Shown piece by piece: positions 1 to 64,000 of a stretch of 64,000 nucleotides of DNA. The stretch's first letter is position 1. Every line of letters starts with the position of its first letter. The stretch is from positions 9,590,031-9,654,030 of the forward strand of contig JAJEKV010000013.1 of NCBI GenBank assembly GCA_021234155.1. Reading direction: 5' to 3'. The position numbers and the translations under genes are program-made. The notes below the pieces were generated by a model. The model was given only the letters and a program-made list of their open reading frames with translations. It made no database searches and was not told where the DNA came from. This stretch comes from Isoetes taiwanensis (Eukaryota; Streptophyta; Lycopodiopsida; Isoetales; Isoetaceae).

Positions 1-216
1 ATCGAGCCTCTATAACGGTTTTAGAATATGAAAATGGGGATTGAACCTCTACCAAAATAACTCAATGTCCTAATAAGACTACTTTAACCAATCTAACTAG
101 TGAGCTAATGTGATTTTTTTTTATCTTAAATCCATGTTTTTTTTATAATAACCCATTGAATTATGGTCTATGGTTTCAAGAATTATATCTATATCAAATC
201 CCCCTGGAACCCCCTG

Positions 217-773
217 TTATTTTGCTACATATGGATCAACTTTGCGTTCCATTCCAGACATGGACTTGAGTACATCAGGAGGCAACTCAAATACTATAGT
301 ATCATTATACTGAGATGGTAAATATTCCACTCCTTGTGCTATCTGTACTGACTGACAGATTTTTTTCAACTTACTAGTTCCAACGCTCCAAAGAATTGAC
401 TCAAAAGTTGATTAAAGGTTCCTTGGACACATCTCGATTAGGACTTTCAATCAATATTGGAGCATCGGGAGTGCTAATACTGGGTGCGCCTTCTACAAAA
501 ATAAAGTGACCATTTACTGCAAAAGCTCTATAGACAACTTCACCTCCGTCATTGGTAGTTTCCGGGAGTCGTAATGATTAGCCTTCATGACCATTGAAGA
601 TTGAATTACACATAGCCCCACTGACTTAAATTGAGAACTATCACAAAGCCATTTTCTGCTCATACAACATTCTCCATTTTCAAAAGAGGAAAAAAATTCA
701 AACGCTTTCCTGGTGAAGTGATGATATCATCAGTTTCGGTGGAGGCCAGAATATCGCATTCGTTTAGATCCAT
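217..773 (-). pseudogene. Remnant of an unrecognised protein-coding gene
   Basis: Read on the minus strand, this stretch has protein-like open segments in shifting frames. It opens at an ATG (773-771) with MDLNECDILASTETDD, continues through a segment containing VVYRAFAVNGHFIFVEGAP and SPNRDVSKEP, and ends in a segment with VFELPPDVLKSMSGMERK before a TAA at 219-217. At least two frameshifts and an internal TGA separate these pieces. I do not recognise the protein, and no catalytic motif stands out. It could be an ORF of a degraded transposon or of a host gene. The amino-acid composition, not homology, is the evidence for coding. Confidence 0.35.
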
Positions 774-1380
774 GTCAAAGATCAATAAAAAACTTGAATC
801 TAACAAATGGGTTTAAAAAAGATGAACCATACCATACTTGAACGTTGTTAATGGAATCTTGTCATAAATGTCGAATATTGGTCGTTGTTATGATTGCTTG
901 CCATAATCATAAAAACCAAACATTATGAATGCATTAGAGCTAATTATAATACACAATATTATAATATAATTATAAAACGATTATTATGATCATAAAACAA
1001 TATGCATTAGAGTATAAATTAATTGTCAAATATTGGGGGTATTGTCAACTACGGGGATATTGGCAAACATTGGGATCATGGGGTATTGCCAAATATAGTT
1101 ATTATTATTTTCATAATACCTTGGTAATGACCCCTTATATTTTTTTAGCCAAAACCATACCTAATTAATTTGGGAACACCTTGGGAGCAAACTTCTATTC
1201 CTTAAAGACATGACTATTTACCTTACCTTGGGAATCACAAAAGCATGTTTATTCAAAAGGCTATGAACATTTTTTAAAATAGAAGATATGATATGAACGT
1301 TCTTAAAAATAAAATAGTGAACTAACTAAGAACTAATTTTAAAAATAGGATAGTAATAATAAAGAAATGAAATAGGAACG
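774..1380. other. AT-rich stretch, no gene seen
   Basis: Intergenic AT-rich DNA. Around 1020-1095 the words 'attgggggtattg' and 'ggggtattgcc' recur irregularly, which explains the small ORF there. Nothing else is supported. Confidence 0.5.
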
Positions 1381-1800
1381 AAAGCTTTTCCTTTTTCCTG
1401 TGATGACGGAACTCGGCCGACTCCTTTGCTCTGCTCTGCCGAACTCCTCTGCTCTGTCGAACTCCTCCATATCACCCCAGACGGCGCCGCCCTACCCCAA
1501 ATCTGTAAGTATTTTCAAGTTCTTGTTTTGTTCTTGGTCTGTTCAAGTTCTTGTTTTGTTCTTGTTCTTGGTCTTGGTCTGTTTGTTGTTTTAAACTGCC
1601 CCAAAACATCCCAGGCGGCGCCGCCCCCCTCCATTTGTTATCTTATTTGTTTTGAAAAAGTGCTTTATATGAAGCGTGAGCTTGTGGATTTGAAATTTGA
1701 AACAACGTGCCATTTCTTTGCTTTGTTTTTGTGAACCCGGGCACCCCCCTCTCCCCCACCCTCCCTTCTCCGCATTTTGAGGCATTTCGTTACATCTTTT
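1381..1800 (+). other. GC-rich leader-like segment with CT-rich tracts
   Basis: This is a GC- and pyrimidine-rich island in AT-rich DNA, with repeated GTTCTTGTTTTGTTCTTG words at about 1520-1580 and the block CCAGGCGGCGCCGCC at 1611-1625. A similar block (CCAGGCGGCGGCC) followed by a similar run of spacing words (a T-rich stretch, then 'AAAGTGCTT') lies at 11552-11610, just upstream of the methyltransferase-like relic. That suggests a shared promoter or 5' leader from one repeat family. ORFs here are low-complexity and are not credited as genes. Confidence 0.3.
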
Positions 1801-1960
1801 AAGCTCTACTTTTTTGTGCTATTTTTGATTTGATTCTCTATTTCAAAACCTAGAGAAAATCTGTTCTTGAGAGAACTTTCCAATGGCTTACGCTCAAAAT
1901 ATTTCGTTCCGAAGCTGCATTTTTTGCTATAAAGCATGGGCTGAAATTGACCTAGGCTGA

Positions 1961-2087
1961 TTTTTTTTTAAGGATGACAAACTGTTATTCAATATTTGAA
2001 GAAGTAATACACATAGGTGCGAGAGCGGGGAATAAAATCTCGTGGACAAAGATAATCCATCGAGTCACGACCATCTATGCATAAGAT
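1961..2087 (-). mobile_element. 3' end of old LINE H1 (distal piece)
   Basis: This is the continuation of the LINE whose main part lies at 9951-11470. Removing the L-A insertion and one copy of its 14-bp target duplication joins the two parts on the minus strand within a YLMHR-coding stretch. The joined downstream sequence resembles the sequence after the same YLMHR-like stretch in H2 near 56190-56262. A short A9 tract on the minus strand (1969-1961) is the likely degraded 3' tail. Confidence 0.6.
2074..2087. repeat. Target-site duplication of LINE L-A, 3' side
   Basis: The 14-mer TCTATGCATAAGAT abuts the poly(T) run at 2088-2102, which is the LINE poly(A) read on the plus strand. The identical 14-mer at 9937-9950 marks the other side of the insertion. 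Confidence 0.85.
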
Positions 2088-2248
2088 TTTTTTTTTTTTT
2101 TTGAGAGAATGGGGTTTTTTCATTAATTATAGAAAAAGATACATTAGTGTGAGTGAGCCATAAAGTTGGCTACTCAAAATAGAACTTACAAAAGCAAAGT
2201 AACATAAACAAAAAATAGCATAAGTAGCTGCTATGTAGCGGGGAAAAT

Positions 2249-2776
2249 TTATAGTTTTGAAGTAATTGTCCGCCTTGTGGAAGAAACTGCATTGCTGCAA
2301 CCAAAATAATCGAGTAGTAAGCATTGGAACAGTGCTGCTGACAAGATAATGTTGACCAGAAACCTGTAGATAAAGAACAAGAGGATTTGGAAGTGCTCGG
2401 ATTGGTCTAAAAGGTGGATGAAACAGGTAGATGAGATCAGATTAGAAATGATAGGACGTGAGGTAGTCAAGGTTTGGGTGAAAGTCCGGGTCATGAGAAT
2501 AAGGATGTTACCATTTCCCCAGTTTAGCTCTTGGATCAACCTGTCTGCATTAGTTGTGGACATCAGGATGATGAGTGTGCCATAAGCATCTGCTAGGCAT
2601 CTATGGTGATAATAGCATTGTCTGTAATACTGAAATTGCTCATGTGTCATCATTCTACTGTTGCTTTCCATGAACCACCATAACTGTACCATTAAGTGAG
2701 TGCCTCTGCAGAATTCAATTACCCAATCAATTTCATTGTGCGGAATGTGCGGGATGTCAATGTTTGTGATGCCCAC
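2249..2776 (-). other. Open stretch in the 3' region of L-A
   Basis: A 175-codon open stretch between the recognisable end of ORF2 and the poly(A) tail. The first two-thirds (WVIEFCRGTHLMVQLWWFM onwards) looks protein-like; the last third is hydrophobic and reads through the 3' UTR. I do not recognise a domain, and an RNase H active-site pattern is not visible. It may be the degraded C-terminal extension of ORF2 or chance. Confidence 0.3.
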
Positions 2777-3002
2777 GACTAGGCATGTCCATAATCCATC
2801 ATCGTGTATTGAATGTCATGTATTAATCTATGTCCTGGGAAAAGTCTGTACTCTGCTGGCTCTACTGAAGTGTTGAAATCTTTGTTAAGGCTCATCATGT
2901 AATCTAGCAGGAAGATAGTCATTGTCAGTAAGTGTGATATTGCCATTTAATTTAAACAACAATTGATAACCAATAAAATTTCCAAAGCCATACCATTTAT
3001 TG

Positions 3003-6000
3003 TCAATGAGAATCCTTATCTACATGCATTTGACTAGTTAAAGTCATTTCAATGTCATAAATGACTTGTGTTTTATCCAATGTGTAGATGATGCATTTAC
3101 CTCCATAATGACATCTGTTTCTATGTTTCCATACATTCCATAATGCAATGAAACATAAAGAATTTTTAAAAGCTTCATCATTCATCATGAACTTCAGCGG
3201 GGTAGGGGCATTTTATATTGAAAGTGTCTTCAAACCATAGCCAAAGGAAGTGAGCGACACACAGAAAATGTGTTCTAGAGTCTCTACATTACCACAGCCA
3301 GGGGGCAATTGGGATTAATGGAATGAGTGTTGATTTGAATGCCTTGAAATCATTTCAGATTTGATAGACTTTTGTTTGCAACAAGCCAAACAAAGTAAAA
3401 GATTTTGAGGGGTAAATAGGAATTCCAAATGTTTTTAAACAATCTGGTTTCAGTTTCATCTGAGAACCCCCAGTATAATTTGGCTTTTGAAGGCGTATTT
3501 GACTTGTTTAGATAGCTGTAGACTTTGGAAACACTGTAAATAGGCTTATCAGATAAAGTCCAATCAGTACAAATTGGATTATCCATTGGGTTAATATTGC
3601 AGACCCTCTGCATGATGTGTCTAAAGAAAGATCATGCACGAAGAAGCGCCTCTTATTTTTGTGTTTGAGTTAGTCCAAGACATCCATCTATTTTGATCCC
3701 AAAGATCACCAAAGTCAGGATGTTATATTCTTTCCATTTTTTATAAAGCTTTTTATGCCTGATAGCCAAAGGAGTAGAGCTGTCCCTTGAGAAATTAGAG
3801 TTCCAAAATATGCTTGTGTTTATATGACTTTTATCAATGCTCAGTTGTTGGAAGGAAGTATGAACCTTGTTCCAGGCTGCAATCATGTTTCTCATAAGAG
3901 GGGAAGTGTGAGAGGCTGGTTTAAGAGTTGTAAAAATTTGAATGAGGCAAGTTATGAGTGATGGAAGCATGCCTCCTTGGGTGACTGCAAGAAAGCCAAT
4001 AATTTATAAAGATAGAGGCAGCGTTTTTAGTGGAGAATAAAGACTTCCAAATATATTTGCCACCTAAAGCATAACTTTGCAGAATCAAATTCTTGCAACC
4101 TAGCCCCCCTTGGATTTTGCTCCTGGTAACTGAAGGCCAATTAACCATGTGATGTTTTCCCCATATGAAGTTCGACAATCCTTTCAATCGTTGGTAAAAT
4201 ACATTTAGGAGCTAGAAGAAGCGGATGAGAAGTAGATGTGAGAGGATGCAATGGCGAATTTGCAATTAAAGTTCTCCACCGAGAGAGAAAGGCAGGTTGC
4301 CATAATTACCAAGTTTCTTTCTAATTCTATCTACTATGGGGTTCCAGAGACATTTGAGGCTTGGATTGAGGGATAGAGGCATGCCAAGAAGTTGAGTTGT
4401 CTCAGTAGGCTTCATACATTTTAAGCCTGCAATACTATCAGCATTAAGGTCTCCAATGACAGAGCATTTATTTTTGTTTAACTGAATACCCGAGGCAGAG
4501 CCAAAGTTGTGTATAGTATGTAAGAATGTTTGAATGGTGCTCAAATCGCTTTTGAGAAAACTAAAGGAGTCATCTGCATATTGGAGGATTGAGAGATTTG
4601 TGGTGTTATCAGGTAAAGTGAGACCAAGAATATGGCCATTGGCTTGGAGATGAGAGATGACTCTAGTTAACATTTCAGCAACAGCAAGGAATAAATAAGG
4701 GGCAAGGGGGCACCCTTGTCTGACACCTCTAGCCAAAGGGAAAAAATATCCAGGGGATCCATTTATTAACACAGTAGATTGGGATCTGGAATTAAGACCC
4801 AGGATCAGGTTGATGATCTTCTGATTGAAACCAAGTTTCTCAAGAGACAATTTTAAGAAGTCCCATCTGACTGTATCAAATGCCTTAGAGAAATCTAGCT
4901 TTAGAAGGATACAGTCTTGATTTGTCAATTTGTTCCAGTGAAGCCCCTCCATGGCTGCAATGTAATTATCGAGGATAAACCTATTTGGGAGGAAGGCAGA
5001 CTGATTAGAACTAATGACTTCTTGAAGGTGAGATTTGACCCTGTTTGCAATGATTTTTGCACAAACCTTGTAAGTGGTATTAGTTAAGGAAATGGGTCTC
5101 TAATCAGAGAATGTTGTAGGATTGTCAGATTTTGGGATCAAAGTGATGAGACCGGTAGGATAGAGAAGGGTGCAAGTAATTTGAATTCGGTAGCCTTTAA
5201 CCATGAACATAAAAGTCGGTTTTGATAGTGTCCCGAATTTAATGTAAACCGGGTGGTAAACCATCGGGGCGGGGCTTTTCCCCTTGGCTAGACTTTTGAG
5301 AGTTGATAAAATTTCTTCAATGGTAGGGGGAGCCTCAATGGCTTGGGGCATGACAGAATTTCTGTGAAGACCATTATGATTGATCATGTTTAAAAGAAGC
5401 GGCCGGTGATTGAATAGGTGTGTCGGCGGGGTGGGAGAAGATCTTGGCATATTTGGACAAAAAAAAAATTGGAAATATCCTTTTGGTCCTCCAAAGTATT
5501 GTCATTGTCATGCAATGCTAGATAGTGACTTTTCAAAAGCCTAGATTTTGCCACCCTATAAAAAATTTTGAGTTCCCATGATCCATTTTGGAAAATAATT
5601 TGAGCTTGCATCTAATGGAGGACCCTTTGGCTTCTAACTCTTCTATTGTCTTGATGGCCATCTCAAGATTTCCCTCCGCCAATGAAGGTTAATATTATGA
5701 GGATCCACTTGAAGTTTCAATCTAACATCTTTCATTTCTTTGCGGATAAGCTCTTTTTTCAGACGACTTCTTGTCATGATGGTGTTTGGACCATTTTTAA
5801 TCAGGATTTAGACTCCTTAAGATTGGAGTAAAAGGCCCTCATTGAGCTTGATAGATCTAACTCTTGAGAGAGTTGTAAAAGGCAACAAATTCTCTTGCCA
5901 AAAGTTTGATTCCAAAGGGGAGCAATTGAGCTTGAAGGGGTATTACCATGTCTTTTTATAGAAAGCATATGTTTGGTAACGAAATTGAGGTTGATGGTGG

Positions 6001-6675
6001 GAGATGGATGTACACTCATCACTTTGTAAACAAAGCAATTATCCCAAAAGTCATGATGAATGTTATTGATGTAGAACCTATCGAGTGCACAGTAGACCCT
6101 ATTATTCCCCTCTTGTTTGTTTGACCAAGTGTAAAAGGATGTGGAGGAGGGGATATGCTGCAAGAGGTGCAAGTCGAGCAGGTGGTCCCAATGCGTTCTC
6201 TCGAGTTGACATGTTTAAATCCACCTTGCCAATTTTCATATCCCAAGTTGGGGTATTGTTAAAGTCTCTCCTGCCATAATCCATGTGTCACAACTTTGAG
6301 TTGAAAGCCAACTACTTGATAGAGGGCGGTAGTAGCTCACGATTCTAGAGTGGTTGATGCATAAATATTGATGATCCCAAAGAGATATCATTATTCTTTG
6401 AGGATTCTGACTTACGGGTCTTACATGGGCTGTTATAGGTCACTTTGTGGTTTAAATGCTTCGGATAATCCAAAGACCTCCGGATGTACTGTTGCTTCAA
6501 TCCAAGTTGAAGAAAAACCGGATCCAATCCGATCGCAAGATTGGAGCACTCAAAATTAGAGTCCCGAGCTCCTGGAAGGATGATATCCTTTGTCATAATT
6601 CCTTATCTGAGAGATCACCCTCCTTCTCTTCAAGGGGCCTTTTATTCCCCTGAGATTCCAACTGAGGATCTTCAT
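3003..6675 (-). pseudogene. L-A ORF2: endonuclease / reverse transcriptase / zf-RVT, frameshifted
   Basis: ORF2 would encode the LINE polyprotein that nicks target DNA and copies the element RNA into it. It starts at ATG 6675-6673 with MKILSWNLRGIKGP, the usual N-terminus of an apurinic-type endonuclease carrying the conserved WN. Further endonuclease blocks are DFNNTPTWDMKIGK (about 6270) and YTWSNKQEGNNRVYCALDRF (about 6100). Reverse transcriptase blocks lie at 5450-4000: KAFDTVRWDF, GVRQGCPLAPYLF and YADD (complement of 4569-4580). The thumb block GGLGCKN is near 4100. The C-terminal zf-RVT region is at 3613-3150, with LWNVWKHRN near 3150. The reading frame breaks at least six times, so no full product is possible. 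Domain order and length agree with plant L1 elements. Confidence 0.85.
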
Positions 6676-6734
6676 GAGAAATAAGATCAAGGAAAGAAAC
6701 AGAAGAGATTGGGCTTAAGTGTATTTCTTAGATC

Positions 6735-9207
6735 TTAACCTTGTGTTGGCAGCTGGAGTGTTGGAAGATCTAGTAGTCTTTGGCAAGATTTTTTTCTTAG
6801 CCTTCTCTTTGGCCTTCTTGCCTTTTGATTTAGATGTGTCGGTTGTTTATGATGGCAAGAGAGGTAAGCATCATCCTCCCAAGATTTATCAATGGGATTA
6901 CTATTCCCTAAAGCATTTTCTTTGTCTGATTTAGTGTCAGCTAAATCATCTTCAGAGTTTGCAGGTTCAGAATTATCTGAATGGTGGGGGCAACTCCAGA
7001 ACTTGGCTTTACAGCAATCTGCATTACTGAAGTTTGAGCATATAGGGTTTAAAACAGTGGACTTAAGAATCCTAGAAGTGTCACTCGGGGTTGATGATTT
7101 ATTATTTTTATCAGTGGAAACAAAATCAATATTTGCAAAGGAAAGATCTTGCCTGGAAAAGTTATGCTCGAGTTGTGTAGTATCTGCTGATCCAGCTATT
7201 GTTGGCTGCACAGTTGGAGTAAGATCATGTTGAGGCTGCTGATCATCTTTTTCTGAGCACACTATAAAGATGTCATCATCATGTAACAGACCCTTTTCCC
7301 AGGATGTAGATATGTCTCTGACACTGTTCTCTCTGTCATGTGTTACCTCTTGTGAAGTGGCCTCTGACACATTTCCTGATATTTCCATCAGTTGTTGAAG
7401 TTGAGAAGCTATCACAGGGGAAATGGTAACATTCATAGGTGAAGGGGAAGCAGTGTGAGAAAGATCAAGGAGGTCAGCATGTTTGGGTACAGATGTGTTT
7501 GAGGAAGGAGAGGGTTTGGGATGCAGAATGTGAGGAGAAGTGGTTTGGGGTATAACATCTGGAGTAGTATTTAAAGTGGAGGTTGGATCATTTGAGTGAT
7601 CAGCATAATCTTCCTCAGTAATATGTGATAGGATAGCATATTTGTTTGAGCACAGTAGAGTTTCTGAGGAATTGTCAACTTCAGGTTGGGTGGTATCACC
7701 ATTGACCATGTCATGGGATCCACTTTCCTTCAAATAGGCAGTAGGAGAAGCTATGTTTGTGTCCAATATTGGAGAAGGATTAGCTTGCAAGTCAATTTGT
7801 TTATCCTTTTCATTAATTAATGAAACCTCATTCAAACCTTCTGACTCTGCAGTTGAAATATTTGAGTCGAGTTTAATTTTGACTTGATGGTCTCTTGAGC
7901 CCTTAAGTGGCAAAGGATTTGCCCCAGCAACAGTGGAAGATTTCTTAGAATCCTGCAAAATACTTGACAATGTTTTGTGTAGGTCAATCTTTGCTGGCAT
8001 TTCTGTGGCTTTACCTTTCCCATTTAGCATGGTCCTGTTGTAGTCAATAACTGTTTTACTGATTGCAGGAAATTTAGTGGACTCAGCAGGTTTTTGAACA
8101 TTTTCCTTTTCCTTTGCCAAGCTGACTGATGAGGTAGATTCTTTGATGAAAATACCCCTATTTAAGACCTTAAATCCAGCTGATTTGGACGTTTGAGATG
8201 AACTGTTGGTGAGGTGAGGTCTTGGTAAGCTTGCAGGAAGGGGTTGAATTCTTGCTTGCCTCTGCTTTTGAATTCTTCTTGCACTCCCATTAATTCTCTT
8301 CCAATCATTAGGTCTAGGATTGTCAATTGTCGATGCAGGTCCAGCCAAAACATTTGGGTAACTTGCTAACTCCTCCCTATAAGATGTGACAGCATAAGAG
8401 CTCACTTCATCAAATTTTGAAGGAGCTTTTAAATCCCTGGCATCATCTTGTAGTGAACATTCAGTACTGGTGTGATGTCTCAGATTGCAAGTTTGGCAGA
8501 GGTTTGGTAATCCTACCCATCTAAGTTGTAAGAAAGATTTATTCCCAAAGTAATCCAGGAAGGGAAGTTCAGATGGGATAGTTTTAGATAGGTCAAGCTG
8601 GACAAAGCATTTAGGAGGTTTATAAGGGTAGTACTCAGTAGTCAAGTAGGTACCAATAGAATTGAATATTGTGGAGAAGCAATCCTCATTCCAATAGATA
8701 GGGCTGAGTTCACTCATGGTGACAGAGGCAACATGAAATTTATCAAATTCAATCAAAGGTAAATGTGCATTCTATTTAAGGAAGGAAAGTTGAAAGGTTT
8801 CCAATGTGGAGAAGCCAAGTTTGAGCAAGAAATTTGAGGTCCTTGCACAACCACATTCAACAAGAATGTATGGGTAGTTCAGCCAATAAATAGAATTTAT
8901 GACAATGCCTTTATGTAGTGCGAGCAAATGGTCCCGGAGTTTTTCAATTTTTAGGGCCGATGGAGTCAACTTTTACTATAACAGCAAATTTAGATAAAGA
9001 CTCAATCCTGGAGGCAACCATAGGGGAGTTAAGTTGAATACCTCTGAATAATTGGAGATTGACAGGAAATGGCTGAAGTGATTCATTTCTGTTTCCTTGG
9101 AAGCAGAGTTAGAGAAATCCCCAAATTTGATGAATTTAGAAGGATCAAGGTGGATTGAACTTAAGCGAGCAAGAAGATCGTCAGGTGTAGCGGCGAGGAA
9201 GAAGCAT
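6735..9207 (-). pseudogene. L-A ORF1: nucleic-acid-binding Gag-like protein with CCHC knuckle
   Basis: ORF1 of plant L1 elements binds the element RNA. The N-terminal half carries a conserved core (INSIYWLNYPYILVECG, then ELSPIYWNEDC) that aligns with ORF1 of L-B. It is followed by a perfect CX2CX4HX4C zinc knuckle, CQTCNLRHHTSTEC, near 8490-8450. The remainder, about 560 residues, is Ser/Thr/Pro/Asp-rich low-complexity sequence ending at TAA 6735. A TAA at 8774-8772 replaces the Trp seen at the same place in L-B, in the same frame. A frameshift near 8950 separates the first exon-like segment, which begins close to an ATG at 9207. From 8756 downwards the frame is open for 673 codons. Confidence 0.8.
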
Positions 9208-9936
9208 GAAATTGTGTATAAAAAGAGAGGGAAGTGGAATTTAGGGATTTAGGGATAACAAAATTTTTATTTTTTTGGGAAAATGTGGCCATTAATGCTC
9301 AGCAAAGGGAGGAAAAAGGGCTAAAAATGGGAGGGGGAGCAGGAATGGATCAAAGGGATAGCAGAGAGAACAATCTATCTAAGAACTAAGAAGGAAAAGG
9401 AAAACCAAAAGATCTGCCAAAATACATTGAGAGCATCCATTGAATTGTATCAATTTCGTTATATCTTCACACGAATTTTTTTCTGTCGGTCCACTCACAA
9501 TGAACATAAAAAGATTCTTCATTGCGAGATGTTTTTTTGCACTGTGAATTCGAATCCAAGATTCAATGATTTCGACTCTATCTCTTACATGCATTGGTGT
9601 GGTGGTATACTCAGGGGCAAATAAGAGATCAGGGAAATATTGATGAAGAACGAGCGATTCCCAAAGCTTGGAGTAAGTTCCAGAGAGAAATCCACATGAA
9701 ATTCTGTCTTCTTGCTTCAAGATTGTGAAAAATTTGGTATCCATACAAAGGTAATCAGTTGGGGAACAAGATAATTCTTTGGGCCTCTCTGGGGCCGACA
9801 AAAAGGAGAAAACAAATTCGGATCAAATGGCAAATTCTCGTGTAAATAGAATCAAGAAAATGTTTGAATCAGATAGGACAACAGATTCAAGAAAAATGGC
9901 GCTGGTGGATGACGTGTCCATGGCCTTTTTCCTGAG
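9208..9936 (-). other. 5' leader of LINE L-A
   Basis: The target duplication at 9937-9950 places the element's 5' end at 9936, which leaves about 730 bases before ORF1. A 140-codon open stretch on the minus strand (9801-9379) lies here. I do not recognise it and treat it as leader sequence. The open frame at 10167-9823 crosses the 9936 junction and is therefore a chimaera of H1 and L-A, not a gene. Confidence 0.55.
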
Positions 9937-9950
9937 TCTATGCATAAGAT
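9937..9950. repeat. Target-site duplication of LINE L-A, 5' side
   Basis: TCTATGCATAAGAT, identical to 2074-2087. It lies inside the H1 coding stretch that reads YLMHR on the minus strand. Confidence 0.85.
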
Positions 9951-11470
9951 AAGATACCCAAATATTCCTCAAAATCAAACGTTTTTTCTCAGGAGCAAGC
10001 TGAGAATATAGGTATGCCTTCACGAATCTGTCTTGCGCCTCGTGAAGAAGTTGGTCGACACTAATTGATAAGCCTTTGAAGATATACATTCGCCTTCTTT
10101 TCCAAATAGACCACAACAACCAGCCTGAAGCTTGAAGGATTGGTCGTTTTTGCCCAAAAATGGACATTCATAGTAATTGTTGAGTGATTTGTATTATGAC
10201 AATGTATTGATGATTATGATTCTGTTTATTTGACCAATAGAATACGAAGATGCCTCCCTTTGCAAGATTCTATTGCCTATATTGACAAAACCCAACAACT
10301 TCAAAGAGCATACGTCTTCCTAAGTTATGCTTGCTTAAATAAAAGTTCTTTCCCTTCCTTTTTTAAAATGTTGAATGTTGCAATGGCTTTATTTAAATTG
10401 GTGTTGTAGCGATACAAAGAGTTCAAAGTAATGCCTTTATTGTTGTAGATACACAATAAATTCTATTGTCGAATGGAATGAAAGTACAAAGCATATATTG
10501 GAATGAAAGTATACATCATATACCCAACACACATATGTCAATTCTAATTGCAAGAAATTTGGCACGATCCATAAACTTTTAACTAGACATATTAGGCACT
10601 ATTCATAACACATACACATCCGATATAAAGCATTGTTTTCTGAAATGAACTATCATTACACAATTTTAACAATAAAAGTGATATCAAAAGCAAATAATGT
10701 CTATTCTTGCCAATATCAACAAGTGTTGTTGTCGAAATTGCACATATGGATGTTAAACACCGCAATTGTTTGTCTTTTTATTGTGTAAGAAGCGACATCG
10801 TGTCTTGGCAAATTGGCATTTTAGTAGCAAAAGAACTCACACCGTGTTGGAATATGTAATGGAACGCATTTTAGAGTCACGCAAAATCATTTTGTTCTGA
10901 GGCGAATATATCATACCCACCAAGTAGCGACAAATGAACTTAGATATCATAATTTTACTCTGTAAATGAAAGTCAATCATACCTAGACCTCCAGCAAATT
11001 TTGGTTTGATACATGTGGACCAAGCGACCTTCACAACTACACTGTCTCGATTACACTTTAAATGAAATTCACGGACAATTCGCGACAACCTCTTGAAACT
11101 TTGTTTGTGAGGCAAGCACGGCCAGATGCCATATATACATGAGTGTTCGAGAGAACACCTTAGCAACTACTATCCATAACGCCGAGAAAGCTTGTTTGTA
11201 TTCCACCAAAAAGGATGCTTACGCAGGCCTTCCACTATAACATCCCACGCATCTGAAGTAGAGATATATATACCTACAGGAATGCCCAAGAGTTTATTGG
11301 CCTTCCCTTGAGGAAGCACTTTCCACGGATACTCGTAAACACAGGGAGGAACATCCACATCTAAAGTCCATAAAGCAGAGCACTTTAACCATCCAACAAG
11401 AACCCCTGATTCCAGGGAGAAAGAGTCCTGCAAAAGCTTAGCATTCTGAAGAATATCATCCAAGGCTGAT
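9951..11470 (-). pseudogene. LINE H1 ORF2 C-terminal half (RT thumb and tail), broken
   Basis: Two minus-strand pieces of an older LINE. The first (11463-10837) covers the end of the reverse transcriptase: WKVLPQGKANKLLGIPVG, then KCNRDSVVVKVAWSTC and KFAGGLGMIDF, which match the usual LLG and GGLG blocks of LINE RTs. The second (10167-9951) holds the C-terminal signature GWLLWSIWKRRRMYIFKG and IRN/IWVSYLMHR-type sequence. The zf-RVT cysteine region expected between them is replaced by about 650 bases of AT-rich DNA (10180-10830) with no coding signal, either an insertion or heavy decay. Upstream parts (endonuclease and RT palm) are absent, so it is 5'-truncated near 11470. The same family recurs at 25578-26315 and as H2. 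Confidence 0.75.
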
Positions 11471-11640
11471 TGTTAATTTTACCAGGTTTAAAAACTTGTT
11501 ATTCTCACTTGTAATTCTAAATTGTTGTTCTGTTACTAATGTAATTGAACCCAGGCGGCGGCCTCCCCTCCTTTTTAGACTTTCTTTGCATATTGTAAAC
11601 TGTTATTTTGCAAAGTGCTTATTTTTTTAAGAACATCAGA
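11471..11640. promoter_or_regulatory. Possible leader/promoter of the methyltransferase-like relic
   Basis: It contains CCAGGCGGCGGCC and a T-rich stretch like those at 1611-1670. No certain core promoter element is visible. The assignment rests only on its position before the exon series and on the shared motif. Confidence 0.2.
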
Positions 11641-13330
11641 GGACTTCAACATTGTGACTGAAATCTATAGAGGAGATGACCTTGAGAGTCGATTTCGCCA
11701 ATTCAAATTGGAAAACAGGAAAATGATGTTCAAAAACTATGAAAAGGAAATGCTAGTTGGTTCCTGATTGAATGATGCATTTGAAATTGAAAACTTCGCT
11801 ACTAGGGTTACGCCATAGGTACATTCAATTTTCTTCATTGATTTTACTTGTTTATGGTTAGCACTTACTTCTTGGTATCATGTAGGTATTATTAATATCT
11901 TGTGAAGCAAAATCTTTTGCATCAAATTCCTATCCGGATCAAAGTATGGTGCAAGAAAAGGCGAGCATGGCATGTATTGAGAGAAGGGCAATATGGATCG
12001 ACCCGGGAGGCTTGAGCGATTATGAGGTAATCCATTGTCCTTGGTGGTTGGATTTTTCCAATCAACTTGATTATCGGTGCGAGAGGAGAAGGATGAATGC
12101 CATAATTATCAAAAGGACATTTTGAAAGCAAGTACTCCTATTCCCGTCAAAAAGGTTAGATGTGCAAGATACTAAAAATGCTAAAAAGAAAAAGAAGAAA
12201 AGTGAAGCACAAAATTGTTGATGTATCGGATGAGGAAAGTATAGATGTTGGGCATGTGGAGCATACATGTCCACAACCCTTTGAAATTATTTGCAATGTT
12301 GCTATTGAAATCCATTGTCTTTGATATTTGTCACATGTGGGAGATTTGAATCGTAAGATAGAAAACAATTCTTTCAAACAACTAAGGGTTTTTGCGGGTC
12401 ACATGCAAAGCCATTGGCGATGTACATGCGAGCTGGAAAAGAAAGGGATTGGGGTTTTGACGTGCTTCTAATGGATTTTCCAACTAATGACTTTCCTATT
12501 GCTGATTGTTCTGAGATACCTGATTGGAACAAGTGTCCAAATACATTGATTGAGGCAGCTTTTGCTTTGGGTAACTTATGTTTGGATGATGATGGGTGGA
12601 TCGTAGCTATTTGTCCTTTGGAGCAATGCAAACAAATTCGAAAAAATTTGGAAAATTGAGGAACATAGAAATTACGAGGACTTACATTGTATTATATCGA
12701 TAAACCTTTTGGGTTCAAGATAGATAAACTTGGCACTTTGGCCCAACTTTCTTTGCAGGTTTATGTTATGGGCAGAATTGGCACAACACCGCACATTCAT
12801 GCATCATCAAGTAAGCTTTTCGTGATCCTCTCCTTCAATGCTTATACGTGTCACTCACTTTATTTATGGAAGTCTATTTGTTTGCAATCTTTATGTTGTT
12901 TCATAAAAGTTAGACATGTTTTGCATTTTCTCATTCCTTCTCTTGTTTTTTAGGTATAGATTATGCAAAATCTATCATTCATCATCGTCATCTGCAAGCC
13001 GCCAAATATTTGGCAAGTCTAGAAAGACAAAGCACTGAAAAATCTATTCGGTTCATGGAGTATTTATTGGAAATGCTTTGTCCAGAAGGTGGTGTAGTCC
13101 TTGATTTATTTGCAGGAACAGGCTCAATGTTGATGGCTTGTGCTATTCATGGATGCCATTGTGTCTCATTTGATAGTGATCCTGTTCTATGTGATCTTGT
13201 AAAATCTAAGTGCATATCAAAACTTATGAAGCCAAATACATTGATTTCGGGGAGCAAGAATGAGAAATATGATTCAGAGTCTGAAGATGAGGATATTGTG
13301 GGTCAAGATGTTGAGGAGCCGGAGGAATAG
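11641..13330 (+). pseudogene. Relic of a DNA N4/N6-type methyltransferase-like gene with introns
   Basis: The last exon (12954-13330) encodes EKSIRFMEYLLEMLCPEGG, then VVLDLFAGTGSMLMACAIHG, the S-adenosylmethionine-binding motif I of amino-methyltransferases (DLFAGTGS at 13102-13125), and an acidic tail. The preceding exon (about 12360-12810) encodes DVLLMDFPTNDFP. Its DFPT (12474-12485) sits where the catalytic motif IV (S/N/D-P-P-Y/W) should be. The order, motif IV before motif I, is that of beta-class enzymes such as cytosine-N4 methyltransferases. The two exons are joined by a clean intron (GTAAGC at 12811, TAG ending 12953) in matching phase. Earlier exon-like stretches lie at about 11650-11815 and 11885-12115, the second beginning after a TAG acceptor. 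Stops at 12657 and 12666 within an exon, a TGA near 11770, and the missing PPY residues argue that it is dead. A diverged but functional pseudoenzyme is less likely. Confidence 0.55.
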
Positions 13331-13421
13331 TAAAATCTGACTTTTTGAAGATATATTGTATGCATTTATAGCTACATGATATTACTTGTTAGTAGTTTTT
13401 AATATCGGTGCATGTTTGCAG

Positions 13422-13549
13422 TGCTTTACCAGACTATGCTGAGAAAGATTGCTATAGTGCAAGCATCCGAACATTCACCTGTTACATCTGTTTCAAAGAG
13501 AAAGCGATGTCTATTTGTGGACGATGAATGTATTGAAAGTTTGAGGTAG
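13422..13549 (+). other. Possible extra 3' exon of the methyltransferase-like relic
   Basis: After an intron-like TTTGCAG acceptor ending at 13421 there is a short open frame ending KRKRCLFVDDECIESLR and TAG at 13547-13549. It contains a basic KRKR patch. The upstream frame already stops at 13328-13330, so the link is uncertain. Confidence 0.25.
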
Positions 13550-13559
13550 ACATAGCAAA

Positions 13560-13967
13560 TATCACATTGCTATCAAACTCGTGTGCATTCTTTATCAGAC
13601 ATCTAGTTCATAAATATGTGGTACCTACAAGAACTATTGTTAACATTTGTTTCATATTTTTTCGGCTTAACTTTTCTTTCGCATTTTTATTAGTTTCAAC
13701 AAACTTTTCGATATTATTTTAGATACTTTGATTAGAGTAAGGGAATACTTTATGTATTATACTATTGTATAATAAATTAAAATTAGATACTTAGAACAAA
13801 TACCTAAGAATATACACGGCAAGGATTAAACAAAAGGTAGACAACACATTTATATTCCAAGCATGTATACCTATGAAGAGTTTTTATACCTCCCTACTTT
13901 GCGCCACCCTATAGAAAACCCTCTAAACCATCTCTAAAAAAACCCTCCAAAAAATTGCACTCTAGTG
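13560..13967. other. AT-rich stretch, no gene seen
   Basis: AT-rich sequence with no coding frame, repeat or RNA gene that I can recognise. Confidence 0.5.
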
Positions 13968-14051
13968 AAATTTCTATGGTAAAATTTATGACATATGTCT
14001 CTTATGCCATAAGTCAGATATATTTCTTTGTAATATCATATATGAGATATG
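13968..14051. repeat. Left part of the ATATGTC tandem array
   Basis: Degenerate copy of the roughly 75-80-bp unit that continues at 15636 (words ATATGTCTC, ATAAGTC, ATATATGAGATATG). It ends in GAGATATG (14044-14051), one copy of the 8-bp target duplication of the LINE at 14052-15635. Confidence 0.7.
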
Positions 14052-15082
14052 AAAAGAATGGAGGTCTTGGTACCATTAACATCAGAAAACAGGGTTTAGC
14101 TTTAGCTGCTAAATACTTCTACAGGGCTTGTTATGACAAGATAAAGCATCCTATATCCATCCTGATCAGACACTATATCAGCAAATGTCATCCGTATGGA
14201 TGGAGAATTCTCAAGATGGAGTTGCCTCACTCTATCTATTTCCCTTTTTCCATCCCTGCTTCAACTCCAGGTATTATCAAAAAATGGATCCATGCTTGGG
14301 AAGAAGTCAGACATATGTATAATTGGGAAAAGGGTCTCTCGATGGATCAATCAATTTTTTGGAACCCAGCCTTGATCCTTGATAATCCCAATTTGTGCCT
14401 GGCTTGTCACTTCCCTGAGCAAGCCAAGCTTTGGAAACAAAAGGGAATCACTCTCATCAGCTATCTATTTGATGCCAATGGTATTATCCCCTTTCGGGCT
14501 TCCGTTCTTGCAGATGAGGATAATCAAACCAAGCTGCTCTATGAAGCCATCACTAATATCATATTGCAGGGCAGATGGTCTCACTCTCCAGACTCGTGGA
14601 AACACAATGGTAAAAGTGGTTACACAGTCAAACTGGCTTACAGATTCTTAATGAGCTATCAGGAGATCACAATCCATTCAAAATGGGATGTCTCCCAGGA
14701 AACAGCAAGGAAAAACCTGGTTTTTATGTGGAACAGCCCCATCAACCCAAAGATCAAAGCCTTCATGTGGCAACTTTGGCATAAAGGCCTTGCTACCAAC
14801 TGTAAGAGATTTCGTTTAGCTATGACTAACTCGGATTTATGTGACAGATGCTTGGCTAATAAAGAAGATGAAGAACACCTTTTTAGAACACTTTACATGG
14901 TGGGGTGGGTTTTGGAACTTGCATCCAATATCTTTGGCCAAAACCTGGTTGCCCTGAGCCACAAAGACTTCTTTATGCCTACCAATCCATCCGATTGGAG
15001 AATTTATATTCTCCTATGGAGAATTTGGAAAGGAAGAAATAGCTTTATTTTTAATTGTGAAATTATCCCAGGAGGATCATAA
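14052..15082 (+). pseudogene. LINE-C ORF2 C-terminal fragment with zf-RVT
   Basis: The frame is open for about 340 codons. It begins with GGLGTINIRKQGLALAAKYF, the thumb/connection block that follows the RT domain. Near the C-terminus lie PINPKIKAFMWQLWHKGLAT and CDRCLANKEDEEHLF, the zf-RVT pattern, and then IYILLWRIWKGRNSFIF. The last cysteine of the usual zf-RVT pattern is missing (HLFRTLY rather than HLFxxC). The endonuclease and RT active site are absent, so it cannot function. The open frame continues a short way upstream into the tandem array by chance. Confidence 0.8.
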
Positions 15083-15635
15083 AAGGTATTGTATGATATC
15101 AATTTGGATTATGAATATTAATGGATGATATGTTTCTTCATTGCGGATACCTTATTCATCTTATTGGGAGGCTTGAATGGAAGAATATCAAAGCAGAAAT
15201 CAACCATGAGTGGATTAAGTTTTTCGGGCCGGCTGACACATCGACACACCTGGATGCATTTTGTACACAATAAATTGTCGCAATTTGTGACCATAACTAT
15301 GACACGAAGAGAACTCATACAAGCGCCAAGGATGCCAAAAGTCGATATAATATGGCCATGGCAGGCTCATGCATGTGTATTTACTGTGTCTTTCATTCCA
15401 TCTTCAGGGGGAAGGCCAGAAAATGCACAAATCAAAATCTCCTATCTATCCATTGAGTCAGGACTCAAAACATTATGAACTTTATTTCTTGCTTTTATAG
15501 CTACTCTATCTATTTTAATCTGTCATCCCGCATAAGCTGATGCTTTCTAAGGGTTAAACTTCCCTTGAAAAAAGTTTTTTGTACACTTTAACATACTTTA
15601 AATAATATACATAGCCTTCAATAAAAAAAAAAAAA
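14052..15635 (+). mobile_element. 5'-truncated LINE (LINE-C) with poly(A) and 8-bp TSD
   Basis: The element starts abruptly inside ORF2 and ends with an A13 tract (15623-15635). GAGATATG occurs immediately before it (14044-14051) and immediately after the A-tract (15636-15643). Deleting the element and one copy restores the tandem repeat unit exactly, so the insertion boundaries are firm. The 3' UTR runs from about 15100 to 15622. Severe 5' truncation is the normal outcome of target-primed reverse transcription. Confidence 0.85.
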
Positions 15636-15946
15636 GAGATATGTCACACGGTACATGTAATGGTCATATGTCTCATAAGTCATATATATGTCTTTGTACT
15701 GATATATATGAGATATGTCACATGGTATAAGTAATGTCATATAGCATATGTCTCATAAGTCGTATATATGTTTTCGTAATGCCATATATAAGATATGTCA
15801 CACGGCATAGGTAATATCATATAGCATATGTCTCATATGGTACGTGTAATGTTATATAGCATATTCTCATAAGTCATAACTCGGAAATATGCCATATACC
15901 CTGCTTATATATGAGATATGTTACATGGTATATCTAATATCATATA
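15636..15946. repeat. ATATGTC tandem array, middle part
   Basis: About four degenerate units of 75-80 bp. AGATATGTCA recurs at 15637, 15711 and 15791, and a variant at 15914. Each unit also has CATATGTCTCATAAGTC. The last 11 bases before the next element, AATATCATATA (15936-15946), are repeated at 22321-22331. Confidence 0.8.
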
Positions 15947-15952
15947 ATGCCA

Positions 15953-15980
15953 CGGTTCTATTGCGACAGCAATAGAACCG
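15953..15980. repeat. Perfect 12-bp stem hairpin at the element's 5' end
   Basis: CGGTTCTATTGC (15953-15964) and its exact complement GCAATAGAACCG (15969-15980) enclose the tetraloop GACA. The second unit keeps the core of this hairpin (TCTATTG at 21382, CAATAGA at 21395). Confidence 0.9.
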
Positions 15981-16419
15981 ACATTCCTTGGATGGGGACG
16001 TCCCTTTGTCACTCCTATTTATTCAGCCTCTCTTCATTGTTCTATCATCGGCGTTCTCTTGAGCTAGATTTCTCCTTCTTCTCTATCCTATCAGTTTCCC
16101 TCACCCTAACCCTACCAGAATTTCGCCTCTCTTCAACCTACCAGATTTTCTAGCCTCGCGTATCCACTTGATTGCTGTAGTTTGCTTGGATGTGGAGACA
16201 GGATTTCGACATAAGCTCTCGGTAGGTCTATGTATTTGATTTTGGCGACATCTTCTGCGTACTTCCTTTCCCTCCTTCACTGGGCACAAGATAAGGAGTC
16301 ACAGCCATTTGGATGCAAAGCTTCTTATCTTGCTGGATGAGTGCATGTCCATGGTGTCACGGGTTTTGAGGCATCACATAATTTGGATCTTCTCGACCCC
16401 TGGGTGCGAGGGCGGGAGG

Positions 16420-19400
16420 TCGGATGTTGATATTCTTTTTTTTTTTCTTTGGACGCATCTTGAAGGGAAACCTCTGCTTATGGTCATCTCCCAGGAGATT
16501 TATTTCTCTTGCTTTTATCCTTTGATTGTCCAGTTCTAACTCATGGTCTCTTTTGGGCATTTGAAGTTTAAGGTCAGTTTTAATGTCTTGTCTTATGTTT
16601 TAATCTGGCAAAGAATATTTAAGACATGGCTGGCTTTTGCCGCCTTTGTGCATTTCTAGTATGATATGTTTAATCATTGGACCTGAATTTGTTTCATGTT
16701 TCCTTTGTTTGTCTTTCTTTTTTTTTAAGAGTGGGTTCAGTGCATGTACGCCCATGCATATAGTTTTTGTTTACGGGTTCTTCATATTTTTGTTCCCGGT
16801 TTGAAGGTGGTGGTTTTCCTGTAAAGTTTGTTTTCTGCATTGCCACAACCATTAGCTTTGTGTTTTTTGGAGTTGGATCGGCATCATGATTGATCTTACA
16901 TTACAGGTGCATACACTGGTTTGGTTTTTTTTTTTTCTATATGGTTTAGCTTTGTCCACCAACCATGTCTTGGTCTATCACTTTCAATCTGATCCTTTAA
17001 ATCGGTGGCGTTTTAATTCAGTCAGGGCTTGCTTCTCTCTTTAGTCCCTTTTAAGATTACATTTGTAGCTCAAGGAGCATTGAAATTCTAATTGGTTGCC
17101 GTAAATGTAATGTATTGCGGTTTTTTGCATGGACTTATCATCGATTTGGTAAAGTAATGGCTTTTACTTTGTGACAATGCTGACGTGCACCCACTTATAA
17201 TTTGTCCTGTATTTTGTTTTCATTCTATTCCTGCCACCATGCCTTTATTATAGTTAGTTTTTTATTGCAATCCAGCCACCACTAACTTGAGTTGGACATT
17301 ATTAGCATAGCATCTTTATTTTTGCATACCTTATCAAAGCGCATCTTATCTCTCATAAAATCGAGCTTGTTCTTTATGAACTTGTCTATTTTTAGCACAT
17401 TTGTCTTTTTGATGAGACTTTAAATGCACACGTCTTTAGGTCTTTATCATTTTGCTTGCATATCTTTTTTATGGCCTTAAATGTTCAACGTATTATCAAT
17501 TTGCATCTTATTCTTTTATCCATGAAGGATGTTTTAGGGGCAAAGGTTTTCGATGGGAGCGGTAAGGTGCACTCCGCGGTCATTTGGTTGCTCAGTTGCG
17601 GGCCTTCAGACCAATTGTAGCACCCCTGATATTGGGGTGGCCACCTTTTCTCCCATTTTTACTTTTTTAAACTATGGCCATCTATTTTAACATACCCGTT
17701 TTTGTCCCTCTATGTTTGCAATTGACACGTGTTGTTTGGCTCTAGATACGAATGTTACAATCAAGATGCCAACTCATGAGGTTCCGATGATGGGTATCAA
17801 CATTTTGGTTCGGTGGTTGTTATTCGATACGGTACATTGACCACATTGGTTCTCTTGGTGCCATGGCCCGTTGTTGGTCCATTATTTTGATAAGAAATTA
17901 GTATTATTTTTTTGAGCTCCTTAATCGTTTGCATTCTTTCTCTATTTGCCATTGTTTTTTTCTTAGATCTTTATATCCTCTTTGGCATATTTGGTCTTTA
18001 CACATGCACCACATAGATGGGAGCATTTCCTTTTTATGTTTTGGGGCATGCGTTTAGGTTTGTGGTACATCTTTGTCTCATTTGAGCATTGGCCCATATT
18101 AGGCGTCGTTCCAATCATCACACATGTTAGTTAGTTGATGTTTTCATAAATGTGTTTGGTCTATTTCTTGCATTCTTGGCCATTAGAGTTTGGATGCATG
18201 GGCCTTTTTGATTTTTAGTGGTGTAGTCATGCTCAAAGTCCCTATTGTGGTTTTGGATTATGATAACATTGAGAATCATTTTTATGATGATGTGTTTGAT
18301 TTGATGGTCACATTTGTTTTTTTTTTTTGTTAAAGTTACATGTTAGAGTTGTAGGGTGTTTTATCGGGTGATTATGTCATACTTCGATTAGGTGTCGTGT
18401 GGAGGAAGGCCCATCTTAGCATGGTAAAGACATGATGATGATCTTCTGAACGTATTTTTCTTTTCTTTCATTTATATGTCTATTTCTCCATTTCTCTATT
18501 TATATTGATCAAGTGTGGTCTTATACGTTTCACCTAACTTCTCTTAGTCCTTTTTTTGCTCTCGATATCCTCTCATTTAAGTGGTTTGCTCTATACTCCC
18601 CTCATTCTTGGTGGCTCCATTTGACTTATGATGATGTTAAATTCGAGATTGGCATCATTCTTGTTTTCTTTTTCACGGTGGCTAGTTTCTATTGACAGAT
18701 ATTAGTTCGCACTCCTTTTCATTCTTGTTGGTGCTTTATTCCATTAGTCCTCTCATCATTGTCAATCTCAGAATATCCGTTGTTGATGTAGTACTCTTTA
18801 AGTTAGGTCTTTTCTGTCAATTATTCTTTGCCTCTAGCTTACTCCACTTTGTTGCTTGATATCATCATTTTTGTTAATTTAGATTTCTGTGAATTTGTTT
18901 GTTATATTGTCCATCTGCTCACCTCTGCTTTATTAGCCTTAGATTGGTTTTAGCCTCCTTTAGTCGGCTTTCCCAAGTTTCTTGTTTTCCCAAATTCTTT
19001 GGGCCTTTATTTTCGGTGTTCGTCGATAGAACCATTTTTTGCTCTATGATCTTGCTGGGCTTTGTTGGCATCTTCGTTTCTTTTGAACCACTTGATTTGC
19101 TTTTTCCGTTGAGTTTTGCTACATTGCTCTATCTCGTTTCTACATTCTATGCTTTCGAATGCGGGTGGTTTATTTGCTTGTTAGCTTTTGGTACCCTTGG
19201 TGGGTCACTTCACCTATATCTATGCTTCATCCTTTTTTGAGTTGCTACATTGCCGCGGCCCCTTTTTTGTCACAGAAAGTTCCTTTGGTCTCAGTCACTC
19301 CATTGTTTCCTATTAGCTCCGTTTACTCTTTTATTTCTGTCATTTCATTTGCTCCATTTGCATTGTACCATTGCCTTAAGCTAGTCCTTCAAACTCCATT

Positions 19401-21330
19401 GCCTTCATTTTACTCTTTACGATGTTTTATATACTCTCTTTAGATATTTGGTACCATGGGTTTCAATTCTCCGTTTTCCTGCCTAGTTCTCTTCTTGCAT
19501 TTGCTAACCCTATGCTTTTGTTACAACCCATTGTCCCTCTGGACTGGTTGCTCAGTTTAGCCTGATTGCTTAAATTTTTCCAGGATTTCTAATTTTCAAG
19601 TACTTCAGGCCTTTATTTCCAGTTGTTCAAGTTTGTCTATAGGTTTCTTTGTTTTTAGGCGTTTTTACTTTTGTCATTTAGGTACTTCTTTGCCCCCTTT
19701 TATCCAGTTTTATGTTTTTGTGTTTTTCGCTCTGACCCTTTGTTGCCTCCATTTCTAGATTTGTTTCGCTTGCTCCATACGTCCTATTAGCCTTGTCTCG
19801 AACTTGTTTAGTCCATCCGCTCGTTGTTGTTTCGTTAGTCTCAGTTTGTTTGCTAGTCCCATCTGCTCATTCCATGGCGGGATATTAAATACTATCTATC
19901 TATCTATTATTCTTGGTTTCCAAGTACTTTGTGCCTTTAGGTCCGTTGTTTCTCTATATATCACATGCCTTCTTGTTTTGGCCTTTTTTTATTCGTACCC
20001 TATTTCTCCCATTTGACCTCCTTTTTGTTCTGTCAACTTTCCAACTATTGTTTTTTCGTGAACTTTCAAATTCATTTCTTTCTTGTTGCATGACGTTATC
20101 TACCTATCATGCACACTGTCACCTGTGTTTGCTCCATTTTCTTGTTTGCCCTTGGTTTTTGATACCCTTGGTCACTTCTGAGTTGTTGCATTGTCACCTT
20201 CTTCTTTCGTTGTCCTAGTTTGGTATCAGTTGTTCCATGGTTTCCTATTTGTTTCCTTTTTGCCTTTATTCGACTCTTTACCATGTTTTTAGTTTAGCAC
20301 CATGGGTCTTATTTTTTCCATTTTCCTGCCTAGTTCTCTTCTTATGTTTGATAACCCTATGGTTTTGTTACATTTTCTCCATTATTTCTTTTGTACGTTT
20401 TCTCCCTTGTCCCTTGGTCATATCTGCATTTTTTCATTTGCCCCGTTCGGTTGTTTCTTTTTTCGCTTCTTGTCCCCTATTCTTCGCCTCCTTTTTATTT
20501 GCTCCTTTAATCTATTCTCTATTTTGCTTTGTTGCCCCCCGTTATTCTCTTCCTTTTGTTCTTTCTCGGCTGACATCATGTTTGCTTAGTCCTTTGTTTA
20601 GATGTTTAGTTCTTAGTTTCTTTTCTTTTTGTCATATCTCCCTCACCTCTTGTTTTGCCTGGGTTTTTTCCTTGGCTCTGATTATCTCGGTTACTCCTTA
20701 GCCTTGCCCAGCTTTTTGTTTGTCCCATTTTCTTGTGTATTCTAGCCATCCTATTCTACCATTTTTCTTTGTTTGGCAATTTTGTTGACTTCTTTTTGCT
20801 CTTTTAGTTCCTTGTTGGTTCGTATTTCTATCCTTCCTTTTGTTCCATGTATTCATTTGCTCCCTGTGTGTTTTTTCATTGTTTGTTCGTTATTGTTTCC
20901 TTTTCTCGCCCGCTTTTTCTTTGAGTCTTGTCCCTTCCACCTTCTCCTCTTTTTTTCTTTCCACTCTCTTTTATTAGACCTTTTTACTTTTGCTTCACTT
21001 TTTTGTTTTCTTAGTAGCCTTGTTTCCCATGCCACTATCCGTTCTGGCTCCCACTTACTTGGCTCCTTTTCTACCGTTTTATGTTCTTCCTTTCTATGTG
21101 TTCTTCTTCACTCGTCATTCCTCCCATCGGCTCTTTCGATGTTTTGTCTGTTCTTGTGCCTTTGTTGTTGCCATTTTTAGATCCATTTTATTCTTTGTCC
21201 CATCACCTTATACATGCATTCTTTTCGGTAACCCTTGTAGACTCGTTTCTCCCTTTCTTTATACTATATTTCTCTTTAGCTTCTCTTCTTTTCAGTCTCC
21301 ATGCTGAGTAGTTTTTGAGTTTGTTCCTCT
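16420..21330 (+). other. Pyrimidine-rich, non-coding interior of unit 1
   Basis: Nearly 5 kb strongly biased to T and C on the plus strand. The many open frames here encode only Phe/Leu/Ser/Cys-rich low-complexity strings and are composition artefacts. Degenerate long-period repetition is visible. The phrase TTTTCCTGCCTAGTTCTCTT occurs at about 19484 and 20321. TACCCTTGGT and TCAAGTACTT/CCAAGTACTT phrases also recur. I see no tRNA, rRNA or protein signature. Confidence 0.6.
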
Positions 21331-21371
21331 TCTATCGGCCAGTATATGTCTATCATAGGACCCATCCTAGG

Positions 21372-22320
21372 AACCCGCGTTTCTATTGCGACAACAATAG
21401 AGGCAGGCATTCCTTGGATGGGAAGCGTCCTTTGTCACTCCTCCTATTTATTGACTTCTCTTCATTGTTCTATCATCGGCGTTCTCTTGAGCTAGATTTC
21501 TCCTTCTTCTCTATCCTATCGGTTTCCCTCACCCTCCCTCCCTTGGTGGATTTATGCGCACTTGATCTTTGGCAATCGTTCCGGATTGTTTCTATATTCT
21601 TTAAGTGCATTATTCATGTTTTCTCGGCGTGGCATAGTAGCCTCCGAGGCATACTTATCGTTCTTTCTCGGCGTGGTGCTGTAGCCTCCAAGAGTACTTG
21701 CTATTTCATTTTTCTCGGCATGGCGTTGTAGCCTCAGGAGGCAAACACTAATCGGTTGATTCGCGATGGTTTTAGGTGGATGGTTCCCGATTGGTCATTT
21801 TGTTGTTTCTTCCTCGGCGTGGCCACGGAGCCTCCGAGTGCTATTATATTCTTGATTTTTGCACTTTGGCACAGGCTTATGCCTGAAGCTTCTAACTTTC
21901 TAACGGGTTATTCTCCTTTTCAAATTCCATTGCAGGTCATTTTCTTGTAGTTCTTTCAGTTGTCAGCGTCATCATTTCGGCGAACGCATGCTAGCAGCAT
22001 TCTTCAAGAGTGTTGGCGATTGTTTCTTGTTAGGGTTTTCCTCGAAAATCCGAAAGGGCGGGGTTTTTCATCCCGACGAGAAGCAGTCATCACATTTCCC
22101 ACATTTTGTATGGACAATGCGGTGGATATATCATTTTTTATCTTGTATCCCTAGTTTCTCATGCTCTCGATGATTGTCTAGTTTCGGAGCATGCAGATTT
22201 CAAGTGTTTTTTCAAAAATTATATCCCGTTGGGGAATCAATTTGTACTAAACGATATTTACAAAGCTCAATGAGAACACCGGTCCGGCCAGTATATGCCT
22301 ATCATAGGACCCATCCTAGG
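21372..22320 (+). repeat. Unit 2 of the composite element (949 bp)
   Basis: Its first 160 bp match the start of unit 1, and its last 36 bp match the end of unit 1. Between them are four short stem-loops (21623-21838) and a block AGGGTTTTCCTCGAAAATCC ... GGGGTTTTTCATCCCGACGAG (22031-22080). That block resembles the GGTTTTCCC / GGGGTTTTTA phrases found in transcribed termini of plant retroelements. A similar phrase lies in the 3' region of the LINE fragment near 61700. Confidence 0.6.
21623..21838. repeat. Four related CTCGG...CCGAG stem-loops
   Basis: CTCGGCGTGGC-loop-GCCTCCGAG or close variants occur at 21623-21648, 21667-21693, 21714-21740 and 21813-21838. The outer CTCGG/CCGAG and inner GGC/GCC pair in copies 1 and 4; copies 2 and 3 are partly decayed. 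Confidence 0.75.
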
Positions 22321-22530
22321 AATATCATATAGCATATATTTATCTATGAGATATGTCACGTGGTCCATATGGCATATGTCTCATAAGTTATAAGTCAAAT
22401 ATATGTCATATGGCATACGTCTCGAATGTGATAAGTTGGATATATGTCACATAATATATATAATAACATATATGACGTATGTCTAATATGCCATAAGTCA
22501 AATATATTACATGTAAAGTTGAGAGGTATG
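22321..22530. repeat. ATATGTC tandem array, right part
   Basis: Resumption of the array seen at 13968 and 15636, with GAGATATGTCACGTGGT, CATATGTCTCATAAGT and two to three further degenerate units. Confidence 0.75.
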
Positions 22531-22954
22531 TCACATTATCGAACTCTTGTGTGTAAAGTGAGAGTCCTTGTTTTTATATTACCAATATTGACGCAGTACT
22601 GATATTATTATCAGTATTGGTGTTGATAAGTAGCTCTTAGTGGGTTCTGGTCTCTATTACATTCCACCCATATAAGTTTGATAAGGCGGTTATCTTTCTT
22701 CGCCTCGACTGATAATAAAAAATGCGTGGCCGACATCGTGTATTCGAGGCCAGAGATTTGATCACATAGCCAAATCACACTGACCCCAAATTTGGCTCTA
22801 TGTGTAGTTTTTTGCTGTCTTTTTTGTAGAAAAACAACACTTAAAGCCCACCTGTTGTTTTGTTCCGAAAATGCTAGAAACAACATGCAAGTTTTTGGCG
22901 AAAAAGTCTATGCATAGAAAATTGACAGCCTTTTGAGAAAAATTCAATGCATTG
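22531..22954. other. No gene seen
   Basis: Unique AT-rich sequence. A 91-codon minus-strand frame (22886-22611) has no recognisable features. Confidence 0.4.
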
Positions 22955-23235
22955 TTTTAGGTGTTATTTTTTTATTTTTACTAAAAAACTAACATGTGGT
23001 TTTACAGAATATCCACATGTGGTTTTTGAAAATAGTAGTTGTTTTTAAGTGTTGTTTTTACTAAAAAATCAACATGTGGTTTAACAGAATATCTACGTGG
23101 ATAATAGTTGTTTTCAAGTGTTGTTTTTACTAGATAAAAATACGTTGTTTAGCAAAATGTCCACATGTAGAAAGGTGTAGTTTTTAAGTGTAGTTATTAC
23201 AGGTAGAAAACTTGTGTGGTTTTTTAGGATAAGAA
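22955..23235. repeat. Tandem repeat of about 80 bp, four degenerate copies
   Basis: Repeated phrase pattern TTTAAGTGTTGTTTTTACTA, AACATGTGGTTT, CAGAATATCCACATG. Copies become shorter and more diverged to the right. Confidence 0.7.
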
Positions 23236-23489
23236 TTTGGATATATTGTTTTTAAGCAACCTAGCATTGTTTTCTTCAAAAATATACATGCTTTTAAAGA
23301 ATCTAGTGTTGTTTCTTTAAATTTCTAATGTCATTTCCTTAAAAAAGATATATGCTTTTTTAAATTTGCTAACGTTGTTTGCTTCAAGGAAACAAACGTA
23401 TGCCCTTTATCTTTGGGGATTGTATTTGTCGCTACTTTAGCTCTTATTCAATAGTCAATACATTCATTTTTATTCGTTAAACAGCTTCA

Positions 23490-23640
23490 TATATTTTGAA
23501 TGTTTTGAATTCTTGATTGTAAACAAAGGTATATTTTGAATTCTTGATAGTAAAACAAAGGAACTGAGAAAAACAATATGACCATTCTTGTTGTTATTGA
23601 ATGAAAGAAACAGATATACAGCAGGAAACCTTTTTTTTTT
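23490..23640. repeat. Dispersed repeat, copy 1
   Basis: TATTTTGAATTCTTGATAGT followed by a 90-bp stretch (about 23530-23632) that recurs with changes at 26322-26432. The first 35 bp are themselves duplicated here (23505 and 23530). Confidence 0.65.
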
Positions 23641-23932
23641 ATTATTATTGTACTTAGGGACTTCTAATACCAATACATGGATTGGTGTGCAGTAGATAAA
23701 AGTTTCATGATTTGCAGATCCTCCAGTTTAATTGGTACCTTTTTATTATAAAATAATTGGTAGCACAATTCCTAAATGATGGTTAATGTATTTTTTGTCA
23801 AATGTATCTTTTAGGGCATATTGTTGCTTGCCGTTTGGATTCGTCAACAAGCTTATGCAGATGGCCGATACTTATGTTGTGGCTAATGAACAGCCTACGA
23901 CCAGTCCGGGGAGTTGATACGGCAGCCCTTAC

Positions 23933-24430
23933 ATGACGGTATGGATTACTGAAGCTTTAGGGTTAGAATGCTTTAAAAGTAGATTGTATCACAGGAAGAT
24001 AGATGCATTTGCTAGTTGCCGTGTGCTGCTCCCAGTTCCGGCCATGACAAGGAAGAAGGGTGACTTTAATATGGCCACCAGAAAAAGGATGGCAGATGAA
24101 AAGAAAGAGAGTGGTTATAAGAAGATTTTTCGGTTCGAAAATTCTTGATAAAAGCGTATTTGCTAGTGATAACGAAAACTTGTAGCAACACAAATGATGG
24201 TCTTTGAAATTGTAATAGACAAAGGCAGTGCACATGAAGGTGGAATAGCAATGCCGGTAGAAAGCAATTTATGCGCTTACAAAAATGGAAATGGAGCCAG
24301 GACCACTAGGCAAATAGCAATTGATGAATCAACCATGGGAAATCCCAACTACAAACCCGAGGAGATTACTCCAGCGACACATCAAACTAAGGTTTGCAAA
24401 CCCTTCTCAATTTATGATGTAGGAGATATT
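23933..24430 (+). pseudogene. Unrecognised coding remnant
   Basis: Two consecutive protein-like frames: MTVWITEALGLECFKSRLYH through MTRKKGDFNMATRKRMADEK (23933-24148), and GNPNYKPEEITPATHQTKVC ending CVRFGLFGKII (24194-24430). They are in different frames. I do not recognise either. The lysine-rich first part and the absence of low complexity suggest a decayed gene rather than chance. No domain can be named. Confidence 0.3.
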
Positions 24431-24431
24431 T

Positions 24432-24880
24432 GTGTCAGATTTGGGTTATTTGGTAAGATTATCTTGCTTAGCAAACCTAATTTTAAGCTATATGAAGTCT
24501 TGCTGGATATTATGTTATGATATCATGTTATCATATGCCCAGTCGACTCATAACGGCCTTTCTTTGGATTATCTTGCTTATTTTGCTTAAAATAGAGTAG
24601 ATATAATGTGGTGATGTATATCTATACCGGGGGGTAAGTGTATGTGGCATATATTTATGTTGTGTCAAATTTGGGTTCCTTTGGTAAGATTATCTTGCTT
24701 TAGCAAACTGAATTTTAAGCCACATGAAGTCTTCTTTGGATATTATGTTATGATATCATGTTATCATGGGCCTAGTCGACTCATACTTGACCTTTCTTTG
24801 GATTATCTTGCTTATTTTGCTTAAAATAGAGTAGATATAATGTGGCTGACGTATATTTATACCAGGGCAAGTGTATTTTC
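24432..24880. repeat. Tandem duplication, two copies of about 220 bp
   Basis: The stretch from TGTCAGATTTGGGTT (24433) to ATAGAGTAGATATAATGTGG (about 24610) is repeated from TGTCAAATTTGGGTT (24662) to the same phrase near 24840. Identity is high, with small indels. Confidence 0.8.
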
Positions 24881-25575
24881 ATAAGATTAAAAATTATAAT
24901 ACCAGTATTGTGGATCATATCTGGTCACTTAGTATGGCAAAGACTGTTTGCTAATAGGAAAGATGATATACGGGCATCTCTCGATCTCTACAGAGTAACT
25001 ATGAGCATTGACTAATAAAGTTACCAGATCTAGGATATTTAAATGATGTGTAATTAAGTTTTCAATTGAATAATAGCAAGGTGAAGGGGGATGACCTCAA
25101 GGAAGTCCATGACACCTATGGCTAACCGTCCTTTGGTTCTACTGCATGTAACAGGCTTCCTTGCTACTTGTTTATGTATTCTATCTTGTATAATTCCATA
25201 TGATGGCCTATTTGGATGAAAGCTTGAAGATAATGATACAAGATATTCCGATATATGGTGTAGCATTTATGACTATAGGTGGTAACCTATTATCAAATGG
25301 TATTGTATACAATTTATCATGAGTATGTTCTATACTATTGCCGAGACCTAAAGTAATACTTGGTGTGGATATTATAAATGGTTATGTGTTCTGGAAATTA
25401 TATTGAATATATCACTGATTTCATGGGACTTAACTTGTTTAATTGGATTCCATATCAAGGCCTTGGCTTAAAATATACCTGATTTAAGTCTTGGGCTGCC
25501 AATTGTACCTTGGTACTTTCTTGAAAAGACTGTATCTAGGTAGTAGATCTGGAGTGTTTGGAGTCTGAGATGATA

Positions 25576-25577
<2 letters not shown>
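24881..25577. other. No gene seen
   Basis: AT-rich unique sequence without a supported feature. It ends at the poly(T) of the next LINE. Confidence 0.45.
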
Positions 25578-25608
<31 letters not shown>

Positions 25609-26315
25609 AAGGACGAAAGCCAAAAAGTTTATTAATCAGAGAAAAAGTACAAAAGTTACATGTCTCATCTAACTGTGTAAGCACACAAAGATACCACAGG
25701 AGCACGAGCTTGGAGCACAATGTACTTAGTCCAGAATAGGAGACTAATGATAAGAATTAATTGAAGAGATCGAATCGGATGTGTTTCACCAGTTCTGAGT
25801 CAAGGGAGGAACATTCGTAGGTCGTCAATATCTTTTTTCGGGCCCACAGTAACAACAACGTGTGTGAGATGAATAAATGCCCCGAAGATGTGGTGTCTGC
25901 GACGCTTCCATATCGACCATAGGAGCCAACCCGGAACCAAGATGAAATGCCCTTTGTTTAGCTGGAGGCCATGCGTTGGGATAGGGCGGCAAAAGGATGC
26001 ATCGGCGGTCCAATGTCTTTGCTAAACAAACCTTGTAGCCGAGGACCACTTTCGTTGAACCTCGGGACAATCAAAGAGACAATGCTCAAGAGTCTCAACG
26101 TCAGAAAAGCCAGGCGGGCATCACTGCGGATATCGCGAGGATCATAGCGATGTCGAAAAGGCATTAACCCGAGCTTTTGTGGATGACCCGCCACCTGATC
26201 TGAGACTTTAGGGTGGAGCAACCTATCCCAAAGCCATTGCCATGTATGCGACACAAAGTGGGTCATGGAACTGTGAGGTGCCACCCATCCGCAACCGGGG
26301 GTTGTGGTGCAGGAA
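25578..26315 (-). mobile_element. 5'-truncated LINE of the H1/H2 family with long poly(A)
   Basis: A T30 run (25578-25607) on the plus strand is the poly(A) tail of a minus-strand LINE. Its 3' UTR follows from 25608, and decayed ORF2 C-terminal sequence lies at about 26310-25840. Readable blocks are WRVIHKSSGLMPFRHRYDP, the zf-RVT-like ETLEHCLFDCPEVQRKWS, and GWLLWSIWKRRRHHIFGAF. The last is nearly the same as the H1 signature GWLLWSIWKRRRMYIFKG. Frames change at least twice. The 5' edge near 26315 is judged from where similarity stops. I could not find a matching target-site duplication. Confidence 0.7.
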
Positions 26316-26321
26316 ACATAT

Positions 26322-26432
26322 TTTGAATTCTTGATACTAAACAAAGGCATTGAGAAAAATATATGATCATCCTTGGTATTATTGGATGAAAGAAACCAGA
26401 TATACAACAAGAAACAGAGACCATAGTCTAGC
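26322..26432. repeat. Dispersed repeat, copy 2
   Basis: Second copy of the repeat at 23530-23632, lying directly beside the truncated LINE. Phrases ATTTTGAATTCTTGATACT and AACCAGATATACAACAAGAA match copy 1. Confidence 0.65.
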
Positions 26433-28735
26433 CTTTTTTCGCATCTTTGAAAGCTAAACCCAACCAAGATGCATTTTTGTAGCAGAGCTCCACGAAATTG
26501 ACAGTAAAATAGGCAAAAGACTAATAAAAAAACAGCAGAGTTACCACTGTCATTACTTTTGCTTTCCACGAGATATGGTTACAAAATGACAGAATAATAA
26601 TGGTGGAATATCTGTTCTGCAAGAAACAGGTGTGGCCATAGCCGTTGCCCCAGCCGCTTCGACACCTTAATCCCAATGCAGTGCTTCAACACAGCGAAGC
26701 ACCTGTTTTAAATAAATAAAAAGATGTTATAAGTGATCTAAAGGAAAAAATCAAAAAGAAAAGGAAAGTTCTTTGGCGCTCACAGTTTGAATGCTCCCTG
26801 TTATTTAAGTCTCATGCTGCTCTAGAGGGGGTGAATGCAATGGTGGTGTCTTTGGTTTCCAGCTCTGCCCATCTGCATATTTTACAAAGCATTTCATTTC
26901 AATACAATGCAAAAACTTGGGATTCTATAACTAACTTCAAATCAAACTCACCTCCAGTTGTGGTCCAACCTTCTGTCATGCATCTGAAATGCTCGGTCTC
27001 AAAACTTTATGGATTTCTACATGTCGCCTACGTACAGCACAGTGTATGCATAATGGGGCTTGTCGATTTTTGTGGCCATAGCTGCCATTTCGCACCAAGT
27101 TGCTTCCCGGTCAGCGCGTGAGCTTGAGCTTCGGCCTTTTGGACCTATCTTGAAGCTCCATTATGCATTTAGAGTCGATTACGAAAAGGCCTTTTACGGC
27201 ACGAAGCATTCGTGGAACTAGTTTTACGCATTACATGTAAGCCTACGTCTGGCCGGTTGAATGCTTGACTACATAAAACCAGTCAGTAGCTACATGGTGC
27301 ATCTGAGCGTCTTTGTTGGTTTTGGCCTTTACCGGATCGATCCCGAAGCCCAACGCTTACGAGCAATACACGCTTCTCGGGATAGCTTTAAGATCTTCCG
27401 AGGTCGATGAAGCATGCGATTCGATGAAATGATTTGGGTGCAAACATCATATTTGGAGCATTCGAAGGCGAGAATAATAGGCGGTCAAGGCGGTGGAAGG
27501 GCAAGGGGGCAGGCATTAATTTGAGCGACCAATAGAATGTTAGGACTGGATCAAATTCTAGGCGTCCAATTTAGCATCAATCTCGCCGGTTGAATACATG
27601 GGATTCTATGTAAGTGATATTTATTAGACATAATTAAAATTTAAAATGTTCAATAAACTTTATGAAAATATTTGTTCGTTAAGGACATCAAGCTGAAGCC
27701 CGATTTCACTCTGCCAGTCCATTTGCTCTGAGGGGCGAATCGAGGGGAGCCACGAGTGTCTAATTAACACCATTGTTGGGATTCAACCGCAGTCTGAAAC
27801 CTAGGTGGAAGTTCCCGACGTGGAGTGAGATAACATGTGATCCGTTGCCGCCAAATCAAGATGGGGTCAAACAACCTCTATTTGACCCGCATCACAAGGC
27901 AGCCCTCCTAAAAAACGTTTTCATGGTTGTAAGTATAGTCAATGTTTGTGCACTTTAAGCTGATACAACTGTATTGCCCAATAACATCTTTTCAACAGAA
28001 TAGAGCCATTTGAACTCCAGCAAGATCCCATGCTCTTCTACACATATCAAACATTCCAAAGCAACACAACTATATTAAATGAGCAAATGTATCTGGTAAA
28101 GGACGTATCAACGCAAAGGAATACACTGCAAATTATGGACATAGCAATATCTCGGCTTGAATCAGATTAAGACATGTAGAGAAGACAGAGAGGGGGAAAA
28201 AATAACAAACTGCACTTTGCCCCATTCGGTCGCACTCAAGTGTAAAAGAAAGCAAAGAAATACCAAATCTTTCTCTTTGAATTTTTTCTCCTCTTTCGGG
28301 AACCGAGTTCTCCTTTAAACTCAAATGTTCAGCTTAAAAAACGTCTTTTAGATTTTTTTGCATCGAATTGATGTCTGGATGAAGGCGATTAAACATAGGT
28401 GCTCATTTAACAGTCAAAGCATCAGAGCAACCGCAACTACAGAAAAAAGACACACCGGCAGTTCCAAATAGCACAAAGCACAGCTATGGCTGCTCTACTA
28501 CCATCGCCACTCAGCTGCTCCACCACCATCGCCAGTGCTTTTCAGAAATAACCTAAGAAACTAAACCATTCAACCTAAGATTATTTTACCCGCACTCAAA
28601 ACCCTAAAGTTAGTTGGGGTCAAAACTCGACCTCTAGCTCAAACTTCTACGGTATTCCTATATGAATACTCTTAAAAACCTTTAAAAACCTTATGTAATA
28701 AATGTACGGTTTGTGATTTTGGCCGTATTATCACA
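26433..28735. other. Long stretch without a supportable gene
   Basis: Mixed-composition DNA. Open frames of 60-100 codons (for example 26831-27121 plus) show no domain, signal peptide or splice context. Some parts (27100-27600, 27700-27900) are richer in GC and may be old transposon interior. I see no repeats. Confidence 0.4.
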
Positions 28736-30345
28736 AAAATTACAGGAGGGCATCTTGCCAAGGTGACGTTGGCAAAATTTGGGTGACATGGCACCTAGCC
28801 TCCATAACATGCCAAAGTGAAAAAAATGCCACCTAGGCTCAAACATGCCATCTAGGCTCAAATATGCCACCTAGGCTGCAACATGCCAAGGTGGCTCAAC
28901 CAATGCCACGTGGGCTCCAACATGCCAATATGGCTCAAACCCACCTAGGCTCCAAGATGGGGTGGCTCAAACATACCACCCGGGCTCGAACATGCCTAGG
29001 TGGCTCAACCATGCCCGCCAGGCTCCAGCGTGCCACCTAGGCGCCAGCGTCGCTCAAACATGCCACCTAGGCTCAAACATGTCACCTAGGCTCCAACAAG
29101 CCACCTAGGCTCAAACATGCCACCTAGGCTCAAACACGCCATCTAGGCTCGAACATGCCAAGGTGGCTCAAACATGCCACCTAGGCTCCAATGTGCCAAG
29201 GTGGCTCAAACATGCCACCTAGGCTCCAACATGAAAGGTGGCTCCAAACATGCCACCCTAGGCTCGGAACATGCCAAGGTGGCTCCAATGCCGTGGGCTC
29301 CATGCGTGGGCTCCCAACATGCAAGGTGGCTCAAGCGTGCCACCTAGGCTCCAATGTTATGCCAAGGCAGCTCAAACATGCCATCTAGGCTCCAACATGC
29401 CAGCGTGGCTTAAACATGCCACCTAGGCTCCCAACATGCCAGGTGGCACAAACATGTCACCTAGGCTCCAGCATGCGGTGGCTCCAGCGATGCCACATGG
29501 GCTCCAACATGCCACCTTGGCATGTTGGAGCCTAAGGTGGCATGTTGAAGCACATGTGGCATGTTTGAGCCACCTGTGGCATGTTAGAGGCATGTTTGAG
29601 CCACCTTGCATGTTTGAGCTAGGTGGCATGTTGGAGCCCACATGGCATGTTTGAGCCACTTTGGCATGTTGGAGCCTAGGTGGCATGTTTGAGCCTAGGT
29701 GGCATGTTGAAACCCGTGGCATGTTTGAGCCCTGCTGTGGCATGTTGGGCCTAGGTGACATGTTGGAGCACCTTGGCATGTTTGAGCCACCTTGGCATGT
29801 TGGAGCCTAGGTGGCATGTTTGAGCCTAGGTGGCATGTTGGAGCCCGTGGCATGTTTGAGCCACCTTGGTATGTTTGAGCCTGGGTGGCATGTTGGAGAC
29901 TAGGTGGCATGTTTGAGCCAATCTTGGCATGTTGGAGCTCGGGTGGCATGTTGGAGCCCGTGGCATGTTTGAGCCGCGTTGGCATGTTGGGCCTAGGTGT
30001 GGCATGTTGGAGCCCACGTGGCATGTTTGAGCTTAGGTGGCATGTTGGGCCTGGGTGGCATGTTGGAGCAAACCTTGGCATGTTGGAGCCAAGGTAAGCC
30101 AAACATGCCAAGGTGGCTCAAACATGCCATGTGCCAACATGCCACGGTGGCTCAAACATGCCACGTGGACTCCAACATGCCATGTGAGCTCCAACATGCC
30201 AAGGTGGCTCAAACATGCCACCTAGGCTCAAACATGCCAAGGTGGCTTCAACATGCCACACGGGCTCCAACATGCCACCTAGGCTCCAACATGCCAAGGT
30301 GGTGCAAGCATGCCACCTAGGCTCAAGCATGCCATCTAGGCACTC
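28736..30345. repeat. Left CATGCC/CCTAGG tandem array
   Basis: Dozens of degenerate copies of a roughly 40-bp monomer built from ACATGCCACCTAGGCTC and AACATGCCAAGGTGGCTC half-units. The orientation flips inside this array: plus-type to about 29515, reverse from 29520 to about 30095, plus-type again to 30345. Open frames reading NMPPRLQHAK-like strings are products of the repeat. TTGGCAAAATTTGGGTGACA at 28768 recurs nearly identically at 30440, so the array seems to have expanded between two copies of one original sequence. Confidence 0.9.
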
Positions 30346-31465
30346 CAAATGGTGACTTGGCATGCCAAGTAAGCAAGGCCAAGTTTTGACTAGGCCAAAA
30401 ATGAAAAGATGTCCATTTTTTGTCTTTTCATTGGGTGATGTTGGCAAATTTTGGGTGACATGGCTAGATGGTGGTGACATGAACATGATGACTAGGACTT
30501 TATACAAGAAATATGATAACCTTTGGAATTTTTGGTAGAGGAGTTTGGCAATGGATGATCTTGCGCTGACACCCTTCCCCAAATCGAACTAGGCCAGGAC
30601 TTTGCGCGGCTTCCTCACCAGAGGGAAGAGGCCAGACCCCAGGGGACGAAGCTCAGAAAGGTTGTCGAGGCGGCCTTTCCGCCGCCGCTCCTTGGGGCGG
30701 GCAAATGCCAATGCCCCCTTTCGAGCTTCGACTTCTCTATCCGGCCAGTTGAATCCACCGTTCAAGTAAACTTCGGCCGAAAGGGTTCAAAAAAATCAAG
30801 ATCCGTCCAGGAAACTTATCAAGCGGGAAGGCGTCTGCGTATTTCGACCATGTAGAAACCCAAGTGTTTTGTCGTTCAGCGATTACAAAGGCTCAGGAAT
30901 GGAGATTCGACTTACCGCCATGTCGTAGGAATGGTGACATTACCCTAGGGACCAAGTTATCACGGTCATTTTTTGCAATGAAATAAACATGAACCCTTTA
31001 CATGACTATATTTTGCAGCCATCTCTTACGCCAATTGACTAGGAACGTATTGGACATGAGCTACTTTGGCGCTTCTTGGAGAAAGAGTGGTCTTCTGCGC
31101 ACGAAACTTGGTCCCGAGGATAATCTCGACGTTTTTAGTCCATTGGCAAGTCAGTTTACAATTTCGGAGTGGGAGAGTTGCCTGTCCGTGGCCAAGGGCT
31201 TTTGGGAGAGGACCTTTGGGGTGAACTGCTTCCGGAAGGTTTTAGGGGGTCCATCTGGCGTCAACACCCTCCCTCTATGTGATGACATTGTGCAAGATCC
31301 TAGTCGAATCTGATTAGGATATGGCCTCCGACACATAAACCCTGTGTGTTGCTAGGTTATTGAAGGGTTTACGTTTTGGAGGCCGAGTTTTTGTCGGTTG
31401 CACTTGGGACATGGCCGAGAAGCTGCAATTAAAAACGCGAGGCAATATGGGGTTTGGATTTATCC
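30346..31465 (+). repeat. Left inner arm of the foldback
   Basis: Unique-looking sequence whose reverse complement is at 31530-32680. It includes a coding-like stretch (31002-31313 plus) with VLDMSYFGASWRKSGLL and SEWESCLSVAKGFWERTFG. The other arm keeps LNVLDMSYLGASWRKSGL. Neither frame is intact across the arm, and I do not recognise the protein. Confidence 0.75.
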
Positions 31466-31529
31466 TCCTCCCATAATGGCAAATAGAAGCCAAAGAGCCC
31501 TTTGCATTGCAAAATTGTTTGGGATCATT

Positions 31530-32680
31530 CGGGATAGCCAATAGATCCAAACCCCATTCCTTCAGTTCCTATTGCTTCATGTTTTTAAGCTGCGGCTTCT
31601 TGACCATGTCCCAAGTGCAACCGACTAAATCGCGACCTCCATAGCGTAAACCCTTCAATAACCTAGCAAACCACGGGTTTTCGTTTGGAAGCCATATCCT
31701 AGTCCGTTCGACCGAGGATCTTGCACATTGTGATCCGTAGAGGGAGGGTGTTCATGCCGGAAGATGGACCCTTAAAACCTTCCGAAGCGGTTCGCCCCAA
31801 AGGTCCTCTCACGAAGGCCCTTGGCCCGCGGATGGGCAACTCTCCCACTCAGGAACTATAAACCCGACTCGCCAATGGACTCAAAACATCGACATTACTC
31901 GAAACCAAGTTTAGGTGGGAGGAAGACCACTCTTTCTCCAAGAAGCGCCAAGGTAGCTCATGTCCAATACGTTAAGAGTCAATTGGCCTAAGAGGTGGCT
32001 GCAAAATCTTTGCCATGTAGAGGTTCGTGTTTCTTTTTGTTGCCAAAATGAGTAGTGTAACTTGGTTCCTAGGGTAAATTTGCTATTAGGGATGACATGG
32101 CGAAGTCAAATCTCCATTTCGGAGCCTTTATGCTTGCTTTCGAGCGACAAAACACTTGGGTTTTCTGTGGTCGGCCGCTAGGGCGCTTATGATTTGATAA
32201 GTTCTTTTCGGGCGAATCTTGGATTTTTGAATTTACTTGAAGCGAGGTTACTTGGGCGGTGGATTCAGCAATTCGGATAGGGAAGCCGAGCTCGGGGGGG
32301 GGCATTGGCATTTTTCCCTCCGGAGGATCGTTGGCGGGAAGGCTACCTCGCAACCTTTTTGAGGTCCGTCTCCTAGGGTCGGCCTCTCCCCTCCGGTGAG
32401 GAAAGCTGCGCAAAGTCCCGGCCTGGTTCGATTTGGGGAAAGGTGTCAGCGTTTAAGTTCTTCATCCCTTGCCAAACTCCTCTACCAAAAAATTCTAAAG
32501 GTTATCATATTTCTTGCATAAAGTCCTAGTCATCATGTCCACATCACCACCATCTAGCCATGTCAACCAAAATTTGCCAACATCACCCAATGAAAAGACC
32601 AAGATGGACATCTTTTTATTTTTGGCCTAGTCAAAACTTGGCCTTGCTTAGTTGGCATGCCATGTCACCGCTTGGAGTGC
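31530..32680 (-). repeat. Right inner arm of the foldback
   Basis: Reverse-complement partner of 30346-31465. A 114-codon minus frame (32413-32069) with MPMPPPELGFPIRIAEST corresponds to the left arm's QMPMPPFELRLLYPAS. The arms differ by scattered substitutions and small indels, so the palindrome is not recent. Confidence 0.75.
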
Positions 32681-34760
32681 CTAGGTGGCATATTGGTGCC
32701 TAGGTGGCATGCCTGAGCCACCTTGGCATGTTGGAGCCTAGGTGGCATGTTGGAGCCCACATGGCATGTTTCAACCACCTTGGCATGTTTGAGCCTAAGT
32801 GGCATATTTGAGCCATCTTGGGGTGTTGGAGCCCGCATGGCATGTTTGAGCCACCTTGGCATGTTTGAGCCACCTTAGCATGTTTGACATGGGTGGCATG
32901 TTTGAGCCACCTTAGGTATGTTGAAGCCTAAGCGGCATGTTGGAGCCTAAGTGGCATGTTGGAGCCCACGTGACATGTTTGAGCCACCTTGGCATGTTGG
33001 AGTCCATGTGGCATGTTTGAGCCACCTTGGCATGTTTGAGCCTAGGTGGCATGTTTGAGCCATCTTGGCATGTTTAAGCGTAGGTTGATATTGGAGCCTA
33101 GGTGGCATGTTTGAGCCACCTGTGCATGTTTGAGCCGAGGTGGCATTTTGGAGCCAACGTGGCATGTTTGAGCCACCTTGACATGTTTGAGGCTAGGTGG
33201 CATGTTGGAGCCACCTTGGCATGTTGGACCTAGGTGTCATGTTTGAGTCACCTTGGCATGTTTGAGCCTAGGTGAGCCTCCTTGGCATGTTGGAGCCTAG
33301 GTGGCATGTTGGAACCACCTTGCATGTTTGAGCATAGGGGCATGTTGTGAAGCCCAGGTGTGGCATGTTTGAGCCACCTTGGCATGTTGGAGCCTAGGTG
33401 GCATGTTGGAGCCACCTTGGCATGTTTGAGCCACCTTGACATGTTGGAGCCTAGGTGGCATGTTTGAGTCACCTTGCCATGTTGGAGTCTAGGTGGCATG
33501 TTGGAGCCCAGGTGGCATGTTTGAGCCACCTTGGCACTTGGAGCCTAAGTGGCATGTTGGAGTCTAGGTGGCATGTTGGAGCCCACGTGGCATATGCTGG
33601 AGCCTAGGTGGCATGTTGGAGCCACCTTAGCATGCTTGAGCCACCTTGGCATGTTGGAGCCTAGGTGGCATGTTTGAACCACCTTGACAAGTTGGATCCC
33701 GCATGGCATGTTTGATCCACCTTGGCATGTTTGCGCTTAGGTGGCATGTTGGAGCTCGCGTGGCATGTTTGAGTCACCTTGGCATGTTGGAGCCTAGGTG
33801 GCATGTTTGAGCCACCGTGGCATGTCAGAGCCTAGGTGCCATGTTGGAGCCACCTTGGCATGTTTGCGCCACCTTGGCATGTTTGAGCCTAGGTGGCATG
33901 TTGGGCAAGTGTCATGTTTGAGCCACCTTGGCATGTTTGAGCCTAGGTGAGCCTCCTTGGCATGTTGGAGCCTAGGTGGCATGTTGGATGTTTGAGCCAC
34001 CTTGGCATGTTGGAGCCTAGGTGGCATGTTGGAGCCACCTTGGCATGTTTGAGCCACCTTGACATGTTGGAGCCTAGGTGGCATGTTTTGTGTCATAGTG
34101 CCATGTTGGAGTCTAGGTGGCATGTTGGAGCCTAGGTGGCATGTTTGAGCCACCTTGGCACGTTGGAGCCTAAGTGGCATGTTGGAGTCTAGGTGGCATG
34201 TTGGAGCCCACGTGGCATATGTTGGAGCCTAGGTGGCGTGTTTGAGCCACCTTGGCATGTTCGTGCCTAGGTGGCATGTTGGAGCCACCTTGGCATGCTT
34301 GAGCCACCTTGGCATGTTGGAGCCTAGGTGGCATGTTTGAAGCCACCTTGACAAGTTGGATCCCGCATGGCATGTTTGATCCACCTTGGCATGTTTGGGC
34401 TTAGGTGGCATGTTCAAGCTCGCGTGGCATGTTTGAGTCACCTTGGCATGTTGGGGCCTAGGTGGCATGTTTGGCGGCAAGTGGCATGTGCCGGACCTAG
34501 GTGCCATGTTGGAGCCACCTTGGCATGTTTGAGCCACCTTGGCATGCCCGAGCCTAGGTGTCATGTTTGAGCCACCTTGGCATGTTTTGAGTCACCTTAG
34601 CATGTTGGAGTCTATGTGGCATGTTTGAGCCACCTTGGCATGTTGAAGCCTAGTTGCCATGTTGGAGCCACCTTGGCATGTTGAAGCCTAGTTGCCATGT
34701 TGGAGCCACCTTGGCATGTTTGAGCCACCTTGGCATGTTGAAGCCGAGGTAGCATGTTTG
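32681..34760. repeat. Right CATGCC/CCTAGG tandem array
   Basis: The same monomer as the left array, here mainly reading GCCTAGGTGGCATGTTGGAG and GAGCCACCTTGGCATGTTTG. Higher-order copies are visible: the block around 33250-33540 is repeated at about 33920-34165. It contains no switch of orientation as clear as those in the left array. Confidence 0.9.
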
Positions 34761-34855
34761 AAGTCAAATGCTAGTGAAGTGTGTCAAGCATATATAACTC
34801 TTGTATCTTTGCCATTTTGTGGCAATAATGGCATGTGGACAACTTGATCATACAT

Positions 34856-35110
34856 GGATTCTTATAAAACCTTAAAAAATCACACCTCAAAAGAACACTA
34901 CCTTAAAAAACAACACCTTAAAAAAAAAAACATCCCTTCAAAAAACCGAGAAAACAACACATCCTTAAAAAAGAGACTACACCTCCTTAAGAAACCATCC
35001 ATCCTTAAAAAAAAAAAACTACATATCCTTAAGAAAAACTACAGCATATCCTTGGAAAACCACACCCCCATATAACTACGTGTAGATTTTTTTCAAATCT
35101 TCAAAAAAAC
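34856..35110. repeat. A-rich degenerate repeat (CCTTAAAAAA motif)
   Basis: About ten occurrences of CCTTAAAAA or CCTTAAGAAA separated by 15-25 bases of ACAC/CATCC sequence. The 73-codon lysine-rich frame across it is a composition artefact. Confidence 0.7.
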
Positions 35111-35119
35111 AACTCGTAT

Positions 35120-35978
35120 TTTGTTTTTACTGTTGTTTTCAGTAGTGGACCAAATGTTGGGGTTGTTGTGAATCTAGAGATGAGGCTAAGCGCTTGGGCG
35201 CTTGAAGTGGCACCCGAAGGGCGCACCCTTTATAGCCCTTTATCTCGAACTTGTGTTTTCTTGGATTGTTCCATTTCAATTTGGAGTTGTTTTATGCTGA
35301 TTTTTCGTAATTCCAGCCACTTACATGAATTGGCCAAGTCAAATCCGACCCAAGGACGGACCCATTTCTTGAAGATTTTGATGGGGATTGGAGCTTGGAA
35401 TGGCAAGGAAGAGGTCGGGTTTGAGCTTGGAACAGCCAAGGAGCATTTCAACCAGCAAGAAGGGGGATTTCAGTTCAATTTGGGCCTATTTTGAAGGATT
35501 TTTGTGCTACAATCAAAGGTATGGAGTTCCTTGAAGTAAGGATGGTAGTTTACGTTCATTTTCCTTATTTTCTTGTTGAAATTCAGTCTTAGAAGCTCTC
35601 TACGTAAAGGTTGGTTTCATCCCATAATTTTGTATCCTTTAGAGGAGTTTTGTGTGTATGGGCCAAGGAAGCAAGAATGGAGACTTGGGATTGATTTGGA
35701 GGTATGCAACAGTCCGAATTCATGGAAGGAAGACACCACATTCGAGTTTCAAACAAGTTGGACTGCCATTAATAGAAAATTAGAAGGAGCCATGTTGTTC
35801 TTAAGGAAATCAGGGGCTTTTGATAAAAGGGTACTTGGACTGATCAGGCAACCATGTTTGAGTAGCCCAATTGAAAAAATTCCCAAAAAAACAAGGGATT
35901 AGTGGGGTTCTACAGTTCGGGTATAGGATCAACTATGTATTCCATGAAACCACATCATGCAAACACATCAAGCAAAGG
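35120..35978. other. No recognised gene
   Basis: Contains a 108-codon (35168-35494) and a 109-codon (35573-35902) plus-strand frame without recognisable domains. At 35979 the sequence CACTACAAGAAATATC resembles a CACTA terminus (see findings). Confidence 0.4.
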
Positions 35979-36008
35979 CACTACAAGAAATATCTATAAA
36001 CCATGCTT

Positions 36009-36146
36009 AACATTTCTGCATTTTGCACATTTTCAATTATTTGAAACAAAAGATAGCATTTCTGCATTTTGCACATTCTCAAGTATTTGAAACAAAAGAT
36101 AGCATTTCTGCATTTTGCACATTCTCAAGTATTTGAAACAAAAGAC
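36009..36146. repeat. 46-bp tandem repeat, three copies
   Basis: The unit (A)GCATTTCTGCATTTTGCAC...GAAACAAAAGAT begins at 36009, 36055 and 36101. Copies 2 and 3 are nearly identical. Confidence 0.9.
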
Positions 36147-36826
36147 TGAAAGGTTTGAAAAGTTTTATGACATTTACCTGCTTAACATAACTTACATGCA
36201 ATATATTCTATAAAGTTTTAATCTTTCACCTCCTGCAAAGTACCTTCCATGTTTTGCTATCTTATAAGGTTTTGGTGTAAGTATGTAATGCATCACGCCC
36301 TAAATTCGATGGCCGAGATTGATTTATGCAACGTGGCATCGTCTTGCCCTTTTATTCTAACTTATATTTTTCCCGTGTGGTCAATGCAGCCCTAAAATTT
36401 CGACGAACCATGACCAAGCAGGCAAAAGCTCTACTCAGGCAATGGCAATCTCCTCTTCATCTCTTGGTGATGGCAATTTTGGAGAGGACAGAAAAGCTAC
36501 ACGACGGCTATAGCTATGGCGGCCTGCTCTGATGAAGGTGATTGGGATGATCTTAACTGAAGGTCCAGAGATAGTTTGTAAAAAAGGAAATAGGGTTTCT
36601 TCAAGGGTCAGCTATCACCTGTTGCTTTTGTAGAGCCTTTGCTTCACAAAGCACGAACTGGAGCGATCTGGCAGAGGATGTTAAAGTAATGTTTTCTTTC
36701 AAGATATTTTAGCATCAGCAAAAGTCTTAGCAGGTCCAGTCATGGCTTCTGTCAATGCGATTTAGCAAAGAAATTGTCTACTTAAGTAAGTAATTAGAGT
36801 GTAAGCTCAAGCTATTGTCTCTTAAT

Positions 36827-37672
36827 TGAGCGGGATGATCTTTGGAGGGGTCGCTAATATAAGGAAATGATTCTTTTCACGAGTCTTAAAAAAAATTTTG
36901 CTAAAATATAATAAGCGGTTGTATTTCATTCCAAGGTGTCGATTGAAAGGGACAAGATAGCCTTTCAAACGTGGCATACTAATTAGCCAAATGTGCCAGT
37001 CTCTCATGCCTTTCCAGAATCATCAAGACATGGTAAGTTTACATGTACTTGCACTTCATCTCTAATGCTTTGCATCCATTCTATAGAGTAGCTGCAATGC
37101 TTATTTTATTTTATATACAGAACGTGCATTTATATAATGGAAGTGATCATTTTAACAAGATGCATTGATGGAGGGATGATAGCTCAGAAATTAAGCTAAA
37201 TATTGCCAAAGAAGTATGTGCAATGCATGACAGCAAGGGAGTTGTCCCAAGGTTGGATGTCTGTAAAGAAGTTGGAATTGAATTTAGTGACCATGTTTGT
37301 GCTACAAATTGTCTTTGCTTTTATTGTTCTAGATAGCACATTCTATCGGCCGGTAGGCATGTTTAGGTAAGTAAGTGCTTCCAATATCCAAAACAATCAG
37401 GGGTTCAATGCTTCCGCATATCTACAATCTAATCTATCACAATGCAGGCAGTGCCTTTCTCAGAGCATATGTTGTTCTATATGATCATTGGATCTACATG
37501 TATGGAGGTTCTGTATTCTCTTTCTTTTTGTTACTTAATTTTTTAAGATCACAAAGGTTGCATCAGATATTCTACATAATCATTACATATAGATGTTTTT
37601 TGTGCTGACAGGACAGCAGATAGCACGATTTAATCCCAGGAGCTGTACTAAATGATTGCACTACAATGCTCT
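36827..37672 (+). repeat. Segmental duplication, copy 1 (uninterrupted)
   Basis: About 846 bp duplicated at 39423-40095 plus 49077-49247. It looks like part of an intron-containing gene. One stretch reads DDSSEIKLNIAKEVCAMHDS then KGVVPRLDVCKEVGIEFSDH. A later one reads YNLIYHNAGSAFLRAYVVLY, followed by an intron-like T-rich tract and a CAG acceptor near 37612. I do not recognise the gene. Matches are high over the whole length. Confidence 0.8.
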
Positions 37673-39422
37673 TTTCAGCACCATTTTTAAATGCTGAGGA
37701 GATACCATTAGGGTTTTTTTGAGATTAAAAAAGGGCCTTCAAACCATACCAAATAAGCCAAATGAAGATAAATGAACTACTAATCGAAATCGAACTCGAC
37801 GGGTCCGGTCGCCAAAGCTGCTATTATAACTAACTCCTTTGGATCACATTTTCTAGCATAACTATTGATAGAAAAGTCCAAATGAGCTCTCGTTTAGTGC
37901 AATAGATAGATCTCGTTGAGATCTTTCCAATCTTAGATGCTTTGCACATATTTTAACCACTTATGATTGTCAAAACTCCAAAAAATATGGTTTTTAACAA
38001 GGTTGCATATTAAACGGGAGTGTTGCAGCACTCCCGTTTGAAGGTTCCCTTCTAAAATCATATTAATTATTTGAAATGGCCCTTTTTGGGGTTTAGGCCA
38101 AAAAATCGTAGTGATTAAAATTTAATATGTGCTATTTTAGCCCCAAAAAAAAAACCACTAGGTCAACATGTCAACCACTTGAAATAGCAGTTTTAGGGGT
38201 TATGTTCAAGACATCATGGTGATTACGATTTTATATACGTTATTTCAACAACATTTATTTCTTTTGCCACTGATGAATTGGTAGCACAAGACAAAAAAAG
38301 GTGATTTTATAGATCACAAGTTAAATTACGAGCATCAGACAGAAAGTGCAAGGTGCGAAAAAGTTGTAAAAATAAGTTTTCTAGTGTGAAATGAAGTAAA
38401 AGCACCAGAGCATGCAAAATCTGTCTAAAAAAAACCTAATCAGTGTTTTCAGAATTTCTATGCTATTCCAGAATAGGATTATTGGTTGCATGTTCACTCT
38501 TATGCTATTCCGGAATAGGACCTTGCACTCTTATGCTATTCCAGAATACAATAGTGTGGTAGTCATTTTTTCCAAAGATACAAAACAAGGGAGATATATT
38601 GCATTTACTAACCAAGACAAAGCATGTTGGGACATACGTTAACCTTGGTTGATCCCTTCATTGTACTATCCATTTATATCAAGCCTAGAAGACTTAATTG
38701 GTACTTGCTTTCTCATGTTCATGCTCTATATATGTTTTAAAATTTCTAGATCAACATATGCAAGATAGCACCTAGTACAATTTGTCCATCATCTACAGTC
38801 TGGTAATTATCTTTTAATCTCAATCCCAATTTTTCCCATGTCAATTGCAAACATTGGCATCCTTGGACATTTTTCCTTTTGAATCTCTCATATTGCTTGC
38901 CCAATGGTCCACACCCCTCAAGACATACATGCAAAATCAACTACATACCTTAATGCCTTAAGTTCTTGCACCTAAGTGCCAAGCAATGCAATATTCAATT
39001 TAATCCATCGTCCTATACCACGATTGGTTTTTCCAAAATGCTACATGAACAATTTTCTTGTAGTCGATACCGAGATTAGATTATCCATTAAATATTGCTT
39101 TCTCAATAAGCATGCAGCTCTCTGTCATTACTCTTTAAGGACATAAACAAGGCCAGCTTAAAATTGAGAATATGTAAAGATCACCTCATAAGCAATGCAT
39201 GCATAAAACGAAATGGTTTAATCGATGTAAACTTAAAGCGGATAAAACTTGGTGCGCCTTTGCCAAGTGTGTGCGACTATGCAACCAACTTGCTTAAAAA
39301 CAAGAGGACATATGTAACACTTCATGTCTTTGATATGGTTTAATGTGATGAAAAAACACAACATATAACTATCGGTGTAACTCACGCAGCTGGTGAAATG
39401 AAAAAGCACATTATATAAATTC
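37673..39422. other. AT-rich stretch with small palindromes, no gene
   Basis: It holds a perfect hairpin (38012-38039) and three near-copies of TATGCTATTCC(A/G)GAATA (about 38459, 38501 and 38531), each with the self-complementary core TATTCCGGAATA or a variant. No coding region is supported. Confidence 0.45.
38012..38039. repeat. Perfect 11-bp stem hairpin
   Basis: AAACGGGAGTG (38012-38022) pairs exactly with CACTCCCGTTT (38029-38039) across the loop TTGCAG. It could be a small fold-back or part of a MITE terminus. No partner sequence is visible nearby. Confidence 0.85.
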
Positions 39423-40095
39423 GGAGCGGGGATGATCTTTGGAGGTGGGGTTTGCTAATATAAGGAAATGATTCTTTATGCGAATCTTAAAAGGCTGCTA
39501 AAATACAATAAGCGGTTGTATTTCATTCCAACAGTGTCGATTGAAAGGGATAAGATAGCCTCTCAAACCGTGGCATACTAATCGACCAAATGTGCCCGGT
39601 CTCTCATGCCTTTCGAATCATCAAGACATGGTAAGTTTACATGTACTTGCACTTCATCTCTAATGCTTTGCATCCATTCTATAGAGTAGCTGCAATGCTT
39701 ATTTTATTTTATATACAAAAACGTGCATTTATATAATGGAAGTGATCATTTTAACAAGATGCACTGCATTTAAGATTGACGGAGGGATGATAGCTCAGAA
39801 ATTAAGCTAAATATTGCCAAAGAAGTATGTGCAATGCATGACAGCAAGGGAGTTGTCCCAAGGTTGGATGTCTGTAAAGAAGTTGGAATTGAATTTAGTG
39901 ACCATGTTTGTGCTACAAATTGTACTGCTTTTATTGTTCTAGATAGCACGTTCTGTCGACGGTAAGTAAGTGCTTCCAATGTCCAAAACAATCTGGGGTT
40001 CAATGCTTCCGCATATCTACAATCTAATCTATCACAATGCAGGCAGTGCCTTTCTCAGAGCATATGTTGTTCCATATGATCATTGGATCTACATG
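39423..40095 (+). repeat. Segmental duplication, copy 2, left part
   Basis: Matches 36827-37500. It stops at GGATCTACATG, exactly where CACTACAAG of the CACTA element begins. The match to copy 1 resumes at 49077. Confidence 0.85.
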
Positions 40096-40239
40096 CACTA
40101 CAAGAGGCAGGGTCCATTAATGTCACAAAAACGTCACCAGAACATTGGAAAGTGTACACTATGACATTATCAGTGACATTTTTATAGAAGTGATGCTATA
40201 GGTGCCACAATTTGTGTCATCTATAGCCTCACTATTTGT

Positions 40240-40600
40240 GTCACTAGTAATGTCCGTAACTTGGTTATGATGCTATAGGTGTTGCTATTAGCATCAAGTA
40301 TAGCGTCACTAGTTGTTGCACATATAGCATCAGTATTACTGTCAGTGCCCACTAGTGACATTATATGTGTTGTTATTAGCATCATATATAGTGTCAGTAG
40401 TTGTCACACATATAACCTCAATCTCAATGTCATTGTCCACTAGTGATGTTATAAATGTTGTTATTAGCATCAAATATAGTGTCAATAGTTCCTACACATA
40501 TAACAGCAGTGTGAGTGTCATGACGCGGTAGTGACATTATAGGTGGTGTTAATATAGGTAGTGTCAATCTTTGTGTGGCCATAGTATATGCCACAATAGA
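40240..40600. repeat. CACTA subterminal repeats of about 90 bp
   Basis: TGTTG(C/T)TATTAGCATCA recurs at about 40276, 40366 and 40456, with a variant near 40543. CACTAGTGACATTAT and CACATATA lie at fixed offsets. Such repeats are the usual transposase-binding subterminal region of CACTA elements. Confidence 0.75.
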
Positions 40601-41832
40601 CGTTACTATTAGTATTCATCAATATTGTCAGAGATTGCCCCATCAGTTGTCCCAAGCATTATGTCAGTTCATACAATGTTATGCGCGTTGATAATAATAA
40701 TATGATTGAAGAATCAACATATTTGACAACTCCTTTATCACTTGTTGTACCATTATAGCTATGCAATCTTGTTTGCTTTAAGTTCACAAGTAATGTTAGT
40801 ACATATATCAATAATTATGTTCATATGGCCTTTAATATTACCACTTGATTTATCATGAAAAGTCAATCAAGCTATTGACATACTAAAGTATTAAGATTGC
40901 ATCATAGATGTATCATAAACACAAAGGCATTGTAATGGTTACCATTATAGATGAAATAGACCATCATTCATATAGATATAAACATACATTACCATTAACC
41001 ATCATTCAAATAAATTGGGATTATGTCTTAATTTTGGGATAAATTTCATATTGCATGTTTTTAATAACATATTAAAATTCATACATTTCGTGTCGAAAGT
41101 ATGAAAACGTAATGCCATATTAATTAGAGAATACACAATATTTCACAATATTTCACAATATAGCACAATAAGGAGCTCAAGCTTTTCCTTTTAAAAGAAG
41201 AAACTGCAATAGCAATTCCATTCTGATTTCAAAAGTAAATTTAAAAAAAAAGTAACAAACAATTGAGTTATATAATGTTGAGCATACAAGAAACATGCAA
41301 AGCTAGAAACATGCAAATGGAATAGAATAAAAAAAAAAAAGCAAACGAAGCAGCATAATGCAAAAAGTATATCATCTAGTTAAGTTCACAAGAAAGGGAT
41401 TCATTTATAAATTATATGTCTTATAGAATCACACAAAAACTAGAAGGCATTCCACCTTGCCAAACTCATTATAGCATTTATATAATAGCGCAAAGTTATT
41501 GTCATGAAGTTAGAAATATGCAAAAAGGCAATTAGAAAGAAAAAACAAGCTTAGCCTATGTCTAATTCGCCTTAAAAAAGGGGAACAATAAGCTCGATTT
41601 CATGTTTAGTTTAGTCTAATGCGAAAAATATGCCCAGGTTAAAAAAAAAGGTTCACCCAAAAAGATAATTCCGAAAAGCTCAGTTTAACTGAAAAACTTT
41701 TTTTCTTGTAAAATGTATCATCTTTGAAAATCTTTGAAAATGATCCAAAAAGCTAAGTTTAACTAAAAAACAAGAATTTTTTTTTCTAAATGTATCAACA
41801 CGAAAAAACACGAAAATAGACCCAAAAATAGA
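40601..41832. other. AT-rich CACTA interior, no gene seen
   Basis: A-rich sequence with short direct repeats (TATTTCACAATATTTCACAA near 41140). No coding signal. Confidence 0.4.
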
Positions 41833-41852
41833 CCAGAAACACGCTTCGCGTG
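41833..41852 (-). mobile_element. Candidate Helitron 3' terminus (minus strand)
   Basis: On the minus strand CACGCGAAGCGTG (41852-41840) is followed by TTT and CTGG, then T. A hairpin before CTRR with a T after it is the Helitron 3' signature, but the 3-base spacing is shorter than usual. Confidence 0.4.
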
Positions 41853-42469
41853 ACAAAAACTAAGAATTGGATTACCTTTGCAATGCTCATCCGTGAAGTG
41901 AGTTTTTTGAGTTTCTACTCCACAACTAGAATGCATTCTTTGAATCATTTTTTGAATAAAAGACCAGCTTGCTTCCATGTTTTACCTCCTTTTGTGCTTC
42001 CTTTTTGTAGCTTAGGTGCTTGATCCCTAACTTTGGCTTCTAGATTTTCATCTTCGCAAATCTGCTTTTTGGATTCAGTATCTCTTGGTTTGATGCATAT
42101 TCAAAAATTAGATAAAAAATTAGATAAAAGACTCTGAAAGCAAATTCAAATTCCATCATACCTTCCATTTGTGCTTTACGTTTTGTGCTTTCTCTTGCAA
42201 TTTCTTCCTCGATCCGGGGCTTTTTCTTTCGCCCTTCTATCTTTGCCGAGATGTGCTTTCGTTGAATTCGTTATGAAGACTTTGATTCATATTTTCAGCT
42301 TGTTTCTCCGAAGAAACTAGATTCAAAGTGCAAGTGCAAGATGCGCCCATTTTTGTGCTTTCTGCTCCAACTATGCAAGCTCAAGATCGCCCATTTTGTG
42401 CTTTTCTGCTCCAACTTCTTGCTCGATCCTTTGTTGTTTCTTGCTCGATCCCTTGTTGGGCTTGATGCC

Positions 42470-42670
42470 AGATGCCATAGAAGAGCCAAGAAGGCAGATT
42501 GCATAAGACAGAAGACAGAATGCAGGCTCACCATATTGAGGAATAGGGACACCAATCTGAAGGCGAATCACGCAGCTCGATGCCATAGAAGGCGAAAAAT
42601 GATTGCCATAGAAGAACCGAAAAGCGCGGAAGGTAGAATGCATGCTCACCATATTTAAGTAGACCAAACC
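42470..42670. repeat. Degenerate direct duplication of about 110 bp
   Basis: GATGCCATAGAAG...GAATGCAGGCTCACCATATT (42475-42540) recurs as GATTGCCATAGAAG...GAATGCATGCTCACCATATT (42600-42656). Confidence 0.6.
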
Positions 42671-42782
42671 CTGAAAGGATAAGCTTAGTTTCACATGTCG
42701 CAAATCTGACCAAACTTCCAAGAATAAGCTTAGCATCTGCAATGGATGTAAGGAAACTTAGTATCTGCAGACGCTGTCAATC

Positions 42783-43172
42783 TTGCAGAGGGCTTCAATG
42801 AAACGTCAAGGATTTGAAACCTGTTTTGGATATGAGAACAAAATGGCGGACAAAGTGGCGAGGGAGCTTGGGAGGCTGTATGGCGGTCAAGGCAAATCCT
42901 CTGCTTTGAGCAAAAATGCCTCGAAAACTTTTCGGATCCCTCAGGAAGCGGATGTGGCGCTTGAGCGCCTTGAGCTCTTTTGCCGCATCTTCCATTGTGA
43001 AGAGCTCTTCGGATGCCGCATGCCGCTAAAGGGATGGATTTCACAATGGTTCACTAAGGGATTTTTCGAGCTCTTCCGGATGCCGCATCCGCATGCCGCT
43101 AAAGGGATGGACTTAGGCGGGGAGCATTTTTTATCGGATCCGGCGGATGCCGCATGCCGCATCTCATTGTGA
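42783..43172 (+). other. GC-rich 129-codon open frame, probably not a gene
   Basis: A plus-strand frame with sensible composition (MADKVARELGRLYGGQGKSS) but with an internal direct repeat. GAGCTCTTC(C)GGATGCCGCAT...GCTAAAGGGATGGA occurs at 43002 and 43069. Overlapping open frames exist on the other strand, as expected of GC-rich repeated DNA. No domain recognised; likely transposon interior. Confidence 0.3.
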
Positions 43173-43309
43173 AGGCCGCTAAGGGTTCAACATGCAGAGA
43201 TGCAGAGATGAAAATCCGTCCCTGCCTAAGTCCCCGCCTAATGGTATCAAGTTTTTTTAATGGTAACACTTTTTAATAGCTTTAGATGGTCTTTTAGTGT
43301 TCTCTCTGA

Positions 43310-43480
43310 GCCAATGGGTTGGGTTGCATAGGAGGGTCCTAGCTTGTTTTGCATTCAAAAATATTAAAAATATTAGTGAAGGATAATCTAAAAGACCCTA
43401 AGCATGATCTAGAATTAGTGGGTTGGGTTGCATTGCATAGGAGGGACCTAGCCTTATTTGCACCCAAAAAGTCAAAGGGA
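43310..43480. repeat. Direct duplication of about 105 bp
   Basis: TGGGTTGGGTTGCATAGGAG with TCCTAGC...TTTGCA (43316-43360) is repeated at 43420-43470 with a 5-base insertion. It lies just inside the Helitron terminus at 43518. Confidence 0.65.
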
Positions 43481-43492
43481 GAGAAAGAGAAA

Positions 43493-43518
43493 CACGCTAA
43501 GCGTGATTTACAAACTAG
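43493..43518 (+). mobile_element. Helitron 3' terminus (plus strand)
   Basis: The palindrome CACGCTAAGCGTG (43493-43505), nine bases, CTAG (43515-43518) and then T. This is the canonical Helitron end: a short hairpin roughly ten bases before CTRR, inserted before a T. The element body would lie to the left; its 5' TC end is not identified. Confidence 0.65.
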
Positions 43519-43704
43519 TGCATCCTTGCATTTCATTGGCCACGTGCTCCTTTAGCTACTCATTCTTAGTCTATTTCATCCCTTTGTCTAGCTTTATTAT
43601 GTTTAGAATCCTTGAAATGGAGGAAATTTTGTTTTAAATATCTTGTGTCTAACTTAAATATGTTGTTCAATAGTAAGTAATTTATTTTCATGGGTATATT
43701 AAGA

Positions 43705-43773
43705 TTAGATTTCAAATCACGCTTGGCGTGCATTGTTGTGGTTTTATATACCAGTTAAATCACGCTTGGCGTG
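43705..43773 (-). mobile_element. Tandem pair of Helitron 3' termini (minus strand)
   Basis: Read on the minus strand, CACGCCAAGCGTG (43730-43718) is followed by nine bases and CTAA (43708-43705), then T. About 43-45 bases further right the same hairpin (43773-43761) is followed by six bases and CTGG (43754-43751), then T. The two are copies of a roughly 45-bp repeat ending in TTTATATACCA. The element body would lie to the right. Confidence 0.55.
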
Positions 43774-45059
43774 GTTTGATGTGGCTTTATATACCAATTT
43801 TTTACAATCCTTTACATTTGTAGGTTCAAAAGGGCTATATATTTAATCCTAGTGAAACACCTTTAAAACTTCTTGTTACTTTTATTTGGCTTTTATATAC
43901 AGCATAATGACCATTTTATTTTATTTCTTACTCTTATATAACTACAATTTTGAATCCATGTATACCATTTACATATGTACAAATATGAGGCATTATTCAA
44001 GGAAGTTAATCAGTGGCAATTATTTTAGGGATTATTGTTTTTAATCATCATTCTTATTTCTGTTAATATATTATCTGTTGTTATGCAGTTCTATAATCCG
44101 AAGGATACCACAAGCAAGGCTATCTTCATCAAACACTTGAATAACATGATGGACAAACTTGGCTTCGACAATCAAACTCAGGCCCTAAATCACCATCTTA
44201 TGATCCACAAAAATTGTGATGATAATTTTCGGTCTAGTTTATACCTATTATGAATAATCGGCTATGGGGATGACGATGCGTGAAGTGTTAGAATCACATC
44301 GAACTAGACAGAATAGCTAACATGGAACCACACCTTGCTATGTATGTGAAAAAACATGGATTGGTCCCTTAATATTTTATTGGAATATATGATTGTTTTT
44401 AATGATATTCGTTTCATGTATCCATAATTTTGGGGTTGTTCTTGCCTGGAAAATAATGTAAAATGTTATCAGATTATACATTATTTTCGTCTTAATGTTC
44501 CAGGATTCTGATGTCATGAATTTAAAGAACTTGCCCTTCTGTTTTGCATATTTCAAGTCGCATCTAAAAGACGCATGGGAATTGCAATGTTTATGTGATT
44601 TATCAAGTCCAAAAAAAAAAGCTAAAAAAAAAACAAAAGCCCCTTAGGAAACTAGAAAATTACTGCAGTTTGGCGTAATTTTGGAGTTGACATAATCCCA
44701 ATTTAATTGAATGATGGTTCATTTGAGAACAAAAATTACAAAGCCAAACTTGCAAGTGATTCCTCATACCTTATATCCTATTCAATATCCTCCAACTCAT
44801 CATCACCAAGTTGTATATATAGTGGATGTTGATGCAGACTTTCAACTTCAATATTCTCGTCAAAGGCATAGTCCATAACAACACGATTCGATGATTGCAT
44901 TGGAAAAGGGAACACATCATTCTCAATTGGACCTTAGTCATCTTCATATCGAGCCTGCCTGTCATCCATGCCATGTTCTGGGATATCTATCGTCATAGGT
45001 TACATCATCAGTTTCAAGTATAGAAAGAGATATCTGGTTCGCTAAGAATCATCATGCAA

Positions 45060-45880
45060 AGTTAAAGGGTCAATTATACGACGAGATGTAGGGGTTGCAT
45101 GAACCATAATCCACCAATCATTATCTTTTTTATTCTTATGAAAGAAAACCTGTTCAACATGCCTTGAAAAACAAAAGACTCATCCATGTCTCTCAAAAGT
45201 TGAGTGGAGTTCCACCTCATAAGGATGTTGCCTCATTGTGCAATTTCTTCCTCGATAAGATGCTTTAAACCACTTTGCCTTCAAAACATTCACCTTGAAA
45301 GAACAAAAATCAACTTCAATAAAGTTTGTTATTTGACCAACGTGATTGAGATCACCATCTAATGGCTGGTTATCTCTGATAAATGCTTGATTCTTTTGCT
45401 CAAAACATGCTGCAATGCCACAATCATATGTAAACCTACCCTTGTCATGCTGGTCGTATGCCCACATGGATGTGTGGAATCTTGGCTGCAAAGTACAAGT
45501 ATTATCATCATGATCAATAACAAAAATAGGGAACTTAATGCGAACAATTGCAATATACCTTTCTTGAACATCCACATGCTACATTATAGTTGTCTGGATG
45601 CCTTTATCTTGTTCCTCTTCCATCTGACATATTAGCCACTCACGCGGCATGAAGTTAGGCATCAGACCCATGTGTGAACTTTGAACATTTTCCATGACGT
45701 GATCTTTTTGCCAGGACTTGGTATCTTCTATCATTCTCATCATTCTTACGTGCAACCTCATACTTTTCTCGCCAATTTTCCAGGCTATCACAATTTGCCA
45801 TCACAAACTTGTTTATTTGTAAATACATCGCATCGTTTTGCTCTCGAGTGTCAAATGTTATCTACCTACTGCCAGCGTAT
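45060..45880 (-). pseudogene. CACTA transposase-type relic with DUF4216-like region
   Basis: On the minus strand, successive frames read REQNDAMYLQINKFVMANCD followed by SLENWREKYEVARKNDEND. This matches the segment before DUF4216 in plant CACTA proteins (a conserved YxxxNC block). DUF4216-like sequence follows: ITNFIEVDFCSFKVNVLKAK with WFK, and RHVEQVFFHKNKKDNDWWIM, the usual 'QVFY...W.V' ending. At least three frameshifts and several stops are present. Its product would take part in CACTA transposition; this copy is dead. The N-terminal catalytic part is not visible. Confidence 0.6.
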
Positions 45881-46429
45881 TTCTTACACCAACAAGGTGC
45901 CACTTCATTGAAAACAGTATCACAAGGATCACTTCTAGAAGTCGACGGTGATGAAGAATCCCCCCTAGCAACAATATAGAAAAAAAAATGTTGATGTTGC
46001 ATGTAAAACAATGCAATGCACTATTATTATTAATGTGAATAAGCGATGTACTTCAAACAACATTTAACAAGGGCAAAGTTGTAATTTTATTGTTATTATG
46101 ATTTTGTCAATCCATAGAGTTAGAAATTACATGCAACCCTCATAAACTTTAAAACGTATGAACACCTTAATATATGAAACACATGGAATTTCAACTTTGC
46201 TATAGTATATGTACAATACTCCCAACTTGCATGCAAATATATGAAAAAGCAAAAAGTAGCCTTTGAGTAGTTAGAAAATTTGTTTCCATTGTGTACCTTA
46301 GGAAACGCGTTCCTATTGCTTGAATTGACTATTATAATCACAAAAAAGCCTATAATTGGCCTGTGGTAGATCATTTCGAGTATTGAGCGGCGAATGTGCG
46401 CGTGGGGCGTTCTCGTTGAACCAAACATA

Positions 46430-47110
46430 AATGGATAGAACTATTTACTCATAACGCGTTTAGACGGTTTTGCTCCAGTTAGTTAAGGGCATGTCGGTTA
46501 GGGCGTTCTGATTGGTATCGAGCGGCGCCTCGAGTTCGAATCCCCTATGGGTGCTTATATGCATGGGCAATTGCAAAGACTTAGTAATCATTGTGACATG
46601 GTATTGCTCGAGGGCGAGCATAGTTCTAGTGGTGGTAGACCGCTCGGTATTTGAACTTGAATGTGCCTTTGTGCACATGGGGGCGTTCAGACACAAACAT
46701 AAATGGGCAAAGTTTACTACTCATAAACATCTAGACACGGTTTTGCCCGGTTGGTTAAGGGGCATGTCGGTTAAGAACGTTTCTAGTGGTGGTAGACCGC
46801 TCGAAGTATTGAGCATAGTTCTGAGTGGTGGTAGACCGCCGAGTATTCGAACCTTGAATGTGCTCGCGTGCTATGGGGCGCGTTCAGACACCAAACATAA
46901 ATGGGTAAAGCGACTACTCATAAACATCTAAACGGTTTTGCCCGGTTGGTTAAGGGCATGCCGGTTAGGAACGTTTCTAGTGGTGGTAGACCGCTCGGTA
47001 TTCAACCTTGAATGTGCACATTGCCTACGGGCTCCCCGAGACACCGACATAAATGGGTAGAAGCGACTACTCATAAACATCTAGACGGTTTTGCCCAGTT
47101 GGTTAAGGGC
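46430..47110 (+). repeat. Tandem tRNA-like (SINE-like) units
   Basis: Four diverged units of about 110-270 bp share CGGTTTTGCCC(G/A)GTTGGTTAAGG and CATG(T/C)CGGTTAG, starting at about 46466, 46738, 46932 and 47087. The first resembles a tRNA A box. Units also carry B-box-like GAGTTCGAATCCC (46533-46545), GTATTCGAACCTTG (46852 region) or decayed forms. In unit 1 the A and B boxes are about 60 bases apart, plausible for a tRNA-derived promoter; in later units an inserted GTGGTGGTAGACCGC stretch widens the gap. No intact tRNA cloverleaf can be drawn. Confidence 0.5.
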
Positions 47111-47230
47111 ATGTCGGTTAGGAACGTTACAAAGTCCATGAGATTCTGACGTCTCAAGTATTGGCATTCCATGTCGGTTAGGAACGTTACAAAGTCCATG
47201 AGATTCTGACGTCTCAAGTATTGGCGTCTC
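47111..47230. repeat. Tandem duplication with 60-bp period
   Basis: ATGTCGGTTAGGAACGTTAC through CTCAAGTATTGGC (47111-47165) is repeated without change at 47171-47225. Shorter CAAGTATTGGC copies follow. The exact identity suggests a young slippage or unequal-exchange event at the end of the tRNA-like array. Confidence 0.9.
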
Positions 47231-47587
47231 AAGTATTGGCATTCCAAGTATTGGCATGTAAACGGAAATGAAAAAGGAATGTTATGAAATGTAAACGGAA
47301 GGAAAGGAATGTAAACAAATGTAAAAATAATGAAGTTTATCTTAGAAAGAAAAAATTACTTACGTCTTCTTTCTTCGTGTTGCAGAAGAAGATGATGTGG
47401 AGGACGAAATCGGCTTGCTCCTTGATGCATGCATGTTCATATGGTATGTTGAATGAGAAGGTTAAAATTTTTATTTTTTTTCCGATGGAAAAAGCGGTGG
47501 CATGACGGATTTGGATGGCAAAAGCGGTGGCATGATGACGTAGTAGGTCAGGTGTTGCTCCAAAAACTGGGTTTTTTAATCATTTAG

Positions 47588-47907
47588 ATGATGCATTGAG
47601 CCAGCAGCAAATTCTTGAGAAGATTGCTTCCCTATCTCAATTATTGAGTCCCGAGATTAGGGGGAGGGCAGGCAGCATTGTGCTGGGGGCAGATGATTCT
47701 CCTAGTGCTCGTAAGAGTGGAAGTGTATGCAAAAGCAATAGGAAGTCAGATGCATCCTTCTCTGCTTTAAAAAATTCAGACTCTAGAACCAAAACAAAGG
47801 ATTTTGCTGACACTGAAGTGGACGCTAAAGATAGCAAAAAGGAAGAGGAAGATTAATGTGGACGGAGGGCTAAATCTATCACCTTGAAGTTCTTATCCAA
47901 AGAAGAG
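47588..47907 (+). pseudogene. Exon-like fragment of an unrecognised gene
   Basis: An open stretch between a TTTAG acceptor (ending 47587) and a GTGAGT donor (47908), both in a consistent frame. It reads LSQQQILEKIASLSQLLSPE, then a Ser/Lys/Asp-rich part, and TAA at 47854-47856. After that the same frame stays open (CGRRAKSITLKFLSKEE) to the donor. The single stop suggests a decayed exon, perhaps captured by the CACTA element. No domain is recognised. Confidence 0.4.
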
Positions 47908-48317
47908 GTGAGTACGTATTTTTGTTGTTGAAGATTGAACAGAAGAAGCAAGTATTAGTTAGAAAATTTGTGAACATTATTTAGAAAGTCTTGTTCTTGT
48001 ATTTACTTCTATTCTATCCTTACTGTATGTGGGCATGTATGTGGGCATGCAGTCTTAGTGAAGGGAGGTTATTGGTATTATGGTACCATGAAATACTATT
48101 ATAGAATAAGGCCTGATATATTTTAGGTCACTTGTGCCAAATTAGAATAAAAGCTAGTGCCAAATTTAGCTGTGTAAACTGCCTGTAGATAACAATACGT
48201 ATGTGTAACCATGTGAATATAATTACAGCAGGCTCTACAATACACATGTGCAACCATGTGAATATAATTGCAGCAGGCTAGAGTTCATTAGACGTGGAAG
48301 ATCATCTCTTCCTTGTT

Positions 48318-48914
48318 CTATGTAGGAGCAATATTTATCTGTAAAGTGGCACTGTTATTCTGTGAAGCATCCATAGCTTCACTAAGAAGGCCATAGATGT
48401 CCATGTTGTATTCCTGAGAGTTCTGCTCGGGTTCTCTACTTGAGAAGAAATTGTCCAGACCATCCATGTGGAAAATTTTAAGTGATAACATCTGGCTGTC
48501 AGTGTTAGAGTTGCTTGCTTCTAGAATTAATCTGGCCAATCTGCATGAAATTATGATCAGCAGTTCCATTTGCCTGGCTTTGTTCTCACTGAGAATTGAA
48601 CTGCCTTGTATCTCATACAAACAAAAACTCTTGGTTATGCCAGGCTGCTCCTGCTCAGAAGCTATCATTTTCTGCAAAAAAATTTCAACTTTTGTCGTAC
48701 TCATGGCAGAAGGTGATGATCCAGTTCCATGTTCCTGACCAACTTTTTCTTCATTCATCTGCATCTTCCAACCAGAGCATTGTATGCAAGGGCAATATGA
48801 ATGGGCTAACGCATAGGATTGCATCTTTGTGAACCCAAAAGGCATATATGCTTCCCAGATGTGTCTCCCAAAAGGCATATATGCTTCCCAGATGTGTCTC
48901 AGGATGTGTCTCAA
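48318..48914 (-). CDS. Hypothetical 198-residue open frame
   Basis: The longest uninterrupted unexplained frame on the minus strand in this area, near the right (probably 5') end of the CACTA element. It starts MRHILRHIWEAYMPFG. An 11-codon segment RHIWEAYMPFG is duplicated in frame through a perfect 33-bp tandem repeat (48835-48867, 48868-48900). The rest is soluble-looking and rich in Ser, Glu and Gln, with a helical LLIIISCRLARLILEASNSN part. No signal peptide, motif or splice sites stand out. It may be an exon of a CACTA-encoded protein or captured host sequence, or chance. Confidence 0.3.
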   Translation of the reverse strand: MRHILRHIWEAYMPFGRHIWEAYMPFGFTKMQSYALAHSYCPCIQCSGWKMQMNEEKVGQEHGTGSSPSAMSTTKVEIFLQKMIASEQEQPGITKSFCLYEIQGSSILSENKARQMELLIIISCRLARLILEASNSNTDSQMLSLKIFHMDGLDNFFSSREPEQNSQEYNMDIYGLLSEAMDASQNNSATLQINIAPT

Positions 48915-49076
48915 TAAGATCTACCGCAAAGTGCACTATGTATGATAAAATAAACAGCAAAAAGGAGGTATTATTCTGTGCATTATCAATTACTAGATAA
49001 AAGTTGTCACATGTAGTTTTTTAAGATTTGATTCGCAAGTATGGCAGCAGCACTCAGAGGGCTTTGGCCCTGACTG

Positions 49077-49247
49077 TATAGAGGTCATGTATTCTCTTTC
49101 TTTTTGTTACTTAATTTTTTAAGATCACAAAGGTTGCATCAGACATTCTACATAATCATTACATATAGATGTTTTTTTGTGCTGGCAGGACAGCAGATAG
49201 CACGATTTAATCCCAGGAGCTGTACTAAATGATTGCATTACATTAAG
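49077..49247 (+). repeat. Segmental duplication, copy 2, right part
   Basis: Matches 37501-37672 (TGTATTCTCTTTCTTTTTGT through CCCAGGAGCTGTACTAAATG). It continues the copy broken at 40095 and so marks the right limit of the CACTA insertion. Confidence 0.85.
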
Positions 49248-50757
49248 ATGTCCAGTTTGCGTGGTAAGAATGCATGTTTATAAAAGCCAACATTCTGTCC
49301 TGTCATGTTTAATTCTCTCAAACAATAGTCTTCTTTTATTGCAGTTAAAGCTAATTGTTTTGATGCATATGCTTTTAGATCTATAAGCTAACCATTGGAT
49401 TCATAGAGTCATCAATTTAGAAGCTAAGTCTGATCGCAAAAATTTTTCAAACATTCTGTGCCAATTTGGAGAGCTGGCTGCAAGGAATTTGTTCTTCCAT
49501 ATAAACCGTGGTATGCAGCGCTTCTCATAAATTTGCAATTGCAGCGTTAGTATATAAGATTAACAAGAAGTCGCTGTGCAAGTTCCTCTGAGGGTGCAGT
49601 TCTCTCACATCGTCTTGGCTCTGTTTTTCATGCCATGGATCCAGTTCTACACTTCATCAGTTTCTAGGCATATTATCCTTGCTGTGATTCTCACACTTAG
49701 AGCTTACAAAATTTCATAGGTACAATATTTAATCTCCAAAAGTTTCTCTTTTCATGATTGCATCCATTGGTTTGGCTGAATATCTCATAGAAATTGCAGG
49801 ATCTTCAAAAAATGGCGATGCCGTGGTGAAATAGCAAAAATAGAAAAGCACACTCTAACTGTTGATAATAAATAACACCTTACAAAATACTTATGCATCA
49901 TTATTTGAGTCATGTTCAATGAATGATCAATGCAAATAGTTGGAATTTTTTATTTGAGTCAAAGTGTTCGCCGAATGACAAATGCAAAATCATAGCAGGA
50001 AGCACTTTAGTTAAATAACACCTTATAAAATACTTTGCATAAGCAACATCTGAAGTCACATAATTTCAAAAAAGCTTTTGCAAGCTAGAGCGATTATCCT
50101 CTTGCTCTGTCACATACCATAGCCCTCCAAAATGTGCTAACATTATCAAATGTCTTGTTCTTGGCTTGACATATCCCAGCATGAGTCTAAAGGTGCATGA
50201 TTGGGATTAAGAGTGGCTGCCTAGAGGTGCATTACTATGATGTAAGAGTTGTATTAGTATGGTGTAACTTTGGGCTAGAATTTGAAGGATGTCCAGGAGA
50301 TTGGTGATATTATAACGTAGAATGATGGATGAGTAACATGAGCCTTTATTTATTGCTTAAATTATGAAATTGAAATTGATCACGCCCACTTAGGACCTTG
50401 AAGGCCATGGAGCGAATGCATACAGAATAAATTTTGTTCAAATTTTTAAAACTAGAGAGAGATGTGCTTCTATAGTTTTACAATAAGGACCAAGTGTCAT
50501 AGGATCTCTGTCTAACAAAGAGAAAAAATCAACATCATTAATACAGAACTTATCTCGAATCTCTTCGTATGTTGAAGTGTAAGGTGTTGTGCATGGGGAG
50601 TTAATTAATGGGTTTGTATATAATTTTGATAATCTTATAAGCTTGAACAAACATAGAAAGTAGTTATATTTGCCAACCATTTACCTACACAAGGATCCAT
50701 ATTTCATCCAATTCCATTCCAATTGCCTATAGAATATGATTATTGGAGAGCATACAA
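49248..50757. other. No recognised gene
   Basis: AT-rich DNA. An 80-codon minus frame (50680-50438) with STYEEIRDKFCINDVDFFSL looks protein-like but carries no recognisable domain and has no visible partner exons. Confidence 0.4.
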
Positions 50758-50766
50758 TTTATAATT

Positions 50767-53214
50767 GGGAAAAACTACAATATACCCCCAACTTTTTGCA
50801 AAATTCACAACATACCCCTAACTTTTAGAAAATTCATGAAATGCCCCTATATAGACTTGTGCACCGTATTTGTCAAAAAGCGTATACCCCTCCTCGTATT
50901 TGTCAAAACTGTAGCACAACCAAAAAACTTGCAAAAACTTCGTTGGCGGGAACTGATTGCGCATGCGGTGGAGTTCCGCTGGAGTAGAGGCCAGGATGAA
51001 GGATTTCACTGCAAGATGGAGCTTCGTTGATGGATGGTCTCCTCCAACCTGAATTCTGGTATGTTCTTTCTTGAATCTTTGAATTTCATTTAGATGATTT
51101 TGCTCAAAATTAGCATTGTAAACATGCAACTCCAGTTGGGATAGAGATAGGAAAAGACTGTGATCTTGAAAAACCTCAATTTCGTATCAAGAATAGGCAG
51201 AAATGTTGACCAAGAATAGGCAGAAATTTCCTACTGTAAGAAGATCTGATTCTTTTAGCTCCTTCATCGAACACTCCAAAGCTTTCTTTTCTTTGCAAGA
51301 TTTGCATCAGCTACTTTATTGGAAGGATCGTATGCAAAGATTTGCATCAGCTACTTTATTGGAAGGACGGTATGCTTCAAATATCTTCTTTAGCCAGGTA
51401 GAGATGGAAAAGTTTTTAGGAACTCTCTTTAAGCATTGTTTGAAGTGAACTCTCATTTGTTCATTTGTAAGACCAAAGGTGCTTATTGGTGAGATGAGAA
51501 GAGAAAAGAAAGTCACTATAAAATACGGTGTTGCTTGGAAAGCGAAAGAGGCAGCACATGCGCATATTCATGGGGACCATAATCACATCTGAGGAAGTTG
51601 CATGGTTACCGCAATGAAATTTCTGAGACTAATCACCGAAGTGTAGCATTCATGCGTAAGATGCATTGATGGTCGATTTTTCCGCAGATTTTCATTGCCT
51701 ACAATGCTAGTTTGAGGGCTTTTCATTTTGTAGGTCGATTCTTTGCATTGGATGGTACTCATCCGAAAGGAAGCTATTTAGAATCTTACTCAAAGAACAA
51801 GACAATTGATGGGAGCGATTGCTTGTATCATTTAGCCTTTGTTGTGGTTGCGCAAGAGAATGATGACAATTGGGTTTGGTTTCTTGAACTTAAAAATTGC
51901 TTGCAACATTGAGTGTATCACTTTTATCTCTCGCATGTACGAGAAAGGACTAGTTGAGGGTGTCGAGATAGTATATTGGTGCAAGCACTCCACATGCATA
52001 TTGCATGAGACATCTAGTGATAACTTCATAAAGGCCTACAAAAGTACGAGCTTGTGCATCTTTTATGGAATGCAAAGACGTGCAAATAGTGATGAAGACT
52101 TTGAGGAGGCTTTAGCGAAATGAAAAAACAATTACGAAACTCTGAGTGAATCCTTGCGGCGGTGATCCTATTCTTTGGGCTTAATGCCAAGTTTTGTCTG
52201 GCCATGTGTATTGGCATTTTAACATTTTTATTTTGTTGAGTTCCTCATGTCCTTTGGGTAATGCCAAGTATATTGCTTCTGGTATGGGCACTTGACATCC
52301 AACATTCTTTGAATCTTTCAATTCATGGCTTGAGAGCCTAGAGAGCTACCTATACTTGCTATGTTGGAGTTAATCCATCATAAGCTAATGACTAGTCAGG
52401 GCATTTTTCTTTCGCGATGTAATGCTATGGAACACACTTATTTAGCCTTAGCTCCTCGGTGAGCAAGAATTGAACAAGGCATATGCACAAGGGCGTTCAT
52501 ATCGGATAATAATGGCTTCCGAAGTTTGAGTTTGAAGTTTTGTCTTCAAGAACAAGAGTTGTAGACTTCTTGTGAGAACACATGTACATGTAAGAGATGG
52601 CACTTGATCTGGTATTCCTTGTTCTCATCTTTGCTTGTGCCATCTTGTCTGAGGAAAGAATCCGTGAAGAAGCTATGTCCATTTAAGCGTTCTTCATGAC
52701 TTCATACTTTGAGACATAGAGAAGTACTTCATCCTGTTGTGGTTCTCCTAACATTGGATGACACTTTACCATCAGCCACTAGAAGACCTCCGGGCGTCCA
52801 CGGAAGTAAGAATTCGCACGAAGGTAATTGAAGAAGGTCCATCATTGTGCTAGATGCAAGGAACAGGGCATAATACACATTACATCTTGAGGTCTGCAAT
52901 CTGAAAAACATCTACCTGCTTTGACCGTCAATTGCAAGTTAGGGGTATTCCATCAATATCTTCTAATGTTCTAAATTGTCATACGTTGAGCAAGGGCTTT
53001 TGGTCAAATATTACAAAAGTTAGGGGCATTTCTTGAATTTCATTAAAAGTTAGGGGTATTTTATAAAATAAAACAAAAGTTAAGGGCGTTTTATGAAAAC
53101 ATAAGAAATACAAATACATGTATAGGTTTTTTAAGGGCATTTTGTGAATTTTTAGAAAGTTAGGGGTATACTGTGAATTTTGCAAAAAGTTAGGGGTCAT
53201 TTGTAGTTTTCCCC
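50767..53214 (+). mobile_element. Mutator-like element (MULE) with about 100-bp TIRs and 9-bp TSD
   Basis: The left end GGGAAAAACTACAATATACC (from 50767) and the reverse complement of the right end (GGGGAAAACTACAAATGACC, from 53214) match over about 100 bp. The TIRs are 50767-50866 and about 53114-53214. TTTATAATT flanks both sides (50758-50766, 53215-53223). A 9-bp TSD with long TIRs is diagnostic of MULEs. The 2.45-kb element contains a broken transposase. Inside the right TIR, AAAGTTAGGGG(T/C)AT phrases recur every 30-40 bp from 52930 to 53190. A 40-bp tandem duplication (GATTTGCATCAGCTACTTTA) lies at 51299-51376. Confidence 0.9.
51490..52123 (+). pseudogene. MULE transposase, truncated and frameshifted
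   Basis: MuDR-type DDE transposases cut and join the element's ends. Readable blocks in order: KKVTIKYGVAWKAKEAAHAH (about 51510), IFIAYNASLRAFHFVGRFFA followed by LDGTHPKGSY (about 51690-51780, with the first catalytic Asp of the LDG motif), LAFVVVAQENDDNWVWFLEL (about 51830-51890), and, in the next frame, YEKGLVEGVEIVYWCKHSTC and SSDNFIKAYKST. The block NSDEDFEEALAK closes the recognisable part at 52123. One frameshift near 51905 and several stops upstream break it. The zinc-finger and SWIM C-terminal regions of full MULE transposases are absent. Confidence 0.85.
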
Positions 53215-53378
53215 TTTATAATTTTACTAGTTGCTAATGCAAAATATACCCTTTAGTTTTGATTGGCATATTTTTAAAAATGCCTTGCATGATGTATTAT
53301 TTTCAAGGAAAAAGAAATAGCTAGGAATTATGCTTGTCTTATATGCGATGCTACCTATAACTACGTTGTTGTTGTCAG

Positions 53379-54350
53379 TGTGAAGTACCAAAACCAGTAG
53401 TTCTGGATTGTGTTCGTGAGGCAGAGCGGCAAATTGCATGCTATAATTTCATGTATGTTTATGAATATGATGGTATTTGATGGAATAACTATTTGAATAA
53501 GCAAGTTGCATTGGGCATAATGAAATCTTTACCTAAATAATTATTGTATTGAAAATCCAAATCCATGATATTACAGGGAATATTTGCCAATGGGAGGCAA
53601 CATGATGGTTGACGAACTTGCTGTTAAGCTGGTATATGAATATGATTCAGACATTCTAAAGGACAAAAGAGTAGCAGCAGTACAAACCTTATCTGATACT
53701 AGAGCATGCCGACTCTTTGCACATTTTCAAAAATGATTTAACCCGGAATCTCGAGTTTACAGCCCCAAGCCCACTTGGTCCAAGTATGTCATATTGATAC
53801 ATAGTCCAATATTAACCCCATTTGATTTTCAATAATCATACCTCTATTTTTGGAGGTGAATTACTCATTACAACATATGGAGGGACGCCAATGTTGAGTC
53901 TTCCCCTGTTCCAATACTATCTTCCAAAGGGGACTATACTTTTCTGGGCCTATGGAAGATGTCAAGGTAAGCTGTTTCTACGGGGTAATTTTGCTCTTCA
54001 AATTCTCCAATATAATATGCATGTTGGAACAATAGAACGCACTAGAAAGGTCATTTTTTCTGTTACATGCATGTGCGCACAATCCTACAGGGGTAGATCC
54101 CTCTACAGACCAATGGAAAGAGACATCTCAGCTCTTCAAGTTTAGATGCTTTTTAAGTACGGATTACTTAAAGCATTCAAATCAGAAGTTTGTGTTAATA
54201 AAGAGGTATTGCATTGTAGGAAAAGAAGCACTTTGGTTTGTTTCATATGGCATATCAATGATTTGCAAGTGGTGATACCCAGAAAGATGCACAAGCAATC
54301 AAAATATTCTTATGTTCATAGTCCTTTGCTATCGGACTATATGGTCAAAG
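53379..54350 (+). pseudogene. Aspartate aminotransferase (mitochondrial-type) pseudogene, five exon remnants
   Basis: Aspartate aminotransferase is a PLP enzyme that interconverts aspartate and 2-oxoglutarate with oxaloacetate and glutamate. Exon remnants: 53379-53452 (KPVVLDCVREAERQIA, ending in F-M), 53577-53783 (EYLPMGGN, KDKRVAAVQTLSD, ACRLFAHFQK), about 53830-53965 (NNHTSIF, FQYYLP), 54036 onwards ([18 protein letters not shown]) and 54220 to about 54350 ([21 protein letters not shown]). Introns keep GTATGT and GTAAGC donors and ACAG, ATAG and GTAG acceptors, so this is an unprocessed copy. Damage includes TGA for Arg after FAHFQK, TGA for Gly in MAYQ-FASGD, an AG-to-AA acceptor change before exon 3, an insertion in exon 3 and loss of the Lys-bearing SYAK segment. 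The MULE lies just upstream. Confidence 0.8.
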
Positions 54351-54399
54351 TATGGCCATTTGTAACTCTTACAGGCAGAAGGAGGTAGGAAGGGATGAA

Positions 54400-56189
54400 T
54401 AGTAACAAAGGAACAAATCAAAGAATTTGCGCACTAACTTCAAGGTTGAATTCCCAAGATTTGCAAAGATAGGGTTGCATTTGAATAATGAAAAGCAAAT
54501 AAGAATCTGCATCCTTAGAAATGTTTTTTTAATTTATTTACATTATTCTACAAGCAGATGGAAATGGGCCAAATGCTGCACCTATGTACCAGTATTTGGG
54601 AAAAACAAGAAAGAAGGCACTCAGAAATGAAATTAAGTGGAATTTTGGCAAGTTATTGGTGAACAAGCCAGTTAAGAGATATGCACCACCACAAAATCCA
54701 TTTAAAATAAAGGTATACTGATTTTTTGGAGTGAATTATCGGGCATGTTATTCATCTTCTCTAGATGTGGTTTAAATGCAACTGTAACAGATGGCACCAG
54801 TATGTTTATTTACCTGATCTGAGTGGCGTGTTTTATATGTGATTGTGTATATATTATCATGCTATCCAACTCTAGTATATCTGTGAATCTCTGTGTTCCA
54901 TACAAGTAGTGATATGGTTGTTGTTCTATTATATAATGCAGAATGGTAGAGGATTATTATCTAAAGAAACAGTATTGCCCCCATATATTATGTTTCACAT
55001 GACCTTAATGCAGCACGTTCAAAACACTCGAATTTCTAGCTAGTGGTCGTGTTCCAAATTTTTGAATTAAATTTGAACTCAGAGTTACCTACTTCACAGA
55101 ATTCACATAAAAGGATACTTGACAATTGAGAATTGTGATTTTCCATCTATTATACAATTATGACTATTGCAATTTTTAATAGTAGAAACAGTTTTATTGG
55201 CTAACATGTAGGTAGTTGTTGCAGGCATAGGCTACAAATTGATGTCATGTTGTCTATACAATATAATGATTGGGACAAGCACAATTTGATCAAGTTATCT
55301 TGTTAACACCAAAATTATTCACGTGTCTATCTAATACAAAATCAGTGTTTGGAATTGAAAGCATTATTATAGCATCTCAAAAAGACGATTTGAACCCAAA
55401 TGATGTTAACTCCAATGTGCATATTTAAGTAAAAAAACTTTGTTTGTCATTTCTCTTGTAATCACCTAAAATGGTTAAGGTTGAGACATTGAGTTGAATA
55501 AAATATTGTATATGCTCAGAGCAATGTTGACGTATGGAATAATGTGATACGACTCTGGCCCTTTCCAGAACTAGAATAATGATTTTAGGGAGCAAGGGTG
55601 AAATTCTTGTTGAAATCCTTGTAATTGATCTGCTAGATCTTGGTTTTCTCGCTATGGCTATTTTTCTCCAATAGCAGTACCATGTGCAACGATATGATCA
55701 TTTTCATGCAGAGACTGACATAACAGCAAGTAAAAAATAATCCATTCAAAATCACCATTATGACGGCGGATGTAGATGGAGGGGATGATAATGGCATGTC
55801 TATAATGGCATGATAATGACATGTCTATACCACACCATTGCATGCACGCAACACACACCTGATATGCACGTATACATTGTGTATCGGGGGAGAAGATATG
55901 CACATATGCATTGTGTATTAGAGAGAGAGAGGGAGGGATTTTTATTTAGCTACAGAGATGGGGGTTTTTGGTGTGTGCATTGCATAGATCTTGCATTCTG
56001 AGTCTGGGATCATTGGGTTTAGTTTTTCTTGCGAGGTTTAGAGTTAGGCTATGCATCAATATTTTGTTCCTCTACAAAACCTGCTCCTCAGGTGTTTGAA
56101 ACTCTCTGTGACAAAAATTCGATCAGAGTGCACCCAAATGGTTTGTGGTTATTTGTGGGTTGTGGTTCTATTCGAAGTCCAAGCCAAAG
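54400..56189. other. Long AT-rich stretch, no gene seen
   Basis: No further aminotransferase exon is recognisable. The small frames have no motifs. Short purine tracts (AGAGAGAGAG at 55920) and scattered TATATA sequence occur. Confidence 0.45.
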
Positions 56190-56323
56190 GACAAATATAA
56201 CTAAACAGGCAGGATTAAAATCTCAGAGGATAATCATGATCCACTGAGTAGGACCACCAACCTATGCATAAGACAATATCCCCAAATAAATCTCAAAGAT
56301 GAAAAGATGAATTATCGCTTGGG
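56190..56323 (-). mobile_element. 3' part of old LINE H2 (distal piece)
   Basis: Minus-strand reading gives PKR, then FIFSSLRFIWGYCLMHR, matching KKRLIL-RNIWVSYLMHR of H1. The sequence beyond (56262-56190) also resembles the H1 3' flank at 2074-2010. It ends in AATTATCGCTTGGG (56310-56323), one copy of the target duplication of L-B. Confidence 0.6.
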
Positions 56324-56403
56324 GCTGTTGCCATAGGTTGTTCATCACAAACCGGCGGGAGAATGGCGCTAGGGTTTGCGGCCAACTGAGGTAAGGTTGA
56401 TCG

Positions 56404-57447
56404 ATGGAGAAGGTGTGTATGGGCCCCAATGGGCCCAAGCAGATGTATTGGGAACAGTGTAGGGATGACAAAGGGTTGGATTTGGTACTGTGTGGATCCA
56501 TGGGACAACAAGGACAACAGGAACAGGAACAGATCAATGGGAAAGGGACAGAATGGATGGAATTTGAAAAGCTTTATAAAGGCCTGTCAAATCAGCAGCA
56601 GAGATCCATGATTGAACTCATAACGTTCCTGGGAAAGGGGAATACTGGCAAAATAGTAACAGTGGGAGATTTTCTGGTTGATACCGGTACAATGGGAGAG
56701 AACCGACCGATCACGCGAATGCAGCAGGGAGCTCCAGTTGCAAGGATGCAGAGCCATTTAGCCCAACCCATTTTGGACCAAATTAACGAAGAACAGAAGC
56801 GTATACTCCAAGGACAGAGGGGGAAAGGCATACCGGAATTCCGAGGTATTCCTAACCTCAAGCATGCTGTGATTCCTGCTAAACTTAAAGAAATGGAACT
56901 TAAGGCTGTAATAGGGTGCATCCGTCACGAAGGAGTCAAACTGATGACCATAAAAAATGAAATTTGCAAAATGGCCAGGGGGTTGGAGATTAATGGGATT
57001 TACTGGTTGGATTTCCCCTTTTTTGTTGTAGAATGTGGGAATGAGAGAACTATAACCCACCTGCTCAAACAGGGCACAATGTTTATGGCCAACACTCAAT
57101 TCTATTTTCAGAAATGGAATCCTAAGTTTGATCCACAGAACCTGAATCAATTGTTTCATCCTGCCTCGGTTTCTGTTCAAGGATTAAACCCAATATACTG
57201 GCATGAGGACGTACTCAAACTACTCTTCAAGGATATTGGAGATTACATTGGCTGTGAGATCATTTCTGAAAGGGCCCCGAAGGTATGGGTTCAACTGGAC
57301 ATCCTTAAACCTATACCCAAATTCACTGAGTGTCTGGATTTTTTTGACAGTCCAAAGAAGCTTAGTCTCAATTGGTTTGGATTACCCAGCCCATGCAATA
57401 TATGTGGGATTAGATTGCATGGAGGGGGAGTATGTAAGGATACATAG
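56404..57447 (+). pseudogene. L-B ORF1: CCHC-knuckle Gag-like protein, C-terminally truncated
   Basis: A 347-codon frame starting at ATG 56404, the first good start after the leader. The first 130 residues are Gly/Gln-rich and variable. The core EINGIYWLDFPFFVVECGNE and LNPIYWHEDVLKLLFKDIGD aligns with L-A ORF1. It ends with a CX2CX4HX4C knuckle (CNICGIRLHGGGVC) and TAG at 57445-57447, only three residues later. L-A has more than 550 residues after its knuckle, so this ORF1 has lost that tail by deletion or nonsense change. The protein would bind LINE RNA. Confidence 0.8.
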
Positions 57448-57528
57448 TCGGTCAATTCTGTAAACCCCACTCCAGATGCTACTCCAGCCAATACTCTATA
57501 CAAAGGAGAAGGGACCCACAAAAAAAGG

Positions 57529-60500
57529 GTGGAAGATGAGTGGAAGCAAGTCAACAACAGAAAAAATGGAAAAAAGAATACAAATGGGTCAATAGTTTCC
57601 CTAGAAGTGGAAGGGGAACCTTTAGCCATAATCAATGTCTATGCATCAACAGAACCTGCAGAAAGAGAGAAGCAATGGGAGGACATGGATAGGTGGCTAG
57701 CTCAAAAAAATTATGCCAATATTCTGATGGCTGGGGACTTCAACAACACCCCAACCTGGGAGCAGAAATTTGGCAAAAAGATAAATATGTCCAGGAAAGA
57801 AAAATTCATATGGGATTCCTTGACCTCAGAATTTTGCTACATTCCTCCCTCATCATCAAATGTGTATTCATGGTCAAATAAGAGGAAGGGGAATGATAGG
57901 ATCTTTTGTCTGTTGGACATATTCTATGTGAAATCTCAAACCATCCACTGCCTGGACAAGGTGACCATTGACAATGACATTGGGAACTCCATCTCTGATC
58001 ATTATCCACAGATCTTGTCCACTCCAGCACAGGGCAAGAAGGGAGGAACTAATGTTCCTTTTAAATTCAACACTGATCTCCTCAAAAACAAATCCTTCTG
58101 TCATGAATTTAAAGAATTCTACTCCTCCCTGCAAAAGGTGGAGAGAACATCCTCCATTCAGCTTTTTCTGGATAAAATGAAATCAGTCAAAGGATGGGTC
58201 AAGAAGTGGGGTAAAAATTGGCATAACCAGAAAAGAAAGGAAAAGCAAGAAGTCTATTGCAAGATCAGAGAAATTAGGGAACTTTTGTTTAAAGACAAGG
58301 ATAATATAGAGCTTCAGAAGAAAGAGGAGGAACTGGAAAGGAAGGTTAAAGTCATTGAAGAAAATGAGGCTCGAACTTTGACAGTTAAGAGCAGGTGTAA
58401 ATTCATAAATGAGATGGATAAAAGCAGCTCAACTTTCTTTTTTAGGGTTGCTAAAAATAGACTTATGAATAATGGGATTGTAAAAGTCAAGGCTCCTAAT
58501 GGGAAAACAATAGATAAACAAGAAGACTTGGAGGTTTACTTCAGAGAAGCATATGAAAGTTTATTTGCTGAAAAAAGGGTGGACAGTAAAAAATTGGATG
58601 AATTTTTTGATGCCATTCCCAGGAAAAATGTGCAGATTGAAGAAAAAGACATCCTGGAGACTCCACAAGAAAGAGAAATTCAGGATACACTAAAATCAAT
58701 GGAATCTGGGAAAAGCCCGGGTCCAGATGGGTTCCAACCTGAATTCTATGTAGAATTCTGGAATTCTATGAAGGATGATCTGGTGAACTTTTTTCAAGGC
58801 CTCTGGAGGGCCAACTTCATGAATCCAGCTATAAATGCAGGGCAGATAGCATTAATTCCAAAGATAGATAATCCTGTTGCTATTGGGGATTGGAGACCTA
58901 TCACATTGACAAACACTACATATAAGGTTATGGCTAAAATCTTGGCCAACAGAATCAAACCTGTTCTCCAAGAAACAATAAATCCATGCCAGTCAGCTTT
59001 TTTGCCCACAAGGAACATTTTGGATAATTTTATTGGAGCCAGTGAAGGTCTTCATTGGAACAGACTTTCTGGCCAAAAATGTATGCTACTGAAATTGGAC
59101 TTCAAGAGAGCATATGACACAATCAATTGAGAATTTTTGAGGAGAGCTATGAGCCACATGGGTATGTCTGACAACATCTACAATTTAGTGTGGAAATTGA
59201 ATGCAACTGCTTCTTCTGCACTTATTATTAATAGTTCCCCAACAAAAATGTTTGAATGCAGAAGAGGGGTTAGGCAAGGCTGCCCTTTGGCTCCTTACCT
59301 ATTTCTAATTGTTGCTGAAATGGTTACTAAGTTGGCCTGCCATTTGCAAAACTCTGGAAAGATCCATATCCTCAGTCTCCCAAATTCTGCTGAGCCTTTT
59401 GTCATCATGCAGTATGCAGATGACACTTTTGTTTTCCTAAAAGAAGATGATCATAGTCTTCAAAATTTTATGGAGGCTTTACAGTCTTTTGGAGAAGTGT
59501 CAGGGGTACAGCTTAACAAGGACAAGTGCTCCATTATTAGTGATAATGACCAGACAGAAATGTTGGGAATTAAGGTAGTGGGGAAAAAGATGGCCACCAA
59601 ACTTTTGGGTTTGCCTCTGGCACTGAATAGCACTTTACATGGTCTTTGGGAACCTCTGGTCAATAGGATAAAGAAGAAACTCATGCTTTATCCAGCATCC
59701 TTGTCATTAGCTGGAAGGGTGGAGATAGCTAACTCTGTAATAGCTAGCTCTCATGTATACTTTTCTTCTGCAATTGTTGCAGATAAAGCTTCATATAACA
59801 ACGTAGAGAGTGCCATAAGGAAATTTATTTGGCAGGGTGCACATAAGGCTGCTTGGACTGATATGACAAAACCAAAGTCAAAAGGAGGGCTTGGCTGCAA
59901 GGATCTGTTTATGCAGGCTCAGGCATTAGGAGGGAAGATGGTGTGGAGAGCAATTCACAGCCACAACCCTTCTCCTGCCCTTAAACTGATCCACTATTGG
60001 GTAGACAGATCATATCCAGTTGGCAATCACACACTCAAACACTTACTCCCAAATTCTGCTTTTTTCCAAGCTACTCCACACTCTGAAACATCTCCCCTTA
60101 TGAGAAGAATCATCCAGGCATGGAACCAAGCTTTGTTATGTTTTAGACCTCCTGAGATTGATGCCCGATGCAGAGAAATTAACTTTTTCTGGCATCCTGC
60201 TTTTGGGTTCAATCAACAGCAAAATGATTGTCTAGCCCTTACCCATCCTCAGAAGTACATGCAATGGTTTCATGCTGGCCTGCAGAAGATTGGAGATCTT
60301 ATGGATGGAGATGGCTGGATGACATGGGAGGTGGTGAAATCTCAGATCAAGGGATCCACTCTGGACAGGAAAATATACTATAGAATAATGGATATAGTGC
60401 AGGAATTTGGAGACTTGGCCAATAATTCCAGTAAATGGACCCTAAACAACAAAGAGAACTATGAGGTTAGGGATATATATAAGGCATTATTGGATACCCA

Positions 60501-60980
60501 GGATTCTAAAGCAAGTAGACTATGAGGTTGTGAGGAGAAAACTCTAGCCAAAGTATGCAACAAGAGTTGGAAAAGCTACTCTGCTAGCAAGGTAAATATA
60601 TTTAGATGGCTGGTTCTCCACCAAAGTCTGCATACCAATGCAGTAAGAAATAAGTATGACAGTTTAGTTGCTGCCACTGCCCTCTTGGGTGTGGTCAGGT
60701 TGAAAATTCTAACCATGTTTTTCAGTGCCCATGGCTGGAGGAGTTTTGGGTATGGACTTCACAGCTCAATCAAGGTTGCCCGGGGATTTTGATAGAATTT
60801 CTAAATCACAGTAACAGACTGATCCTAACGACCAGGAATTTATGTCTATGGGTTATATGAAAACATAGAAACGAGGTTGCCATAAATGGAAAAAATCCTA
60901 ATATGACCTCCCTTAAAAAAGCACTTTTGGACATTCTGGCAGTAACTGCCATGGCTCATAAGCTATTAAAAGGAAAATAG
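57529..60980 (+). pseudogene. L-B ORF2: partial endonuclease, reverse transcriptase, zf-RVT; one stop in RT
   Basis: The frame is open from 57529 to 60525 except for a single TGA at 59128-59130, where L-A has Trp (AYDTIN-stop-EFL against AFDTVRWDFL). The start is not a normal LINE start: residues before VEGEPLAIINVYAS belong to ORF1-like spacer, and the endonuclease N-terminus (the WN block) is missing. Present are AGDFNNTPTWEQKFGK, SGKSPGPDGFQPEFY, GVRQGCPLAPYLF, YADD (59413-59424), KLLGLPLALN and GGLGCKDLF. After 60525 the zf-RVT region continues with frameshifts (VNIFRWLVLHQSLHTNA, NHVFQCPWLEEFW, KHRNEVAINGK) to about 60980. It is inactive, but otherwise well preserved and probably younger than L-A. 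Confidence 0.85.
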
Positions 60981-61053
60981 TATGACAGAGATTGGGATAG
61001 AGTTGGGAAATTCAATGGCCCTTTCCAATTCTTTACTATTGTTCTAACTGATT

Positions 61054-61434
61054 TTGATGGTGTTCTTCACAGCTCATCAGAGGAGGCTACTCAGGTCGGG
61101 AGCACCAGCTAAACTTCTTGATGAGGATGATGATGAGGACTCCAGGATGCCAATGGGTGAACTGGCAGATACTCTGATCTTATTGAAGCAAGAGATGGTC
61201 CATGCGAAAGCAATAAGAAAGCTGTTGAACCAGCATGAGGTATAGAGACATAATGGGCTAAGGCAGATCTTTCTCAATCTTTTCCATAAATGGCAACAGA
61301 GAAGGGAAGCCCACGTTATGCTTGTGATGGACTTCACCAATTTTAGTGCTCGGAAACTTGATAAGCTGCTAAGAATCTTTGGAAACTCCAAGGTCGAGGA
61401 TCTTACAATTCAAGATCTGGTGGATGTGTCCTAG
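61054..61434 (+). pseudogene. Extra open frame in the 3' region of L-B
   Basis: A plus frame of about 127 codons interrupted by one TAG (61243-61245). It starts at TTG/ATG 61054-61059. It reads AKLLDEDDDEDSRMPMGELA, then LKQEMVHAKAIRKLL, and after the stop FLNLFHKWQQRREAHVMLVM and DFTNFSARKLDKLLRIFGNS, ending VDVS-TAG at 61434. Acidic and helical in appearance. No homologue is recognised, and no similar frame is seen in L-A. It could be a 3'-transduced host exon or a lineage-specific C-terminal ORF. Confidence 0.4.
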
Positions 61435-61620
61435 GACGCTAACTAGACTGGTCTCTCTGACAGCCTACTGTTTTTATATGGCTGCTATTTTTGGTTTGGA
61501 TCTAAATATGAACATTATAAGATCTACTACTCTAGATGCTCTTATTTATATATGATGCAACCCCATTTTCGTATTATGTATTTTTCATAAATGAAACATA
61601 GAATAGAATAGAATATGATT

Positions 61621-62987
61621 TTATCATCCACGGAGACCAACTGGCCTATGGGACCCAAGTACAAAAGAGAGAGTAGCAGCGATATTACTACCGGGATTAA
61701 AAACCCCACCTAGAAGGGTTTCGGGAAAAACCTTAGTAGCAATAAGGATGCTGACATACCGCATGATTATATACATAATCACAAGTCTGGTGAGGTTAAT
61801 GTCGACATGGGGCATAACCGAAGTCCACAGATCCATTACCTCGAGGTAATGATCCCAACAAGCCTACAAGAGGCCGTGCTTTCGGTAGCTCATGCAAGGC
61901 GATGGGGCACAACTAATCAAAGCATCCGAGAGCCCCGGATATCTTTGGTATGCCGACACGAGCACCGAGGGCGTGACTTTCATCCTCACGGCCCTATTGG
62001 CGGCTTCTTGTGAGACTCTGTCCTCACGCAGGGCCCCGAATCCATCTCCCTGTCTCAATCACGCGGAGGTGGTGTGCACTGTCTTGAATGGAAGCAATCA
62101 CCCTGCGCTTTTTCATGGGTAGATGGGTGCGCAGTAGTGGTGTGGGCCCCTCGTGAGCATGGGATTAACTTTGTCAATAATTTGCCACCTTGACATGTGC
62201 CGGGGCCTCTCATCCCAAAGCTTGGCCATGAAGCAAGCATCCGGGCTTCGCTTCAAGGCGGTAGCGTTCCTTCGGTGTATGCACCGGTCCACATCCGTGT
62301 GCCCGCACATTCCATAGCGAGAACCACTGGGCTTGCTTGTCTTTCCAAAGAGGCTTTGAGTCGCCACTTGGGCCCATCGCCAACGCCAAAGCAAGGTTAG
62401 GGCAGCGGGCTTCATCCATAGCCACCACCTTCCGGAAGTAAATAATGTGACGTTCAGTATGACCTCTCTCCAGAATGGAAGGAAGCCCGTCTCACGGAGC
62501 AAGATCGATATGGGACCGTGGACTTCACTTCCAGCTGCGGGCCAAGAAGGCCTTTGTACCTGCTCTAGATCGTTCCAAGTGGTGAGGGATATCACGGCCC
62601 CCACATACGCCCCATAGAGGAGGATCGGTTCAACCAAGGCCTCGAACAAGTGTGCACGGTGACCGCGATGCATACATCTCGCCTTTGTGACTATTGTTTT
62701 GCATTGCATACGGGGCTTTCCAACCAAGCAGTGACCCGTAACGATGGATGCATCCCGGTGTGTGGTAGTAGAAAACTCAATGCCCAAATACTTATAAGAT
62801 CGAGCCACCTCCACTACCCGCCTCGGTAAGTGAATGAGGGAAGGCGTGGGTGCCGGATGATGGGACCAAAGAACACCCTTGTCTTGGCCAAGTTAACTCT
62901 TATGTCGAGTGAATTGGCAGAAAGTGTCCAAAGCATCCAGGTGGTGTTGCATGTCCTCTGGGGTATATGCGAACAGGTCAACATCAT

Positions 62988-62993
<6 letters not shown>
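61621..62993 (-). mobile_element. 5'-truncated LINE fragment of another clade, antisense, inside L-B
   Basis: Minus-strand reading begins at the RT active-site region (DDVDLFAYTPEDMQHHLDAL), shifts frame to VNLAKTRVFFG, then continues as VARSYKYLGIEFSTTTHRDA and EALVEPILLYGAYVGAVISL (62814-62113). These are the YLG and LLYG blocks of RTE/L1-like RTs. They differ from the L-A/L-B family, which has neither phrase. The 3' side carries a GGTTTTTCCCG...GGGGTTTTTAATCCCGG phrase near 61700-61730. It abuts the poly(A) of L-B at 62993 and L-B's simple repeat at 61620. It has no poly(A) tail of its own beyond GATGATAAAA. Confidence 0.65.
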
Positions 62994-63016
<23 letters not shown>

Positions 63017-63018
<2 letters not shown>

Positions 63019-63420
63019 TTATCGCTTGGGAGGAGCAAGCAAAAGAGCAATGGTAGGCCTTAGCAATTCTATCTTGAACGCCCTGGAGGACAGCAGCAGC
63101 TACACAATCTTTTGAGCTTCTATAGCCCACGATATCCATCCTGACGCTATGTGAAGGGCTTGGATTTGAAGCTTATTTCAAGAATTCGGATAAATAGCCA
63201 AGAGCACTTGCTGACTTATCAATGTGCCATGAAAAAGAGAAAGCAGCCAAGACCAAACCGGCTGAAGATGATCACACAAAAAATAAAAACAATGCTCAAT
63301 AGTCTCATCCCTTTGCTTGCACAGTGGGCAAAATATTCACTCGAGGATCAATTTGTGGACAAGCACATTGCCACGAGAGCACCTATGAATTGTTGTCCTT
63401 CTTAGGGGGCCTATATTGCA
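63017..63420 (-). mobile_element. LINE H2 ORF2 C-terminal region (proximal piece)
   Basis: On the minus strand the frame reads GNVLVHKLILE, then FCPLCKQRDETIEHCFYFLC, a zf-RVT domain with CX2C, His and Cys in place. ASGWISWAI and DRIAKAYHCSF follow, with two in-frame stops. After AATTATCGCTTGGG it continues at 56323. H2 and H1 share this ending, so they are one family. Confidence 0.7.
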
Positions 63421-63494
63421 TTGCAACTATACTATTTTACTCCTTTTTATTTGCGAACAAAAATTTGTTTGTCTTCACCATAATGTGATGCATC

Positions 63495-63790
63495 ACTAGC
63501 ACCACTAGTGATAACCAACACACCAAAAGGGCGGATCCTTCATGAGCCCCAACCTCTACGAGGCTTTATCCCATACCCTAGGCATCCAAGCCATATCAAT
63601 TCCTCTCCCTCTTGGGATGTTTGCCCTCAAGCATCTAAAACACACCAATGTTGCCATGAGGAAACGAACCTTGGCTGCGATACCAAATGTTACACACTGA
63701 CACCACTAGTGATAACCAACACACCAAAAAAATGAATCCTTCACGAGCCCCAACCTCTACGAGGCTTTATCCCATACCCTAGGCATATCA
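63495..63790. repeat. Direct repeat, two copies of about 95 bp, 197 bp apart
   Basis: CACCACTAGTGATAACCAAC through GGCTTTATCCCATACCCTAGGCAT occurs at about 63500-63590 and 63697-63787 with few differences. The stretch between reads like part of a retroelement or promoter leader but has no coding signal. The last 210 bases of the window hold nothing I can name. Confidence 0.75.
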
Positions 63791-64000
63791 CATATTCCAA
63801 CATAAAGAGGACACATAAAAAGGCATGAATCTTAAAAGTCATGAAGGATATCAATTCAATAGAACCAGTCCTACCATATATATACGCATGTAGCGACGTC
63901 GGGCACATGTTCGCTAATAAGGTCTTACATTATCAATTTTTTTGGTTGCCCAAAAGGCAAACCCTGGGATTGATGAGTTGATTGAATATTATTGGGATAT

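Follow-up and report, generated by a model that had tools for sequence, protein, structure and literature searches.

What kind of element interrupts an AT-rich host repeat of Isoetes taiwanensis with two stretches, one long and one short, that begin and end alike? The insertion lies in a window of 64,000 nucleotides (contig JAJEKV010000013.1), by which we mean the whole stretch of DNA that was analyzed. An earlier note on these letters described an unclassified composite of two tandem units, inserted with an 11-bp target-site duplication (TSD). We find that it is very probably one insertion, a single non-autonomous element from the DIRS order of retrotransposons; its split direct repeats give the arrangement A1-body-B1/A2-C-B2, in which A is the 5' block and B the 3' block (Table 1).

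Layout of the insertion and its copies in the genome

The 5' and 3' blocks and their spacing of 5425 and 949 bp, as reported in the earlier note, are present, far beyond chance. A1 and A2 of the window are 89.6% identical overall, with 79 nt of this at 99% and the differences mostly within the first ~65 bp of A2; the B pair (21336-21373 and 22285-22322) is 97% identical. Because A1 and A2 are 90% alike in the window versus 96 to 100% in seven other compared copies, we considered that the window pair may be a chimera from different subfamilies.

Table 1. Parts of the insertion and of the host repeat around it, in window coordinates
Feature	Position	Strand	Evidence
Left AAT core, common to target and element end	15946..15948	+	Paired-flank copies; predicted empty site
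A1, left split direct repeat	15949..16107	+	Terminal hairpin, TATA-like CTATTTAT, TCATCGGCGTTCTCTTGAGCT block; genome-wide matches
Hairpin with 12-bp stem, near the 5' end of A1	15953..15980	+	Folding versus shuffles
Body, T-rich, non-coding	16108..21335	+	Composition; tblastn; partial relatives in other genome copies
B1, internal copy of the right repeat	21336..21371	+	97% to B2
Core position at the B1/A2 junction	21372..21374	+	AAC in the window
A2, internal copy of the left repeat	21375..21535	+	Repeat comparison with A1
C, spacer from A2 to B2 (interior of the second unit of the earlier note)	21536..22284	+	Genome search
B2, right split direct repeat, end CCTAGG	22285..22320	+	Genome copies
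Right AAT core	22321..22323	+	Paired-flank copies
Host repeat, AT-rich, ~40/80-bp periodic	15640..15945 (left flank), resuming at 22324-22560 (right)	+	Element-free paralogues L064, L065, L066

The genome searched comprised 1,658,258,908 bases in 1110 contigs. A search with the 5' block, which the earlier note had proposed, gave 1465 first-look candidates, and all 40 that were scored matched. Patterns for the ends had 332 (21 bases, 5' end) and 303 (29 bases, 3' end) genome matches, and a pattern for the B/A junction, in which the 3' end is joined to the 5' end with a gap of 0 to 30 allowed, had 385; the reversed control gave 0 in each case. All B/A junctions among the matches listed read CCTAGGAATGCCACGG, without a spacer, and have AAT at the core position, versus AAC in the window. 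The C spacer is likewise repeated: the best 40 of 2443 candidates were scored and all matched.

Five further copies were fetched whole. Four of them (L031-L034) have the order A, 5-6 kb, B joined directly to A, 0.4-1 kb, B; the fifth (L035) has lost the internal 3' block, B1. Since the order of long part and short part recurs in this way, the two units of the earlier note are not two elements. In a further relative (C1059), the 3' region of the window aligns at 92% over 1190 positions with the element 3' end correctly placed, and no A1 lies within the stretch fetched. Solo A-C-B copies of ~0.87-1.15 kb with unrelated outer flanks also occur (L022, L026, L030, L044, L045, L046, L048, L049). The order of the split direct repeats, A1-internal-B1/A2-B2, is that of DIRS elements of the PAT/Ngaro type; the intact LTR pair and 4-6 bp TSD of an LTR retrotransposon or LARD were not found. 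Contamination by another organism is unlikely, because the listed copies are spread over several contigs >20 Mb and the window also holds RT, zf-RVT, and DUF4283 frames, which we read as LINE-type.

Insertion at AAT without target-site duplication

Flanks were compared in 21 copies: 13 loci with both outer flanks, seven coordinate-matched pairs of small fetches, in which a nested insertion could cause mispairing, and the window. Excluded were L047, L012, and L013, whose left neighbour is a B end or B remnant, the remaining loci of the 5'-block search, in which one outer flank is missing, and L042/L043, which have different end letters and AAT flanks of their own on both sides. The best flank match was 2-5 bp in 20 of the 21 copies, and the window alone reached 11 bp; when these flanks were re-paired across copies, the 420 mismatched pairs matched over 1-7 bp, none reaching 8 bp. 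In the 20 paired-flank copies other than the window, no TSD above the mismatched-pair level was detected. The left flanks have A at -3 and T at -1 throughout, with A at -2 in 19 and G in two (AGT); all right flanks start with AA, followed by T in 17, whereas four read AAA, AAC, or AAG. Insertion is at AAT and leaves no TSD.

The letters AATATCATATA do flank the window element, but paralogues of the host repeat carry AATATCATATAATATCATATA without any insertion. A cross of AAT with AAT implies CTAATATCATATAATATCATATAGCATAT as the window's empty site; the predicted empty allele of the tyrosine recombinase (YR) type is ...CTAATATCATAT-AAT-ATCATATAGC..., in which the AAT core is retained a single time, and that of the TSD type holds a single AATATCATATA. 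The genome contains CTAATATCATATAATATCATATAGCATAT once exactly, eight times with one mismatch, twice with two, and three times with three (control, 0). Three of these 14 places were fetched, all of them paralogues and not the allelic site. Aligned to the joined window flanks, L064 is 94.4% identical over 162 positions with no gaps, L065 90.7% over 548 positions, and L066 92.4% over 595 positions; under the 11-bp-TSD model, each alignment has 10 more gap positions and a lower score than under the AAT model. Of 14 AAT sites tested along the joined host sequence, none but the window site has such a doubled neighbourhood. Because these element-free paralogues fit the duplication-free model better, the doubled stretch evidently predates the element. 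With paralogues that hold the doubled stretch and 20 other copies that show no TSD, the 11-bp duplication loses its footing, and removing 11 bp does not restore the array exactly, because AAT counted once reproduces the sequence of the paralogues.

Two further insertions can be read in the same way. When the flanks of L060/L061 were joined with one AAT, all 40 scored places (the best 40 of 1542) spanned the junction at position 68, mostly matching bases 1-92 at 95-96% with no length difference. From base 92-93 of the right flank, many places match only ~53 bases further on, an offset that is a length difference of the host repeat away from the junction. With the L042 flanks joined likewise, all 40 scored places (the best 40 of 114) spanned the junction, and eight align over 297 of 297 bases by coordinates. 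The empty-site evidence for three insertions (window, L060/L061, and L042), as read from the alignments, agrees with insertion at AAT. The lesson is that within a satellite, an apparent "TSD" at the flanks can deceive, and that a search for paralogues exposes it.

Coding relatives, conserved ends, and non-coding bodies

A profile search of the genome with PF00589 gave at least 75 matches at E <= 0.01 (148 of 246 candidates scored), of which 68 are above the curated cut-off and 67 have no in-frame stop inside the match; matches were found in all 14 prokaryote controls, as expected. Six YR loci were fetched. At three of these (L036, L038, and L040), a CCTAGGAAT that runs directly into an A block lies ~50 bp beyond the YR stop, and a second CCTAGGAAT follows 727-880 bp after the first. 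The other three (L037, L039, and L041), in which the CCTAGGAAT end is absent, form a second YR lineage; in L041, the YR is followed by a 39-bp direct-repeat pair of its own.

The earlier note had advised a search for an autonomous relative, and the genome does contain a coding relative with the same end layout (L042, ~7.6 kb). Its order is A1, two gag-like frames, an RT-RNase H frame, a YR frame, B1/A2, and B2, with the YR stop just before B1. The RT-RNase H frame (677 aa) matches RVT_1 at 2.6e-16 and RVT_3 at 3.9e-4 (20.8 bits, just under the cut-off of 21.6), and the YR frame (326 aa) matches Phage_integrase at 6.8e-10; a weak Dam-like match follows the RNase H (PF05869, E 0.027, 14.6 bits versus a cut-off of 28.1). 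The adjoining gag-like frames (156 and 210 aa) match no Pfam family at E <= 0.1, and are so labeled from their position and a CCHC-like motif, the zinc-knuckle match (E 0.2) being below the cut-off. A second copy, L043, has the same layout and a 328-aa YR frame, but a broken RT and no RNase H part. Residues R165, K192, H274, R277, H297, and Y309, which we take to be the catalytic residues of the YR, are invariant in all six aligned YRs. With ends that are split direct repeats of a YR retrotransposon, and with this coding relative, the insertion no longer counts as unclassified.

The ends themselves carry several recurring features. The A1 hairpin folds at -13.8 kcal/mol as DNA (z -9.4), and none of 200 shuffles folds as well; its stem persists in A1 of L042, where both sides have changed so that a C-G pair is replaced by T-A. 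For the B end, folding is no stronger than in shuffles (z -0.95). The A block contains CATTCCTTGGATGGGGACG, which is present in L042 and L043 too; the TATA-like CTATTTAT has TTTTTATA as its counterpart in L043, and the TCATCGGCGTTCTCTTGAGCT block is retained in L042 and altered in L043. A1 is a putative promoter. The tip TAGGACCCATCCTAGGAAT is letter-identical in the window, L036, L038, and L040, and the last part of the window element, including B2, is 76.7% identical to L038 over 202 positions. Relative to L042/L043, the window is 86.8-90.7% identical over 53-56 bp of A and 79.8-81.2% over 101-114 aligned positions of the B1 region. Over its whole length, A1 of the window is 95-99% identical to the A copies of L031-L035 and the C1059 copy and only 64-70% to those of L042/L043, which are therefore relatives, not necessarily the helper of the window copy.

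No coding genes were found in the window copy, as the earlier note had said: its longest stop-to-stop frame is 160 aa, and tblastn at 1e-3 with the gag-like, RT-RNase H, and YR frames of L042 gave no match in this copy or in L031-L035. It is for this reason a non-autonomous derivative and not an autonomous member, again in keeping with the earlier note. At 1e-6, blastn with the bodies of L031-L035 covers 0% of its body, though A1 is ~95-98% alike, and with those of L042 and L043 it gives no match. A simple deletion of a coding element was rejected as the origin of the body, given that the six non-coding copies lack a match to the L042 frames and that non-coding bodies have no nucleotide match to those of L042/L043.

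Partial relatives of the body do occur in the genome (best 40 of 296 candidates scored), which rules out unique cargo. The best among the matches listed is C1059, at 90% over 4.45 kb; further relatives match segment by segment, with recurring ends near query positions 1194, 2564, and 3493, and in C4, C952, C778, and C922 the matches lie 0.3-2.6 kb upstream of a listed B/A junction on the same strand. Because segment-wise relatives adjoin junctions or the 3' end of the family, the bodies look like mosaics within it. The earlier idea of conserved ends with exchangeable cargo thus holds insofar as the window body matches none of five sampled relatives, but its segments are common to other genome copies. 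To judge from these comparisons, the window copy was most likely moved by way of its conserved ends, while the interior could vary freely.

The bodies share a composition. T content is 36-51% per 600-bp step over the window element up to 21346, and the AT skew of the bodies is -0.37 to -0.43 in six copies. Avoidance of poly(A) signals was rejected as the cause of the T-rich strand: sense-strand AATAAA counts are about as low as composition predicts. One idea, which we regard as rather unlikely, is that this vascular plant harbors a large YR system whose sole cis requirement is the A and B ends, a helper carrying bodies that are unrelated yet always strongly T-rich; the sense strand with its excess of T (U-rich RNA), which coding and non-coding members have in common, would then itself be a packaging or replication requirement.

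Mobilization, rival explanations, and known systems

Since the window ends are related to those of coding relatives, the window copy was probably mobilized in trans by the YR group of the L042 type. A promoter in A1 would drive RNA of the window copy, and the RT/RNase H of an L042-type coding relative would copy this RNA to cDNA in trans. The cDNA ends could then join into a circle with the junction CCTAGG-AAT-GCC, the internal B1/A2 serving as guide copy; such circle formation is the model in the literature on these elements. The tyrosine recombinase of the relative would cross the AAT of the circle with a chromosomal AAT. Solo A-C-B copies may be the remnant of recombination between A1 and A2.

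Several features could also be produced by tandem Helitrons, rolling-circle elements that insert at A/T, have a CTAG-containing 3' end, and form head-to-tail arrays with shared ends and captured interiors: insertion is at A^T without a TSD, CCTAG lies near the 3' end, and the head-to-tail junctions are of constant form. Yet the coding copies with such ends encode RT and a tyrosine recombinase, B1/A2 sits just after the YR stop, and the order of long and short part is fixed in four of five fetched copies, not a random array; we consider Helitrons highly improbable. Hardly any probability remains for two separate tandem elements of an unknown, end-recognized family with an 11-bp TSD. The window flank match is indeed longer than in any mismatched pair (0 of 420 reach 8 bp), but the same doubled stretch is found in element-free paralogues, a TSD above chance is missing from the remaining 20 of the 21 copies, and the doublet is the usual form, also that of the YR copies. 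We rejected that account on junctions, recurring order, coding copies, flanks, and paralogues. What stands of the earlier note are the repeats, their spacing, the missing coding capacity, and a non-autonomous element with conserved ends and differing interiors; what falls are the 11-bp duplication, the restored array, the composite of two units, and the lack of a class.

A long non-coding body, direct terminal repeats, and solo copies would equally suit a derivative of an LTR retrotransposon (LARD/TRIM) or a Penelope-like element with pseudo-LTRs. Here, however, the terminal repeats are split, with A and B apart instead of one LTR, no TSD exceeds the mismatched-pair level, and the recombinase that goes with these ends is a YR. 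When 15800-22500 was searched against Rfam at E <= 1, two matches resulted, both below the gathering score and neither a ribozyme; this outcome speaks against a Penelope-like element and led us to reject a ribozyme-bearing (retrozyme-like) one as well. We give derivatives of this kind next to no chance, and retain the non-autonomous DIRS-order element.

The literature on DIRS in land plants is divided. A 2022 review excluded DIRS from land plants, and the available text of a 2011 survey describes green plants as lacking DIRS1-like elements, though it mentions unconfirmed copies in Plantae known from similarity only (PMC3266345). In the passages available, a 2019 review states without detail that plants have DIRS (PMC6696364) and a 2024 review lists DIRS among plant classes (PMC11630846); an atlas table holds a handful of automatic DIRS calls (PMC8729191). 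In its available part, a 2012 paper traces the ALOG domain of plants back to a DIRS1-like recombinase (PMC3537659), so that contact between streptophytes and elements of this sort is not a new proposal. The word DIRS is absent from the main text, as available, of the I. taiwanensis (PMC8566536) and I. sinensis genome papers. We found no description of split-repeat YR elements in a lycophyte in the open-access literature searched. The kind of element is known, and the host is new as far as this literature shows. DIRS in a land plant is well supported here, by junctions in the hundreds, by a coding relative whose frames are open, and by empty-site evidence exact to the base; the family can be checked in other lycophytes, which may tell vertical descent from transfer.

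By description only, the window copy can be likened to TOC1 of Chlamydomonas, a long element with split repeats and little coding capacity. According to the text available, DIRS elements lack TSDs and may show the order A1-internal-B1-A2-B2 (PMC8969392), and the split-direct-repeat layout is known for PAT, Ngaro, and VIPER (PMC4157794, PMC8547959, PMC6681497, PMC8969392). The PAT type of the DIRS group (Pat1, Toc3, kangaroo) is described, in the part available, with A1-B1-A2-B2, RT-RNase H, and YR, as here (PMC4157794); L042 has a CCHC-like motif in a gag-like frame and a weak Dam-like match after its RNase H, both below cut-offs. Unlike these elements, ours is hosted by a lycophyte and the window copy is non-coding; the comparison with PAT is one of features. 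Ngaro shares A1-[ORFs]-B1A2B2, internal repeats downstream of the YR, and solo AB repeats, as far as the available text goes (PMC8547959, PMC4157794); it has no methyltransferase domain, a trait on which the sub-cut-off Dam-like match of L042 (E 0.027) does not tell the two types apart, and A2 and B2 are ~0.24-0.75 kb apart here. SIRE, the non-autonomous form of VIPER, is described in the available text as corresponding to the A2-B2 stretch of VIPER (PMC6681497), just as the solo copies here correspond to A2-C-B2; SIRE belongs to another lineage and host, and the window copy, unlike it, retains A1, a long body, and B1.

Strand composition of the element copies

The sense strand of the tyrosine-recombinase (YR) retrotransposon is rich in T and poor in A in the window copy (15947-22323), in five further non-coding full copies (L031-L035) and in two coding-type relatives (L042 and L043), giving a strong strand asymmetry. 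AT skew ranges from -0.37 to -0.43 across the six non-coding copies and is -0.32 and -0.44 in the two coding-type relatives, compared with -0.04 in ~2.9 kb flanking the window copy. This skew is common to element bodies that have no detectable similarity to one another.

Individual copies and neighboring repeats

The body of L032 holds an exact 764-bp tandem duplication (positions 2105-3632), which is either a recent event or an artefact of assembly. Another copy, represented by its paired flanks L060/L061 (G000:C290, near 504828 and 511197), is located in the middle of a palindrome within a host repeat (AAAATGAGAATCTCATTTT), and hairpin-forming targets are possibly preferred.

Other repeats and retroelement frames in the window
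Feature	Window positions	Content
Large arrays	28822-34761	~19-bp units with GGCATGTT or its complement; TRF scores ≤1381
Retroelement frames separate from the YR element	4269-4952, 13955-15079, 56404-60522	RT pieces, zf-RVT, DUF4283, endonuclease match (weak)

A second YR lineage

L037, L039 and L041, YR loci without the end motif found in L036, L038 and L040, form a second YR lineage with 49% protein identity to L042; L041 carries its own repeat pair 3' of the YR.
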